This document shows positions 1-44,527 of a stretch of 44,527 nt of DNA, piece after piece. Numbering within the stretch: position 1 is the stretch's first letter; every line of letters begins with the position of its first letter. The position numbers were made by a program, and so were the translations under genes. The stretch comes from a virus: positions 1 to 44,527 of IMG/VR virus record IMGVR_UViG_3300020222_000048; one strand, 5' to 3'. The notes under the pieces are model-generated. The model made no database searches. It was not told the DNA's origin and worked only from the letters and a program-made list of their open reading frames with translations.

Positions 1-2
1 TT

Positions 3-317
3 CATAGTAGAGAAAAAGAGGAGTTTTGGGCTGCTTTAGAAGCAGAAATGCATGGTTGGTTTGATAAACGTTTAAAAGAAAACGAATTAAGAGTATATAA
101 AGCAATCCTTGTTCTTTTTAAAGAAAGTGAAAATATAGAAATTTTTAATAAGAAGGCTATTTATTTATACATGAGAGAAATTACAGGCTTAAATACTAAG
201 CAGGTAGTTAATAACTTAAAGAAGTTTAGAAAAAAGTATGAAGATTTTAGAAATAAATGGCAAAATGGACAAATTTCTCATATAAAAACAAGGATTTACA
301 AAAATGAGTTCTTATAA
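3..317 (+). CDS. Putative phage helix-turn-helix regulator, C-terminal part (5' end outside window)
   Basis: The frame is open from the first complete codon at position 3, so this is the 3' end of a longer gene. An internal ATG at 48 would give only 89 residues and has no well-placed ribosome binding site. The visible 104 residues are charged and helical. The stretch FNKKAIYLYMREITGLNTKQ followed by a basic helix looks like a helix-turn-helix/winged-helix DNA-binding unit. Its place at the head of a late structural cluster would suit a transcription regulator, perhaps a divergent late sigma-like factor, but that is inference and the family is not certain. The stop codon overlaps the next gene by 14 nt, which suggests co-translation. 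Ordinary DNA-binding proteins of other roles are equally possible. Confidence 0.55.
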   Translation, partial: HSREKEEFWAALEAEMHGWFDKRLKENELRVYKAILVLFKESENIEIFNKKAIYLYMREITGLNTKQVVNNLKKFRKKYEDFRNKWQNGQISHIKTRIYKNEFL

Positions 318-603
318 AACATTAGAAGAATACATCGATGAAGCGACTAAAAATATAGAAAATGATCGCGCCGTAACTAGTAAGCTTTTATTAGACTTAG
401 TAGACCACATGAATAAACATTCCGAAGATAAGTATACTCATAAAAACTTTGGTGAAATCGCTGCCATGTATCTTGAAACTTTACAAAGATCTAATGAGCA
501 ATTAGTTAAAGTAGCCGCCATTATTCAACGTCAAGAAGGCGGAAAAGATGGTATGAGTAAGAAAGAGAAGGATGTGCTATTTGACTTAATACGCGAGGGA
601 TAG
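304..603 (+). CDS. Small hypothetical phage protein (99 aa)
   Basis: This 99-residue acidic, helical protein has no signal peptide or membrane segment. The start at 304 is preceded by an AAGGA-type ribosome binding site at about 290-294 and overlaps the end of the upstream gene by 14 nt. The motif MYLETLQRSNEQLVKVAAII resembles small conserved proteins that I recall next to baseplate hub genes in marine T4-like phages, but no function is known to me. Its position between a regulator-like gene and the baseplate module leaves open either a structural chaperone or an accessory role. It ends with TAG, four bases before the next ATG. Confidence 0.6.
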   Translation: MSSYKTLEEYIDEATKNIENDRAVTSKLLLDLVDHMNKHSEDKYTHKNFGEIAAMYLETLQRSNEQLVKVAAIIQRQEGGKDGMSKKEKDVLFDLIREG

Positions 604-606
604 CAT

Positions 607-1908
607 ATGTCTAATCCAAAAGATAGAGATACGCCAGTTGTTGGACCTGACAAAAACGCTCGTTTAAGACCCCGCGTAGATGACCAGTTAACAACTAAAA
701 AAGCTGTTGATGATTGGACATCTATCAACGGTCCATTAAGACCAAATTCTGAAGAAGGAATTAATACAAGATTTGCAAAAGTAGTAGGAGTTGAAAAAGA
801 TCCTGCTAATTTTGATATGAATCATCATGCTGAAATGGTTGATGCTTTATCAGGACAACCTCCAATTAGATATAAGCTTTTACCACAGGGTGCAGCAGGG
901 CAAATTTTTGTGCCACCTGAAGGTTTTGGTGGCAATACACCTGAAGATAAAATTGTAAATGAGTCACTTCCTGATTTTGGTTTAAATGATGCAAAAATTC
1001 CTGCTTTAAACGTAGGAGACACGGTTGCTGTAGATTATGCTAATAGTTCTACTAAACAGGGTGGTTTTATAACTTCTAAAGTTTCTAAATATTCTGATGG
1101 TTCTGGAACATTGAGAGAAAAAAGAAAAAAAATTACTAGTCCAAGCACCAACTTTTCAGACAAAAAGCCTGTAACTAATGCAAAAGCTAAAGCTCAAGTT
1201 AAAAAACCTAATTCTAGTAAACCTCCTCCAACTCCAAAAACAGAATATAATCCCGTTTTTTTGAGTTTTAATATTTTACAGAAAATTTTTAATAAAACAC
1301 CGGCAAATATACTTAAAGTTTATTCATCTTCTATCACTCAAAATTTAAAGACTTATAAGTATAATTCAACAGTAAAAGATTATAATTTTAATACTTATGG
1401 AAGTACAGCATTAGTCTTAGCAGCCGTGAAAACAGTAACAGGAGACTTACAAGTTATTTACTCCCAACGAGAAGCTGAAAACGTTAACTCGGTTGGTGCT
1501 TTATTTGGTTCTAATAAAAGATTTTATGGGAGAGGATTTATGTGGCCTTTTGTTAGAGGAGAAACGGAATACAAAACTTTATCTAATAATTTAGGTATTG
1601 ATTTAATACAAGATCAAAAAAACGATGGGTTCTTTAAAGGTGTTGGTAAAGTTTTACAGGCTCCGTGGGCTGCTGTACTTGGTCAAAAAACAGCAGCTGA
1701 TTTTTTAGTTTCAACTCCCTTTTTAACAGTTGTTTCTGGATATGACTATTTATCAAGAAAAAATTTTAAAATTTATGGCGACACCTTTAATAGAGAGGCG
1801 GCTGCTTCTGTTTTAAAACTTCAAAAAAACGAATATAACTACTATATAAGTGAATGTAAAAGAATATATGATATAATGGTAGAAAATGATAATATTTTAA
1901 CATATTAA
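607..1908 (+). CDS. Putative baseplate hub-associated structural protein (433 aa)
   Basis: The start is supported by GAGGGA at 594-600. The N-terminal ~150 residues are polar. Around residues 130-165 the pattern IPALNVGDTVAVDYANSS followed by GGFI resembles the small beta-barrel (OB-like) segment seen in phage hub or tail-peptidase proteins, where 'VGD-V-V-F' strands recur. A Lys/Ser/Pro-rich linker (about residues 165-215) joins this to a C-terminal ~210-residue region that I do not recognise. That region contains aromatic-rich stretches but no transmembrane helix. No catalytic motif of a lysozyme or NlpC/P60 peptidase is evident. Its position just before a spike-like protein and the gp25/gp6 pair suggests a role in the baseplate hub, by context only. 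Confidence 0.5.
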   Translation: MSNPKDRDTPVVGPDKNARLRPRVDDQLTTKKAVDDWTSINGPLRPNSEEGINTRFAKVVGVEKDPANFDMNHHAEMVDALSGQPPIRYKLLPQGAAGQIFVPPEGFGGNTPEDKIVNESLPDFGLNDAKIPALNVGDTVAVDYANSSTKQGGFITSKVSKYSDGSGTLREKRKKITSPSTNFSDKKPVTNAKAKAQVKKPNSSKPPPTPKTEYNPVFLSFNILQKIFNKTPANILKVYSSSITQNLKTYKYNSTVKDYNFNTYGSTALVLAAVKTVTGDLQVIYSQREAENVNSVGALFGSNKRFYGRGFMWPFVRGETEYKTLSNNLGIDLIQDQKNDGFFKGVGKVLQAPWAAVLGQKTAADFLVSTPFLTVVSGYDYLSRKNFKIYGDTFNREAAASVLKLQKNEYNYYISECKRIYDIMVENDNILTY

Positions 1909-1916
1909 GAATTTTT

Positions 1917-2834
1917 ATGGCACCTATAAGAAGAAATAAATTAAATCAAATTATTGATGATCTTTACGGCTTGTTCAAGAATGAAACTAGCCCTAATGCT
2001 GAAGAGGGCTTTGCTAGAAGTACAATGTATGAACCCAATAATATTCGTCATTTAAATACTACTGATGCCGATGAAACAATAGAAGGTCAGAATAATCAAG
2101 CTATTTGGTTTAGAAGAGATGGCTTTAATGATCATACAGATGGTTTGGGTGGTGCCGGTCATGCTAAATGTGGCGCTATAGATATATGTGTTGGTTTTTC
2201 TTCCATTCTTGATCATGAGGATATTCCCGGTCCTGTTAATCCAAGTACCGGTGCTGACGCAGCCAGAGTGTATTTAAGTCAAAAATCTCTTGTTGATCAG
2301 TATTTCGGAATTAAATTACCAATGTTTGGTGAAAGCCCACCTCGTTCCGCAGTGGCAATAAAAGCAGATGATGTTCGTTTGATAGCTAGAAATAGCTTTA
2401 AAATTGTAACCAACACAGACAACGTATTATCTATAAATGCACCTAGTATGAACGGTACTGGTGTTCAACTTATAGCTAATAATGAAAGCCCAGACGTTTT
2501 ACAACCTATGATAAAAGGTCAAAACCTAATAGAAGGGTTAACAGAGTTATCTGAGAAAATAGACGCTATAAATAGCACTCTTCTAAGTTTTATACAGGCA
2601 CAAAAAAGTCTTAATGAAGAATTACGTACACACGTTCATCAAGTACCTTTTTACGATGATGCAGTAACCTTTTATTCTACTAGTGTTTTTCAACTGGGTT
2701 TAAACGTAAACACATTTCTTGATTCTTTACAAGAAAAAAATAAAATGGAATCTATTAATTTAGGTTCTTGGAGAAATAAGTTTTTGGATCATGGCGAAAA
2801 GCATATAGCTAGTTCTTATCATTTATTAAATTAA
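1917..2834 (+). CDS. Baseplate spike / gp5 C-terminal-like protein (305 aa)
   Basis: The central part (residues ~145-205) has the pattern of phage puncturing-device beta-helix proteins: AVAIKADDVRLIARNSFKIV, then a polar strand series and VQLIANNESPDVLQPMIKGQ. In marine T4-like phages this 'KADDIR-I-R-S-KIVT ... DLQPM-KG-NL' arrangement occurs in proteins next to the hub and lysozyme gp5. The C-terminal ~100 residues (from about GLTELSEKIDAIN) are helical and probably form a coiled coil for trimerisation. There is no lysozyme domain, so if this is the spike it is the non-enzymatic kind. The gene starts 8 nt after the previous stop with little Shine-Dalgarno signal, and the next ATG follows its stop by one base, so translational coupling is likely. 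Confidence 0.55.
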   Translation: MAPIRRNKLNQIIDDLYGLFKNETSPNAEEGFARSTMYEPNNIRHLNTTDADETIEGQNNQAIWFRRDGFNDHTDGLGGAGHAKCGAIDICVGFSSILDHEDIPGPVNPSTGADAARVYLSQKSLVDQYFGIKLPMFGESPPRSAVAIKADDVRLIARNSFKIVTNTDNVLSINAPSMNGTGVQLIANNESPDVLQPMIKGQNLIEGLTELSEKIDAINSTLLSFIQAQKSLNEELRTHVHQVPFYDDAVTFYSTSVFQLGLNVNTFLDSLQEKNKMESINLGSWRNKFLDHGEKHIASSYHLLN

Positions 2835-2835
2835 T

Positions 2836-5800
2836 ATGTTTAATGTAAATTCTAAAAAGTATCCTGTTTATAAAGATTTTAATACTCATACTTTATCCAG
2901 TAATTCAGGCGATGTATTAAAACATTTTTTCGCTATTCAAGAATTGCCGCCTTCAACTCCTATTCCTGTTAACTATGAGCTTTTGGACGATAATACTCCT
3001 ATTATATTGTTAGAAGAAAAAATAGGCTATAAGGGTTTATGGAATAGGATAAAAGTAAAAGATGGCGATAACTATAAAATTGGTTACGTTAAAAGCGTTT
3101 TAAAGCCAATTAGTGGGTCTTTACCTTTTCATCCTGTTAATTTAGCTATTGAAAATTTGCCAAATTATTCAGCTGCACAAATTGATTGGATTAATCAACC
3201 TCCCGGTGTCGTATACGACGATGTACATAACGCATGTTATGCTGTGCATTATGAATTAGAAGATGTAACAAGTGTAGAAGATAGAAACACTTTTAATAAT
3301 AGTTTAAGAAGAGCTTATTTAGAGGGTTCAAAATTAATTTTAGAAGAAAAAGGATTCTCTTCTAATGAAATAGATAATTTACTAAATAATTATTACATTT
3401 TTTCTAGAGCAGAAGAATGGTATATAAATCCTAGACCGTGCTCCACATTAAGAGTTTTAGTGGCTATTCCAAAAAAATATGTCAATTATTATTTGAATAG
3501 AAACGTTATTAATAAAATTTCTAATTTCAAACCAAAAAGTCCTACTAAAAAATACAAAACTAAAACATTTAATAATTATTTTGAATATAAAGAATTTTTT
3601 GATAGTTTGACAACAACTCTTAAACATTATAATACGGGCTTAGTGGGAAGAACATGGGAATTAGACCCAGATTACATGACCTTTAATCTAGCAGTAGAGG
3701 CTGAAAATGTAATGAAACTAGAAGAAAAAATAATTCTTTTTCTAAAGCAAAATATTCCTTCTGCCTTCGTAAATACTCAGCGTGATTTATTATTTACTTC
3801 TAAAGAAATATGGCTAGGAAGTTTAGAATTAGTTTTTGATGAACTATGCATTACAGAAATAAAATTTAAAACATTCAACAATAATAAATTAAATAGTTTA
3901 TATGAAATAGTTAAAAATAGATCATATGAAGATTTGAAAAATAACTATATAAATGATTTGCCTGATACAGATGCAGTGTTCAATACTGGTGTTACGTCTT
4001 TTTTAAAAGACGCAGCTGTTTTAGATAAAACTAATGTCTATTATTTGCTTAATTTTAATCCTTCTGACGATTCCGTAGCTATTATTGACAATTTATTAGA
4101 TGTTAACTATGAAAAAAAGATAGAGACTTTTTTGGTGGAAAAGCATTATCCAAGCATTTTTAAATTTGAATTTAAACCATTAAATTTAATTCAATGTTCT
4201 GTAGATAACGCTATGCGTTTAAATAATTTAGCTCAATATAAGTTACCTAGTGAAATAGAAAAATTTAAAAGAGTTCGCCAAAGAGCAGTTGATAATCAAA
4301 TAAAAAATGAAGGTGATCCGTTCTCAAGCGCTTTTGTTGATTTAAACACGGTAGTTGATCCTAATATGAGAGTTTTATTAGGATTAGATTTACCGCGTGG
4401 TAAAACGGCTAAAGAAAAATTAATGAATTATATCATTGTAGCCAAGCGTATAGATTGGGGAAAATTTTTAGCTATCTCTTCAGCGTGCATGGCTAAATAT
4501 CTATCTCCTGAAGAATATAGACAATTATTAGATAGTTATCAAAACGCTAAAAAATATCTTGATACTTTAGCAGCAAATAGTATTTGTAATCCATATTTAA
4601 CTAATGCTTTAAAGACAATAAATATGGTTGGAATACCAGAATTTCCTGTAATAAGTCAAAATGCTTCTTTAGTTAAACAAATAGAAAATGCAATTATTCA
4701 GATGGTGATGGATTTATTACAGCAAACGATTAAATCTGCTTTAATTAATGCTGCAAAAGCGTGCTTATCTGATCCAAACGCTGACTATACAGATAATAGT
4801 CCTCAATCGGCTGATGAAGTAGGTGATTTTTTAAATAATAATTCTAATAACAATGTTAACAATTTATTAAATGATTTAGGTGATTCTTCTTTATCGCCTG
4901 ATAAAGTAAAAAACGATTTAATAAGTCTAATTGATGATCTTTCATCTTGCTTGACTCCAAAAGAGATGTGCAAATTATTTAGTAACACTACCCTAAATGA
5001 CGATGTTATGCAGATAATCATAACACTAGTCAAGAGAAAATATCCTGAATATTCAAATAAACTAAACGATAAAAAATCTATTTCTAACTTATTCCTTACT
5101 CTTGGAAATAATATAGATTTAACTATCTGTAGGGATTTAATAAATTCTGACACTCCTTCCTCTGCTGATTCTACAAGCGTAATTTGTGACGGAGAAAAAA
5201 TAAATAACATAAGAGAGGCTTTATTAAAAGATAAAGGCTTGGATCAAGAATTAATAGATGATCTGCTTAATCAAATAAAACAAAAAGAAAAGAAAAATTT
5301 AGAAGACGTTTTTAAATTGCTAAGTTCTGATAAACCTTTTGATATTTCTTTAGCTCCTAATGTTTTGTGCAATATGTTACCTGATGAAGCGCTCGGAACT
5401 TTTGATCAAGACCAGAAAAACAGTATAGACTCTATTTTTAACTCGATGTATAGCATATTTGATGAAGAAGCGTTAGAGTGGCACAAGATAACTTATTCAA
5501 CAAAAAAGCAAAATAAAACAATAATTGAATGGGACTCTAACAATCAAACATTCAAAATTCCGCCTCCAGATTCTAATGCGTTCAAGCAACAAGGTGATGA
5601 AATAAAAAAACTTAATGATCCCGACAAAAGTAAGGATATTAATATTGCTTTACTCGATAGTTCTGTAAACGATAAAAAAATACCTTTTTATTTATTTAAA
5701 TATGGTTTACGTAATTCTTCTTATGAGGTTTATGATGATAAAAATAATTTCTATTTATACAATAAAATAGATGGCGATCTGGAGCAGAGACTAAATTATG

Positions 5801-8496
5801 AGTTTAAATTTACTGGTGGCGATGATTTAAACAACTTAAGACAAAACGTATTAAATTTAAATTCTAACTCAACAAACCAAACAGAAGGAATTATTCCTAT
5901 TATTCATGAAACTTTTAAATATGTAGATGATTATTTGCGCGATAATAATATTACATTACAACAATTTTATGAAATTAAAGGAAATATTATCGATAAAGTA
6001 TTATTACTATTTGATGGTTATATAAATGACAATACATATGATTTTTATGAAAATAGAAAAAAATATCCTACATTATATAAATATTTAAATATTTCTAGGT
6101 CTAATATTGCTAATTCTTTCTTTTTTAATTTTGAAGGTATATCTACACTTTCTGCTATAAGTGAATTATTGGATTCAAACGATACTTTGAAAGATTTTTT
6201 CTTTTTCTCTGTTGGTGGCAAGAGAACTTTATTTGTTAATTCTTTCTTTACAGCAGAAAAATACTATAATACAATTTATTCCAATCTAGCCACTTATAAC
6301 GTTTATGAAACACAATATTTAAATTCTTTACAAGAAAATTTAATTTTAAAGAAAAATAATAAAAATTTTATTAATATAAAAAACACTGAACCTATAGATC
6401 AAAATATACAAAATTATATTTTTAATGATTTAAATCTGTCACTTAGCAATTTAAATAAACAGGATGTTTTTGTTAAGTTTATAAATAACAAAAAAAGTGT
6501 TTATCCTGTTTCCGGCGAACAAATAGATACTTCTTCTAGCCCCGACTTAAAACAGACATTTAAGTATTTTAATGATTCAATTATTGAAAATTTATTGTCG
6601 GTAGAAAACAAATTTTGTTATTTAAAAGAACAATCTAAGTTAAATACTTCTTCTCCTGATTCTCAAACTATCTTTTTGTCTGATGAAGGCTATGGTCGTC
6701 CTTATACTAAGTTATTAAAATTAGTAATTAATCAAACAATGGATGAAAAAAGCTGTGATATTAAGCCAAATTATTTAGACATAGATCTAATCAAAAAAGA
6801 CGCTTTAAGTAATAAAAATAATTGTTCTTTTTTTGAAGTGCCTAAGTACGAAGAGGTATCAAGCGCACCAGAAGCAGTTTTAAATTATAATTTTAATTAT
6901 ATTTTGAAGCCGGATGAAATATATGATATACCGCAAAATAGTAAGCAAAAAAATATATTAAATTCATTATATACTTTATTTATTAGAACATATGTTCATG
7001 AGGCAATTTTAAAAGCTGCTTCGCTTTTTAGCTTTTATGATCCACAAAGTTTTAAAAATAATAATTTCTTTTATCAATTATTAACTGATTTGGTAGAAAA
7101 CGAAATGCGTTTTAATGATAATAAAACTTTTGAATTAATGATGAATTTTTACGGTAAAAATAATACGCTAGAACAAAGAAGAGGAATTTTAAAACAAAAA
7201 ATTGTTTTTGAATTAAATAATTATGTTTTACCAAAAATTACAAAAAGAGTCGATCAAGATACAAATAACGCAATCATGTCTGAGCCAAATGAAGTGCCAA
7301 TATCTTTAGTTGACTTTGAAGAAAACATAAAAAATAATAAATGTATTGAATTAGATTCAAATTGTGTTTATTTAATATATTATTCAAATAATATAAAAAC
7401 AAAACAAAAAATTTATCAAACTTCGGACAGTAACGTATGGAATAGTTTTAAAAATTCAAATGAATATAAATTATTATTTAACTTTTTAATTCCTCATAAG
7501 CATATATTAGCATATTTCTTTGCTCTTTCTTATGTCAGCATTAACGCCAATAAAAACAATACTAAACCTTTTATTAACACAAAAAGAGCACTTTCTAGAA
7601 CAGTAAAAAATATAGTAACAAAAGGTTTTAGAATCGCGTCAGATCCACTAGACGCTCAAGATACTGTTCTTAGTGATGCTAATTTAGATTTAATTAAGTT
7701 TATTTTAAAAAGTATGATAACCACACCAATTAAAATTTTAAAAGGCGTGGCAGAAACTACAGAGCCAAATTTATCATTAGTATCAAAACTTTACTTAGGT
7801 GCTAAAACGCTTAATCCTGATTTATCTTCGGTTTTCATTCCTGCGGTTTCTATACCTTTGGGCTTACCTACGCCCGTCAGTCCTCCAATACTTCCTTTTG
7901 TTAATCTACCTTTAGCTTTAGCGTATTTTGGAAGTTTAGCTTGGTTTTCTGATGATATAAGTTTTAATCTTGATTCCTCTAAAGAAGCCGCAAATAATGC
8001 ATTAAATAAAAATGTAAATGGAATTAATTGTGAACAAAAAATTTTATCCAATAGAGATAGTACATATTTCAAATCGTATACTACAAAAAATAATTCAGTA
8101 TATTCTAATTATAAAATAAATAATATTTTAAATGAAACTTTACTACAGTATGTAAACAGAAAATATACTTCTTTAGATAAAATGTTTAGCAAGGAAGCTT
8201 ATTCAGCGGATAAAAAACCTCCTAACGCCATTTGGTCCGACTCTCCGTATAGTATTGAATTTAAGAAAATTGAATCCTTAATCGATGTTTATAGTAATAC
8301 GGGTATAGGGCTTTTATGGCTAGATCTTGATATGCCTTATCCGGTAGACGGTCCAGAAGGATTCAAGAGTTTTGTAGAATTAGCTTTTAATAATTCTGGT
8401 GAAACTGATTTTAATAAATGGGTTCTTAAAGAAGACGTGTTTGGGTTATCCCCAGCAGTTAAAGTAGATTTCTCAATACTAGCCGCAAATAAATAA
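2836..8496 (+). CDS. Very large baseplate-region structural protein with N-terminal SH3-like domain (1886 aa)
   Basis: This 1886-residue protein starts one base after the previous stop. Residues ~25-95 look like a bacterial-type SH3 fold: a strand with NTPIILLEEK, then GLWNRIKVKDGDNYKIGYVK, which is the usual 'W-kVk...GyV' ending. Residues ~100-240 contain a segment (LRRAYLEGSKLILEEKGF ... INPRPCSTLRVLVAIPKKYV) that I recall in other large-phage proteins near gp25. The middle is helical with repeated Cys (ISSACMAKYL, AKACLSD, DLSSCLTPKEMCKL). The rest is Asn/Asp/Lys-rich. A short Pro/Leu-rich hydrophobic stretch lies around residues 1660-1705. No enzyme motif was found. Its place between the spike-like gene and gp25-like gene suggests a baseplate hub or wedge organiser; a tape-measure role is less likely because long regular coiled coil is not evident. 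Confidence 0.6.
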   Translation: MFNVNSKKYPVYKDFNTHTLSSNSGDVLKHFFAIQELPPSTPIPVNYELLDDNTPIILLEEKIGYKGLWNRIKVKDGDNYKIGYVKSVLKPISGSLPFHPVNLAIENLPNYSAAQIDWINQPPGVVYDDVHNACYAVHYELEDVTSVEDRNTFNNSLRRAYLEGSKLILEEKGFSSNEIDNLLNNYYIFSRAEEWYINPRPCSTLRVLVAIPKKYVNYYLNRNVINKISNFKPKSPTKKYKTKTFNNYFEYKEFFDSLTTTLKHYNTGLVGRTWELDPDYMTFNLAVEAENVMKLEEKIILFLKQNIPSAFVNTQRDLLFTSKEIWLGSLELVFDELCITEIKFKTFNNNKLNSLYEIVKNRSYEDLKNNYINDLPDTDAVFNTGVTSFLKDAAVLDKTNVYYLLNFNPSDDSVAIIDNLLDVNYEKKIETFLVEKHYPSIFKFEFKPLNLIQCSVDNAMRLNNLAQYKLPSEIEKFKRVRQRAVDNQIKNEGDPFSSAFVDLNTVVDPNMRVLLGLDLPRGKTAKEKLMNYIIVAKRIDWGKFLAISSACMAKYLSPEEYRQLLDSYQNAKKYLDTLAANSICNPYLTNALKTINMVGIPEFPVISQNASLVKQIENAIIQMVMDLLQQTIKSALINAAKACLSDPNADYTDNSPQSADEVGDFLNNNSNNNVNNLLNDLGDSSLSPDKVKNDLISLIDDLSSCLTPKEMCKLFSNTTLNDDVMQIIITLVKRKYPEYSNKLNDKKSISNLFLTLGNNIDLTICRDLINSDTPSSADSTSVICDGEKINNIREALLKDKGLDQELIDDLLNQIKQKEKKNLEDVFKLLSSDKPFDISLAPNVLCNMLPDEALGTFDQDQKNSIDSIFNSMYSIFDEEALEWHKITYSTKKQNKTIIEWDSNNQTFKIPPPDSNAFKQQGDEIKKLNDPDKSKDINIALLDSSVNDKKIPFYLFKYGLRNSSYEVYDDKNNFYLYNKIDGDLEQRLNYEFKFTGGDDLNNLRQNVLNLNSNSTNQTEGIIPIIHETFKYVDDYLRDNNITLQQFYEIKGNIIDKVLLLFDGYINDNTYDFYENRKKYPTLYKYLNISRSNIANSFFFNFEGISTLSAISELLDSNDTLKDFFFFSVGGKRTLFVNSFFTAEKYYNTIYSNLATYNVYETQYLNSLQENLILKKNNKNFINIKNTEPIDQNIQNYIFNDLNLSLSNLNKQDVFVKFINNKKSVYPVSGEQIDTSSSPDLKQTFKYFNDSIIENLLSVENKFCYLKEQSKLNTSSPDSQTIFLSDEGYGRPYTKLLKLVINQTMDEKSCDIKPNYLDIDLIKKDALSNKNNCSFFEVPKYEEVSSAPEAVLNYNFNYILKPDEIYDIPQNSKQKNILNSLYTLFIRTYVHEAILKAASLFSFYDPQSFKNNNFFYQLLTDLVENEMRFNDNKTFELMMNFYGKNNTLEQRRGILKQKIVFELNNYVLPKITKRVDQDTNNAIMSEPNEVPISLVDFEENIKNNKCIELDSNCVYLIYYSNNIKTKQKIYQTSDSNVWNSFKNSNEYKLLFNFLIPHKHILAYFFALSYVSINANKNNTKPFINTKRALSRTVKNIVTKGFRIASDPLDAQDTVLSDANLDLIKFILKSMITTPIKILKGVAETTEPNLSLVSKLYLGAKTLNPDLSSVFIPAVSIPLGLPTPVSPPILPFVNLPLALAYFGSLAWFSDDISFNLDSSKEAANNALNKNVNGINCEQKILSNRDSTYFKSYTTKNNSVYSNYKINNILNETLLQYVNRKYTSLDKMFSKEAYSADKKPPNAIWSDSPYSIEFKKIESLIDVYSNTGIGLLWLDLDMPYPVDGPEGFKSFVELAFNNSGETDFNKWVLKEDVFGLSPAVKVDFSILAANK

Positions 8497-8522
8497 ATAT
8501 TTAATAATAGGAAATAAAAAAT

Positions 8523-8897
8523 ATGCAAGGATATTCACCTAAACTTCCGTTACTAAAAGATTCTATAGACGGTTGCTATGGACTAAATAAAACAATTGTT
8601 GATACTATAAAACAAAACTTTAAAATGCTTATTCTTACTAATCCGGGTGAGAGGGTTATGATACCTGATTTTGGTGTTGGAATTAGAAGATTTCTGTTTG
8701 ACCAAGATACCGATGCGGTTAGAGCTAGCATTACAACAAGAATTAGACAACAGGTAAGTCAATATATGAGTTTTTTAACTATAGACGATATAGCTATATC
8801 AAAACCAGAATCAAACGATGAAAATACGGTTTTTATACAAATAAAATATTCAATAACCAATTTAAATGTAAAAGATATACTAAATATTGAAGTATAA
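8523..8897 (+). CDS. 25: Baseplate wedge protein, GPW/gp25 family (124 aa)
   Basis: The length (124 aa) and sequence fit the GPW/gp25 family: LTNPGERVMIPDFGVGIRRF followed by LFDQ, then an amphipathic helix (SITTRIRQQVSQY) and a C-terminal strand pair. The 'PGER---P-FG-G-R--LF' core is the family signature. In T4, gp25 joins gp6 and gp53 at the inner wedge, next to the sheath initiation ring. Here the gp6-like gene follows directly. It is preceded by a weak AGGAAA ribosome binding site. This is the firmest functional anchor in the window. Confidence 0.92.
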   Translation: MQGYSPKLPLLKDSIDGCYGLNKTIVDTIKQNFKMLILTNPGERVMIPDFGVGIRRFLFDQDTDAVRASITTRIRQQVSQYMSFLTIDDIAISKPESNDENTVFIQIKYSITNLNVKDILNIEV

Positions 8898-8936
8898 CTT
8901 GTATAACATGCTATTTATATACTGAGGAAAGCATAA

Positions 8937-10739
8937 ATGGCTAAAAAAATAATACCTATTAAATACACAAGTCGTGATTTTCAGAGCATAAAAGACGATT
9001 TAATAGAACATGCTAAGAGATATTATAAAGATTCTTATAAGGATTTTAACGAAGCGTCGTTCGGCTCTTTAATGCTAGATTCTGTAGCATATATAGGCGA
9101 TATGTTATCTTTCTATATTGATTATCAGGCAAATGAAAGCTTTCTTGATAATGCGGTAGAGTATGAAAATATTATAAAAATAGGTAGACAATTAGGATAT
9201 AAATTTACTAATTCTGTTTCTTCAACAGGGGTGGCTAGTTTTTATATTTCTCTTCCGGCTATAGCTGGTGGTTTAACACCTAATTTTGATTATGCGCCCG
9301 TATTAAAAAGAGGTAGTACTTTTAAAACAGTCAACGGAGTATCGTTTATATTAAACGAAGATGTAAGATTTGATAATCCAAACAATGAAATAAGGGTAAG
9401 TACAGTAGACGAAGACGGATCACCGACTTTTTATGCTGTAAAGGCGGTAGGAACTGTAGTTTCTGGCTTGACAACATCAGAAACTGTATCTGTCGGCGCA
9501 TATGAGAGATTTAAGAAAATTAATTTAAATCAGTTAGATATTGTTGAAATATTATCTGTTGTAGACTCAGAGGGTAATGAATATTTTGAAGTTGATTATT
9601 TATCTCAAAATGTTATTTATAAATCTTATACTAATAAAAATCCTACTGATGCCGTATTGGCAAAAGAAATATTAAAACCATTTGTTGTTCCAAGAAGATT
9701 TGTGGTTGATAGAAACTTAAGAACTACCTCATTACAATTCGGTGCTTCAACTAATATAGAGCTAGATAATTCTAATAATATCAGTTTTGAGCCTACCAAT
9801 GTAGTATTGGATATCTATGGAAAAGATTATATTTCCAGCGACTCTTTTGACCCTTCAAGACTATTAAATAATGATAAATTTGGTATTTGTCCTTCAAATA
9901 CCACTCTTACTGTCACATATAGATATAACGATTCTTCTAATGGCGTTAACTTTGCAGTTAACTCTTTAAATTCTGTTTCAAATGCAAAGTTTGACTTTAT
10001 GAATGAACAAGATTTAGACCCTGATTTAGTAGATGCTGTACAGGAAAGTTTAGAAATAAACAACGATGTTCCATTACTTGGTGATGTTACTGTAATAGAT
10101 TCTGAGGAGTTAAAGAGAAGAATTGAAAATAGCTTTTCTGCTCAGAATAGAGCTGTAACGCAGCAAGATTATAAATCTTTAGTATATGCAATGCCATCCA
10201 AATTTGGAGCTATTAAAAGAGTAAATATTATAAGAGATGATAATTCCTTAAAGAGAAATTTAAATCTTTATATCTTATGTGAAGACGCAGATGAAAAACT
10301 AACCATCGCTAATCAAAGCGTAAAATCAAACATAAAAACGTGGCTAAGTCGCAATAAAATGATTAATGATTCTATAGATATATTAGATGGAAAAATTATT
10401 AATTATGCTATTACGTTTGTAGCTTTAGGTACAAATGAAAAGGCAAAAAGCGATATTTTAATTGATGCCCTAAATCAACTCAAGTCTGATTTTTCGAGAC
10501 TTCCTGATTTTGGAGAAACATTTAATATTATTGATATCTATTCTAGCTTGAAAAAAGTTCCATCTATTATTGATGTTGTTTCTGTTAAAGTGGAGCCAAG
10601 AGTTGGAAATAATTACTCTAATTCACAAATGGATTTTAAACAAAATACAACTGCTGATGGAAGGTTTATAAGTGTACCTCTCAATGTTGTAATGGAATTA
10701 AAATATCCGGATAGTGATATAAAAGGAACAATTTTATAA
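8937..10739 (+). CDS. 6: Baseplate wedge protein, gp6 / baseplate J-like (600 aa)
   Basis: The N-terminus reads KKIIPIKYTSRDFQSIKDDL, then EASFGSLMLDSVAYIGDMLS and YIDYQANESFLDNAVEYENI. This is the typical opening of T4 gp6-like and P2 J-like wedge proteins, with a helical N-terminal part followed by beta-rich repeats. A second J-like landmark is RAVTQQDYKSLVYAMPSKFG (residues ~405-425). In the contractile-tail family this protein forms the iris ring that changes diameter during baseplate expansion. Its length is close to T4 gp6 (about 660 aa). A good TGAGGAAAG ribosome binding site lies at about 8922-8930. The stop overlaps the next start as TAATG. Confidence 0.9.
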   Translation: MAKKIIPIKYTSRDFQSIKDDLIEHAKRYYKDSYKDFNEASFGSLMLDSVAYIGDMLSFYIDYQANESFLDNAVEYENIIKIGRQLGYKFTNSVSSTGVASFYISLPAIAGGLTPNFDYAPVLKRGSTFKTVNGVSFILNEDVRFDNPNNEIRVSTVDEDGSPTFYAVKAVGTVVSGLTTSETVSVGAYERFKKINLNQLDIVEILSVVDSEGNEYFEVDYLSQNVIYKSYTNKNPTDAVLAKEILKPFVVPRRFVVDRNLRTTSLQFGASTNIELDNSNNISFEPTNVVLDIYGKDYISSDSFDPSRLLNNDKFGICPSNTTLTVTYRYNDSSNGVNFAVNSLNSVSNAKFDFMNEQDLDPDLVDAVQESLEINNDVPLLGDVTVIDSEELKRRIENSFSAQNRAVTQQDYKSLVYAMPSKFGAIKRVNIIRDDNSLKRNLNLYILCEDADEKLTIANQSVKSNIKTWLSRNKMINDSIDILDGKIINYAITFVALGTNEKAKSDILIDALNQLKSDFSRLPDFGETFNIIDIYSSLKKVPSIIDVVSVKVEPRVGNNYSNSQMDFKQNTTADGRFISVPLNVVMELKYPDSDIKGTIL

Positions 10740-12169
10740 TGTCTATTAAAAAATTTATTGCTTCTAAAGATACTACTATTACCGATGCTTATAAAGAAGA
10801 TTATAGGTCACGCGCTATAAATTCGAATATTGGGGCGGCAGATTCTTTAGAAGTTTTTTCAATTTATGGTCAAGTTACTACTTCTTCTTTGGAAAAAAGC
10901 AGAATTTTAGTTGAATTTCCAATATCGCAAATTTTATCCGATAGACAATCCGGTAAATTACCAGCTAGTGGTAGTGTAAATTATTTTTTAAAGTTAACAA
11001 ACGTTGTACATCCTTTCAGTGTTCCTAGACAATTTAAAATGACCATAAATCCAATAACAAAGTATTGGGAAGAAGGTTATGGCTTAGACATGGAAGGCTA
11101 TACCGATGACGGCTTTAAAGAAAATATAGGCGGTAACGGTGCAACATGGGTTATGGCTTCTAGTGGGACTTATTGGGATACTCAAGGAGGCGACTATTTA
11201 ACATCATCGCAGTATACTTTAACTAGTAGTTTTGAAACAGGGTTAGAAAATATAGAATTAGATATTACAGAAATAACTGAAAGATGGCTATCTAGCGTAA
11301 TACCAAATTATGGTTTTATTATCAAACTTTCTTCATCTTATGAAGATGGTTCAACATTACAGAGTTTTTATACTAAAAAATTTTCTGCCAGAGGATCGCA
11401 GTTTTTTTATAGTAGACCTGCCATAGAAGCTAGATGGAATCCGGCTGTAACTGATGATAGAAATAGTTTTTATGCCTCTAGCAGTTTGCTTTCTGCTGAT
11501 GACAATAAAATGAATTTGTATTTTTACAATAAAGTAAATGGAGCATCTAAAAATATAGTTAATAATCCAACAGCTACTGTTAAATTTTACTCCAATTCTT
11601 CTTTGTCTAATGAAATAATCCCTTCTTATTTATCAGTAACCAATCCTTTTCCCGGCGTATATAAAGCCCAAGTAGCTATAAACACTACGGCTAGTATTTT
11701 GTATGATAAATGGGTTGATGCATCTAATATTACTGATAAATTTTTCTCTTCCTCTTTTGACGTTCTACAAAGAGAAAACGATATTGTAAGTGATGTACCG
11801 CAATATATTATAAACATAACAAATATGAAATCTTCATATTTTCAAAATGAAAACACCAGATTTAATATTTTTGTTCGTGAGCGTGATTGGCAACCTAATA
11901 TCTATACAGTAGCTTATAATAATATAGAAAATATTATAATTCCCAATTTATATTATAAAATTTTTAGATTTAACGATAATTATACTGTAATTGATTATTC
12001 AACTGGATCGTTAGCTTATACTAAAACTTCTTACGATTCAAATGGTAATTATTTTGACTTGGACATGAATATTCTTGAAAAAGATTATGGTTATGCTATA
12101 AAATTAGCTACTTGGGATGGAGTTCAATTACAAGAATTCAAAGATATATTTAAATTTAGGGTAGAATAA
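10739..12169 (+). CDS. DNRLRE-like structural protein (476 aa)
   Basis: The first ~230 residues resemble DNRLRE-type beta-sandwich domains found in surface and phage structural proteins: KKFIASKDTTITDAYK, a strand SRILVEFPISQIL, LKLTNVVHPFSVPRQFKM, and later LDITEITERWLSSVIPNYGF with IIKLSSSYEDG. The remainder is beta-rich, with a final segment (YYKIFRFNDNYTVIDYS ... DYGYAIKLATWDGVQLQEF) that looks like another beta-sandwich. The gene overlaps gp6 by one base (TAATG) and is followed two bases later by the giant protein gene, so it is almost certainly part of the same baseplate/tail unit. The exact virion position is unknown. Confidence 0.6.
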   Translation: MSIKKFIASKDTTITDAYKEDYRSRAINSNIGAADSLEVFSIYGQVTTSSLEKSRILVEFPISQILSDRQSGKLPASGSVNYFLKLTNVVHPFSVPRQFKMTINPITKYWEEGYGLDMEGYTDDGFKENIGGNGATWVMASSGTYWDTQGGDYLTSSQYTLTSSFETGLENIELDITEITERWLSSVIPNYGFIIKLSSSYEDGSTLQSFYTKKFSARGSQFFYSRPAIEARWNPAVTDDRNSFYASSSLLSADDNKMNLYFYNKVNGASKNIVNNPTATVKFYSNSSLSNEIIPSYLSVTNPFPGVYKAQVAINTTASILYDKWVDASNITDKFFSSSFDVLQRENDIVSDVPQYIINITNMKSSYFQNENTRFNIFVRERDWQPNIYTVAYNNIENIIIPNLYYKIFRFNDNYTVIDYSTGSLAYTKTSYDSNGNYFDLDMNILEKDYGYAIKLATWDGVQLQEFKDIFKFRVE

Positions 12170-12171
12170 TA

Positions 12172-15100
12172 ATGTCTTTAAAAAATCTATTTGGTAAAAC
12201 TTCTGAAAACATCATTAGTAATAAAGAATTACAAAAAATTTACGATGATTCAGAATCTCAACAATATGTTGAACAGGTTATAGAAGAAAAAAATAAATTC
12301 ATTCCTGTTGTTGATTTTACGTCGGCTTCTAATTTTGCTAGATACGGTTCAGCAGAAAGATATTATGTTGATGCATTAACCAACATATATCAAAACTATC
12401 CATATGATGGCTCTAAGAAAGAAAAATTAGAATGGAGAAATCGCAGTACTCCTTTTGATTTATATGTTTTTGACAATTTATATCCTAAAACAACTGGTTA
12501 TGTAAATTTATCTGCTAATATAACACTAAGTTCACAAATAGTAGATTTAGTTTCTTATCGTTCTTCTTCTGCGCCGCAGTATATAACTGTTAAAGGTGGT
12601 CCAAATCCGGCTATAGATGGTAAATTTGAAAATTCTAATATATATGATTTAAAAACTAACAGGGAATGTAATTTAGGTATTACTCAACAAGGTAATACAG
12701 TAGAATTTTGGTTTAAAGATGAATATTCTTCTACCGGTTCTTTAACTAATTCCAGATATGCCTTATTTGACTTATGGAATGGTAAAGCGAAATCTGATAA
12801 TTCTTATTCTAGACTTTTAATTGAAAATTTAAACGGTACTAGTTTTGGCGTTACATACATGTCTGGTTCTTCTGGAGCAGACCGCGTATCTATTGAACAT
12901 TCTATAGATAAAAATAAGTGGCATCATTATGCCTTTACTTTTAAAAATAACAGTCAAAATAATAATAATTTAGACATAAGTTTATATGTAGATGGTGATT
13001 TGGTTAAAAAAATAACTACTACTGCAACAGGGAAAATTAATTTAGCTAATAATTCCGGCATGATAGCTAATATTGGCGCTTATAGAACTAATATAGATGC
13101 TAATAACAACGCATGGAATGGATTTGGTGTTTCTTATGGAAGCTATGATGAATTAAGATTTTGGAAAGTCGCTAGAAACTCTAAGCAAATTTTCAATAGC
13201 TGGCACCGTTCTTCCGGTGGCGGCACAAATAAAGATACAGCTAATACAAATCTAGGTATATATTTTAAATTTAATGAAGGCGTAATAGATGAAAATAACA
13301 TTAATGATTTAGATAAGATATGCCTTGATTATTCTGGACGCTTATCTAATGGCGTTATAGTTAATTATACGGCTGGTTGTAAAAATACTAGTTCTGCTAT
13401 AAATGAATATTTTTCTAAAATAATAGAAGAAAAAGAGCCAATTATATTTTCTTCTAATCCCTTAGTGCAACAAGTGATTGATGAATATTCTATTTTAGGT
13501 TTTCAATACGATCAGACTAATCCAACATCTTTTTATAAATCTGTTCCTTCTTGGATAGTAGACGAAACGGAAAATAAAGATTATCAAGATTTAAATTATT
13601 TAATACAAATTATTTCAAGTTATTTTGATTCTTTGCATCTTTATATTGAAAAATTGCCAAGAATAAAAGATGTAGAATATTTAAAATCTGTTGATAAACA
13701 AAAAACTTTTACTAAAAATTTATTGACTTCTCATGGATTTGAATTTAGCGATATCTTTTCTGACGCTTCATTATATGAGGAATTATTTTCATCAACTGAA
13801 AAAGAAGATTTTTCAGATAAACTTTATAATGTAAAAAATGCTATATATCAAAATATATACAACAACTTAACTTTTATTTATAAGTCCAAAGGAACTGAAA
13901 AGTCATTAAGAAATTTAATTCGTTGCTTTGGTGTAGATGATGAATTAGTTAAAATTAATTTGTATGCTGATAATATAACATATGACTTAAAAGACAGATA
14001 TGTACCAACAGCAATAAAGAAAAAATATATAAATTTTAATAACACAGATAAAATAACCGGTTTTATTTATCAAAAGCAAACACCGGGAAATCCTACCTCA
14101 AAAGGTTTTATTACCGGCTCTACGGATGAAAAGTTAAAATTTATACCATTAACTTTTGAAACAGAAGTTATATTTCCAAAAAGAAATGATGTCTATTCTA
14201 TAGACTATTTCAGCGCTCAGTATACTGATGTTTCTCTTTTTGGCGTTCATACCGCTAAAGATGACGAAAATGATTTATCTTGGGGCAGTGATAAATTTAA
14301 TTTTTATGTTTACGCCACTAAGATAGCAAACGACAGTCCAGATGTATACTTTAGCTTGTCTGGATCCTTTAACGGGCAGCAAATATACGTCACAAGTAGC
14401 GTATATAAAAATACTTATAATAACGAAAAATGGAATTTGTCTGTTAGATTATACCCAGATAAACTTAATAATATAAATTTAACTTCCGGCTCTGATGAAA
14501 TAACAAAATATTATTTAGATTTTGTTGGTTATAATGTTTTAGGTGATGACGTTAATAACAACTTTATTGTTAGTGCTAATATATTATCTGGTAATTACGA
14601 AGAGGCTATAAAGCAAAATAAAAGATTATATGTTGGTGCCCATTATGAAAATTTTGACGGTACAACTATAAAAGCTTATTCTGATGTAAAAATATCAAAT
14701 TTAAGATTATGGTTTGATTATCTTAATAATGACGAGCTATTATCACATGCTTTAGAAGTTAATACACATGGTAGACAATACCCAAACTGGAATCCAAACT
14801 ATTTAAACTCTATCGTTAATACTTTTACGTCAAGTTATATTATAAGCAGTCAAGATACTCTAGTTTTAGATTGGACTTTTGAAGATGTAACCTCTTCTGA
14901 TAATAATGGACAATTTTACGTTAAAGACTTTTCTTCTGGCAGTTTAGATGCAAATTATAATTACGGCTTAGGATGGTTAGCGGATTATTTAACTAATGAA
15001 TATACAGCTTTTGGTGATAAATTCTTTCCCAATGATTTATCGACCGTAGAAAATCAGTACATTTACTCTCTAAAAAAGCAACAACCAGAAACTTTGAATA

Positions 15101-18100
15101 GTAATGACTTAATAGATATTTCTCCTATTGACGATTTTACTAGAACAAAACAATCAAAACCATATACATATTTTATTGCTATAGAAAAAAGTATGGCTCA
15201 AGTTATAAATGATGAAATACTTGATTGGTTTGCTACTATAAAAGATTTTAATAACTTAATCGGAGATCCCTCAGAGAGATATCGTATTGAATATAACGGT
15301 CTTGCACACTTAAGAAAATTATTTTTCAGTAGAGTAAATAATGAACCAAGTTATGAAAAGTTTTTAGAATTTTATAAATGGATTGATTCTTCTATAACTG
15401 TTTTAATAAATCAAATATTACCAGCTAGTGCAAATATAACAGACAAAATTAGAAACGTAGTCGAAAGTCACATATTAGAAAGAAATAAATACGAAAATAA
15501 ATTACCAACCTTAGAATTTAAAGGAAAAGTTAAGTCATATCCCGTTCAATCACATTTAGAATATAATTATGTGGAACAAGCAGCAGAATTATCTAGCTTA
15601 TCTGAACAATTAAAAGTCAGCAGATACTATAATTTTAAGCCTATATGGTTAAAGAATAGGGTGGAAAGAAACAACACCTTAGTTGATACGGATCTTTTAC
15701 CACAAAATGATATAGATAGAGAAGTTCTAAGACAAATTATAAACAATAAAAATCTAGATTCTCCACCGACAGTATACTTGCCAAATGATATTACTGGTTA
15801 TGAACATGATACATACAAAATTAGAACATTATCTAAAACATATAAATTAAATACAGATAAGTTAATAATTTGTGAAGATATAATAAAACCAATAAATATA
15901 GAAAATACAAAATTTACAGGACAGATACAATTTGCAGAAGACTTAGAAAATTCTGCTAGTTCTGATGTACTACCTAAATCCTATAAGAAACAAGGAAATT
16001 TCTTAAATAATTATGAATACTTACAGACTTCTGGAAGAACTGAAAACAATAAATCATTTGTTTCTGCATCTGGAATTTTAACCAGTACTTCTTCTGTTAA
16101 TGAACTAGGATATGCTGATAAAAGTTTAATACAAAGAGCTGCAAAAAAGAATGTATTTGTTGAAAGATTTAGTGCTCCCGGTGGCGCAGAAGTAAATAGT
16201 AGAGGTGCATTAGATAGAGATGCGGAAGAATATTCTGCTTACAATAACTTAAATTATAGAAATTTTAGAGTTAGAAAACAACTACATGCTTGGTTGGCGG
16301 AAAGCATGAGTATAAATCCAGTAAATCCTTCTTATCATAAAGTAAATAGAAACTTTGGTTATCTACCGGGAGAACCATATTATGAATATGTTGGAGGAAA
16401 TTCTGGTAATGGACCAATTCCTACATATACTTTATCTTCGTCTGCTTATACATTAAATAATTTCATGGGTATCCTTTATGATACAGGAGGTGTAGATCAA
16501 GATTATTTAATTTCAGAGCAAAAATATGTATTTATTGAACCACCGGGAGGTATAACTAAATTTACTATTAATTCTTTCTCTACTGCTGATTTTAATGATA
16601 AATTAAAAATTTATTACAATCCCAATCCAGAAATAGAAGTTGAATTACCAAAGCCTCATGGCGCAGGCGGCAGCCAAGGTTGGTCTGATATTTCATTAGG
16701 ATTAAATAATAACGCTCTTGCATTAGCTAAAATAGATAATAAAATATATGTTGCTGGCGATTTTGCGTTTAATGGTAGCGAAGCAGTTAATTTAAATTCT
16801 ATTGCTGTTTGGGAATCAGGTAGTAATTTAATGCCTCTAAGCGGTGGCGGTGTAGACACTGACGGAGGTGAAGAAATAAATTGCTTATATGTAAGTGGCA
16901 CCGATATATACGTTGGAGGAAATTTTTATACAGTCGGTGTTGACCCATTAATTACAATCCAGCAGCCTTTAACTGATTGGACCATTTTAACAGCTTCAAC
17001 GGTATTTTCAGTAGAATATCCATATAAAATATTTTCTGTAAATGATACTTTATATGTTGCTGGATATTGTGATACAACTTCTAAAAATGGTATTTCCTAT
17101 TATAATGAAACATCCGGATGGCAAATTTTAACTTCTAGTGATGGATACTATATAAGCGGTACAATACACGCTATAGTAGTTAAAGATAATTATATTTATT
17201 ATGCCGGTAACATAAGAAATGTTAATAATACATCTGATATCTTAGCTCAATCAAATATTGGTAGATATGATCTGACAACTAATACTTATGAAACTCTAGG
17301 TACGCCACATATAGATATTACAGATTTTTCTTCTGGTTCTTATGTAAACTGCATGACCATTTCTGGTTCTGATGTATATGTTGGATTATGGGATGCAAAA
17401 AATTATATAGTATGGAAATGGGATGGCTCTTCTTGGTCGGGCGTGGGAGATCAAATACTAAACTTTGTTCCTACCTATGCAAATGATATTCAATTTAGCG
17501 GTAGTGATATTTATCTTGGTGTAACATTTGAGGCTGGTTTATGGACTCTTTCTTCAAGTATTTGGATTCCAGTAGCAAATTATGACGGCTCATATGTTAA
17601 GCAAAATAATATAAACCCTAATTACAATAGTTCAACGGGTTTAGAAGCGTTAAAGGGTGAAAGTGGAGTATCAACCGTAAGAAAAATTATTGTCAATGAT
17701 GATGGAACTATAGATATATTTGGCGGTTTCAATAAATTAGCTGATAATAATGGAAATGCAATTTTAGAATTAAGCGGCGCAGCTAAAATATCATTTGATG
17801 TAACTGGTAGTATAGTTTTTAGTCAAATCGGTGATGGTTTGTTGGTATATGGTAGTCCCACATATGATACAAGATATGTACAACAAATACACGCGGCTCA
17901 TTACAGTGGCAGTGACTTATATGTTGCAGGAGCATTTGACGATTATACAAGTTATAAGGTCTATAAATTAGTCGGAACGGCTTGGATACCACAACTTTCC
18001 AGTGATTATTCTTCTGGCGAAGGAGTAATTTATGATTTTACCTTTTTAGGAGAAAAAACTTATTTTGTCGGTAATGACTTATTAGATTCCATTAATAGTA

Positions 18101-20289
18101 ATTACAATAACGTATTACAAACTGGTGGAACCATAACAGTTCCAACGCCAACTACATCAGTAAACAACATAGCTAAATACGATACTTTAACTGATGCTTG
18201 GTCTTCTTTGGGAGATGGATTACCAGATACGGTTTGGACAATTACTAAATTTAATGGTGAGATATATGCCGGATACGATGGAGAAGACGCATTAAGTGGT
18301 AATTATATATCTAAATTTAATGGAACATCTTGGGAACCTGTTGGCGTTGGAGATGAAATAAGTACATCTGTTTATGCTTTAGCGTCTTCAGGAAGTGACT
18401 TATATATTGGAGGTAATTTTTTCTTCCCCAAACCGGATGGAGATGAAAGAATAGCTGTATGGAATGGTACTTCTTGGAGAGGTTTTTTTGAAGGAGTTAC
18501 ATATCCTACTTCTTCCTATGTCTGGTATCACAACGGCGCTATAAGCGCTTTAGAAGTTTATGAAAATAAATTATATATTGGTGGCGATTTCACCAATATG
18601 CGTACAGGCATCGGTGGAGAAGAGGTTTATAACCATATATGCGTTTTTGATACTGAAACCGGAATTGTATCTGCTTTAGGAAATGGTTTAAATGATATAG
18701 TGAAAACCATATTTGTTTCTGATAGCAATAATGTATATGCCGGTGGTTCTTTTACTGTCACTGGTAATTTTATTTCTAAATGGAATGGAACAAATTGGTC
18801 ACAGCTTGGAAATGATTTAATAACATCTGGCGGTAATTATGTAACTGATATTTTAGTTAGTGGTAATTGTATATTTGTAGTTGGCGATTATACAACCAGT
18901 AGTTTATATAGCGCTTATGAACATGGCGTTGGTAGATATTGTGAAGTTCCAACATACACTTTATTAGCCGAATTATCTGGTTCTGAGGGTCTAGATTATA
19001 GCTCTTCTTCTATTCAAACCATAAATACATTCCCGTATGATATAACGATACCAGAAGAAAATGGTAAATTTTTAATTTCTTGGGTTACAGATGAAGAGGA
19101 TACAAATTCTGGTTTCTCTATTACTTGGAATGAAGATCAATATATAGCTCCCGTTCCACCAACACTAGTTTTAACTGCGGTAGCAAAATCAATAAAACAC
19201 GATAACGAATATGTTGTACATCAAATACCAAGAAATGATATTCAATATGCTTGGATGACGGCATCCGCCGTTCCATCGTTATTGCCTTATGGATTTATCA
19301 ACGGATATGCTAATCAATATTTTTCTACAATAAGCTTTTTATCAGGTAACCTTTCTGGCTCTCATATAATAGATTATGTTGGATTAAACAACGTTATATT
19401 TAAAAACGTTAACACCTCTTCTAATACGATATCACCAGATGGTAATGTTATTGACGTAAACGCATATATTTCTAATATCTATGGCCCTTATCAGGGTGCT
19501 TCTTGGAAGCAAATTAGAGGAACAGAAAATAAATTAGTAAATATTTCTAGAAAAAATAACCATATCCTAGTACAAGATGTTCCTAAGATTAGAACTATAG
19601 TAAATAATGATCGTACTAAAACGACTACCATAGATAGCAGAAGCACAAATTTCACTTCCTATAAAGAACCGGCTGTTGACTATAATTATCCTATGGAACA
19701 TAAGGTAATGATTAGTAGTTCATTGGACGGAATACAAAATATTAATATTGTTAACAGTTATGATAACAATAAAAATTTACTATCTAATATAGATTTAAGC
19801 TTAAGATTATCTGTATCGGAAAGACAGGAATTACAAACACACGATTTACTAAATAATTTATCTAAAGATAACACTTATGATCCAAGTCCGGTTATAAATG
19901 AAGCTTCTTATATACAACAAGTATTTCCATCTAGAGAAACTGTAACTATTAAAGAAATAAGAGTAAAAGATAATTATGATGATAATTTAGTTAATTCCTC
20001 CAGCGTGGCACATGTAAAAACATATTGGAAGGAAAACTATATTGACCGTAGAAGAATAGATGGAAGCAGTGATCTATTTAGCTCTATAAGCTCATCTTAT
20101 ACCGCGTTAACTAATTTTACATCCTCTATTTTAGGAAAGTGTCCGGTTATTCATAATGTATCCGGAACACACTATGCGTCTATTTATTCAATTGATAATT
20201 TAACTGGTTCTTTTAATGAATATAATAGTAATATTAGCGGTTCAATTGCAAGACCAATAATTCCGTGGGCAAGACGTTTTATTTTATAA
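12172..20289 (+). CDS. Giant tail/baseplate-periphery protein: LamG - tail core - LamG - split CUB-like with beta-propeller array (2705 aa)
   Basis: The order of recognisable parts is as follows. A conserved-looking N-terminus holds FTSASNFARYGSAERYY. A LamG/concanavalin-like fold spans ~155-370 (GNTVEFWFKDEYSSTGSL ... KWHHYAFTF ... YDELRFWKVARNS). A tail-core region spans ~470-610 (YNNLTFIYKSKGTEKSLRNL, IRCFGVDDELVKINLY). A second LamG-like region spans ~655-865 (ISNLRLWFDYLNNDELLSHA). A helical region spans ~895-1170 (LPASANITDKIRNVVESHIL, ERNKYENKLPTLE), which I recall in other large marine phages. About 14 blade-like repeats (DIYVGGNF, KLYIGGDF, NVYAGGSF) lie at ~1504-2255. CUB-like halves flank the array at ~1454-1495 and ~2260-2322. 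A C-terminal ~380-residue region follows. The protein most likely sits on the baseplate periphery and offers carbohydrate- or receptor-binding modules. It is not one of the standard T4 proteins. Confidence 0.7.
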   Translation: MSLKNLFGKTSENIISNKELQKIYDDSESQQYVEQVIEEKNKFIPVVDFTSASNFARYGSAERYYVDALTNIYQNYPYDGSKKEKLEWRNRSTPFDLYVFDNLYPKTTGYVNLSANITLSSQIVDLVSYRSSSAPQYITVKGGPNPAIDGKFENSNIYDLKTNRECNLGITQQGNTVEFWFKDEYSSTGSLTNSRYALFDLWNGKAKSDNSYSRLLIENLNGTSFGVTYMSGSSGADRVSIEHSIDKNKWHHYAFTFKNNSQNNNNLDISLYVDGDLVKKITTTATGKINLANNSGMIANIGAYRTNIDANNNAWNGFGVSYGSYDELRFWKVARNSKQIFNSWHRSSGGGTNKDTANTNLGIYFKFNEGVIDENNINDLDKICLDYSGRLSNGVIVNYTAGCKNTSSAINEYFSKIIEEKEPIIFSSNPLVQQVIDEYSILGFQYDQTNPTSFYKSVPSWIVDETENKDYQDLNYLIQIISSYFDSLHLYIEKLPRIKDVEYLKSVDKQKTFTKNLLTSHGFEFSDIFSDASLYEELFSSTEKEDFSDKLYNVKNAIYQNIYNNLTFIYKSKGTEKSLRNLIRCFGVDDELVKINLYADNITYDLKDRYVPTAIKKKYINFNNTDKITGFIYQKQTPGNPTSKGFITGSTDEKLKFIPLTFETEVIFPKRNDVYSIDYFSAQYTDVSLFGVHTAKDDENDLSWGSDKFNFYVYATKIANDSPDVYFSLSGSFNGQQIYVTSSVYKNTYNNEKWNLSVRLYPDKLNNINLTSGSDEITKYYLDFVGYNVLGDDVNNNFIVSANILSGNYEEAIKQNKRLYVGAHYENFDGTTIKAYSDVKISNLRLWFDYLNNDELLSHALEVNTHGRQYPNWNPNYLNSIVNTFTSSYIISSQDTLVLDWTFEDVTSSDNNGQFYVKDFSSGSLDANYNYGLGWLADYLTNEYTAFGDKFFPNDLSTVENQYIYSLKKQQPETLNSNDLIDISPIDDFTRTKQSKPYTYFIAIEKSMAQVINDEILDWFATIKDFNNLIGDPSERYRIEYNGLAHLRKLFFSRVNNEPSYEKFLEFYKWIDSSITVLINQILPASANITDKIRNVVESHILERNKYENKLPTLEFKGKVKSYPVQSHLEYNYVEQAAELSSLSEQLKVSRYYNFKPIWLKNRVERNNTLVDTDLLPQNDIDREVLRQIINNKNLDSPPTVYLPNDITGYEHDTYKIRTLSKTYKLNTDKLIICEDIIKPINIENTKFTGQIQFAEDLENSASSDVLPKSYKKQGNFLNNYEYLQTSGRTENNKSFVSASGILTSTSSVNELGYADKSLIQRAAKKNVFVERFSAPGGAEVNSRGALDRDAEEYSAYNNLNYRNFRVRKQLHAWLAESMSINPVNPSYHKVNRNFGYLPGEPYYEYVGGNSGNGPIPTYTLSSSAYTLNNFMGILYDTGGVDQDYLISEQKYVFIEPPGGITKFTINSFSTADFNDKLKIYYNPNPEIEVELPKPHGAGGSQGWSDISLGLNNNALALAKIDNKIYVAGDFAFNGSEAVNLNSIAVWESGSNLMPLSGGGVDTDGGEEINCLYVSGTDIYVGGNFYTVGVDPLITIQQPLTDWTILTASTVFSVEYPYKIFSVNDTLYVAGYCDTTSKNGISYYNETSGWQILTSSDGYYISGTIHAIVVKDNYIYYAGNIRNVNNTSDILAQSNIGRYDLTTNTYETLGTPHIDITDFSSGSYVNCMTISGSDVYVGLWDAKNYIVWKWDGSSWSGVGDQILNFVPTYANDIQFSGSDIYLGVTFEAGLWTLSSSIWIPVANYDGSYVKQNNINPNYNSSTGLEALKGESGVSTVRKIIVNDDGTIDIFGGFNKLADNNGNAILELSGAAKISFDVTGSIVFSQIGDGLLVYGSPTYDTRYVQQIHAAHYSGSDLYVAGAFDDYTSYKVYKLVGTAWIPQLSSDYSSGEGVIYDFTFLGEKTYFVGNDLLDSINSNYNNVLQTGGTITVPTPTTSVNNIAKYDTLTDAWSSLGDGLPDTVWTITKFNGEIYAGYDGEDALSGNYISKFNGTSWEPVGVGDEISTSVYALASSGSDLYIGGNFFFPKPDGDERIAVWNGTSWRGFFEGVTYPTSSYVWYHNGAISALEVYENKLYIGGDFTNMRTGIGGEEVYNHICVFDTETGIVSALGNGLNDIVKTIFVSDSNNVYAGGSFTVTGNFISKWNGTNWSQLGNDLITSGGNYVTDILVSGNCIFVVGDYTTSSLYSAYEHGVGRYCEVPTYTLLAELSGSEGLDYSSSSIQTINTFPYDITIPEENGKFLISWVTDEEDTNSGFSITWNEDQYIAPVPPTLVLTAVAKSIKHDNEYVVHQIPRNDIQYAWMTASAVPSLLPYGFINGYANQYFSTISFLSGNLSGSHIIDYVGLNNVIFKNVNTSSNTISPDGNVIDVNAYISNIYGPYQGASWKQIRGTENKLVNISRKNNHILVQDVPKIRTIVNNDRTKTTTIDSRSTNFTSYKEPAVDYNYPMEHKVMISSSLDGIQNINIVNSYDNNKNLLSNIDLSLRLSVSERQELQTHDLLNNLSKDNTYDPSPVINEASYIQQVFPSRETVTIKEIRVKDNYDDNLVNSSSVAHVKTYWKENYIDRRRIDGSSDLFSSISSSYTALTNFTSSILGKCPVIHNVSGTHYASIYSIDNLTGSFNEYNSNISGSIARPIIPWARRFIL
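16681..18936 (+). repeat. Beta-propeller repeat array inside the 2705-aa protein
   Basis: Blade-like units recur about every 45-65 residues, each with a 'hydrophobic-Y-x-G-G-x-F' strand (for example at about residues 1524, 1579, 1626, 1674, 1734, 1779, 1846, 1916, 1962, 2029, 2076, 2133, 2187 and 2233). Most are followed by a 'I-W/KWNGTSW' strand. About 14 units can be counted by eye, which would suit two seven-bladed propellers. The DNA copies have diverged, so this is an old array rather than a recent expansion. Confidence 0.7.
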
Positions 20290-20329
20290 AATTTAACTTT
20301 TTTGATATAATATACTTTGGAGTTTAATA

Positions 20330-23300
20330 ATGCCATTATTTGATTTTAATTTTGATTTTGTTTATTCGAATGATAATTTAAACATGACTATGAGTTATGG
20401 CGGCACGCAAAAAGGTGCCATATCTCCATATTCATTAGCAGAACACCGCTACTTTATAATGGAACCGCAAGATTTTGGAAATGTTTCTTTAGAAATGGCG
20501 GCAAAATATGATGGTTCAAAAATTAGTAAGTATTCTCCAACTATTATCAATTATTATCCGGAAAGACAGTCTAACTTTACTGGCAGTAGTATAACAATTA
20601 ATAATAGTATTTATATTGGATATAGTTTTAAATGGAATATGTTTGGATTACCCGGCTCATTACCTCCTTATTATCATAAGTTTGCTTTTATTTCTGATTC
20701 TAGTTATAGTTTTATAAAATATAACTTTTTATTTAATAGTGGCGATTTTGATAATTGTAATATAAATAAAATTATAGTATATAATAATACTATTTATGCA
20801 TTTGGAGATTTTAATAAAGCCTCTTCTAGCTCCAGCTCTTTACCTCCTAATTATACGGCTTTAAATTCAACGGCTACTAATGCTAGATACGCAGTAAAGA
20901 ATAATATTAATGGAGGTTCATGGACGGAACTTAGCGGCGGCACTAATGCAGCCGTAAAAGATGCAGTGCTTATTAACAATGAAGACTTATATATAGTAGG
21001 CAATTTTACACAAACGGGTCCAAATATAAATAATGCACGTTATATTGCTAAATATAATATTTCTTCCTCTGCTTGGATAAATATGTCTGGTGGTTTGAGT
21101 GGTGTTACTAATTGTATAATTGCAGCAGGAAATGATCTATATGTTGGTGGCTTGTTTGTTACTGGCTCTAGCTCTTTAGGAGGTGAAATTACTCTTAATA
21201 ATATAGCTAAATGGAACACCATTTCTAAAACTTGGTCTTCTTTAGGCAATGGTTTAAATAATGAAGTAAAATGTTTGTTTTATGATTCAGATACTACAAG
21301 ATTGTATGCTGGTGGCAGTTTTACTACAGCCAGTTACGGTACAGCTAGTGTATTAGTAAATTATGTTGGCTATTATTATAATAATGAATGGTATGCATTA
21401 GACGAAAATAAGTTATTAAATAATGAAGTTTTGAGCATAACTAAATTTGATGAAGATATATATTTAGGTGGTAATTTTACAAATACAATAAATTCAGACT
21501 ATAATATTCCTTATTTAGCAAAATATACTGACAATTATTTATATGCCGTTGGAAAATCGGTAAATAATTCTGTTTATTCTTTCGCTACTGGCTCTAATAA
21601 TCTTTATTTAGTTGGCGATTTTACTTCTACTTTTTTTGGTAAACAAACAATAACCACCAAAGATATTTATATACCTTTTGAAGCTGCTAATTATGATTCT
21701 TATAGACTTGCTCCACGACCTCAATATGTATTTAATAATCATTTGCCAAGTTCAACTGGTTCTAGTAATTTTGGTGGTATGAAAATATTTGATTTAAATC
21801 CTAATAATCCATTAATACCAACTAAAACTTATAAATCAGAACCAGAAGCAATATTTGTTTTAAACGATGGTTATATTTATGAAACTGATAAATTATCAGG
21901 TAAAAAACCATTTTTTAATTCTTACGATGAATATTTTGAAGACTTAAAACCATTATCACAAAAATACTCAATTATTCCTGAATTTCGTATGGAAAATGTA
22001 ATTGATTATTATCTTAAAGAAAAAAATGGCGATTTTACTGCCGGTTTAACATCTAGTTATCTAAGTTTAGATTCCAATGTTGATAATTTAGATGATATAA
22101 ATTCCAACATAAATTTAACCAATCCTATTAAGACTTTTATTGAAGATGTAAATATACCATCTAGAGTTTCTAATTTGTCTATTACCGTTAACGGTTTAAA
22201 AAAATTATTACCTTATAATGGTTTCTATCCTCAACAAAGAGTAGCACAATTAGCTGATAAATTCATAAATTCTTTTATAGATACGACTAGTAAGTATTTA
22301 TCAAACGATGGAATAGAGTACGACACAAATTTATCAAACGGAACTCCTAGAGATCAACAAATACTTACTTTATTACAGCCGTTATTTGCTCCCGGCATAT
22401 TAATGAACAGTATCAAATCGTCTATTGCGGTTGATTGGCCTGCATTTATTGGTAACTATGGCGCTTATAGCGGCTCAAAGCCTAATTTTTATGAAACTTA
22501 TAATTTAACTTTAGCAGAAAATTCACCGTTCACGAATGGGTATAATACTTCTTATTGTTTATCTGCTGACAAATTTGATTTTAGATTCCCATTCGAATCT
22601 TTATTAGAATTTGACAAAATAATACCATCACAATTTAAGACAGGAAGTAATAATTTATATTACTTAGATCCCACGTACTATTCTACTGATGTAGTATCGG
22701 GCAGTGATAGACAGTATTTAAGGTATCCTTGCTATAACTTATCTACTGGATCATTAAAACCATTTAATTTTATAAATAATACATATAAATTAAGTATGCA
22801 TAATTTTTTAGCTGAAGTTCCCAATTTTTTCTTACAAAATGGATTAAATAATTTTATTTCTGAAAAAATAGATACAGTTACCCCTTTATCTGGCGTGGCT
22901 TATATTTTAGATGTAAAACTATCAAGAAACCCTTCAGAATATAAAGAGTTTATTCAACATCCTTTATATGAATCATTAAGAAATCTTTCTGATACTTTTA
23001 TTTCTGGTACTTATTTACCTCCCGGTGCTGATTCTTTGTATGGACCACCTTGTAGATTTTTCCTAGATTTTTCTGCTATTGCTTCTGTAGCTCCAATAAA
23101 TGAAATGATAAAATATAGTTTAGCAAATTATGAACTTAAATACTTAGATTCTCCTGCTTATGCTCCATATGTTCCTCCTTATTATTATGGAGAATCTGTG
23201 GCAAGAATAGTATTCTTACCTGACGAAAATAGACCATATACTTTACAAGAAATTCAGGAAAACGCAAAAAAGTATACATATTTTTTCAATACCGGCTCAG

Positions 23301-24571
23301 ACACATTGTTTGATTATAAAAACTCTCTTTTTGGTTCTGAAAATCCGTCATCTAAATATAATACACTAGCTTATAAAGAAAGGATGAATTTATCTGCAAG
23401 TGTTAATCTTTTTTCAGAAACAGAAATACAAGATGTATCAATTGATGTGTCAACCGGAATACCAAAAGAATCACTTAGCCCTAATAATAAAAAATATAGC
23501 TGGGTAATTCAAACTAAATTTGAAACTCCTTCTATTAACTTCGCTAAAGTAGGCAACTATAATAATTTAGGAATGAATTTTCTAGGTGGCACAAAATCAG
23601 ATTATGTAGAAGGTATATATTCTAATTTATATAAAGGGCTTTGGACTTCTTACGGCAAACCTGTAACTGAAGATGAAGGAATAAAGTTATCTATTCTTCC
23701 TTTTGACTTTAATTTATATGTAAATGACGTTCCGACAGCTGCTCAAGCAGGAGCTACTGATGTGGCACATTTAACTGACTTAATAAACTTTGCAGATATA
23801 GCTGGCAATAATACAAGAACAATTGGTTTAATAGCAAATAAAAAAATAATTAAAGAAGGCGTTGTTGTTATACCATATATTATGACCGATCCTACTTACA
23901 ATGAATCAGAATTTGCTTCATTAGCGCAGCCAATATTTGGAGAAAATGGTAATTACGTTAATTTATTTCCCTACAATACTCCTAGATATTTTAAAATAGA
24001 TAAAAAAATAATATCTGATGCTTTAGGTTTAGGTAAGGCATTTGAAACTGCTACTTTTGAAGAAATCAAAAAGCAAGTTAATTCTAATAAGGTAAATCCA
24101 AACAACTCAATTATTAAAACGATAAAAGCAATGACAGAATTTGTCATTCCTCCACATTTAAATTGGGTAAAAAATACAAATCTAGAACCCTTTGTAATGT
24201 ATATTTTTCCATTTTCTTCAGAACTAGATACTGACGATTTATCAGATATTTGGCAAGGAGTAATGCCAAAGCAGGCTCGTAGAGTTGAAAAAGAAAGTAT
24301 AGAAATCAATCACGGATTAGAAGAAAATGAAATGTTTCATGGTAAGAAGCTTCCTCAAGATATAAAATTCAAGATTTTTAAAGTTAAGCAACAGGCTAAT
24401 ATTAACTATTATAAATTAACTAACGACTCAAAAGACGATGCTAACTTTAAGTTTACTTTCAATAATCAAGAAAAAGTACCTGATTACTCTTTCAACTATC
24501 CATATGACTATTTTTCACTAGTAGAACTAGTTAATGTTGATGCTAAAATAACTATTTCTAAAATAGGATAA
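20330..24571 (+). CDS. Large tail structural protein with N-terminal beta-propeller repeats (1413 aa)
   Basis: A GGAG ribosome binding site at 20319-20322 supports the start. Residues ~1-130 are a short N-terminal region beginning MPLFDFNFDFVYSNDNL. Residues ~135-440 hold six blade-like repeats (IYAFGDF, LYIVGNF, LYVGGLF, LYAGGSF, IYLGGNF, LYLVGDF), with interleaved strands such as NNIAKWNTISKTWSSLGNGL, closely matching those of the preceding giant protein. The remaining ~970 residues contain no motif I recognise. Landmarks are PYAPYVPPYYYGESVARIVF and a C-terminal segment ending VELVNVDAKITISKIG. Its position and size suggest another baseplate-periphery or tail-fibre-network protein. The next gene starts three bases after its stop. 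Confidence 0.6.
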   Translation: MPLFDFNFDFVYSNDNLNMTMSYGGTQKGAISPYSLAEHRYFIMEPQDFGNVSLEMAAKYDGSKISKYSPTIINYYPERQSNFTGSSITINNSIYIGYSFKWNMFGLPGSLPPYYHKFAFISDSSYSFIKYNFLFNSGDFDNCNINKIIVYNNTIYAFGDFNKASSSSSSLPPNYTALNSTATNARYAVKNNINGGSWTELSGGTNAAVKDAVLINNEDLYIVGNFTQTGPNINNARYIAKYNISSSAWINMSGGLSGVTNCIIAAGNDLYVGGLFVTGSSSLGGEITLNNIAKWNTISKTWSSLGNGLNNEVKCLFYDSDTTRLYAGGSFTTASYGTASVLVNYVGYYYNNEWYALDENKLLNNEVLSITKFDEDIYLGGNFTNTINSDYNIPYLAKYTDNYLYAVGKSVNNSVYSFATGSNNLYLVGDFTSTFFGKQTITTKDIYIPFEAANYDSYRLAPRPQYVFNNHLPSSTGSSNFGGMKIFDLNPNNPLIPTKTYKSEPEAIFVLNDGYIYETDKLSGKKPFFNSYDEYFEDLKPLSQKYSIIPEFRMENVIDYYLKEKNGDFTAGLTSSYLSLDSNVDNLDDINSNINLTNPIKTFIEDVNIPSRVSNLSITVNGLKKLLPYNGFYPQQRVAQLADKFINSFIDTTSKYLSNDGIEYDTNLSNGTPRDQQILTLLQPLFAPGILMNSIKSSIAVDWPAFIGNYGAYSGSKPNFYETYNLTLAENSPFTNGYNTSYCLSADKFDFRFPFESLLEFDKIIPSQFKTGSNNLYYLDPTYYSTDVVSGSDRQYLRYPCYNLSTGSLKPFNFINNTYKLSMHNFLAEVPNFFLQNGLNNFISEKIDTVTPLSGVAYILDVKLSRNPSEYKEFIQHPLYESLRNLSDTFISGTYLPPGADSLYGPPCRFFLDFSAIASVAPINEMIKYSLANYELKYLDSPAYAPYVPPYYYGESVARIVFLPDENRPYTLQEIQENAKKYTYFFNTGSDTLFDYKNSLFGSENPSSKYNTLAYKERMNLSASVNLFSETEIQDVSIDVSTGIPKESLSPNNKKYSWVIQTKFETPSINFAKVGNYNNLGMNFLGGTKSDYVEGIYSNLYKGLWTSYGKPVTEDEGIKLSILPFDFNLYVNDVPTAAQAGATDVAHLTDLINFADIAGNNTRTIGLIANKKIIKEGVVVIPYIMTDPTYNESEFASLAQPIFGENGNYVNLFPYNTPRYFKIDKKIISDALGLGKAFETATFEEIKKQVNSNKVNPNNSIIKTIKAMTEFVIPPHLNWVKNTNLEPFVMYIFPFSSELDTDDLSDIWQGVMPKQARRVEKESIEINHGLEENEMFHGKKLPQDIKFKIFKVKQQANINYYKLTNDSKDDANFKFTFNNQEKVPDYSFNYPYDYFSLVELVNVDAKITISKIG

Positions 24572-24574
24572 TAA

Positions 24575-25546
24575 ATGTCTTTTTTTGATAGTAAAGAAGA
24601 GGTTATAAAATTAGAGTTAACTACTCACGGTAAATATTTACTCTCTAAAGGTAAATTTAAACCTGTTTATTACTCTTTTCACGATGAAGACATTTTGTAT
24701 GATGCTGAATATGCTGATTTATTAGAAACGCAAAATAGCACTCAGACTAGAATATTGGAAGAAACGCCGTTTTTAAAACCACAAACAACTTATACTAGTG
24801 TTGAAAATAGCGTAAACAAAAATAAATCTTTATTGCTCTATAGCTTTTCTAATCTTTTAAAGCAACAAGAAGAACAGCTACAAAATGATAGAGATTATGC
24901 ATTATACTTATCTTTAGCAAATTCTGCTTATAACAACGTATACGCCCCGGCGTGGAATGTCAATATAATTTCAGGTACAATATCCACTTGTGAACAGTAT
25001 ATAGATAATTTAGACGGTTCTAAAAACTCTCTTTCACCATATTCTAAAATTCCACAAATTAATTTGTCAGAAAGTGTATATAGGTACAAAATATTAATTA
25101 ATGCCCCAGATGATAAACTAGCTTCTGAATTAAAAGATGACATGTTGGTTTCTTATGTGTCCGGTTCATCATATATATTAGAAAATAAAATACAAAATGA
25201 ATATGTAATAAGTATTAAAGAGGAAAATGTTAATAACATAAAAGATAATTTTGATATGGAAATATTTGTTGAAGAAGATAAATATTCTTACATTAATGAT
25301 GTTGTTGTTACATCATCTTATTGGAAAAAATTAAACTTTAAAAAACAAACAGAACAAATAAAAAATAACATTCTTTTAGATAAACCTTTAATTTTTGACA
25401 CACAAGAAGATTCTACTATTGTAGAATATTTTTTAGATATAACTGTGGATGAAGAGTTATTTGATGGTCCTACTGATGTGGCTTCAATCGGGACTTACAC
25501 ATCTAACATCACCAATGATGATGGTCCATTTGGAGAAGACTGCTAA
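24575..25546 (+). CDS. Structural protein, 'TxxGRxxLAKG' family, paralogue A (323 aa)
   Basis: The N-terminal ~70 residues (MSFFDSKEEVIKLELTTHGK, YLLSKGKFKPVYYSFHDEDI, LYDAEYADLLETQNS) match, strand for strand, the start of the protein at 30385-31326 (LDAVLTDTGRMRLAKGDGSF ... KFALADDEIDYSLYN). I recall this opening in proteins of large marine myoviruses annotated only as structural. The middle has a helical stretch (SNLLKQQEEQLQNDRDYALY). The C-terminus (VEYFLDITVDEELFDGPTD ... GPFGEDC) is acidic. The stop overlaps the next start as TAATG. The role is unknown; it is likely a virion component of the tail. Confidence 0.6.
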   Translation: MSFFDSKEEVIKLELTTHGKYLLSKGKFKPVYYSFHDEDILYDAEYADLLETQNSTQTRILEETPFLKPQTTYTSVENSVNKNKSLLLYSFSNLLKQQEEQLQNDRDYALYLSLANSAYNNVYAPAWNVNIISGTISTCEQYIDNLDGSKNSLSPYSKIPQINLSESVYRYKILINAPDDKLASELKDDMLVSYVSGSSYILENKIQNEYVISIKEENVNNIKDNFDMEIFVEEDKYSYINDVVVTSSYWKKLNFKKQTEQIKNNILLDKPLIFDTQEDSTIVEYFLDITVDEELFDGPTDVASIGTYTSNITNDDGPFGEDC

Positions 25547-28362
25547 TGTTTATTAAATTTAGCGATGAATTTATCAATGAAATAAGAAATAACTGTTTTC
25601 CTGTTCTACAGGAAACACAATTTAATAAACTTTCTTTACAGACAAAAGGACAAAATACTGATTTATCTTTTCAACTAACTATAGATGACGGTAGAGACAT
25701 AATCAAAACAGATAAATTTAAAAATATAAAATGTATTATTTTTTATCCTTTATATATAAATAATAATATAACTATAGATCAAGTATTTCAGACATCTGAT
25801 ATAAGTAAAATAGTTAATTTTATAAAAGCCTACTGTCCTATTTATCATGATTTTTCTATCTCTTCTGAGTATTCTTCCATCTCAGAAGCAAAATATATTT
25901 ATGATATAGTTTTTCCTTTTTCTAACACATACAGCAAAACATTAGACGAAAATTTTAAAAATGACTTATCACAAGTAAATTATTTATTTTATTATGATAA
26001 ATTAGAAAATGTCTCTGAGCAGCAAGAAGTAGATCTTAGAACTATGTTTACCGACATGGTTTCTTATGCTTTTAATAAAGATAATTGTTTAGATAAACGA
26101 GTTATAAATAATATCTTTAAAAGTTCCTTATTTACACAGCAAATTCTTAATGTTGTTCAATCGGCTGATAAAATTAACATATTACCAGAAAAAATCAATA
26201 GTTCACCAGTAAAACCATATTTTTCTAATTTATTTCTTAGTAGAAATACAAATGATAATTTTGCATTTGTATTTAATTTAGACGAAAGATCGTTTTTTAT
26301 TGAAAATAGTACGCCTATTTTTAAAAACATAATCGGTTCTAATGCTAGTGACGCATACACAGTTTTAAAGGATAAAAATAAATTAAAAAGTGTTTCTATA
26401 TATAAAAGAAAAATTGATAGGACACAATATAATAAACCAAAAGAAAAACAAATTATTCCTTTATACGATACGAATGAGTTATTAGTAAATGCTACGCTAA
26501 ATAATAATTTGTTTGAAGGCAAAAACGAAAATTGTGAAATATACGAAAGACAATTAAATTTTTCATTAGGCGATATTCGATCTTTTGAATGCGTTGACAA
26601 GACATATAGTAAAACTTTTAGAGGACAGTATCAATACGGAGTTGAAATAACGGTTGAAAATAAATATATACAAGAATTAAAAAATCAAATCTCTGCGGTT
26701 AATAATTCACTTAATGATGTTAATAAATATTATCAGTATACTTCTTTTAATAGATTAAAACTTGATACTTTTTATTATGATATAAATTTAAAGTCTTTTA
26801 CTGGTTTATTTTTCAATTCTCAAGTATATAATAATTTAAAACCTTTGCTTTTTACAAATATAGATTTATTTTTATCTTTAATGAAGGTTTTTGGTATTTA
26901 TCAAAAAATACTTTCAATTTATCCCGATATACAATTACAAAACTTATTTGAAACCATGTTGTATGCGGAAACTGCCAGTGCAGAAAGTATATCGGAATAT
27001 ACTACACTAGTGCAACAGGTGTTGTCTTATACCAATAAGTTAATAAATAGTAATAAAAATGATACATATTCTTATACTTATTGGTTTGATAATGTTGTAG
27101 CTGACAGTGAGTTGCCTAAAAAAACAGGATATATTTTCTTAGATAGTATTAATTTTACTGATACGTTTTTTAATATAAAAGCTACTAATTTTTCTCAACA
27201 AATATCAATAGATGCTCAAAAATTTATTGGTTCTGCCAACACACTACCATCCGATATAGAAAATGAAAAATATAGCTTTATTTCACCAACTGGAATATTG
27301 TTTAATAAACAAAATATAGAACTAAAAGATGCTAATAAATACAATATAAAGCTTTATAATAATTTAGAGATTAATATTCAAAACTTTATTTTATCAACAA
27401 CTGATAAATTAGATATAAATATAAAAAGTTTTTTTCCTGTAAATACCGTAACAAATGAAAAAGGAAAAGAAGTTAATCCATTAAATATTAGTGGATTTTC
27501 TGTATCTAATCTATATTCTAAATTATCTAATTCTTCAATATTAAAAAAAGAAAAAATTAATTCTAAAATAGATAATTTGTTATTAATGTTGAACCGAGCT
27601 TATAAAGTTAATGATCTCCAAGCTGACACACTAGATATAAATTCTGTTTTATTAGACAATACAACACCTTATCAAATAAGAGATCTTTTAAATAGCAAGG
27701 CGTCAAATGTATTACCTTCTGGATATGAAAAAGACGTTAATTTACTATCTAAATTTTACTTTTTCTATAATACAATTCACAAGATTGAATTCCTAAATTA
27801 TAGTGCAGCCGGTTTGAAACAAGAAAACTGGATTACCTTAACAAAAGAAAATTTTGATCAATTTGCATCTTTAAAAAGATATCTATGTAGATTGAATGTT
27901 TATCAAAGTGATAAAGCGGGTGTTAATCATTTTCATAAAATAAAGTTACCAATTTATAATGAATATTTTTTCATAGAAAATGTATTTAATATTTCTAATT
28001 TAGTAAATGTTGTTAATAACTTTTCTCCTTCTTTTGGCAGTAGAAAAGAATTAAAAATGAAAAAAATAATAGATCCTAAATGGTGGCCCTATATTCCTGA
28101 TAGAGATTACCATCCTTCTACTAACTCTTTACAAGCGATACCGGCAAATTTTGTTATTAGAAAAGGGCAAGTTATTTCTAAAGACAAATTAACTGCAAAA
28201 CAGGCTTTTGATTTATCCAATATCAATTATAGCGGATATGAATCATATGATACCGACCTAAGTATCCAACCTCCACAATGTAGTATCGATAAGGTATATA
28301 TTCGTGGAAATTGTTATTCCGTTGAAGATGATTCGCCTCTTTATATAACAGTTTACAGATAA
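25546..28362 (+). CDS. Unrecognised large structural protein (938 aa)
   Basis: I do not recognise a family. The protein is Asn/Lys/Ile-rich, without signal peptide, transmembrane helix or enzyme motif. A helical stretch with repeated heptad-like hydrophobics occurs around QELKNQISAVNNSLNDVNKY (about residues 378-398). The C-terminal ~120 residues contain DPKWWPYIPDRDYHPSTNSL and two Cys-bearing turns (PPQCSIDKVYIRGNCYSVED). Start and stop are clean, and it is coupled to the upstream gene by TAATG. Its position between confirmed structural genes suggests a tail component. Confidence 0.5.
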   Translation: MFIKFSDEFINEIRNNCFPVLQETQFNKLSLQTKGQNTDLSFQLTIDDGRDIIKTDKFKNIKCIIFYPLYINNNITIDQVFQTSDISKIVNFIKAYCPIYHDFSISSEYSSISEAKYIYDIVFPFSNTYSKTLDENFKNDLSQVNYLFYYDKLENVSEQQEVDLRTMFTDMVSYAFNKDNCLDKRVINNIFKSSLFTQQILNVVQSADKINILPEKINSSPVKPYFSNLFLSRNTNDNFAFVFNLDERSFFIENSTPIFKNIIGSNASDAYTVLKDKNKLKSVSIYKRKIDRTQYNKPKEKQIIPLYDTNELLVNATLNNNLFEGKNENCEIYERQLNFSLGDIRSFECVDKTYSKTFRGQYQYGVEITVENKYIQELKNQISAVNNSLNDVNKYYQYTSFNRLKLDTFYYDINLKSFTGLFFNSQVYNNLKPLLFTNIDLFLSLMKVFGIYQKILSIYPDIQLQNLFETMLYAETASAESISEYTTLVQQVLSYTNKLINSNKNDTYSYTYWFDNVVADSELPKKTGYIFLDSINFTDTFFNIKATNFSQQISIDAQKFIGSANTLPSDIENEKYSFISPTGILFNKQNIELKDANKYNIKLYNNLEINIQNFILSTTDKLDINIKSFFPVNTVTNEKGKEVNPLNISGFSVSNLYSKLSNSSILKKEKINSKIDNLLLMLNRAYKVNDLQADTLDINSVLLDNTTPYQIRDLLNSKASNVLPSGYEKDVNLLSKFYFFYNTIHKIEFLNYSAAGLKQENWITLTKENFDQFASLKRYLCRLNVYQSDKAGVNHFHKIKLPIYNEYFFIENVFNISNLVNVVNNFSPSFGSRKELKMKKIIDPKWWPYIPDRDYHPSTNSLQAIPANFVIRKGQVISKDKLTAKQAFDLSNINYSGYESYDTDLSIQPPQCSIDKVYIRGNCYSVEDDSPLYITVYR

Positions 28363-28379
28363 TAAGGTAAAATATAATT

Positions 28380-30299
28380 ATGTATAAAATAGGAAAACAA
28401 TCAACATTTTTAGGTCAAACTAAAACATCTTATGAAAGCTTTGCATCTCATTATGAAGAATTAGTAGAGATACCTGTTTCTAAAAGTTTGAATATTTTTC
28501 CTTACGAAGACGCTAGTATTTTAAAGTTTAAAGCATTATTAGAATATAATTTTTTAGATAAGCAATATGAAGAATATATATCCACTAAAGAACTTCCCGA
28601 ATTACAGATTCCTAATTTTTATAAGTTTGTAAATGATAGAGTTCAAACTTATGCAGACACTAACAATTTCAACTCTTTAGGAACTAGTTTTTTATCTGAT
28701 CCGTCGTTATTAGAGCAAATTATATTTGACAATACAGATCCTAATATTGACCCTGTACCGATTACTAGTAGCAAAATAAGCTTCTTAGATAGCGAGTATA
28801 TGTATTATCAAGGAAATTTAAAACAAAATATAAAATTAGATAAATATTTAAATAATTTTAATCCATTTAAAGAACAGTTTCCATTTTATACTGATATTTA
28901 TTTCGATACACATCATAAACTAAATAATAATATATCTGATGTTTTTTTTAAAAACAGTTTAACAGTTGATTTATTTAATCTTTTAGAGAAAAAAACGTTT
29001 ACAGAATTAGAAAAAAATAAATATTTTGTTTTAGATAGCAGTTTTATTACTGAATTATTAAACAATAATAATAATTTAAATTTCCTATTTGATTTGAACA
29101 ATAGTTTAAAAAACAAAAAACAAAAATATAGTGAAGTAATTGGTTATAGATTACAAAAATTTGTTGGTTCAGGCGGAAATTTTTCAGCGCCTATACAAGA
29201 ATGGGTTATTCCTAATTGCGTTGAAGACAAAATTAATTTAGTAGACACGCAAATTCATTATGATAAAGAATATACATATAAATTAAATTATTACTTATTA
29301 ATGGTTGATAAAATAGGGCAAAACAATGATTTATCTATTATTATTTATTTAATAGAAGACGAAAACATTACTCCTATATATACGAATAGATTAAGAGATT
29401 ATCCACCATTAGAGCCTGAAGTCCAATTTGTACCTTATATTGGAGTAGACAAAAAAATAAAAATTTTATGTAATACTTCAACAGGTTTAAAAAAGTTGTT
29501 ACCAATTAATTTCTTCACAGAAGATTTAAAAATAACTGAATTAAATGTAAAAGCTCAAAATCAATCAATTTATAATCCTCCCGTTTTAACATATCAAACA
29601 GACGAACCTGCCGTAGCATTTCAAATATTTAGGTTAGACTCTAAACCAAATTCTTATGCTGATTTTACTAAAGGAAAAATCTTTTCTATAGTTACCAACA
29701 ATGCATCTGGTGCGGGTATAGATGATGACTTATTGCCAAACATAAAATACTATTATACTATTAGATGTATTGATTATCACGGTAATATTTCTAATCCTAC
29801 TGAAATTTATGAAATAGAGATAGTTAATGATAAAGGTACAATATATCCTTTAATAAATATCTTTAGCTTAAACCAGCAACAAAACAACACACAACCTATC
29901 AAATCATTTAAACAATATATTAAGATAAAGCCAAGTACGCAAAATTTAATTGCTTTTTTGACAGAAAATGGCAGTTTATCAACTGGAATAGCTGCTGAAA
30001 AAACATGGAATAAGAATTTTAAAATTAGATTAATATCTAAATCGTCTGGTAAAAAAATAGATTTAAATCTAAATTTTAAAACTGAAGAAGATAAAATCAA
30101 TTTTAATACGAATAACATGCCCATCTCTCCCGACACACAGCAAAATACTGAAGAAAGTTTGCCAACGCAGCCAGTATGTAAAGATAATAATGGTAATATA
30201 TGGAGAAATGTTGGCGGTAAATGGTATGTAACTTCTGTTGATGGTAAAACCTCTGTGTTAGGGGGCAGAGTAGTATTACCTAATTTAACGTGCAAATAA
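28380..30299 (+). CDS. Structural protein with FN3-like region (639 aa)
   Basis: Residues ~395-480 resemble a fibronectin type III-like beta-sandwich. They begin NPPVLTYQTDEPAVAFQIFR and end with the typical 'Y-Y-RC-D--GN-S-PTEIYEIEI' pattern (IKYYYTIRCIDYHGNISNPT). A preceding segment YTYKLNYYLLMVDKIGQNND may be another such domain. A low-complexity Gln/Pro/Thr linker (about 575-595) leads to a small C-terminal unit (NNGNIWRNVGGKWYVTSVDG). The start lies 17 nt after the previous stop, preceded by AAGGTAAAA. It seems to be paired with the 938-residue protein and is likely a tail or fibre-network component. The function is not known to me. Confidence 0.5.
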   Translation: MYKIGKQSTFLGQTKTSYESFASHYEELVEIPVSKSLNIFPYEDASILKFKALLEYNFLDKQYEEYISTKELPELQIPNFYKFVNDRVQTYADTNNFNSLGTSFLSDPSLLEQIIFDNTDPNIDPVPITSSKISFLDSEYMYYQGNLKQNIKLDKYLNNFNPFKEQFPFYTDIYFDTHHKLNNNISDVFFKNSLTVDLFNLLEKKTFTELEKNKYFVLDSSFITELLNNNNNLNFLFDLNNSLKNKKQKYSEVIGYRLQKFVGSGGNFSAPIQEWVIPNCVEDKINLVDTQIHYDKEYTYKLNYYLLMVDKIGQNNDLSIIIYLIEDENITPIYTNRLRDYPPLEPEVQFVPYIGVDKKIKILCNTSTGLKKLLPINFFTEDLKITELNVKAQNQSIYNPPVLTYQTDEPAVAFQIFRLDSKPNSYADFTKGKIFSIVTNNASGAGIDDDLLPNIKYYYTIRCIDYHGNISNPTEIYEIEIVNDKGTIYPLINIFSLNQQQNNTQPIKSFKQYIKIKPSTQNLIAFLTENGSLSTGIAAEKTWNKNFKIRLISKSSGKKIDLNLNFKTEEDKINFNTNNMPISPDTQQNTEESLPTQPVCKDNNGNIWRNVGGKWYVTSVDGKTSVLGGRVVLPNLTCK

Positions 30300-30354
30300 C
30301 TATTTCTTGTACAAATTAAAGATTATAAGAGATAATTATTTAATTGATACTACT

Positions 30355-30362
30355 TATAAAAA
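30355..30362 (+). promoter_or_regulatory. Possible T4-like late promoter (TATAAAAA)
   Basis: This octamer matches the T4 late promoter consensus TATAAATA at seven of eight positions. It lies in the 85-nt gap upstream of the gene at 30385, 22 nt before its ATG. The expected transcript start would fall just before the AAAGGGA ribosome binding site. In AT-rich DNA such matches can arise by chance, so this is only a candidate. Confidence 0.3.
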
Positions 30363-30384
30363 ATAGGCATAAAAGGGAAAAAAC

Positions 30385-31326
30385 ATGGCATTTTTAGATA
30401 ATAGTGGTGATATCATATTAGACGCTGTTTTGACCGATACCGGTCGTATGCGTTTAGCGAAAGGTGATGGCTCTTTTAGAATAGTGAAATTTGCTTTAGC
30501 AGATGATGAAATAGATTATTCTTTATATAACGGTTCACACCCAAGCGGTTCTGCCTATTTTGATCTAGAAGTTTTACAGACTCCTGTTTTAGAAGCATTT
30601 TCTAATAATATTGCTAGTATGAAAAGTAAATTACTTTCTATTAGTAGAAATAACTTGCTTTATTTACCTATATTGTTACCTAATAATATAGATGGAAGTA
30701 CACGATATTCTGAAGCCACTTCTTTAGTAAATAATGGATATGTTTTTATTCCTGACACTACAACTAGTGACTTTATTTTACAAACAGCTACTTTTAATGG
30801 TCAAGATGTCGGTAATCAAGGTCTTATACGTGGCAGCGGTAATCCTACAACATATCATATTAGAATAGATCAAGGCATAAATAGCACTAATGCCGGTTTG
30901 TCTCTCGACGCAGATTTAAAAGAATCACAATATATGGTTGAAATGGACAACAGATTTATGTCTATCAAAGATATGACTCCTTCTTATATTGATGACGATA
31001 ATATTGCTTCATATTACTTTGATAGTTCAATGAATGATTTAGTAGAAGATATTGCTTCGCCACCTACTGGTTTTACAAAAAATGCAGATGACGTTTTAGT
31101 TGGCCCTAAAGGCTCTAAATTACTATTAACTTTAAAATCACAAAATGAAATCATTCAAAGTAATTATTTATTTGAACAGTTAGGAAGTTCTGTGGTTGGA
31201 ACATGGGCGGGTACTAGTGGAACGGCTAATAATGTTAAATCTATATTGACAAACATCAGCGTAACCGGTATTACAACAGGTGCTTCCGTAGAAATACCTA
31301 TATTAATACTTAAAAAATTAGCATAA
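30385..31326 (+). CDS. Structural protein, 'TxxGRxxLAKG' family, paralogue B (313 aa)
   Basis: A clear AAAGGGA ribosome binding site (30372-30378) precedes the ATG. The N-terminus MAFLDNSGDIILDAVLTDTG, then RMRLAKGDGSFRIVKFALAD and DEIDYSLYN, is the fuller form of the motif seen in the protein at 24575. The middle is beta-rich. The C-terminus (TNISVTGITTGASVEIPILI) suggests a beta-sandwich end. I recall this family as a recurrent structural protein in large T4-like phages without assigned role. It opens a new gene block after the largest intergenic gap in the first 36 kb. Confidence 0.62.
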   Translation: MAFLDNSGDIILDAVLTDTGRMRLAKGDGSFRIVKFALADDEIDYSLYNGSHPSGSAYFDLEVLQTPVLEAFSNNIASMKSKLLSISRNNLLYLPILLPNNIDGSTRYSEATSLVNNGYVFIPDTTTSDFILQTATFNGQDVGNQGLIRGSGNPTTYHIRIDQGINSTNAGLSLDADLKESQYMVEMDNRFMSIKDMTPSYIDDDNIASYYFDSSMNDLVEDIASPPTGFTKNADDVLVGPKGSKLLLTLKSQNEIIQSNYLFEQLGSSVVGTWAGTSGTANNVKSILTNISVTGITTGASVEIPILILKKLA

Positions 31327-31338
31327 AGGAAGAAATAA

Positions 31339-32448
31339 ATGGCAACAACATATAAATCTTTTCTTGATAACGATTTAGTATCTACTAGAACTTTATTACA
31401 TGAAAATATACCATTAACAGGTTCTATTATTAATGGTACGCCGTACTCTAATAACAATATTAAATCCTATAATCACGGAATGTTTCAAAGTGTATATGAT
31501 TATCCAGTATTAAGTTCTTCTGCTAATCATCTTTTTGATTTAACTGTTGGCCTTTCCAGCACTTCTCCAGCTAGTTCTAGTATTAGCAACGATGTTTTTC
31601 TAAAGAAAAAACGTAATATTTACAACCAGATGGCTCAAGTGTTAGTTGGTCATGATCCAACTGGCTCAATTTATGAATTTGATAGAGATGGTAACCCTGC
31701 TACTGATACAGATAAATTTACATCTATGTATTTTCTTAATTTCTCTAGATTGTTAGTAAAAGATGAAATTAAAAAAGGAAGCGTTGTATTAACAATAGGC
31801 GTAAATTCATCAAGTGCATCTCCTTTTACTGAGCTAATTACCGTATCTGATACTAATGGTGCGTCTAACTATTTTATTAATTCCCCTACTGGAGAATATG
31901 GTACTTTATTTTTAAATGGCACTACGGGTGTTCAATCTACGCAAACAAATAAAGCAGTTGGTTTTGTATTTTATCAAGCAGGCGTGGTTGCTTTATCGCC
32001 CATTATATTCTCTATATCAAGCTCTACTGCTCCAGAAGACTCTTTAGCATCTAATCAGTTTGGTCAATTAACACACGAAGTGCAATTAAATAGCACTTAT
32101 AACTGGGATGTTCAAAGGGCTTTTGAAAGTGGTTCAATTAATCAAATAAACGATGCTCTAAGGGCACGTATAAAAAACATTACATTTAACAATACAACAG
32201 AACTAAATTCAACTATTCATTTTTGCCGTATTAATCACAATGAATTTAATTATAGTTCTAATCCAACATATTTGCAAGATAGCAAAATTAGAGTTAAAAA
32301 CACCACAAGTGATGCTCCGGTTTCTTATATAACCACTGTTGGTTTATATTCGCCAGACAACGAATTATTAGCTGTAGCTAAGGTGTCAGAACCGCTAAAG
32401 AAAGACCCTACACAAGAAATGATTTTAAGAGTTAGATTGGACTACTAA
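31339..32448 (+). CDS. Structural protein with 'EFNYSxNPT ... IAxAKLxxP' C-terminal domain, copy 1 (369 aa)
   Basis: The C-terminal ~80 residues (FCRINHNEFNYSSNPTYLQD, then YITTVGLYSPDNELLAVAKV and a final RVRLDY) are shared with the protein at 33392-34369. The middle also matches: KKGSVVLTIGV ... a 'DTNG' turn ... AVGFVFYQAGVVAL here, against DKGSIELDFFI ... GQVAGVVLYNEGFILI there. A ribosome binding site AAGGAAG lies 5-10 nt before the ATG. This layout is familiar from large-phage structural genes, but no function is assigned. It may be a minor tail or head-surface protein. Confidence 0.58.
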   Translation: MATTYKSFLDNDLVSTRTLLHENIPLTGSIINGTPYSNNNIKSYNHGMFQSVYDYPVLSSSANHLFDLTVGLSSTSPASSSISNDVFLKKKRNIYNQMAQVLVGHDPTGSIYEFDRDGNPATDTDKFTSMYFLNFSRLLVKDEIKKGSVVLTIGVNSSSASPFTELITVSDTNGASNYFINSPTGEYGTLFLNGTTGVQSTQTNKAVGFVFYQAGVVALSPIIFSISSSTAPEDSLASNQFGQLTHEVQLNSTYNWDVQRAFESGSINQINDALRARIKNITFNNTTELNSTIHFCRINHNEFNYSSNPTYLQDSKIRVKNTTSDAPVSYITTVGLYSPDNELLAVAKVSEPLKKDPTQEMILRVRLDY

Positions 32449-32450
32449 AA

Positions 32451-32672
32451 ATGTCATTTAAGAAATTTGAATCTACAGATATATTTCAAAATACTATCAA
32501 AACAAAACCACGTTTTGAATTTAAAATATATAATGGTAAAATTTCTTTAAATACATTAACAGGATATACATATTTAAACAACCTAAACTTACCAACATTT
32601 GAAGGTTGTGAATTACCTTACTCTTTTGATTTTACTTGCCCTGATAATTCATATAATATAGGTTTGATTTAA
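32451..32672 (+). CDS. Small conserved-looking structural protein (73 aa)
   Basis: This short protein begins 2 nt after the previous stop and lies in an unbroken run of + strand genes, which supports it as real. The segment FESTDIFQNTIKTKPRFEFK followed by IYNGKISLN resembles a short unit I have seen at the start of larger phage structural proteins ('TDI--NTI-T-P---F-IY'). It is followed by a short Pro/Cys-containing tail. No function can be given. It could be a stand-alone remnant of a longer protein or a small connector. Confidence 0.55.
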   Translation: MSFKKFESTDIFQNTIKTKPRFEFKIYNGKISLNTLTGYTYLNNLNLPTFEGCELPYSFDFTCPDNSYNIGLI

Positions 32673-32684
32673 GGATAAAAGTTA

Positions 32685-33359
32685 ATGGCTACTGAAAGTT
32701 TAACAATTAAAGATGGCACAGGGTCGATTAAATATTTGGCGGTTGAAAGTAGTAGCTATGGTTTTATTCCAATACACCAAATTTCATCTTCTAACTCAAA
32801 CCCAATATTTATTACCGCTTCATTTGTTAACCCAATACCTGTTACTGGCAATATAAACGTTGATGTAGTAGTAGGAGATTTAATTAATATTACTGCATCG
32901 GCGTCAGCGCCTGTATATGTAACTGGCGTTCTTACTGTTAATACGGGGTCTTCTACTGTTAATATAGGTTCCGTTGTTACTGTTACTTCTTCTGTCACTC
33001 AACCTGTTTATGTATCTCAAAAACCAGTAACAACTGTAAACAAGAATTTTGTCAATACATTTGATTGGACAATTGATAACGGCGCTTTTGCCATAGCAGA
33101 CGAAGATACAAATAGAAAAGGTTTAGTTTTATTCAATCCCGGTCCATACAATCTATATGTCAGCTTAGATACTGATGGCGTAGTGGGAGATAAAGGATTT
33201 ATAATTACCGATACAGGTAGCAGCCCAGATTTATTCTCGTTCATAGTTTATGCGTCAGGAACATATTTTGCTGATGATACCACTGTCGGTGTTTATCATG
33301 CTGGATATTTTATTAGTGGATCTGCTTCAGATTATTTGATGATTACTAAAGTAACCTAA
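32685..33359 (+). CDS. Beta-rich structural protein (224 aa)
   Basis: The start follows AAGGATAAAAGTTA, an acceptable ribosome binding site. The N-terminal half is Val/Thr/Ser-rich with repeating strand patterns (PIPVTGNINVDVVVGD, APVYVTGVLTVNTGSS, TQPVYVSQKP), suggesting a repetitive beta structure such as a fibre shaft. The C-terminal ~100 residues (KGLVLFNPGPYNLYVSLDTD ... VYHAGYFISGSASDYLMITK) look like a compact beta-sandwich tip. Taken together it may be a short fibre or head/tail decoration protein. No homologue is recognised with confidence. Confidence 0.55.
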   Translation: MATESLTIKDGTGSIKYLAVESSSYGFIPIHQISSSNSNPIFITASFVNPIPVTGNINVDVVVGDLINITASASAPVYVTGVLTVNTGSSTVNIGSVVTVTSSVTQPVYVSQKPVTTVNKNFVNTFDWTIDNGAFAIADEDTNRKGLVLFNPGPYNLYVSLDTDGVVGDKGFIITDTGSSPDLFSFIVYASGTYFADDTTVGVYHAGYFISGSASDYLMITKVT

Positions 33360-33391
33360 CAAATTTATAAACGGTAATATAATTATATATT

Positions 33392-34369
33392 ATGTCACAA
33401 TATTATCGATTTTTACCAAAAGGTAGCTCTTTAGAATCTTTTAAAACAGTATCTGCCGAACAACACAATTATAGTGGTTATGGAGAAATATTTACTGGTA
33501 GTTATCCTCTTAGTTCCTCCATTAATTTAGAATATTATTCTCAAAATTTATCGTTTGTTCCCGATAGACCACATATTTATTCACTTAAAAATGTGTTAAA
33601 TTATTATTCCTACTTAAGTCCTCATTTTTCTTATAATTCTAATTTAGGTAATAAAAATTCTCAAGCCATTAAACTAATAAGTATACCATCTATATTTTTT
33701 GGCTCTTCTCTAGATAAAGGCTCAATAGAACTAGATTTTTTTATATCCGGTACTTTAGTTGCTAAGTTACAAGATTATAAAAAAAATGGGGAGCTTATAC
33801 AAACCACTGGTTCAAATGGACTAGGACAAGTAGCAGGAGTAGTTTTGTATAATGAAGGTTTTATTTTAATAACTGGATCTTGGAATTTAGATAATTCACA
33901 TACAGAAACATATATTTATAACGACAATGGCTCCAGCGTTAGCGATAATCCAAAATGGATATATTGGGGCACTGGATTAAATCAAGAGAACAATTTAACT
34001 ATTTCTTCAAGTTTTGATTTAAAATTTGAAGGTATAAACTATGTCAATGTTTTAACTATGTTAGCTCACGCGGAAAAAGGAGAATTTAATTACTCTAATA
34101 ATCCAACATTTATTAAAAGCTCTTCTATGACTGCCAGTGCGCCAATTAGTGGCAGTAAAATGTATATAGAAAATCCTAATTTAGAAATAAAAAATGTTAA
34201 AAAGTACGCTTACGAAGATTATGTTGGAGATTTAGAAAAGGAAACTTATATCTCTAAAATAGGTATTTATGACGAAAATAAAAATTTAATAGCCATAGCT
34301 AAATTAGCTAAACCTATAAGAAAAACTGAAAATAGAGACTTAACATTTAAACTTAAATTAGATATATAA
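33392..34369 (+). CDS. Structural protein with 'EFNYSxNPT ... IAxAKLxxP' C-terminal domain, copy 2 (325 aa)
   Basis: This is a paralogue of the protein at 31339-32448. It has the same C-terminal block (AEKGEFNYSNNPTFIKSSSM, TYISKIGIYDENKNLIAIAK, then KLKLDI) and a similar middle. The N-terminal ~100 residues are different (SSLESFKTVSAEQHNYSGYG, then Tyr/Ser-rich). An extra ~25 residues sit between the two shared C-terminal motifs. There is little Shine-Dalgarno signal upstream (AACGGTAATATAATTATATATT), and a TATAAACG stretch at 33366-33373 is only a weak late promoter match. The role is unknown. Confidence 0.58.
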   Translation: MSQYYRFLPKGSSLESFKTVSAEQHNYSGYGEIFTGSYPLSSSINLEYYSQNLSFVPDRPHIYSLKNVLNYYSYLSPHFSYNSNLGNKNSQAIKLISIPSIFFGSSLDKGSIELDFFISGTLVAKLQDYKKNGELIQTTGSNGLGQVAGVVLYNEGFILITGSWNLDNSHTETYIYNDNGSSVSDNPKWIYWGTGLNQENNLTISSSFDLKFEGINYVNVLTMLAHAEKGEFNYSNNPTFIKSSSMTASAPISGSKMYIENPNLEIKNVKKYAYEDYVGDLEKETYISKIGIYDENKNLIAIAKLAKPIRKTENRDLTFKLKLDI

Positions 34370-34375
34370 CTTTCA

Positions 34376-36391
34376 ATGATTAAAGATCAAAATAGCGAAG
34401 TAAATAAAGGAATTAATTTAACACCAACTGTGATAGAAACAGTTGATTCTGCTTTTTTTGATTATATTAATAGCTTAGAAATAAATTGTAACACTAATGA
34501 GGGATGGCAAAAGATTCCTATTATCTGGTCATCGGCAGAAAGATCATATCAGATAAAAAATAATAAAAAACTAAGAGATAAAAATGGCGCTCTAGTGCCG
34601 CCCATAATTTCTTTAGAAAGACTTAGCATAACAAAAGATCCTAATAAAAAAGGAAACTTTCAAGCAAATTTATCTCCAAAAGATGACAGACACTATATTA
34701 CAAAAGTTTTAAATCAAGATAAAACTTCTAATTTTGCAAACGCAGATGCTGCTAAAAGTAATGGTCCTAACTTTGCTACCGGCAAAAAAAACAAAAAAGT
34801 TGTCTATGAGCATATAGCTGTACCTATACCAATCTATGTTGTATGCGAATACAAAATAAATCTTTTAACTGGTTATCAAGCACAGATGAATGAAGCCTTA
34901 CAGCCATTCATTGCCAAAACAGCACAAAATTATTTTATAATAAAGAAAGATGGGTATCGTTTTGAATGTTTCATGGATCAAAACTTTGCTCAAGATAATA
35001 AGTCAGATTTTACTGAGGAAGAAAGAAAGTTTACTACTTCTATTAACATAAAAGTTCTTGGTTATGTAATTACGCAGGGTCAAAACGAAGAAAAAGAATT
35101 TAAAAAAATAGATGAAAACGCTGTAGAAATAAAAATACCTAGAGAAAAAGTAATTGTAGATACGCCAGCAACAACAAGAAAAAAAATTAAACAATTACAA
35201 TCAATTCAAGGTTTATCTACAAGTATTACATTACCGCCCGATAAGCCATTAAAAACAGGAGAATTGTCTGGAGAAATAGAGGGTGGACAGCGCGATGAAA
35301 CTTCTGAAAAATCTAAAAAGCTAAATCTTAAGTCTAGCAGTATTGAGACTATTGATTCTGCATTCTTAGAATATGTTGAAAATTTAAATGTATTTTGTAA
35401 TACAAATGAAGGTTGGGAAAAAGTACCTGTTATTTGGGGGTCTGCCGAACGAGCTTATCAAATAAAAAACAACAAAAGACTAAGAGATAAAAATGGAAGT
35501 TTAATAGCCCCTATAATATCGCTTGAAAGAACCAGTGTTAATAAAGACCCTAACAAAAAAGGTAATTTTCAAGCGAATGTTTCTCCTAGCGATGATAGGT
35601 ACACTATTACAAAAGTTTTAAATCAAGATAAAACATCTAATTTTGCAAATGCAGATGCATTAAAAAAGAGCGGCCAATTAAATTTTTCAACATCAAAGAA
35701 AAATAAAAAATTAGTTTATCAACATTACTCTGTCCGCATTCCTGTATATGTTACAGTAGAATACAAAATAAACATTTTAACCAACTATCAAGCTCAAATG
35801 AACGAGATTATGCAACCGTTCATGGCTAAAACAGCACAAAACTATTTTGTTATTAAAAAAGACGATCATCCGTATGAATGTTTTATGGATCCCGCCTTTC
35901 AACAAGAAACTATAAACGATTTATCAGAAGAAGAAAGAAAATTTAAAAGCACTATAACCGTAAAAGTGCTAGGCTATTTATTAGGCGAGGGAGAAAACAG
36001 AGAAGACAGAAACGTTAATATAGATGAAAATGCGGTTGAAATTAAAATACCGCGTGAAAAAATTATATTAGATAATCCTGATCCAAAGAAAAAACGTAAA
36101 GAAATATCTAGCTTTGATTCAATTTCTTCCGGTTTAGGTTCTGGAACATCTTCACAAGTTGGTGTTTCGGGCGTTGTTAAAAAAACATTTATTATTGGTA
36201 ACGCTATAGATTCTGTTTATACTGTATCTCATGGATTAAATACACGTGATATTTATGTGTCTGTTAGAGAAAACTTTGGTAGCTTCTATCAAGTAATTGC
36301 CCATATAGAATTTCCGAGCCTTAATTCTATTCTTGTGGATATGGGCGATATTATTGAAGAAAATAGCTATGTTGTAACTATTATGGGCTAG
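34376..36391 (+). CDS. Tandem-duplicated gp15-like tail completion / sheath-stabiliser protein (671 aa)
   Basis: Two copies of a ~242-residue domain are fused, at residues 21-262 and 324-565. Each runs from 'ET-DSAF' through CNTNEGW, IWSSAERSYQIKNNKKLRDK, DPNKKGNFQAN, LNQDKTSNFANADA, EYKIN-LT-YQAQMNE, EERKF and NAVEIKIPREK. By eye about two thirds of positions agree. The layout (basic strand, a VPIPIYVVCEYKINLLTGY strand, QMNEALQPFIAKTAQNYF, then EERKFTTSINIKVLGYV) follows T4 gp15, which stabilises the contracted or extended sheath and closes the tube, so I place it there with moderate confidence. Residues 263-323 form a charged linker. The last ~75 residues (TVSHGLNTRDIYVSVRENFG ... YVVTIMG) match a small C-terminal domain common in phage fibre and virion proteins. 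The gene ends with TAG just before a late promoter. Confidence 0.6.
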   Translation: MIKDQNSEVNKGINLTPTVIETVDSAFFDYINSLEINCNTNEGWQKIPIIWSSAERSYQIKNNKKLRDKNGALVPPIISLERLSITKDPNKKGNFQANLSPKDDRHYITKVLNQDKTSNFANADAAKSNGPNFATGKKNKKVVYEHIAVPIPIYVVCEYKINLLTGYQAQMNEALQPFIAKTAQNYFIIKKDGYRFECFMDQNFAQDNKSDFTEEERKFTTSINIKVLGYVITQGQNEEKEFKKIDENAVEIKIPREKVIVDTPATTRKKIKQLQSIQGLSTSITLPPDKPLKTGELSGEIEGGQRDETSEKSKKLNLKSSSIETIDSAFLEYVENLNVFCNTNEGWEKVPVIWGSAERAYQIKNNKRLRDKNGSLIAPIISLERTSVNKDPNKKGNFQANVSPSDDRYTITKVLNQDKTSNFANADALKKSGQLNFSTSKKNKKLVYQHYSVRIPVYVTVEYKINILTNYQAQMNEIMQPFMAKTAQNYFVIKKDDHPYECFMDPAFQQETINDLSEEERKFKSTITVKVLGYLLGEGENREDRNVNIDENAVEIKIPREKIILDNPDPKKKRKEISSFDSISSGLGSGTSSQVGVSGVVKKTFIIGNAIDSVYTVSHGLNTRDIYVSVRENFGSFYQVIAHIEFPSLNSILVDMGDIIEENSYVVTIMG

Positions 36392-36399
36392 TATAAATA
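36392..36399 (+). promoter_or_regulatory. T4-type late promoter TATAAATA
   Basis: This is a perfect match to the T4 late promoter -10 consensus, immediately after the TAG stop of the gp15-like gene and 114 nt upstream of the fibre gene at 36513. The expected transcript start is about 10 nt downstream, giving a roughly 100-nt leader that contains the hairpin element at 36441-36500. It is intergenic, which makes chance occurrence less likely than for matches inside genes. Confidence 0.6.
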
Positions 36400-36424
36400 C
36401 GTAATAAGACTTTTCCTAAAAATA

Positions 36425-36437
36425 AAACTATTTATTA
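36425..36437 (+). repeat. Intergenic 13-mer AAACTATTTATTA, copy 1
   Basis: This is the first of three identical 13-mers, all between genes of the fibre cassette. It lies in the leader downstream of the late promoter. On the - strand it reads TAATAAATAGTTT, which contains a near late-promoter octamer (AATAAATA), but no gene lies in that direction. Confidence 0.6.
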
Positions 36438-36440
36438 TAC

Positions 36441-36500
36441 AGCGATTTTAATCGGTTGTTTAGGTTAAAGCGCTATTTTTTTATTCGCCTCTAGGCAAGG
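36441..36500 (+). promoter_or_regulatory. Leader hairpin element, copy 1 (upstream of fibre gene 36513)
   Basis: An imperfect stem (AGCG at 36441-36444 with CGCT at 36471-36474, plus three inner A-T pairs) is followed by seven T residues and then a small GCC-TCTA-GGC hairpin next to the ribosome binding region AGGCAAGGAA. The 16-mer AGCGCTATTTTTTTAT (36469-36484) and the AGGCAAGGAA motif recur exactly before the next fibre gene. Because a promoter precedes it, it belongs to the mRNA leader. It may set translation or mRNA stability, or act as an attenuator. Confidence 0.6.
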
Positions 36501-36512
36501 AAAAGTAATAAA

Positions 36513-37901
36513 ATGGCTAATCCATTAAAGATTTTAACAGTGTTATCAGCTTCTAAAGCAGTTGAAATGGAAGAAACATTAAAAGTAATTGGTAATGCAG
36601 ATTTCGATTCACAATTAACAGCTTCTTGGTTAAAAGTAGAAAACAGTGCTGACGTAGACGGTGCATTAGATGTAGGCGGCGCAGCAAGCTTAGCTAGCAC
36701 ATTAAGCGTAACAGGTATTGCTGACTTTGATTCACAAGTAACAGCATCATCCTTGAAAGTAGAAAACGCAGCCGAAGTAGCAGGTGCTGCTACATTCGGT
36801 AGCACAATGAAGGTTATTGGCAATGCCGACTTTGACGCTCAAGTAACTGCTTCTTTATTGAAGGTAGAAGGTGCAGCTGAAATTGCTGGCGCAGCAGAAT
36901 TAGGTTCTACATTACACGTAGTTGGTATTGCAGATTTCGATTCACAAGTAACTGCTTCTGCTTTGAAAGTAGAAAATGCAGCTGAAGTAGTAGGCGCTGC
37001 TACATTTGGTAGCACAATGACAGTTATTGGTAATGCTGACTTTGATGCACAATTGACGGCTTCTACTGCAAAAGTAGAAGGTGCTGCTGAAATTGCTGGT
37101 GCTGCTGAATTCGGCTCAACCATGCATGTAGTTGGCAATGCTGACTTTGATGCACAATTAACAGCATCTGCTTTGAAAGTAGAAAATGACGCACAAATCG
37201 TAGGCGATTTATCAGTACGCGATATTGCTGCACGTTCTGGCTCATTCTCTGGCGATTTGTCAGTTCAAGGTAACTTGCTAGTCGAAGGTGCATTAACTTA
37301 CATCAATACTGCCAATTTAGATGTAACAGACAAACAAATCACTATTGCTAAAGGTTCTGCTGATGCCGCTGCTGCTAACGGCGCAGGAATTTTAGTAGAA
37401 GGCGCTGCTGCTTCTCTTACCTATAATAGCACAGGTGATAAATGGTCATTCAATAAAGACCTACAATTAGACGCTGGTAATCAAATGTTCCTTTCTGGTG
37501 CATTGTTTGCTAATGCAACAGTAGAAACAGCACGCGATGGTTCTGGTTTCTATGATGTTGACGATGTGTTGCACAAATTAGCAAGCGCTGGTTCTTCATT
37601 CCAAGCAGCTTATAACGCCGCTCGTTATGTTGAAGTTGGCTCATTGTCATCCGGTACGGCTACTGTAAACATTACTTCTGGCGCAGCATCATTGTTGTTT
37701 GCTGTAGCAGAAAAGAACAACATTGCTCTTGACGTAGTAGTAAGCGTTGATGACGGTGCAAGCTGGACAAACGACTTAGTAGCAGTCAAATTATATGCTG
37801 ATGGTCTTTCATTAAAGGTACAAATCGAAGCACCAGCTATGTCTGGGGAAGAGGGTGCTAAGTACCGTTTGATTGCTGTAAACGAAAAAGATTTAACATA
37901 A
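36513..37901 (+). CDS. Tail fibre-like protein with 35-residue repeats (462 aa)
   Basis: Residues 1-24 form an N-terminal peptide (MANPLKILTVLSASKAVEME) resembling those of the other three fibre proteins. Residues 25 to about 230 contain six repeats of about 35 residues with the core NADFDAQLTASALKVEN-AAE---GAA-FGSTM. Such Ala/Val/Gly-rich periodic sequence is typical of beta-helical fibre shafts. Residues ~230-330 are a further beta-rich shaft (LDVTDKQITIAKGSADAAAA). The last ~110 residues (FYDVDDVLHKLASAGSS ... NDLVAVKLYADGL ... KYRLIAVNEKDL) are the recurrent C-terminal domain of this cassette. The gene is visibly less AT-rich than its neighbours and is bracketed by its own promoter, leader and a strong terminator, so high independent expression is likely. 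Confidence 0.72.
   Translation: MANPLKILTVLSASKAVEMEETLKVIGNADFDSQLTASWLKVENSADVDGALDVGGAASLASTLSVTGIADFDSQVTASSLKVENAAEVAGAATFGSTMKVIGNADFDAQVTASLLKVEGAAEIAGAAELGSTLHVVGIADFDSQVTASALKVENAAEVVGAATFGSTMTVIGNADFDAQLTASTAKVEGAAEIAGAAEFGSTMHVVGNADFDAQLTASALKVENDAQIVGDLSVRDIAARSGSFSGDLSVQGNLLVEGALTYINTANLDVTDKQITIAKGSADAAAANGAGILVEGAAASLTYNSTGDKWSFNKDLQLDAGNQMFLSGALFANATVETARDGSGFYDVDDVLHKLASAGSSFQAAYNAARYVEVGSLSSGTATVNITSGAASLLFAVAEKNNIALDVVVSVDDGASWTNDLVAVKLYADGLSLKVQIEAPAMSGEEGAKYRLIAVNEKDLT
36585..37196 (+). repeat. Tandem 105-bp (35-residue) repeats in fibre gene, six units
   Basis: Units begin at about 36585, 36708, 36813, 36918, 37023 and 37128. The first is longer by six residues and the last is partial. 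Alternate units are more alike (KVEN-AAEV--GAATFGSTM versus KVEGAAEIAGAAE-GST-H), giving a higher-order period of 210 bp. The DNA is similar enough to allow unequal recombination. Confidence 0.85.
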
Positions 37902-37934
37902 TATTTTAATCTAATCAGTAACTTAGATTAAATG

Positions 37935-37966
37935 GGGGAAGGCAGAAATGCCTTCCCCTTCTTTTT
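37935..37966 (+). terminator. Rho-independent terminator after fibre gene 36513
   Basis: A perfect 10-bp stem GGGGAAGGCA / TGCCTTCCCC with a GAAA loop (37945-37948) is followed by TTCTTTTT. It is the most GC-rich hairpin in the window and lies 33 nt after the stop codon, as expected for an intrinsic terminator. Confidence 0.92.
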
Positions 37967-37972
37967 ATGATT

Positions 37973-37980
37973 TATAAAAC
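37973..37980 (+). promoter_or_regulatory. Weak late-promoter-like octamer (TATAAAAC)
   Basis: The first six bases agree with the late consensus TATAAATA. It lies just after the terminator and before the leader element of the next fibre gene, the place where a promoter is needed. The match is weak and AT-rich background matches are common. Confidence 0.3.
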
Positions 37981-37991
37981 TAATTATATGG

Positions 37992-38049
37992 AGCGCTATA
38001 GATAGTATTTTAGCGCTATTTTTTTATCTGCCTGACGAGGCAAGGAATT
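37992..38049 (+). promoter_or_regulatory. Leader hairpin element, copy 2 (upstream of fibre gene 38057)
   Basis: A perfect 7-bp stem AGCGCTA (37992-37998) / TAGCGCT (38011-38017) with a 12-nt loop is followed by seven T residues. A second hairpin TGCCT-GACG-AGGCA (38029-38042) follows, whose 3' arm runs into AAGGAA, the ribosome binding site. The 16-mer AGCGCTATTTTTTTAT (38012-38027) is identical to copy 1. The first hairpin with its T run looks like an intrinsic terminator, but a better terminator lies just upstream, so a leader role is favoured. Confidence 0.62.
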
Positions 38050-38056
38050 TATAACA

Positions 38057-41000
38057 ATGGCTAACGTAAGACCATTAACTGTATATACAAATTTAGACGC
38101 TAAGCAAGATATTAATGCTAGCGGTAGTGTAAAAATATTTACAAGCGACAGCTTTAATAGAACAAGTATTATTACTTCTTCTGCCGGTATGTATGATCTA
38201 GACGGCGCTTTACATGAATTAGATCAAGCAATAGTTGATAAAGGCATAGAAATTAAAGACGCCTATGAAGCTGTAAGATATAAGAAATCAGATGTTTTAG
38301 ACGAAAGCGGAAAAGCATTATTAAACTTAACCTCTTTAGCATCTTCTGGTGCTAGTTATTTTACAACTGGCAATTTACAAGATATTGCCATAGATTTATT
38401 AGTTGATACAGAAAAGAACGGTCGTTATAAAAACGACATGGCTTCTGTCCAATTGTATTCCAGCGCTAGCGCTTTATGGGCTGAAATTGATGCTCCCGGT
38501 GCCAGTGCAGCACCATATCGTTTTATAGCAGTAAATGAAACTATACTAGCATTATTAGGTAGTGCCTCTGGTCAAGGTGGTGGAGGCGCTGGCGGCTCAG
38601 GAGATATAACAGCCGTTATTGCTGGCACAAATTTAACCGGCGGTGCAGCATCAGGTGATGCAACTATAAACTTAAATTCTGTATTATCCGGATTAAGCAG
38701 CGTTACATCTACAGGTTTTACAGGTAGTTTGTTAGGTAATGCCTCTACTGCCACATCGGCAACCAGTGCCGTTACAGCACAAACAGCTTCTTATATTGCT
38801 ACAGGTTCAGCAATTTCTACATTTACACAAGATGTGAGAGCACAATTTAGTGCTGGATCTAATATTACAATTACTGATGGTGTTATCGCCTCTACTGCTG
38901 GAGGCGGTGGAGGATCTTATGCTTTAGGCGATCAATTAACTGCTTCTTATTTAAGAATTTATACAGAAGAAATTAGTCAACAAGCATCTTCATTGACTAA
39001 TAATATGATTTCTTATTTTAGTTTTGATGGTAATTTAAATGATTCTGTTTCCGCTAATACTGCTTCTAGAAACTGGAGTTTTGCACAAAATCCCGCTTCT
39101 TCTTCTGCATTTGTTGTAGGTGGTCAAGGTTTTTCTTTCTTTCCTTATGAATGGCCTTATAACAGCTCGCATTTAATATTGTCTTCATCAATACCATTAT
39201 CTTCTTCAGGTGGTGATTGGTCTTTTTCATGTTGGGTTAAGCCACAATACTTTAGTAACAGTAATAGACACGCAATCATAGGCGATATCGGAGATCCTAA
39301 TTTTAGTTGGGCCGATCCAGCTTATGCCGGTAAACAAGACCGCACACGCGACGGTTTTGGTCTTACAAATCTTAATGCTAATAGCTATGGAACAATTTAT
39401 GGTGGCACTTCAAGCGGTAGTTTGTATATTCGTTCTGGTGACACAATTGTTAATTTTACTAGCACAATTGTATCAGGTACTTGGTATCATTTAGTTCTTA
39501 CATATGATAAAACAGCACAAAAAGTTAAATGCTATGTTGATAATGTTTTAGACTCAGAACAAACTTTAGCTGATACTTTTGATGTTAAATATTTTGGTGC
39601 TGTTTATAATAATAATGATCCATTACATGGTTATGGTGATGAATTTGGTTTTTGGAATAGAAAAATAACAATAAATGAAATTACTTCATTATATAACAGT
39701 GGTGCTGGAAAATTATATTCTGATTTATCAGCACAAATAAATAATAATATACTTCCTAGCGGCTCTATCACGTTATCAGGTAGTTTCAACATGACAGGTA
39801 CGTTTAATCTAAATGGCGCTTCCTATACTGATTTAGCATCACTAGGAGAATTAAATGCCTCTGCTGCTGGATTAGCTAATACAATTACCGTTGTTTCTGG
39901 CAATATTTCTGGAACTATAAATAATTTATCTGGTAATATTGTAAATTATATTAATACTGTTTCAAACGCTGGCACACAATTTTTGACAGACACAATTACC
40001 GGAAGTGTGTTAGAATATTATAAAGCTGGAACGGGAATTAGTTTAGTAAATGGCACATTTAGTGCAGCTAGTGTTCCTAACGCTTCCCTACAAAATAGCT
40101 CTATTACTATTAACGGTTCACAAGTAAGTTTAGGTAGTTCTATTAACGTTGGAGATATTACTAGCGTTACTGCTGGCTCTAATTTGTCTGGAGGTGGAAA
40201 CTCTGGTGATGTTACAATTAGTTTAGCGTCCACTTTAACAGGTTTATCTAATGTTACTTCTACTGGATTTACTGGTAGTCTACTGGGTAACGCTTCTACT
40301 GCTACTGTTGCCGTTACAGCTCAAACAGCTTCTTTGGCAACATTAGCTACATTAGCTACAACTGCTGAAACAGCTTCTTATATGTCTAGTGGTTCTAAAA
40401 TTGCAACATTTACCAATGATGTAAGAAATCAATTTAGTGCTGGTAATAATATAACGATTACAAATGGTATGATTGCAGCTTCAGAAAATTCAATTTATAT
40501 CGGTGATAAAATCATTACAGGTTCTTTGACAGTTGCTCCTACTTATCCTTATGGAACTGGTTCTTTAACAAGTTCTTTAGAGGCATATTTTAGTCTACAA
40601 ACTAGTTCTTATGATGCATTAGAATCGGCAATAGTATCTTATGATGAAGTTGGAACATATAAAGCCGTAGTTATGCCAAATGTAACAATTTCACACGAAC
40701 AATCTGTTAAATTTAAAGGAGCATCATTTACTACTTCTATCAACGATTGGTGGACAGAAAATGTTTTAGAAATAAAACCTAATATACAATTAAAAGATTA
40801 TAATGAATTTACTATTAATTATTGGACTTATTTTACACAATATAGTGTAGGAGTTTTATCTACTATTAAACATCATTTTACTACAAATGAACCATATAGT
40901 AATAATGGCGATAACAGTATTATTTATGCTGGAAATATCATAGCGTCTAATTGGCCTGTAACTACAGGATATGCCACTTATCAAGTTGATAATACTGGTA

Positions 41001-41434
41001 TGGGTACTAATGTTTGGGGAATGATTTCTGTTACATACAATAAATCTACCGGAGTGGCTAAGTTTTATACCAATGGTATTTATCGTTCTTCCAATACAAT
41101 CACTAATTGGAATATGGTCATTAAATATCTTGGTATTGGAAAATATGACGAAATAGGAATATGGTCTAGAGTGTTAAACGATTCAGATATATCTGCGTTA
41201 TATAATAGTGGAAATGGTACTAGTTATAGTGAAATTTCTGATCTTTCGTCAGTTACTGCGGGGGGAAGTATCCAATTTAATGGAGATTTATCTGTTGGCG
41301 GTGATTGTAATGTAAATCAAATTAAAATAGATTCTCAAGCTAATGCTCTTGGTCCGTCCCTTTTAGGTACTTTAGCGGTTTCTGGCTCACATCTATACTT
41401 TTATGATGGTAATGATTGGAAAATGATAATTTAG
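38057..41434 (+). CDS. Tail fibre-like adhesin with two LamG-like domains (1125 aa)
   Basis: The N-terminal peptide MANVRPLTVYTNLDAKQDIN resembles those of the other fibre proteins. Residues ~38-160 hold the recurrent cassette domain (MYDLDGALHELDQAIV ... RYKNDMASVQLY ... YRFIAVNE). A Ser/Thr/Gly/Ala-rich shaft block (~182-282, with STGFTGSLLGNASTAT and QFSAGSNITITDGVIAS) is followed by a LamG-like domain at ~314-553 (YFSFDGNLNDSVSAN, GTWYHLVLTYDKTAQKVKCY, EFGFWNRKITINEITSLYNS). The same shaft block (~699-808) and a second LamG-like domain (~836-1055) then repeat. The end (GSHLYFYDGNDWKMII) is typical of a fibre tip. LamG domains bind glycans or proteins, so host-surface binding is likely. 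The gene is followed by a terminator and seems to form its own transcription unit. Confidence 0.75.
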   Translation: MANVRPLTVYTNLDAKQDINASGSVKIFTSDSFNRTSIITSSAGMYDLDGALHELDQAIVDKGIEIKDAYEAVRYKKSDVLDESGKALLNLTSLASSGASYFTTGNLQDIAIDLLVDTEKNGRYKNDMASVQLYSSASALWAEIDAPGASAAPYRFIAVNETILALLGSASGQGGGGAGGSGDITAVIAGTNLTGGAASGDATINLNSVLSGLSSVTSTGFTGSLLGNASTATSATSAVTAQTASYIATGSAISTFTQDVRAQFSAGSNITITDGVIASTAGGGGGSYALGDQLTASYLRIYTEEISQQASSLTNNMISYFSFDGNLNDSVSANTASRNWSFAQNPASSSAFVVGGQGFSFFPYEWPYNSSHLILSSSIPLSSSGGDWSFSCWVKPQYFSNSNRHAIIGDIGDPNFSWADPAYAGKQDRTRDGFGLTNLNANSYGTIYGGTSSGSLYIRSGDTIVNFTSTIVSGTWYHLVLTYDKTAQKVKCYVDNVLDSEQTLADTFDVKYFGAVYNNNDPLHGYGDEFGFWNRKITINEITSLYNSGAGKLYSDLSAQINNNILPSGSITLSGSFNMTGTFNLNGASYTDLASLGELNASAAGLANTITVVSGNISGTINNLSGNIVNYINTVSNAGTQFLTDTITGSVLEYYKAGTGISLVNGTFSAASVPNASLQNSSITINGSQVSLGSSINVGDITSVTAGSNLSGGGNSGDVTISLASTLTGLSNVTSTGFTGSLLGNASTATVAVTAQTASLATLATLATTAETASYMSSGSKIATFTNDVRNQFSAGNNITITNGMIAASENSIYIGDKIITGSLTVAPTYPYGTGSLTSSLEAYFSLQTSSYDALESAIVSYDEVGTYKAVVMPNVTISHEQSVKFKGASFTTSINDWWTENVLEIKPNIQLKDYNEFTINYWTYFTQYSVGVLSTIKHHFTTNEPYSNNGDNSIIYAGNIIASNWPVTTGYATYQVDNTGMGTNVWGMISVTYNKSTGVAKFYTNGIYRSSNTITNWNMVIKYLGIGKYDEIGIWSRVLNDSDISALYNSGNGTSYSEISDLSSVTAGGSIQFNGDLSVGGDCNVNQIKIDSQANALGPSLLGTLAVSGSHLYFYDGNDWKMII

Positions 41435-41463
41435 TTTTAATTAATAAATAATTAAGTAAGATC

Positions 41464-41494
41464 GGGTGGCAGAAGTTTTGCCACCCTTTCTTTT
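41464..41494 (+). terminator. Rho-independent terminator after fibre gene 38057
   Basis: An 8-bp stem GGGTGGCA (41464-41471) / TGCCACCC (41479-41486) with a 7-nt loop is followed by TTTCTTTT. It lies 30 nt after the TAG stop and 22 nt before the next gene. Confidence 0.88.
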
Positions 41495-41500
41495 GCTTTT

Positions 41501-41513
41501 AAACTATTTATTA
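41501..41513 (+). repeat. Intergenic 13-mer AAACTATTTATTA, copy 2
   Basis: Identical to the copies at 36425 and 43091. It begins seven bases after the terminator T tract and ends two bases before the ATG at 41516, so it occupies the place where a ribosome binding site would be expected. Confidence 0.6.
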
Positions 41514-41515
41514 CT

Positions 41516-41719
41516 ATGAAACGTAAAATAACCTATCTAATCAAAGATTTTGATAAAATTATGCGTGAAATATTACCGCATACCGGAGATTTTAAAAAAG
41601 AAGTATTGCTCTTAAGACGTAAAGAAGAGTTTGAAGAAATAATTGATCGTATGGCAGAAAAATACGATAAAATTATAGAAATGATTGAGCAAGAAAGGGA
41701 TTTACCAGATGAAATATAA
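41516..41719 (+). CDS. Small charged helical protein (67 aa), possible fibre-assembly factor
   Basis: A 67-residue protein, strongly charged and predicted helical by composition (KIMREILPHTGDFKKEVLLL, then EEFEEIIDRMAEKYDKIIEM), probably coiled coil in its second half. No Shine-Dalgarno motif precedes the ATG; the repeated 13-mer AAACTATTTATTA is there instead. It overlaps the next small gene by 11 nt. Sitting between two fibre genes, it could be a trimerisation chaperone like T4 gp57A (a small coiled-coil protein needed for fibre folding), but there is no recognisable sequence match, so that is only a positional guess. Confidence 0.6.
   Translation: MKRKITYLIKDFDKIMREILPHTGDFKKEVLLLRRKEEFEEIIDRMAEKYDKIIEMIEQERDLPDEI
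41694..41700 (+). promoter_or_regulatory. Ribosome binding site that decides the start at 41709
   Basis: AAAGGGA lies 8 nt before the ATG at 41709. A longer frame beginning with TTG at 41685 would place this motif inside the coding region, so the ATG is preferred. Confidence 0.75.
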
Positions 41720-41963
41720 ATTCTCTTTTATACAAGTAACAAACTGGTTAATGATATGCCGCGATAATTTAAAGCGCGTAAGGGAAGAAGCCAAAGAAGG
41801 TTTTGAAGATAAGGAGAAAGTTATAGAAAAATTAAAAAAGCAAAAGCGTGATCTTTTGTTGGTTAAAGATATTCTAAATAGAAAAATCAAGTTGCATGGT
41901 ATTAGCCCAAATTTCTTGAAAAATTTAAAACAAATCAAGAAAGAGTATGGCATAGAAGATTAA
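41709..41963 (+). CDS. Small helical protein (84 aa), possible fibre-assembly factor
   Basis: The ATG at 41709 with AAAGGGA upstream is preferred over a TTG eight codons earlier, giving 84 residues (MKYKFSFIQVTNWLMICRDN ...). The protein is basic, helical and probably coiled coil in the middle (EDKEKVIEKLKKQKRDLLLV, KDILNRKIKLHG). It overlaps the upstream small gene by 11 nt, so the two are probably made together. Its position between two fibre genes raises the same chaperone possibility as for the preceding gene. No family is recognised. Confidence 0.65.
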   Translation: MKYKFSFIQVTNWLMICRDNLKRVREEAKEGFEDKEKVIEKLKKQKRDLLLVKDILNRKIKLHGISPNFLKNLKQIKKEYGIED

Positions 41964-41975
41964 GGAAACTAGAAA

Positions 41976-43088
41976 ATGGCAGTTAAGCCAGCAAAAGCAA
42001 TTGCTGATCTACTTGCAAGAAAACAAATTCTTAAAGTAGATAAAGAAAACAATATTCTTTTTAAAGTTTCCGGGTCTTTAGGTTCTGGCGCTGTTAGTTC
42101 GTCATTACCGATTACAGCTTCATCGTTTTATGCACAAAATTCATCTTCAGTTGATAGTTTATTAACCGTACAAAATTTATTTATTAAAGATGAAAAAAGT
42201 TTTGTAAATATAAATCAACTAAGTAATGTGTCTGCATCGGATGCCCGTGAAGGTGAATATCTTGTTTATAGCGGCTCTAACTGGGTTCCTTCTTCTGTTC
42301 GCGGCGTAGGTATAACAAAAGAAACATACAATCGCGTAAGGTATAGTGTTTCTGGCACTTTTGATGATAACGAAACAATAGAGATACCTTTACCTTTATC
42401 TTCTTCCATACGTGGTCCGTCTTTTACGGTTGAGTCTGTAAATCAAATAAATTTTACATTATTGATTCAAGAAACTCCTGTTTCTAATTGGAAAAACGAT
42501 TTAGCTTCTGTTGAATTAAAAGTTTCAGGAAACTTACCGCAAATATATGCCGTTATTTCTGCGCCTTCTAAACCATATGCGTATAGTTTTAACGCTGTAA
42601 ACTTGAATCCAGATGTAGTCAATTCATCTATTATGTTAGGTGAATATACTACGTTGATTGTTGAAGATGATGCTTTTATATCTGGCGGTTTATTTGTTAG
42701 TGCGTCTTCACCATTAAACAATATAGGAAATGTTAATTTATTATCGGGCACTTTTTATGATGTTGATAATGTTTTTACCTCAATAGATGCTCGTTTTTCG
42801 CAATTAGTTACTAACTTCAATAATTTACGCGAAGTGCAGATAGGAAATTTTGATATTTATGGCAATAAAATCGTTACATTAAATAATTTTATTGCTGATG
42901 ATATTGATTATTTGTCTGTAGATGTAATGGTTAAATACGGTGGAACAACACAATATGTAAATGACCTTATCAGTGTTCGTATGTCAGGCAGCGTAAACAA
43001 TAAAATAGATGTTGAAATCAGCGCTCCTAGCGTAAGCAGTCAAGATTTTTATAGAATTATTGCAGTTAAAGAGTCCGGAAGTATATAA
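41976..43088 (+). CDS. Fibre-like protein with two copies of the cassette domain (370 aa)
   Basis: The N-terminal ~55 residues (MAVKPAKAIADLLARKQILK, then VD...LFKVSG...VSSSLPIT) are clearly paralogous to those of the gene at 43130. A short linker (INQLSNVSASDAREGEYLVY) leads to one copy of the recurrent cassette domain at ~108-212 (YNRVRYSVSGTFDDNE ... NWKNDLASVELKVSG ... YAYSFNAVNLNP). A second copy follows at ~255-370 (FYDVDNVFTSIDARF ... YVNDLISVRMSGS ... FYRIIAVKESGSI). There is almost no shaft, so this is probably a short fibre or an adaptor that links longer fibres to the baseplate. An AAGGAAA ribosome binding site lies about 11 nt before the ATG. Confidence 0.68.
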   Translation: MAVKPAKAIADLLARKQILKVDKENNILFKVSGSLGSGAVSSSLPITASSFYAQNSSSVDSLLTVQNLFIKDEKSFVNINQLSNVSASDAREGEYLVYSGSNWVPSSVRGVGITKETYNRVRYSVSGTFDDNETIEIPLPLSSSIRGPSFTVESVNQINFTLLIQETPVSNWKNDLASVELKVSGNLPQIYAVISAPSKPYAYSFNAVNLNPDVVNSSIMLGEYTTLIVEDDAFISGGLFVSASSPLNNIGNVNLLSGTFYDVDNVFTSIDARFSQLVTNFNNLREVQIGNFDIYGNKIVTLNNFIADDIDYLSVDVMVKYGGTTQYVNDLISVRMSGSVNNKIDVEISAPSVSSQDFYRIIAVKESGSI

Positions 43089-43090
43089 AC

Positions 43091-43103
43091 AAACTATTTA
43101 TTA
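43091..43103 (+). repeat. Intergenic 13-mer AAACTATTTATTA, copy 3
   Basis: Identical to the copies at 36425 and 41501. It lies two bases after the TAA stop of the preceding gene and upstream of the AAGGAG ribosome binding site of the next. Confidence 0.6.
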
Positions 43104-43129
43104 AAAATTGCAAAAAGGAGATTAAATAA

Positions 43130-44215
43130 ATGGCAGTTAAACCAGTTAAAGTGTTAACAGATCTGCAAACAAATAAGCAGATTACAAAAGTAGATCGTAA
43201 TGCATCTAATGCAGTATTATTTAACGTATCAGGTACAGTAGCAGGCGGTCATGTTAGTTCTTCCTTACCGTATACAGGCTCTGGACTTTTTATTGATGGT
43301 AACGCTTTAATTAACGGTATATTAACTGTTAAGACTTATCACTCTATTGATGTAACTGCTTCTGTATTATATGAAAGCGGTTCTAGCAAATTTGGTAATA
43401 CAGCAGATGACACACATCAATTTACAGGTAGCGTACTGGTAAATGGTTCATTTACAGCAGATTATTTAACAGCATCATTAGGTTTATATTCTGGCGGTCC
43501 TTCAGAATTATCTGGCGCTGTAACAGCAAGAAATGGATTAACCATTCTTGGTTCTGCTCTAGACGCTAGTGCCGTTCCTGTATCTGCTTCGGCATTAAAT
43601 GTTACTACAACCGCTCTAGTAGGTTCTACTTTAACAGCAGTAGGTGGATTAACTTCATCAGCTGGATTAAATGTTGTTGGTTCTTCCGTTCTTGGTGGTG
43701 CTGTTACAGCAACAACTTCTGTATATTCGCCATTAATTGCTGCTACAAACGTAAAAGCTGTTACTAGTTCTGTTGCTGCACAAACTCCGTTTAGTAATTT
43801 AGCAGTAATTACCTCTTCACAAGCTGTTGGCCTAGCATCATATGATATTTATAGCATTGATCAAGCATTCCATGCTGTAGATACTGCTGTTTCAAATACA
43901 TTTAATTCTTATAAACGTCTTCGTCATCAAGTTAGTGGCACATTTGATCCAAGCGGTGTACAATTAGTAGCGTTACCAACCGCTTCTTTAGGCGGTGCTG
44001 CCTTCCCAATTTCTTCTTTAGATTTCATTACGGTAGATGTAATGATTAAATTAGAAAGCGGCGATAACTGGATGAACGATGTTGTAGCGGTTGAGGCTTA
44101 TGTAACAGGTTCATCGGGCAATGAGTATATTGAAATTGCTATTAATTCAGCAGATATTCCTTATGCTTATCGTTTAATAGCAGTTAATGAAGATCCAACT
44201 AAATATGTGATATAA
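43130..44215 (+). CDS. Tail fibre-like protein (361 aa)
   Basis: An AAGGAG ribosome binding site (about 43115-43120) precedes the ATG. The N-terminal ~50 residues (MAVKPVKVLTDLQTNKQITK, LFNVSGTVAGGHVSSSLPYT) match the gene at 41976. Residues ~85-230 form an Ala/Val/Thr/Ser/Gly-rich shaft with irregular repeats (GAVTARNGLTILGSALDAS, TLTAVGGLTSSAGLNVVGSS). The last ~120 residues are the recurrent cassette domain (YDIYSIDQAFHAVDTAVSNT ... NWMNDVVAVEAYVTG ... YAYRLIAVNEDPT). The codon use is less AT-rich than in the upstream giant genes, as in the fibre gene at 36513. It is likely a virion fibre. Confidence 0.7.
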   Translation: MAVKPVKVLTDLQTNKQITKVDRNASNAVLFNVSGTVAGGHVSSSLPYTGSGLFIDGNALINGILTVKTYHSIDVTASVLYESGSSKFGNTADDTHQFTGSVLVNGSFTADYLTASLGLYSGGPSELSGAVTARNGLTILGSALDASAVPVSASALNVTTTALVGSTLTAVGGLTSSAGLNVVGSSVLGGAVTATTSVYSPLIAATNVKAVTSSVAAQTPFSNLAVITSSQAVGLASYDIYSIDQAFHAVDTAVSNTFNSYKRLRHQVSGTFDPSGVQLVALPTASLGGAAFPISSLDFITVDVMIKLESGDNWMNDVVAVEAYVTGSSGNEYIEIAINSADIPYAYRLIAVNEDPTKYVI

Positions 44216-44226
44216 TAATCACATAT
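44203..44226 (+). promoter_or_regulatory. Perfect 9-bp inverted repeat overlapping the start of the RuvC-like gene
   Basis: ATATGTGAT (44203-44211) pairs with ATCACATAT (44218-44226) across a 6-nt loop. It includes the end of the fibre gene, its stop codon and the first two bases of the next ATG. It lacks a T tract, so it is not a standard terminator. It could hide the start codon or be a protein-binding site. Confidence 0.55.
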
Positions 44227-44527
44227 GATTCTTGGTTTAGACATTTCTACCTCTATAACCGGCTTAACCGTCCTTGATAATGCAGGGGCGGTTTTGCTTT
44301 TTGATATGGTTGACATGCGTTCTAAGAAATTTAAAAGCTTTTTTGATAAAGCAGAAGCTGTTGAACGGCGGCTGGCACAGTTAAAAACCACATATAATAT
44401 AGAAAAAATCTACATTGAGCAAAGCTTACAAGCATTTAGACCCGGATTAAGCAGTGCAAAAGTCATTTTAACACTCGGAAAGTTTAATGGAATAGTTTCT
44501 TGGATATGTTTTAAGACTTTTGGTTTT
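44225..44527 (+). CDS. RuvC-like Holliday junction resolvase/nuclease, N-terminal part (3' end outside window)
   Basis: The reading frame from the ATG at 44225 is open to the last base of the window (101 codons). It begins MILGLDISTSITGLTVLDNA, the 'GLDxS...G' strand of the RNase H/RuvC fold with the first catalytic Asp at residue 6. The second acidic site is Glu65 in IYIEQSLQAFRPGLSSAKVI, matching the 'IEQ' of RuvC; LTLGKFNGIVSWICFKTFGF continues the fold. In large T4-like phages a RuvC-like nuclease may take the place of T4 endonuclease VII (gp49) in resolving branched DNA before packaging. The last acidic residues lie beyond the window. No Shine-Dalgarno motif precedes the start, which is overlapped by an inverted repeat. 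Confidence 0.82.
   Translation, partial: MILGLDISTSITGLTVLDNAGAVLLFDMVDMRSKKFKSFFDKAEAVERRLAQLKTTYNIEKIYIEQSLQAFRPGLSSAKVILTLGKFNGIVSWICFKTFGF

Follow-up and report, generated by a model that had tools for sequence, protein, structure and literature searches.

Evidence for a CUB domain split by two tandem beta-propellers at a module-exchange site in a tail protein of an uncultured phage

Results

Genes and features of the locus

The window, i.e. the whole 44.5-kb stretch of DNA analysed here, encodes the large protein P0001 and, directly downstream, P0002 (Table 1). One gene separates P0001 from the upstream gene of a gp6-like baseplate wedge protein (phrog_219), and a distant homologue of P0001 occupies a comparable location in Flavobacterium phage immuto, separated by two genes from the annotated baseplate wedge protein. 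Because of the nearby wedge gene and the similar position of the immuto homologue, we read P0001 as a probable structural protein of the baseplate/tail-tip region, its exact position in the virion being likewise deduced. A frame error or two genes inside P0001 were ruled out: the reading frame has no interruption, and three records show it unchanged.

In the species to which the window belongs, a 40-base gap (20290-20329) with a stop and a new start divides the tail protein into two genes; this split, too, is identical in three records. The propeller-bearing insertion of P0002 is common to L003/L172 and, by position, L174, and is missing from L004 and L005.

Table 1. Coordinates of the features described in this study.
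Feature	Residues	Position in window	Strand	Remarks
Window				44.5-kb virus record; tail and head genes all in one direction
gp6-like baseplate wedge gene		8937-10739		phrog_219 match
P0001	2705 aa	12172..20289	+	ORF; tail/baseplate-region protein hosting the nested insert
Gained block	~1403-2340 of P0001	16378..19191	+	CUB and propellers; relatives with the empty site lack it
CUB first half	1425-1485 of P0001	16444..16626	+	CUB HMM 9-71, 27 bits in whole protein; HHalign 95.6%
Propeller 1	~1500-1885 of P0001	16669..17826	+	Blade motifs 1525, 1579, 1627, 1675, ~1735, 1781, 1847
Propeller 2	~1886-2258 of P0001	17827..18945	+	Blade motifs 1916, ~1965, ~2032, 2077, 2134, 2188, 2234
CUB second half	~2260-2322 of P0001	18949..19137	+	CUB HMM ~77-116; HHalign joined flanks 97%
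P0002	1413 aa	20330..24571	+	Continues P0001; single ORF in most relatives
Second propeller-bearing insertion	~44-438 of P0002	20459..21643	+	

Elsewhere in the window, a 1125-aa ORF (38057-41434) contains a laminin-G-like domain (PF13385) at its residues 375-542, and another laminin-G-like domain is located at residues 170-340 of P0001. In the ORF at 36513-37901, which also matches Bactofilin (PF04519), a 105-base unit is repeated in tandem 4.5 times (36714-37188).

Two halves of one CUB domain

A CUB domain is a single beta-sandwich of about 110 residues. The first-pass annotation, made from the sequence alone, had read two stretches of P0001 as the halves of such a fold with a propeller array inserted between them; the sequences that it quoted are present in P0001, in frame. 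We used PF00431 to collect CUB domains from Bacteroidota genomes and built an HMM of 120 positions from 29 aligned members. When the uncut P0001 was compared with this profile, a match to positions 9-71 was obtained for residues 1425-1485 (27 bits, E about 4e-7), followed by a weaker one to positions 81-116 for residues 2285-2320 (7 bits). A half-CUB does lie where the first half had been placed (~1454-1495), but by profile its extent is longer; it starts with FMGILYDTGGVDQDY. The range proposed for the second half was reproduced, although this half scored weakly when taken alone (15 bits). With the array removed, the joined flanks reached 44.2 bits (E 2e-12) and covered positions 9-116. The two halves are separated at a single loop, after the strand 'L-x-I-Y-D-G'.

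Could the flanks be unrelated short beta segments that resemble a CUB by chance? The joined flanks were not detected by Pfam PF00431, and searches of NCBIfam and PDB sequences with them reported no CUB; the match thus depends on the profile of bacterial CUBs. Against a fortuitous match, 2000 shuffles of the joined flanks peaked at 10.6 bits, and 2000 pairs of unrelated P0001 segments gave a maximum of 8.7 bits. When the first half was kept fixed and the second piece was slid across P0001, all of the top-scoring starts fell at ~2240-2293 (best, 50.5 bits; elsewhere no more than 39.7 bits), coinciding with the end of the propeller array. With 20,000 random segments of the relatives' tail proteins as the second piece, none scored 50.5 bits and 7 reached 44.2 bits (maximum, 45.5 bits). 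Moreover, the profile ranges are exactly complementary on both sides of the array. A chance resemblance is largely refuted by these data, and we regard it as very improbable. Two separate complete domains were ruled out by the same complementarity (positions 9-71 and ~77-116).

In HHalign with another CUB alignment of 125 columns, the joined flanks had a probability of 97.0% (columns 16-121), compared with 95.6% for the first half (columns 15-75) and 46.9% for the second half (columns 91-121). The alignment employed is that of a true CUB, retrieving cubilin, neuropilins, PCPE-1 and MASPs from PDB (down to 1e-55). At the level of sequence, these results confirmed that P0001 carries one CUB domain split in two by the propeller array.

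The calcium-site Glu/Asp/Asp is found only in calcium-binding CUBs. As judged by eye from the HHalign alignment, two canonical CUB residues are apparently replaced in P0001 (Ala stands in place of Glu, and Tyr in place of the YDG-motif Asp), and the Asp before Leu and the Asp near the last loop are kept. Calcium binding by the P0001 CUB may therefore be lost.

Two tandem propellers between the halves

The block between the CUB halves (residues ~1500-2258) comprises ~760 residues, as originally estimated, with 14 blade motifs spaced 45-69 residues apart. Ten of the motifs were found via a regular expression and four were added by eye (~1735, 1781, 1965 and 2032). In AlphaFold models, the blade strands mostly showed pLDDT of 70-95, and the best PDB match in Foldseek was the two-propeller periplasmic domain of BT4663 (E 5e-15, TM up to about 0.5). 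With 14 motifs, modelled blade strands and a double-propeller match, two tandem seven-bladed beta-propellers are the simplest reading of the array. In Pfam the block matches Rax2/DUF5122, so the repeats are referred to as Rax2/DUF5122-like; their bacterial relatives, from many phyla, share about 30% identity.

The propellers were modelled well in both AlphaFold runs; the CUB flanks showed pLDDT of about 30-58. In run 1, for which the alignment contained propeller rows only and the CUB-half rows were misaligned, the flanks were unresolved. In run 2, CUB rows covered residues 1417-1485 and 2260-2323, yet the flanks showed pLDDT of about 31-58. The input of run 2 was a MAFFT alignment picked by repeated trial to set viral CUB rows on both flanks; such a selection favours the CUB reading, so run 2 was not counted as support, and its flank values speak neither for nor against the sandwich.

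The low confidence at both flanks, together with the apparent loss of canonical residues and the weak score of the second half, would fit a decayed remnant whose halves no longer fold together, the propellers being tethered by beta-rich linkers. However, P0001 retains the hydrophobic pattern of the core as well as the two terminal strands, and the joined flanks score 44-50 bits with the bacterial profile and 97% in HHalign across nearly the full domain. We consider decay unlikely and prefer the reading of one split CUB domain.

Gain of the CUB-propeller block at a site that is empty in relatives

We compared P0001 with 16 relatives from a first scan and with 80 of at least 501 related stretches in a second scan. 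Same-species records aside, in the relatives aligning on both sides, the equivalent of residues 1-~1400 joins that of ~2335 onward nearly directly or via another module. Between the two motifs flanking the site there are 33-37 aa in the closest relatives, versus 967 in the window species. The homologues without the array, to which the first-pass annotation had pointed as a test, thus exist, and in the empty site of its relatives P0001 resembles an 'evolved tail protein'.

The same junction holds laminin-G domains in four relatives, L219, L221 (two domains), L224 and L234 (Pfam, 9e-13 to 5e-36); that of L234 lies just before, not just after, the conserved NRN motif. In L216, L202, L207, L211, L230 and L215, it is filled by other sequences. 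By alignment, the laminin-G domains and other sequences in relatives show the junction at residue ~1402 to be a place of repeated module gain, or module-exchange hot spot.

As to what was gained, no CUB match was found at the site in any other relative compared (same-species records aside), nor was a CUB without propellers found there in any relative examined; the CUB and propellers (~930 aa) are missing together. As far as alignments can tell, module gain is demonstrated for the CUB-propeller block as a whole. The module gain proposed by the first-pass annotation is thereby upheld by the empty site in many relatives, but for a larger unit than the propellers. Entry of the propeller into a CUB already in place is something we can only infer, because no relative keeps an intact CUB at the site.

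The cassette might instead have been built elsewhere, in a bacterial gene or another phage, and gained ready-nested. The joint absence of CUB and propellers from all relatives examined fits such an origin, as do the lack of a CUB-only intermediate among them and the presence of whole domains as the other modules at the junction. On the other hand, the nested CUB-propeller unit was found only in the same phage species when viral contigs and genomes were scanned, and the bacterial CUBs among the best-scoring matches listed were near full length, with none ending at the split point. We give ready-nested acquisition a chance not far short of even. Such an acquisition bears on where the cassette came from and does not conflict with our preferred account of its architecture, a split CUB carrying two propellers. 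Among 149 genomes sampled from a single bacterial class, 102 contain a CUB domain, which makes a donor plausible. The GC content of the cassette is 0.34 versus 0.28 in the N-terminal part of P0001, with similar codon distances; GC content and codon usage gave no clear foreign signal for the cassette, and the events were not dated by composition.

Secreted-looking proteins (with a hydrophobic N-terminus by eye) that combine a LamG-like part with an intact CUB are encoded in many IMG/VR contigs (L139-L164). They may be phage cargo genes or bacterial contamination.

Discussion

Based on the features read from the sequence (the split CUB, 14 blades, the empty site and other adhesion-type modules at this site), we propose how the cassette may work. 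A module-acceptance site at residue ~1402 of P0001 would hold a nested cassette of ~930 aa, in which the loop after the 'L-x-I-Y-D-G' strand of a Bacteroidota-type CUB beta-sandwich is extended by two tandem seven-bladed propellers. The CUB halves would fold together in place as a pedestal and bring the chain back to the tail scaffold. The ~760 propeller residues would thereby be displayed laterally at the surface, leaving the scaffold undisturbed, and could bind a cell-surface molecule as an accessory adhesin, the target being probably a glycan of a Bacteroidota host. We consider this nested split-CUB/double-propeller architecture with an adhesin role to be quite probable. With relatives having either nothing or a different sugar-binding-type domain at the same spot, the P0001 block looks like a swappable host-binding cassette.

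A more far-reaching view, which we offer tentatively and hold to be somewhat doubtful, is that the CUB is a socket whose loop exchanges large binding modules. It would be the first CUB recognised in a phage tail protein, and the junction would be a general site of module swapping in a widespread phage group, here with nesting at two levels (scaffold, CUB and double propeller). In the open-access literature searched, we found no paper that brings together CUB domain, bacteriophage and tail fiber.

A domain within a domain at a tolerant junction would be a route to a presumed adhesion device of ~100 kDa without breaking the tail protein. Since laminin-G-type domains occupy the same junction in other phages, the junction may also mark where host-binding modules are to be sought and predicted in a large uncultured phage group (at least 501 related stretches).

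Tail proteins into which an adhesion module has been inserted are of a known kind, as indicated by propeller insertions in Dit- and Gp37-like proteins and by the published evolved Dit; the novelty here lies in the scaffold, in the presence of a CUB and in the nesting at two levels. In the evolved Dit of skunaviruses, carbohydrate-binding modules are inserted in the distal tail protein, with a proven effect on adsorption (PMC10688798), which is a precedent for the P0001 insert as an adhesin. Like P0001, evolved Dit has an adhesion-type module internal to a tail-tip protein and an empty version in relatives. P0001 differs in its scaffold (baseplate-region, near the gp6-like gene), in its far larger insert (~930 aa) and in that the insert itself is nested.

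The first-pass annotation had called the architecture unusual for a phage tail protein; this holds for the CUB but not for the propeller insertion, which also occurs in other phages. Rax2/DUF5122-like propellers, i.e. the same type of repeat, are spliced inside Dit-like tail proteins (families SPP1_Dit, Sipho_tail, minor-tail and Dit) of unrelated IMG/VR phages, at 6711-9299 in L021, 7224-9242 in L022, 6870-9338 in L025 and 7194-9074 in L029, each located between an N-terminal part and a C-terminal Dit-type part. Propellers of the same type are also inserted in a Gp37-like tail protein of L027 and L028. Unlike P0001, the four Dit-like proteins have one propeller between the Dit parts and no CUB.

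With the secreted CUBs of Bacteroidota (PF00431), P0001 shares YDxGG...Y, I-x-P, SF, D-x-L-x-I-Y and the terminal GF-x-x-x-W strand, whereas its copy lies in a phage tail protein, is interrupted by ~760-770 residues and has apparently lost two canonical residues. BT4663 (PDB 4a2l, 4a2m) also has two seven-bladed propellers in tandem, similar in length to those of the P0001 block; in contrast, the identity is about 10%, and BT4663 is a periplasmic sensor domain, not a tail adhesin.

Follow-up and report, generated by a model that had tools for sequence, protein, structure and literature searches.

A tandem gp15-family protein among tail genes

The window analysed here is a stretch of viral DNA of 44,527 nucleotides (IMG/VR record IMGVR_UViG_3300020222_000048), and at 34376..36391 its plus strand, which carries all of the features described below for this protein, holds an open reading frame that starts with ATG and encodes a predicted tandem gp15-type tail (sheath) terminator of 671 aa with a C-terminal fibre-tip-like module. 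Copy A, a full terminator domain, comprises residues 8-270 (34397..35185) and is joined by a linker of residues 271-310 (35186..35305) to copy B, likewise a full domain, at residues 311-574 (35306..36097). A beta-sandwich module of the phage-fibre kind follows copy B only, at residues 597-671 (36164..36388). When copies A and B were compared by BLASTP, 173 of 264 positions were identical (66%) and 82% similar, with one gap and an E value of 3e-134. The initial annotation had described two copies within one protein, and this is borne out by the comparison; the three identical blocks that it quoted are all present in both copies. Its span of 34436-36072, however, covers residues 21-565 only, short of the full reading frame, and the third module at about residues 597-671 was absent from it.

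The tandem duplication within ORF 34376-36391 is confirmed. The same 671-aa protein is found in two further IMG/VR records, 3300021376_000037 (76,997 bp) and 3300020196_000067 (48,078 bp), and related viruses encode three additional, distinct tandem proteins with lengths of 660, 664, and 669 aa (L006/L117, L115, and L017/L119). Because of these further occurrences, an assembly artefact or chance is rejected as the source of the tandem arrangement. Across the four tandem proteins, the gap between the profile matches to the two copies is 46 to 57 residues.

The window also contains gp25-like (8523-8897; PF04965, 1.9e-13) and gp6-like (8937-10739; phrog_219, 2.7e-17) baseplate wedge genes, which place it within the tail and baseplate genes of a phage with a contractile tail. 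Downstream of the tandem gene lie fibre-like ORFs at 36513-37901, 38057-41434, 41976-43088, and 43130-44215, which share C-terminal segments among themselves across relatives; the first of these also matches a Bactofilin-type beta-helix (PF04519, E 2.1e-9). The neighbouring ORFs at 31339-32448 and 33392-34369 have a common C-terminal region of about 90 to 120 residues, with 20 to 29% identity across relatives. A scan of bacterial genomes returned only three matches, all in metagenome-assembled genomes, which gave no clue to the host.

The C-terminal module of the tandem protein matches phrog_8309 (2.7e-13) and phrog_2647, annotated as head decoration (1.6e-6). Its model is all-beta, with six strands and a pLDDT of 91. 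In the viral structure library BFVD, the model matches fibre proteins of phages and further structural proteins, with TM-scores of up to 0.87, and superimposes on the fibre matches at 0.8 to 0.9 A over about 72 residues; no solved structure in the PDB was significantly matched. In two relatives (L122 and L126), the module is encoded as a separate gene of 103 to 108 aa directly after a gp15 gene of 268 aa. In T4, fibritin contacts gp15 (PMC3004832). We infer that the role of the module is display or attachment at the neck.

Predicted fold and gene position of the gp15 family

Layout alone had led the initial annotation to gp15, and that assignment is now backed by the predicted fold of copy B and by where the gene lies in relatives. 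Copy B was modelled from an alignment of 85 domains (pLDDT 77.6, pTM 0.66). Only this copy was folded, and copy A is taken to have the same fold because the two are 66% identical. In a Foldseek search of the PDB, T4 gp15 from the portal-neck-tail complex ranks first against the model (9mkb_AB, E 2.6e-9), followed by the P1 terminator and then by crystal structures of gp15 (4hud, E 1.5e-7). Structural realignment with VIA-align places gp15 (4hud/4huh) first with a Z score of 12.4, and nearly all of the remaining strong structural matches are tail terminators or caps.

Gene position points in the same direction. In the relative L043, the gene order is major capsid, head-tail adaptor, Hc2/gp14-like, gp15-family gene, tail sheath, tail tube, and baseplate hub, and this order, with a gp13-like adaptor, recurs at dozens of loci. 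The slot between gp13/gp14 and the sheath is thus that of the family, including a sister group of the window clade (L147/L149/L150). Primary sequence carries a fainter signal. Single-sequence scans of the two halves against Pfam and PHROG gave no significant match. PF16724 was matched weakly by 2 of 13 family members (best E 0.0041), and the relative L055 matched phrog_227 weakly (0.0087). A family profile run against PDB sequences reached T4 gp15 at a weak E value of 0.32 through two collinear motifs, and a profile of the 85-row alignment matched no PDB chain by sequence, T4 gp15 included. Together, the modelled fold and the gene order in relatives support the identification of the ORF 34376-36391 product as a gp15-type terminator predicted to act at the end of a contractile tail nearest the head.

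T4 gp15 forms a hexamer that caps the sheath and sits on gp3 (PMC3004832), and the C-terminal arm of T4 gp14 touches it (PMC12270204). The window protein resembles T4 gp15 (4hud, 4huh, 9mkb; PF16724; phrog_227, "tail sheath stabilizer") in predicted fold, in gene position in relatives, and, more tentatively, in sequence motifs that are weak but collinear. Unlike T4 gp15, which has one domain, it has two domains and a C-terminal module, and its gene lies outside the neck operon. The P1 terminator gp24 (8jan), the second Foldseek match, shares the terminator fold; it caps tube and sheath as a ring of six copies of one chain (PMC10304247), and no tandem duplication has been described for it.

Origin, age, and relocation of the duplicated gene

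Single-domain proteins make up most of the 174 loci in our homologue survey, whose records are partly redundant. The initial annotation had pointed to single-domain versions in other phages and viewed the fusion as a lineage-specific change, and the survey agrees with it: two-domain proteins are the minority, and the fusion occurs in a single subclade only. In the tree, the window clade comprises four tandem viruses and 17 single-copy viruses. One further candidate tandem, the immuto homologue L003, was rejected, as the two pieces reported by the second HMM are one domain matched in two parts. Our searches of an open-access library yielded no paper on a tandem gp15.

The four A copies form one group in the tree (91/81) and the four B copies another (97/86), indicating a single duplication before the split of the four tandem viruses. 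Four single-copy proteins (L116, L118, L120, and L135) adjoin the B copies (91/96), so that either copy A was lost in these viruses or A was joined later. A topology with A and B alone as a group, in which the duplication falls strictly inside the tandem group, is compatible with the data (p-AU 0.06), and grouping the window's own copies A and B together is disfavoured (p-AU 0.029). Codon agreement at residues identical between A and B is 0.558, against 0.563 expected from codon usage. Since codon agreement is at the level of chance while protein identity stands at 66 to 67%, the split is old, with the protein likeness held by selection. The codon comparison and the disfavoured grouping of the window copies likewise reject recent duplication or gene conversion, and the blocks identical in A and B are best read, from these sequence comparisons, as the product of purifying selection, with recent copying excluded. 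In all four tandem proteins, both halves keep 41 to 43 of the 43 family-conserved residues (in the window, 41 in copy A and 43 in copy B), and fixed differences between A and B in these proteins number three. The branch of the window's copy A is longer than that of copy B (0.37 versus 0.16). As judged by sequence, the fusion is derived, of single origin, old, and under selection.

The history of the gene appears to have been stepwise. In the sister group L147/L149/L150, gp15 is single, carries the C-terminal module, and still occupies the neck slot. The neck operon of the window clade (L110, L111, and L112) consists of capsid, adaptor, gp14, sheath, two tube genes, and hub and lacks gp15, and the only gp15-family gene of the clade lies about 27 kb or more from it, among baseplate and fibre-like genes. 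The module in the neck-slot sister group and the neck operon without gp15 in the window clade therefore indicate the order of events as gain of the module, relocation, and doubling.

Two side observations concern tube and sheath genes. The window clade has two adjacent gp19-like tube genes (L110, 9176-10498; L111, 1467-2769; L112, 8189-9311) where L043 has one; both members of the pair match the L043 tube protein at about 30 to 35% identity, and the pair is common to viruses with single-copy and tandem gp15. At G011:C1:67442-70291 (minus strand), a sheath match crosses one internal TAA, which could reflect a frameshift, a sequencing error, or something else.

Stoichiometry of the terminator ring

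A ring protein at a tail junction has to fit partners whose symmetry is fixed, and the sheath and gp14 are sixfold in known contractile tails. The window is a 44.5-kb fragment without a neck operon of its own, and partner sizes are taken from a relative with 67% identity across the full-length protein. The gp14 protein has 172 aa both in the tandem virus G001 and in the single-copy virus G002 (87% identical), and the sheath protein has 896 aa in G001 versus 903 aa in G002 (74% identical). G002 is perhaps a nearly complete genome, a reading suggested only by the consistent spacing obtained on joining its ends. As the sizes of gp14 and sheath are nearly unchanged relative to the single-copy sister virus, six domain places probably remain in the ring. 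If the sheath and gp14 are indeed still sixfold, the ring calls for six terminator domains, a number that three tandem chains provide.

We consider it probable that the protein is a fused gp15 terminator with three chains per pseudo-sixfold ring, and this is the best explanation of our data. Under this model, duplication and fusion of the gp15 gene would have allowed one chain to fill two neighbouring places of a sixfold ring, and three tandem chains would form a ring with true threefold and pseudo-sixfold symmetry, whose lower face would bind the sixfold sheath and whose upper face would bind a gp14-type hexamer. Such a three-chain ring, we infer, would display three fibre-tip-like modules, whereas the rings of single-copy sister viruses would display six. 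The pseudo-hexamer of three chains, which the initial annotation had raised, is strengthened because both copies keep the conserved residues and the partner proteins are unchanged. In T5, the p142 terminator makes its contacts with the N and C termini on one side and helix 2 on the other (PMC11784142). As judged from sequence, the regions corresponding to both contact sides are conserved in A and B, as a ring of alternating A and B domains requires. The initial annotation's idea of two kinds of sites stands in part: the places would differ mainly by the C-terminal module, but the copies themselves are hardly specialised, given their few fixed differences.

A precedent for a tandem-duplicated ring-forming tail domain is the T5 tube protein pb6, which forms trimers of pseudo-hexameric symmetry (PMC9022992, PMC11784142). 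The likeness extends to the duplication itself, and in the window protein nearly all of the family-conserved residues are kept in both copies. The two differ in that pb6 is a tube protein and the window protein a terminator; the terminator of T5, p142, is a hexamer of single-domain chains. In PVC16, the tube/sheath terminator of PVC-type contractile injection systems, the C-terminal domain resembles the terminator fold and represents a domain duplication (PMC11784142). This gives two terminator-like domains per chain, as in the window protein. The second PVC16 domain was recognised by structural similarity, whereas the two window copies share 66% identity and have single-domain counterparts in sister viruses. 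As PVC16 shows, a pair of terminator-fold domains on one polypeptide does not have to be adjacent in a single ring.

The linker of about 40 residues is long enough for other arrangements too. One of these has six tandem chains with A and B in two separate rings, stacked or concentric, of which one would cap the sheath and the other extend the neck or the tube terminator layer. PVC16 is a model for such a chain, and T4 stacks its gp3 and gp15 rings (PMC3004832). We nevertheless regard this arrangement as unlikely, as two rings would be expected to meet different partners, yet A and B have the same conserved residues and only three fixed differences, and the partners are unchanged relative to the single-copy sister virus. 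The linker would also permit six chains that each place one domain in the ring and carry the other as a spare or peripheral domain. The longer branch of the window's copy A is in keeping with this reading, but a spare domain is expected to lose ring-forming residues, and copy A keeps nearly all of the conserved set in four viruses after synonymous saturation, which makes a spare domain quite improbable. Lastly, the protein could be a gp15 descendant that no longer caps the tail and now serves as a fibre-platform or decoration protein beside the fibre genes, as the location of its gene outside the neck operon, among baseplate and fibre-like genes, and its fibre-type module might suggest. We think this very improbable: no second gp15-family match was found in G001 (103 kb) or G002 (174 kb), neck operon included, L147, L149, and L150 show that the module was acquired before the gene left the neck slot, and the core residues have not drifted.

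Doubling of gp15 is also seen in another part of the tree, where the neck slot of about 16 partly redundant loci (including L031, L041, L042, L056, L062, L148, L177, and L183) contains a pair of neighbouring gp15-family genes that are not fused. Both members of these pairs are intact, with 39 to 43 of the 43 conserved residues, and the second gene carries a C-terminal extension. In L183, the second gene (2947-6750) encodes more than 1,268 aa and has matches to tail-fibre and collagen-like families; a terminator domain is here joined to a fibre-like chain. Adjacent pairs and tandem fusion are thus alike in having two side-by-side copies with the extra module only on the second, and they differ in that the pairs are separate genes within the neck operon whereas the tandem is fused and outside it. 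Doubling of gp15 has also arisen independently elsewhere, in the form of two adjacent genes. More tentatively, and with somewhat more doubt than confidence, we propose that a C3/pseudo-C6 ring at the sheath end carries a fibre-type module on alternate places only and that the same solution was reached elsewhere by the adjacent genes.

Close relatives with nearly the same partners thus have either a single or a fused gp15, and distant relatives have an adjacent pair. The stepwise gain of the module, relocation, and fusion provide a natural series for testing the passage from homohexamer to pseudo-hexamer, and the same series would test whether the gain lies in asymmetric fibre display at the neck. 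A further neck protein of possible relevance is the phiKZ chain 9xps_w (539 aa); its alignment is limited to residues 15-271, and it might be another terminator with a second domain.
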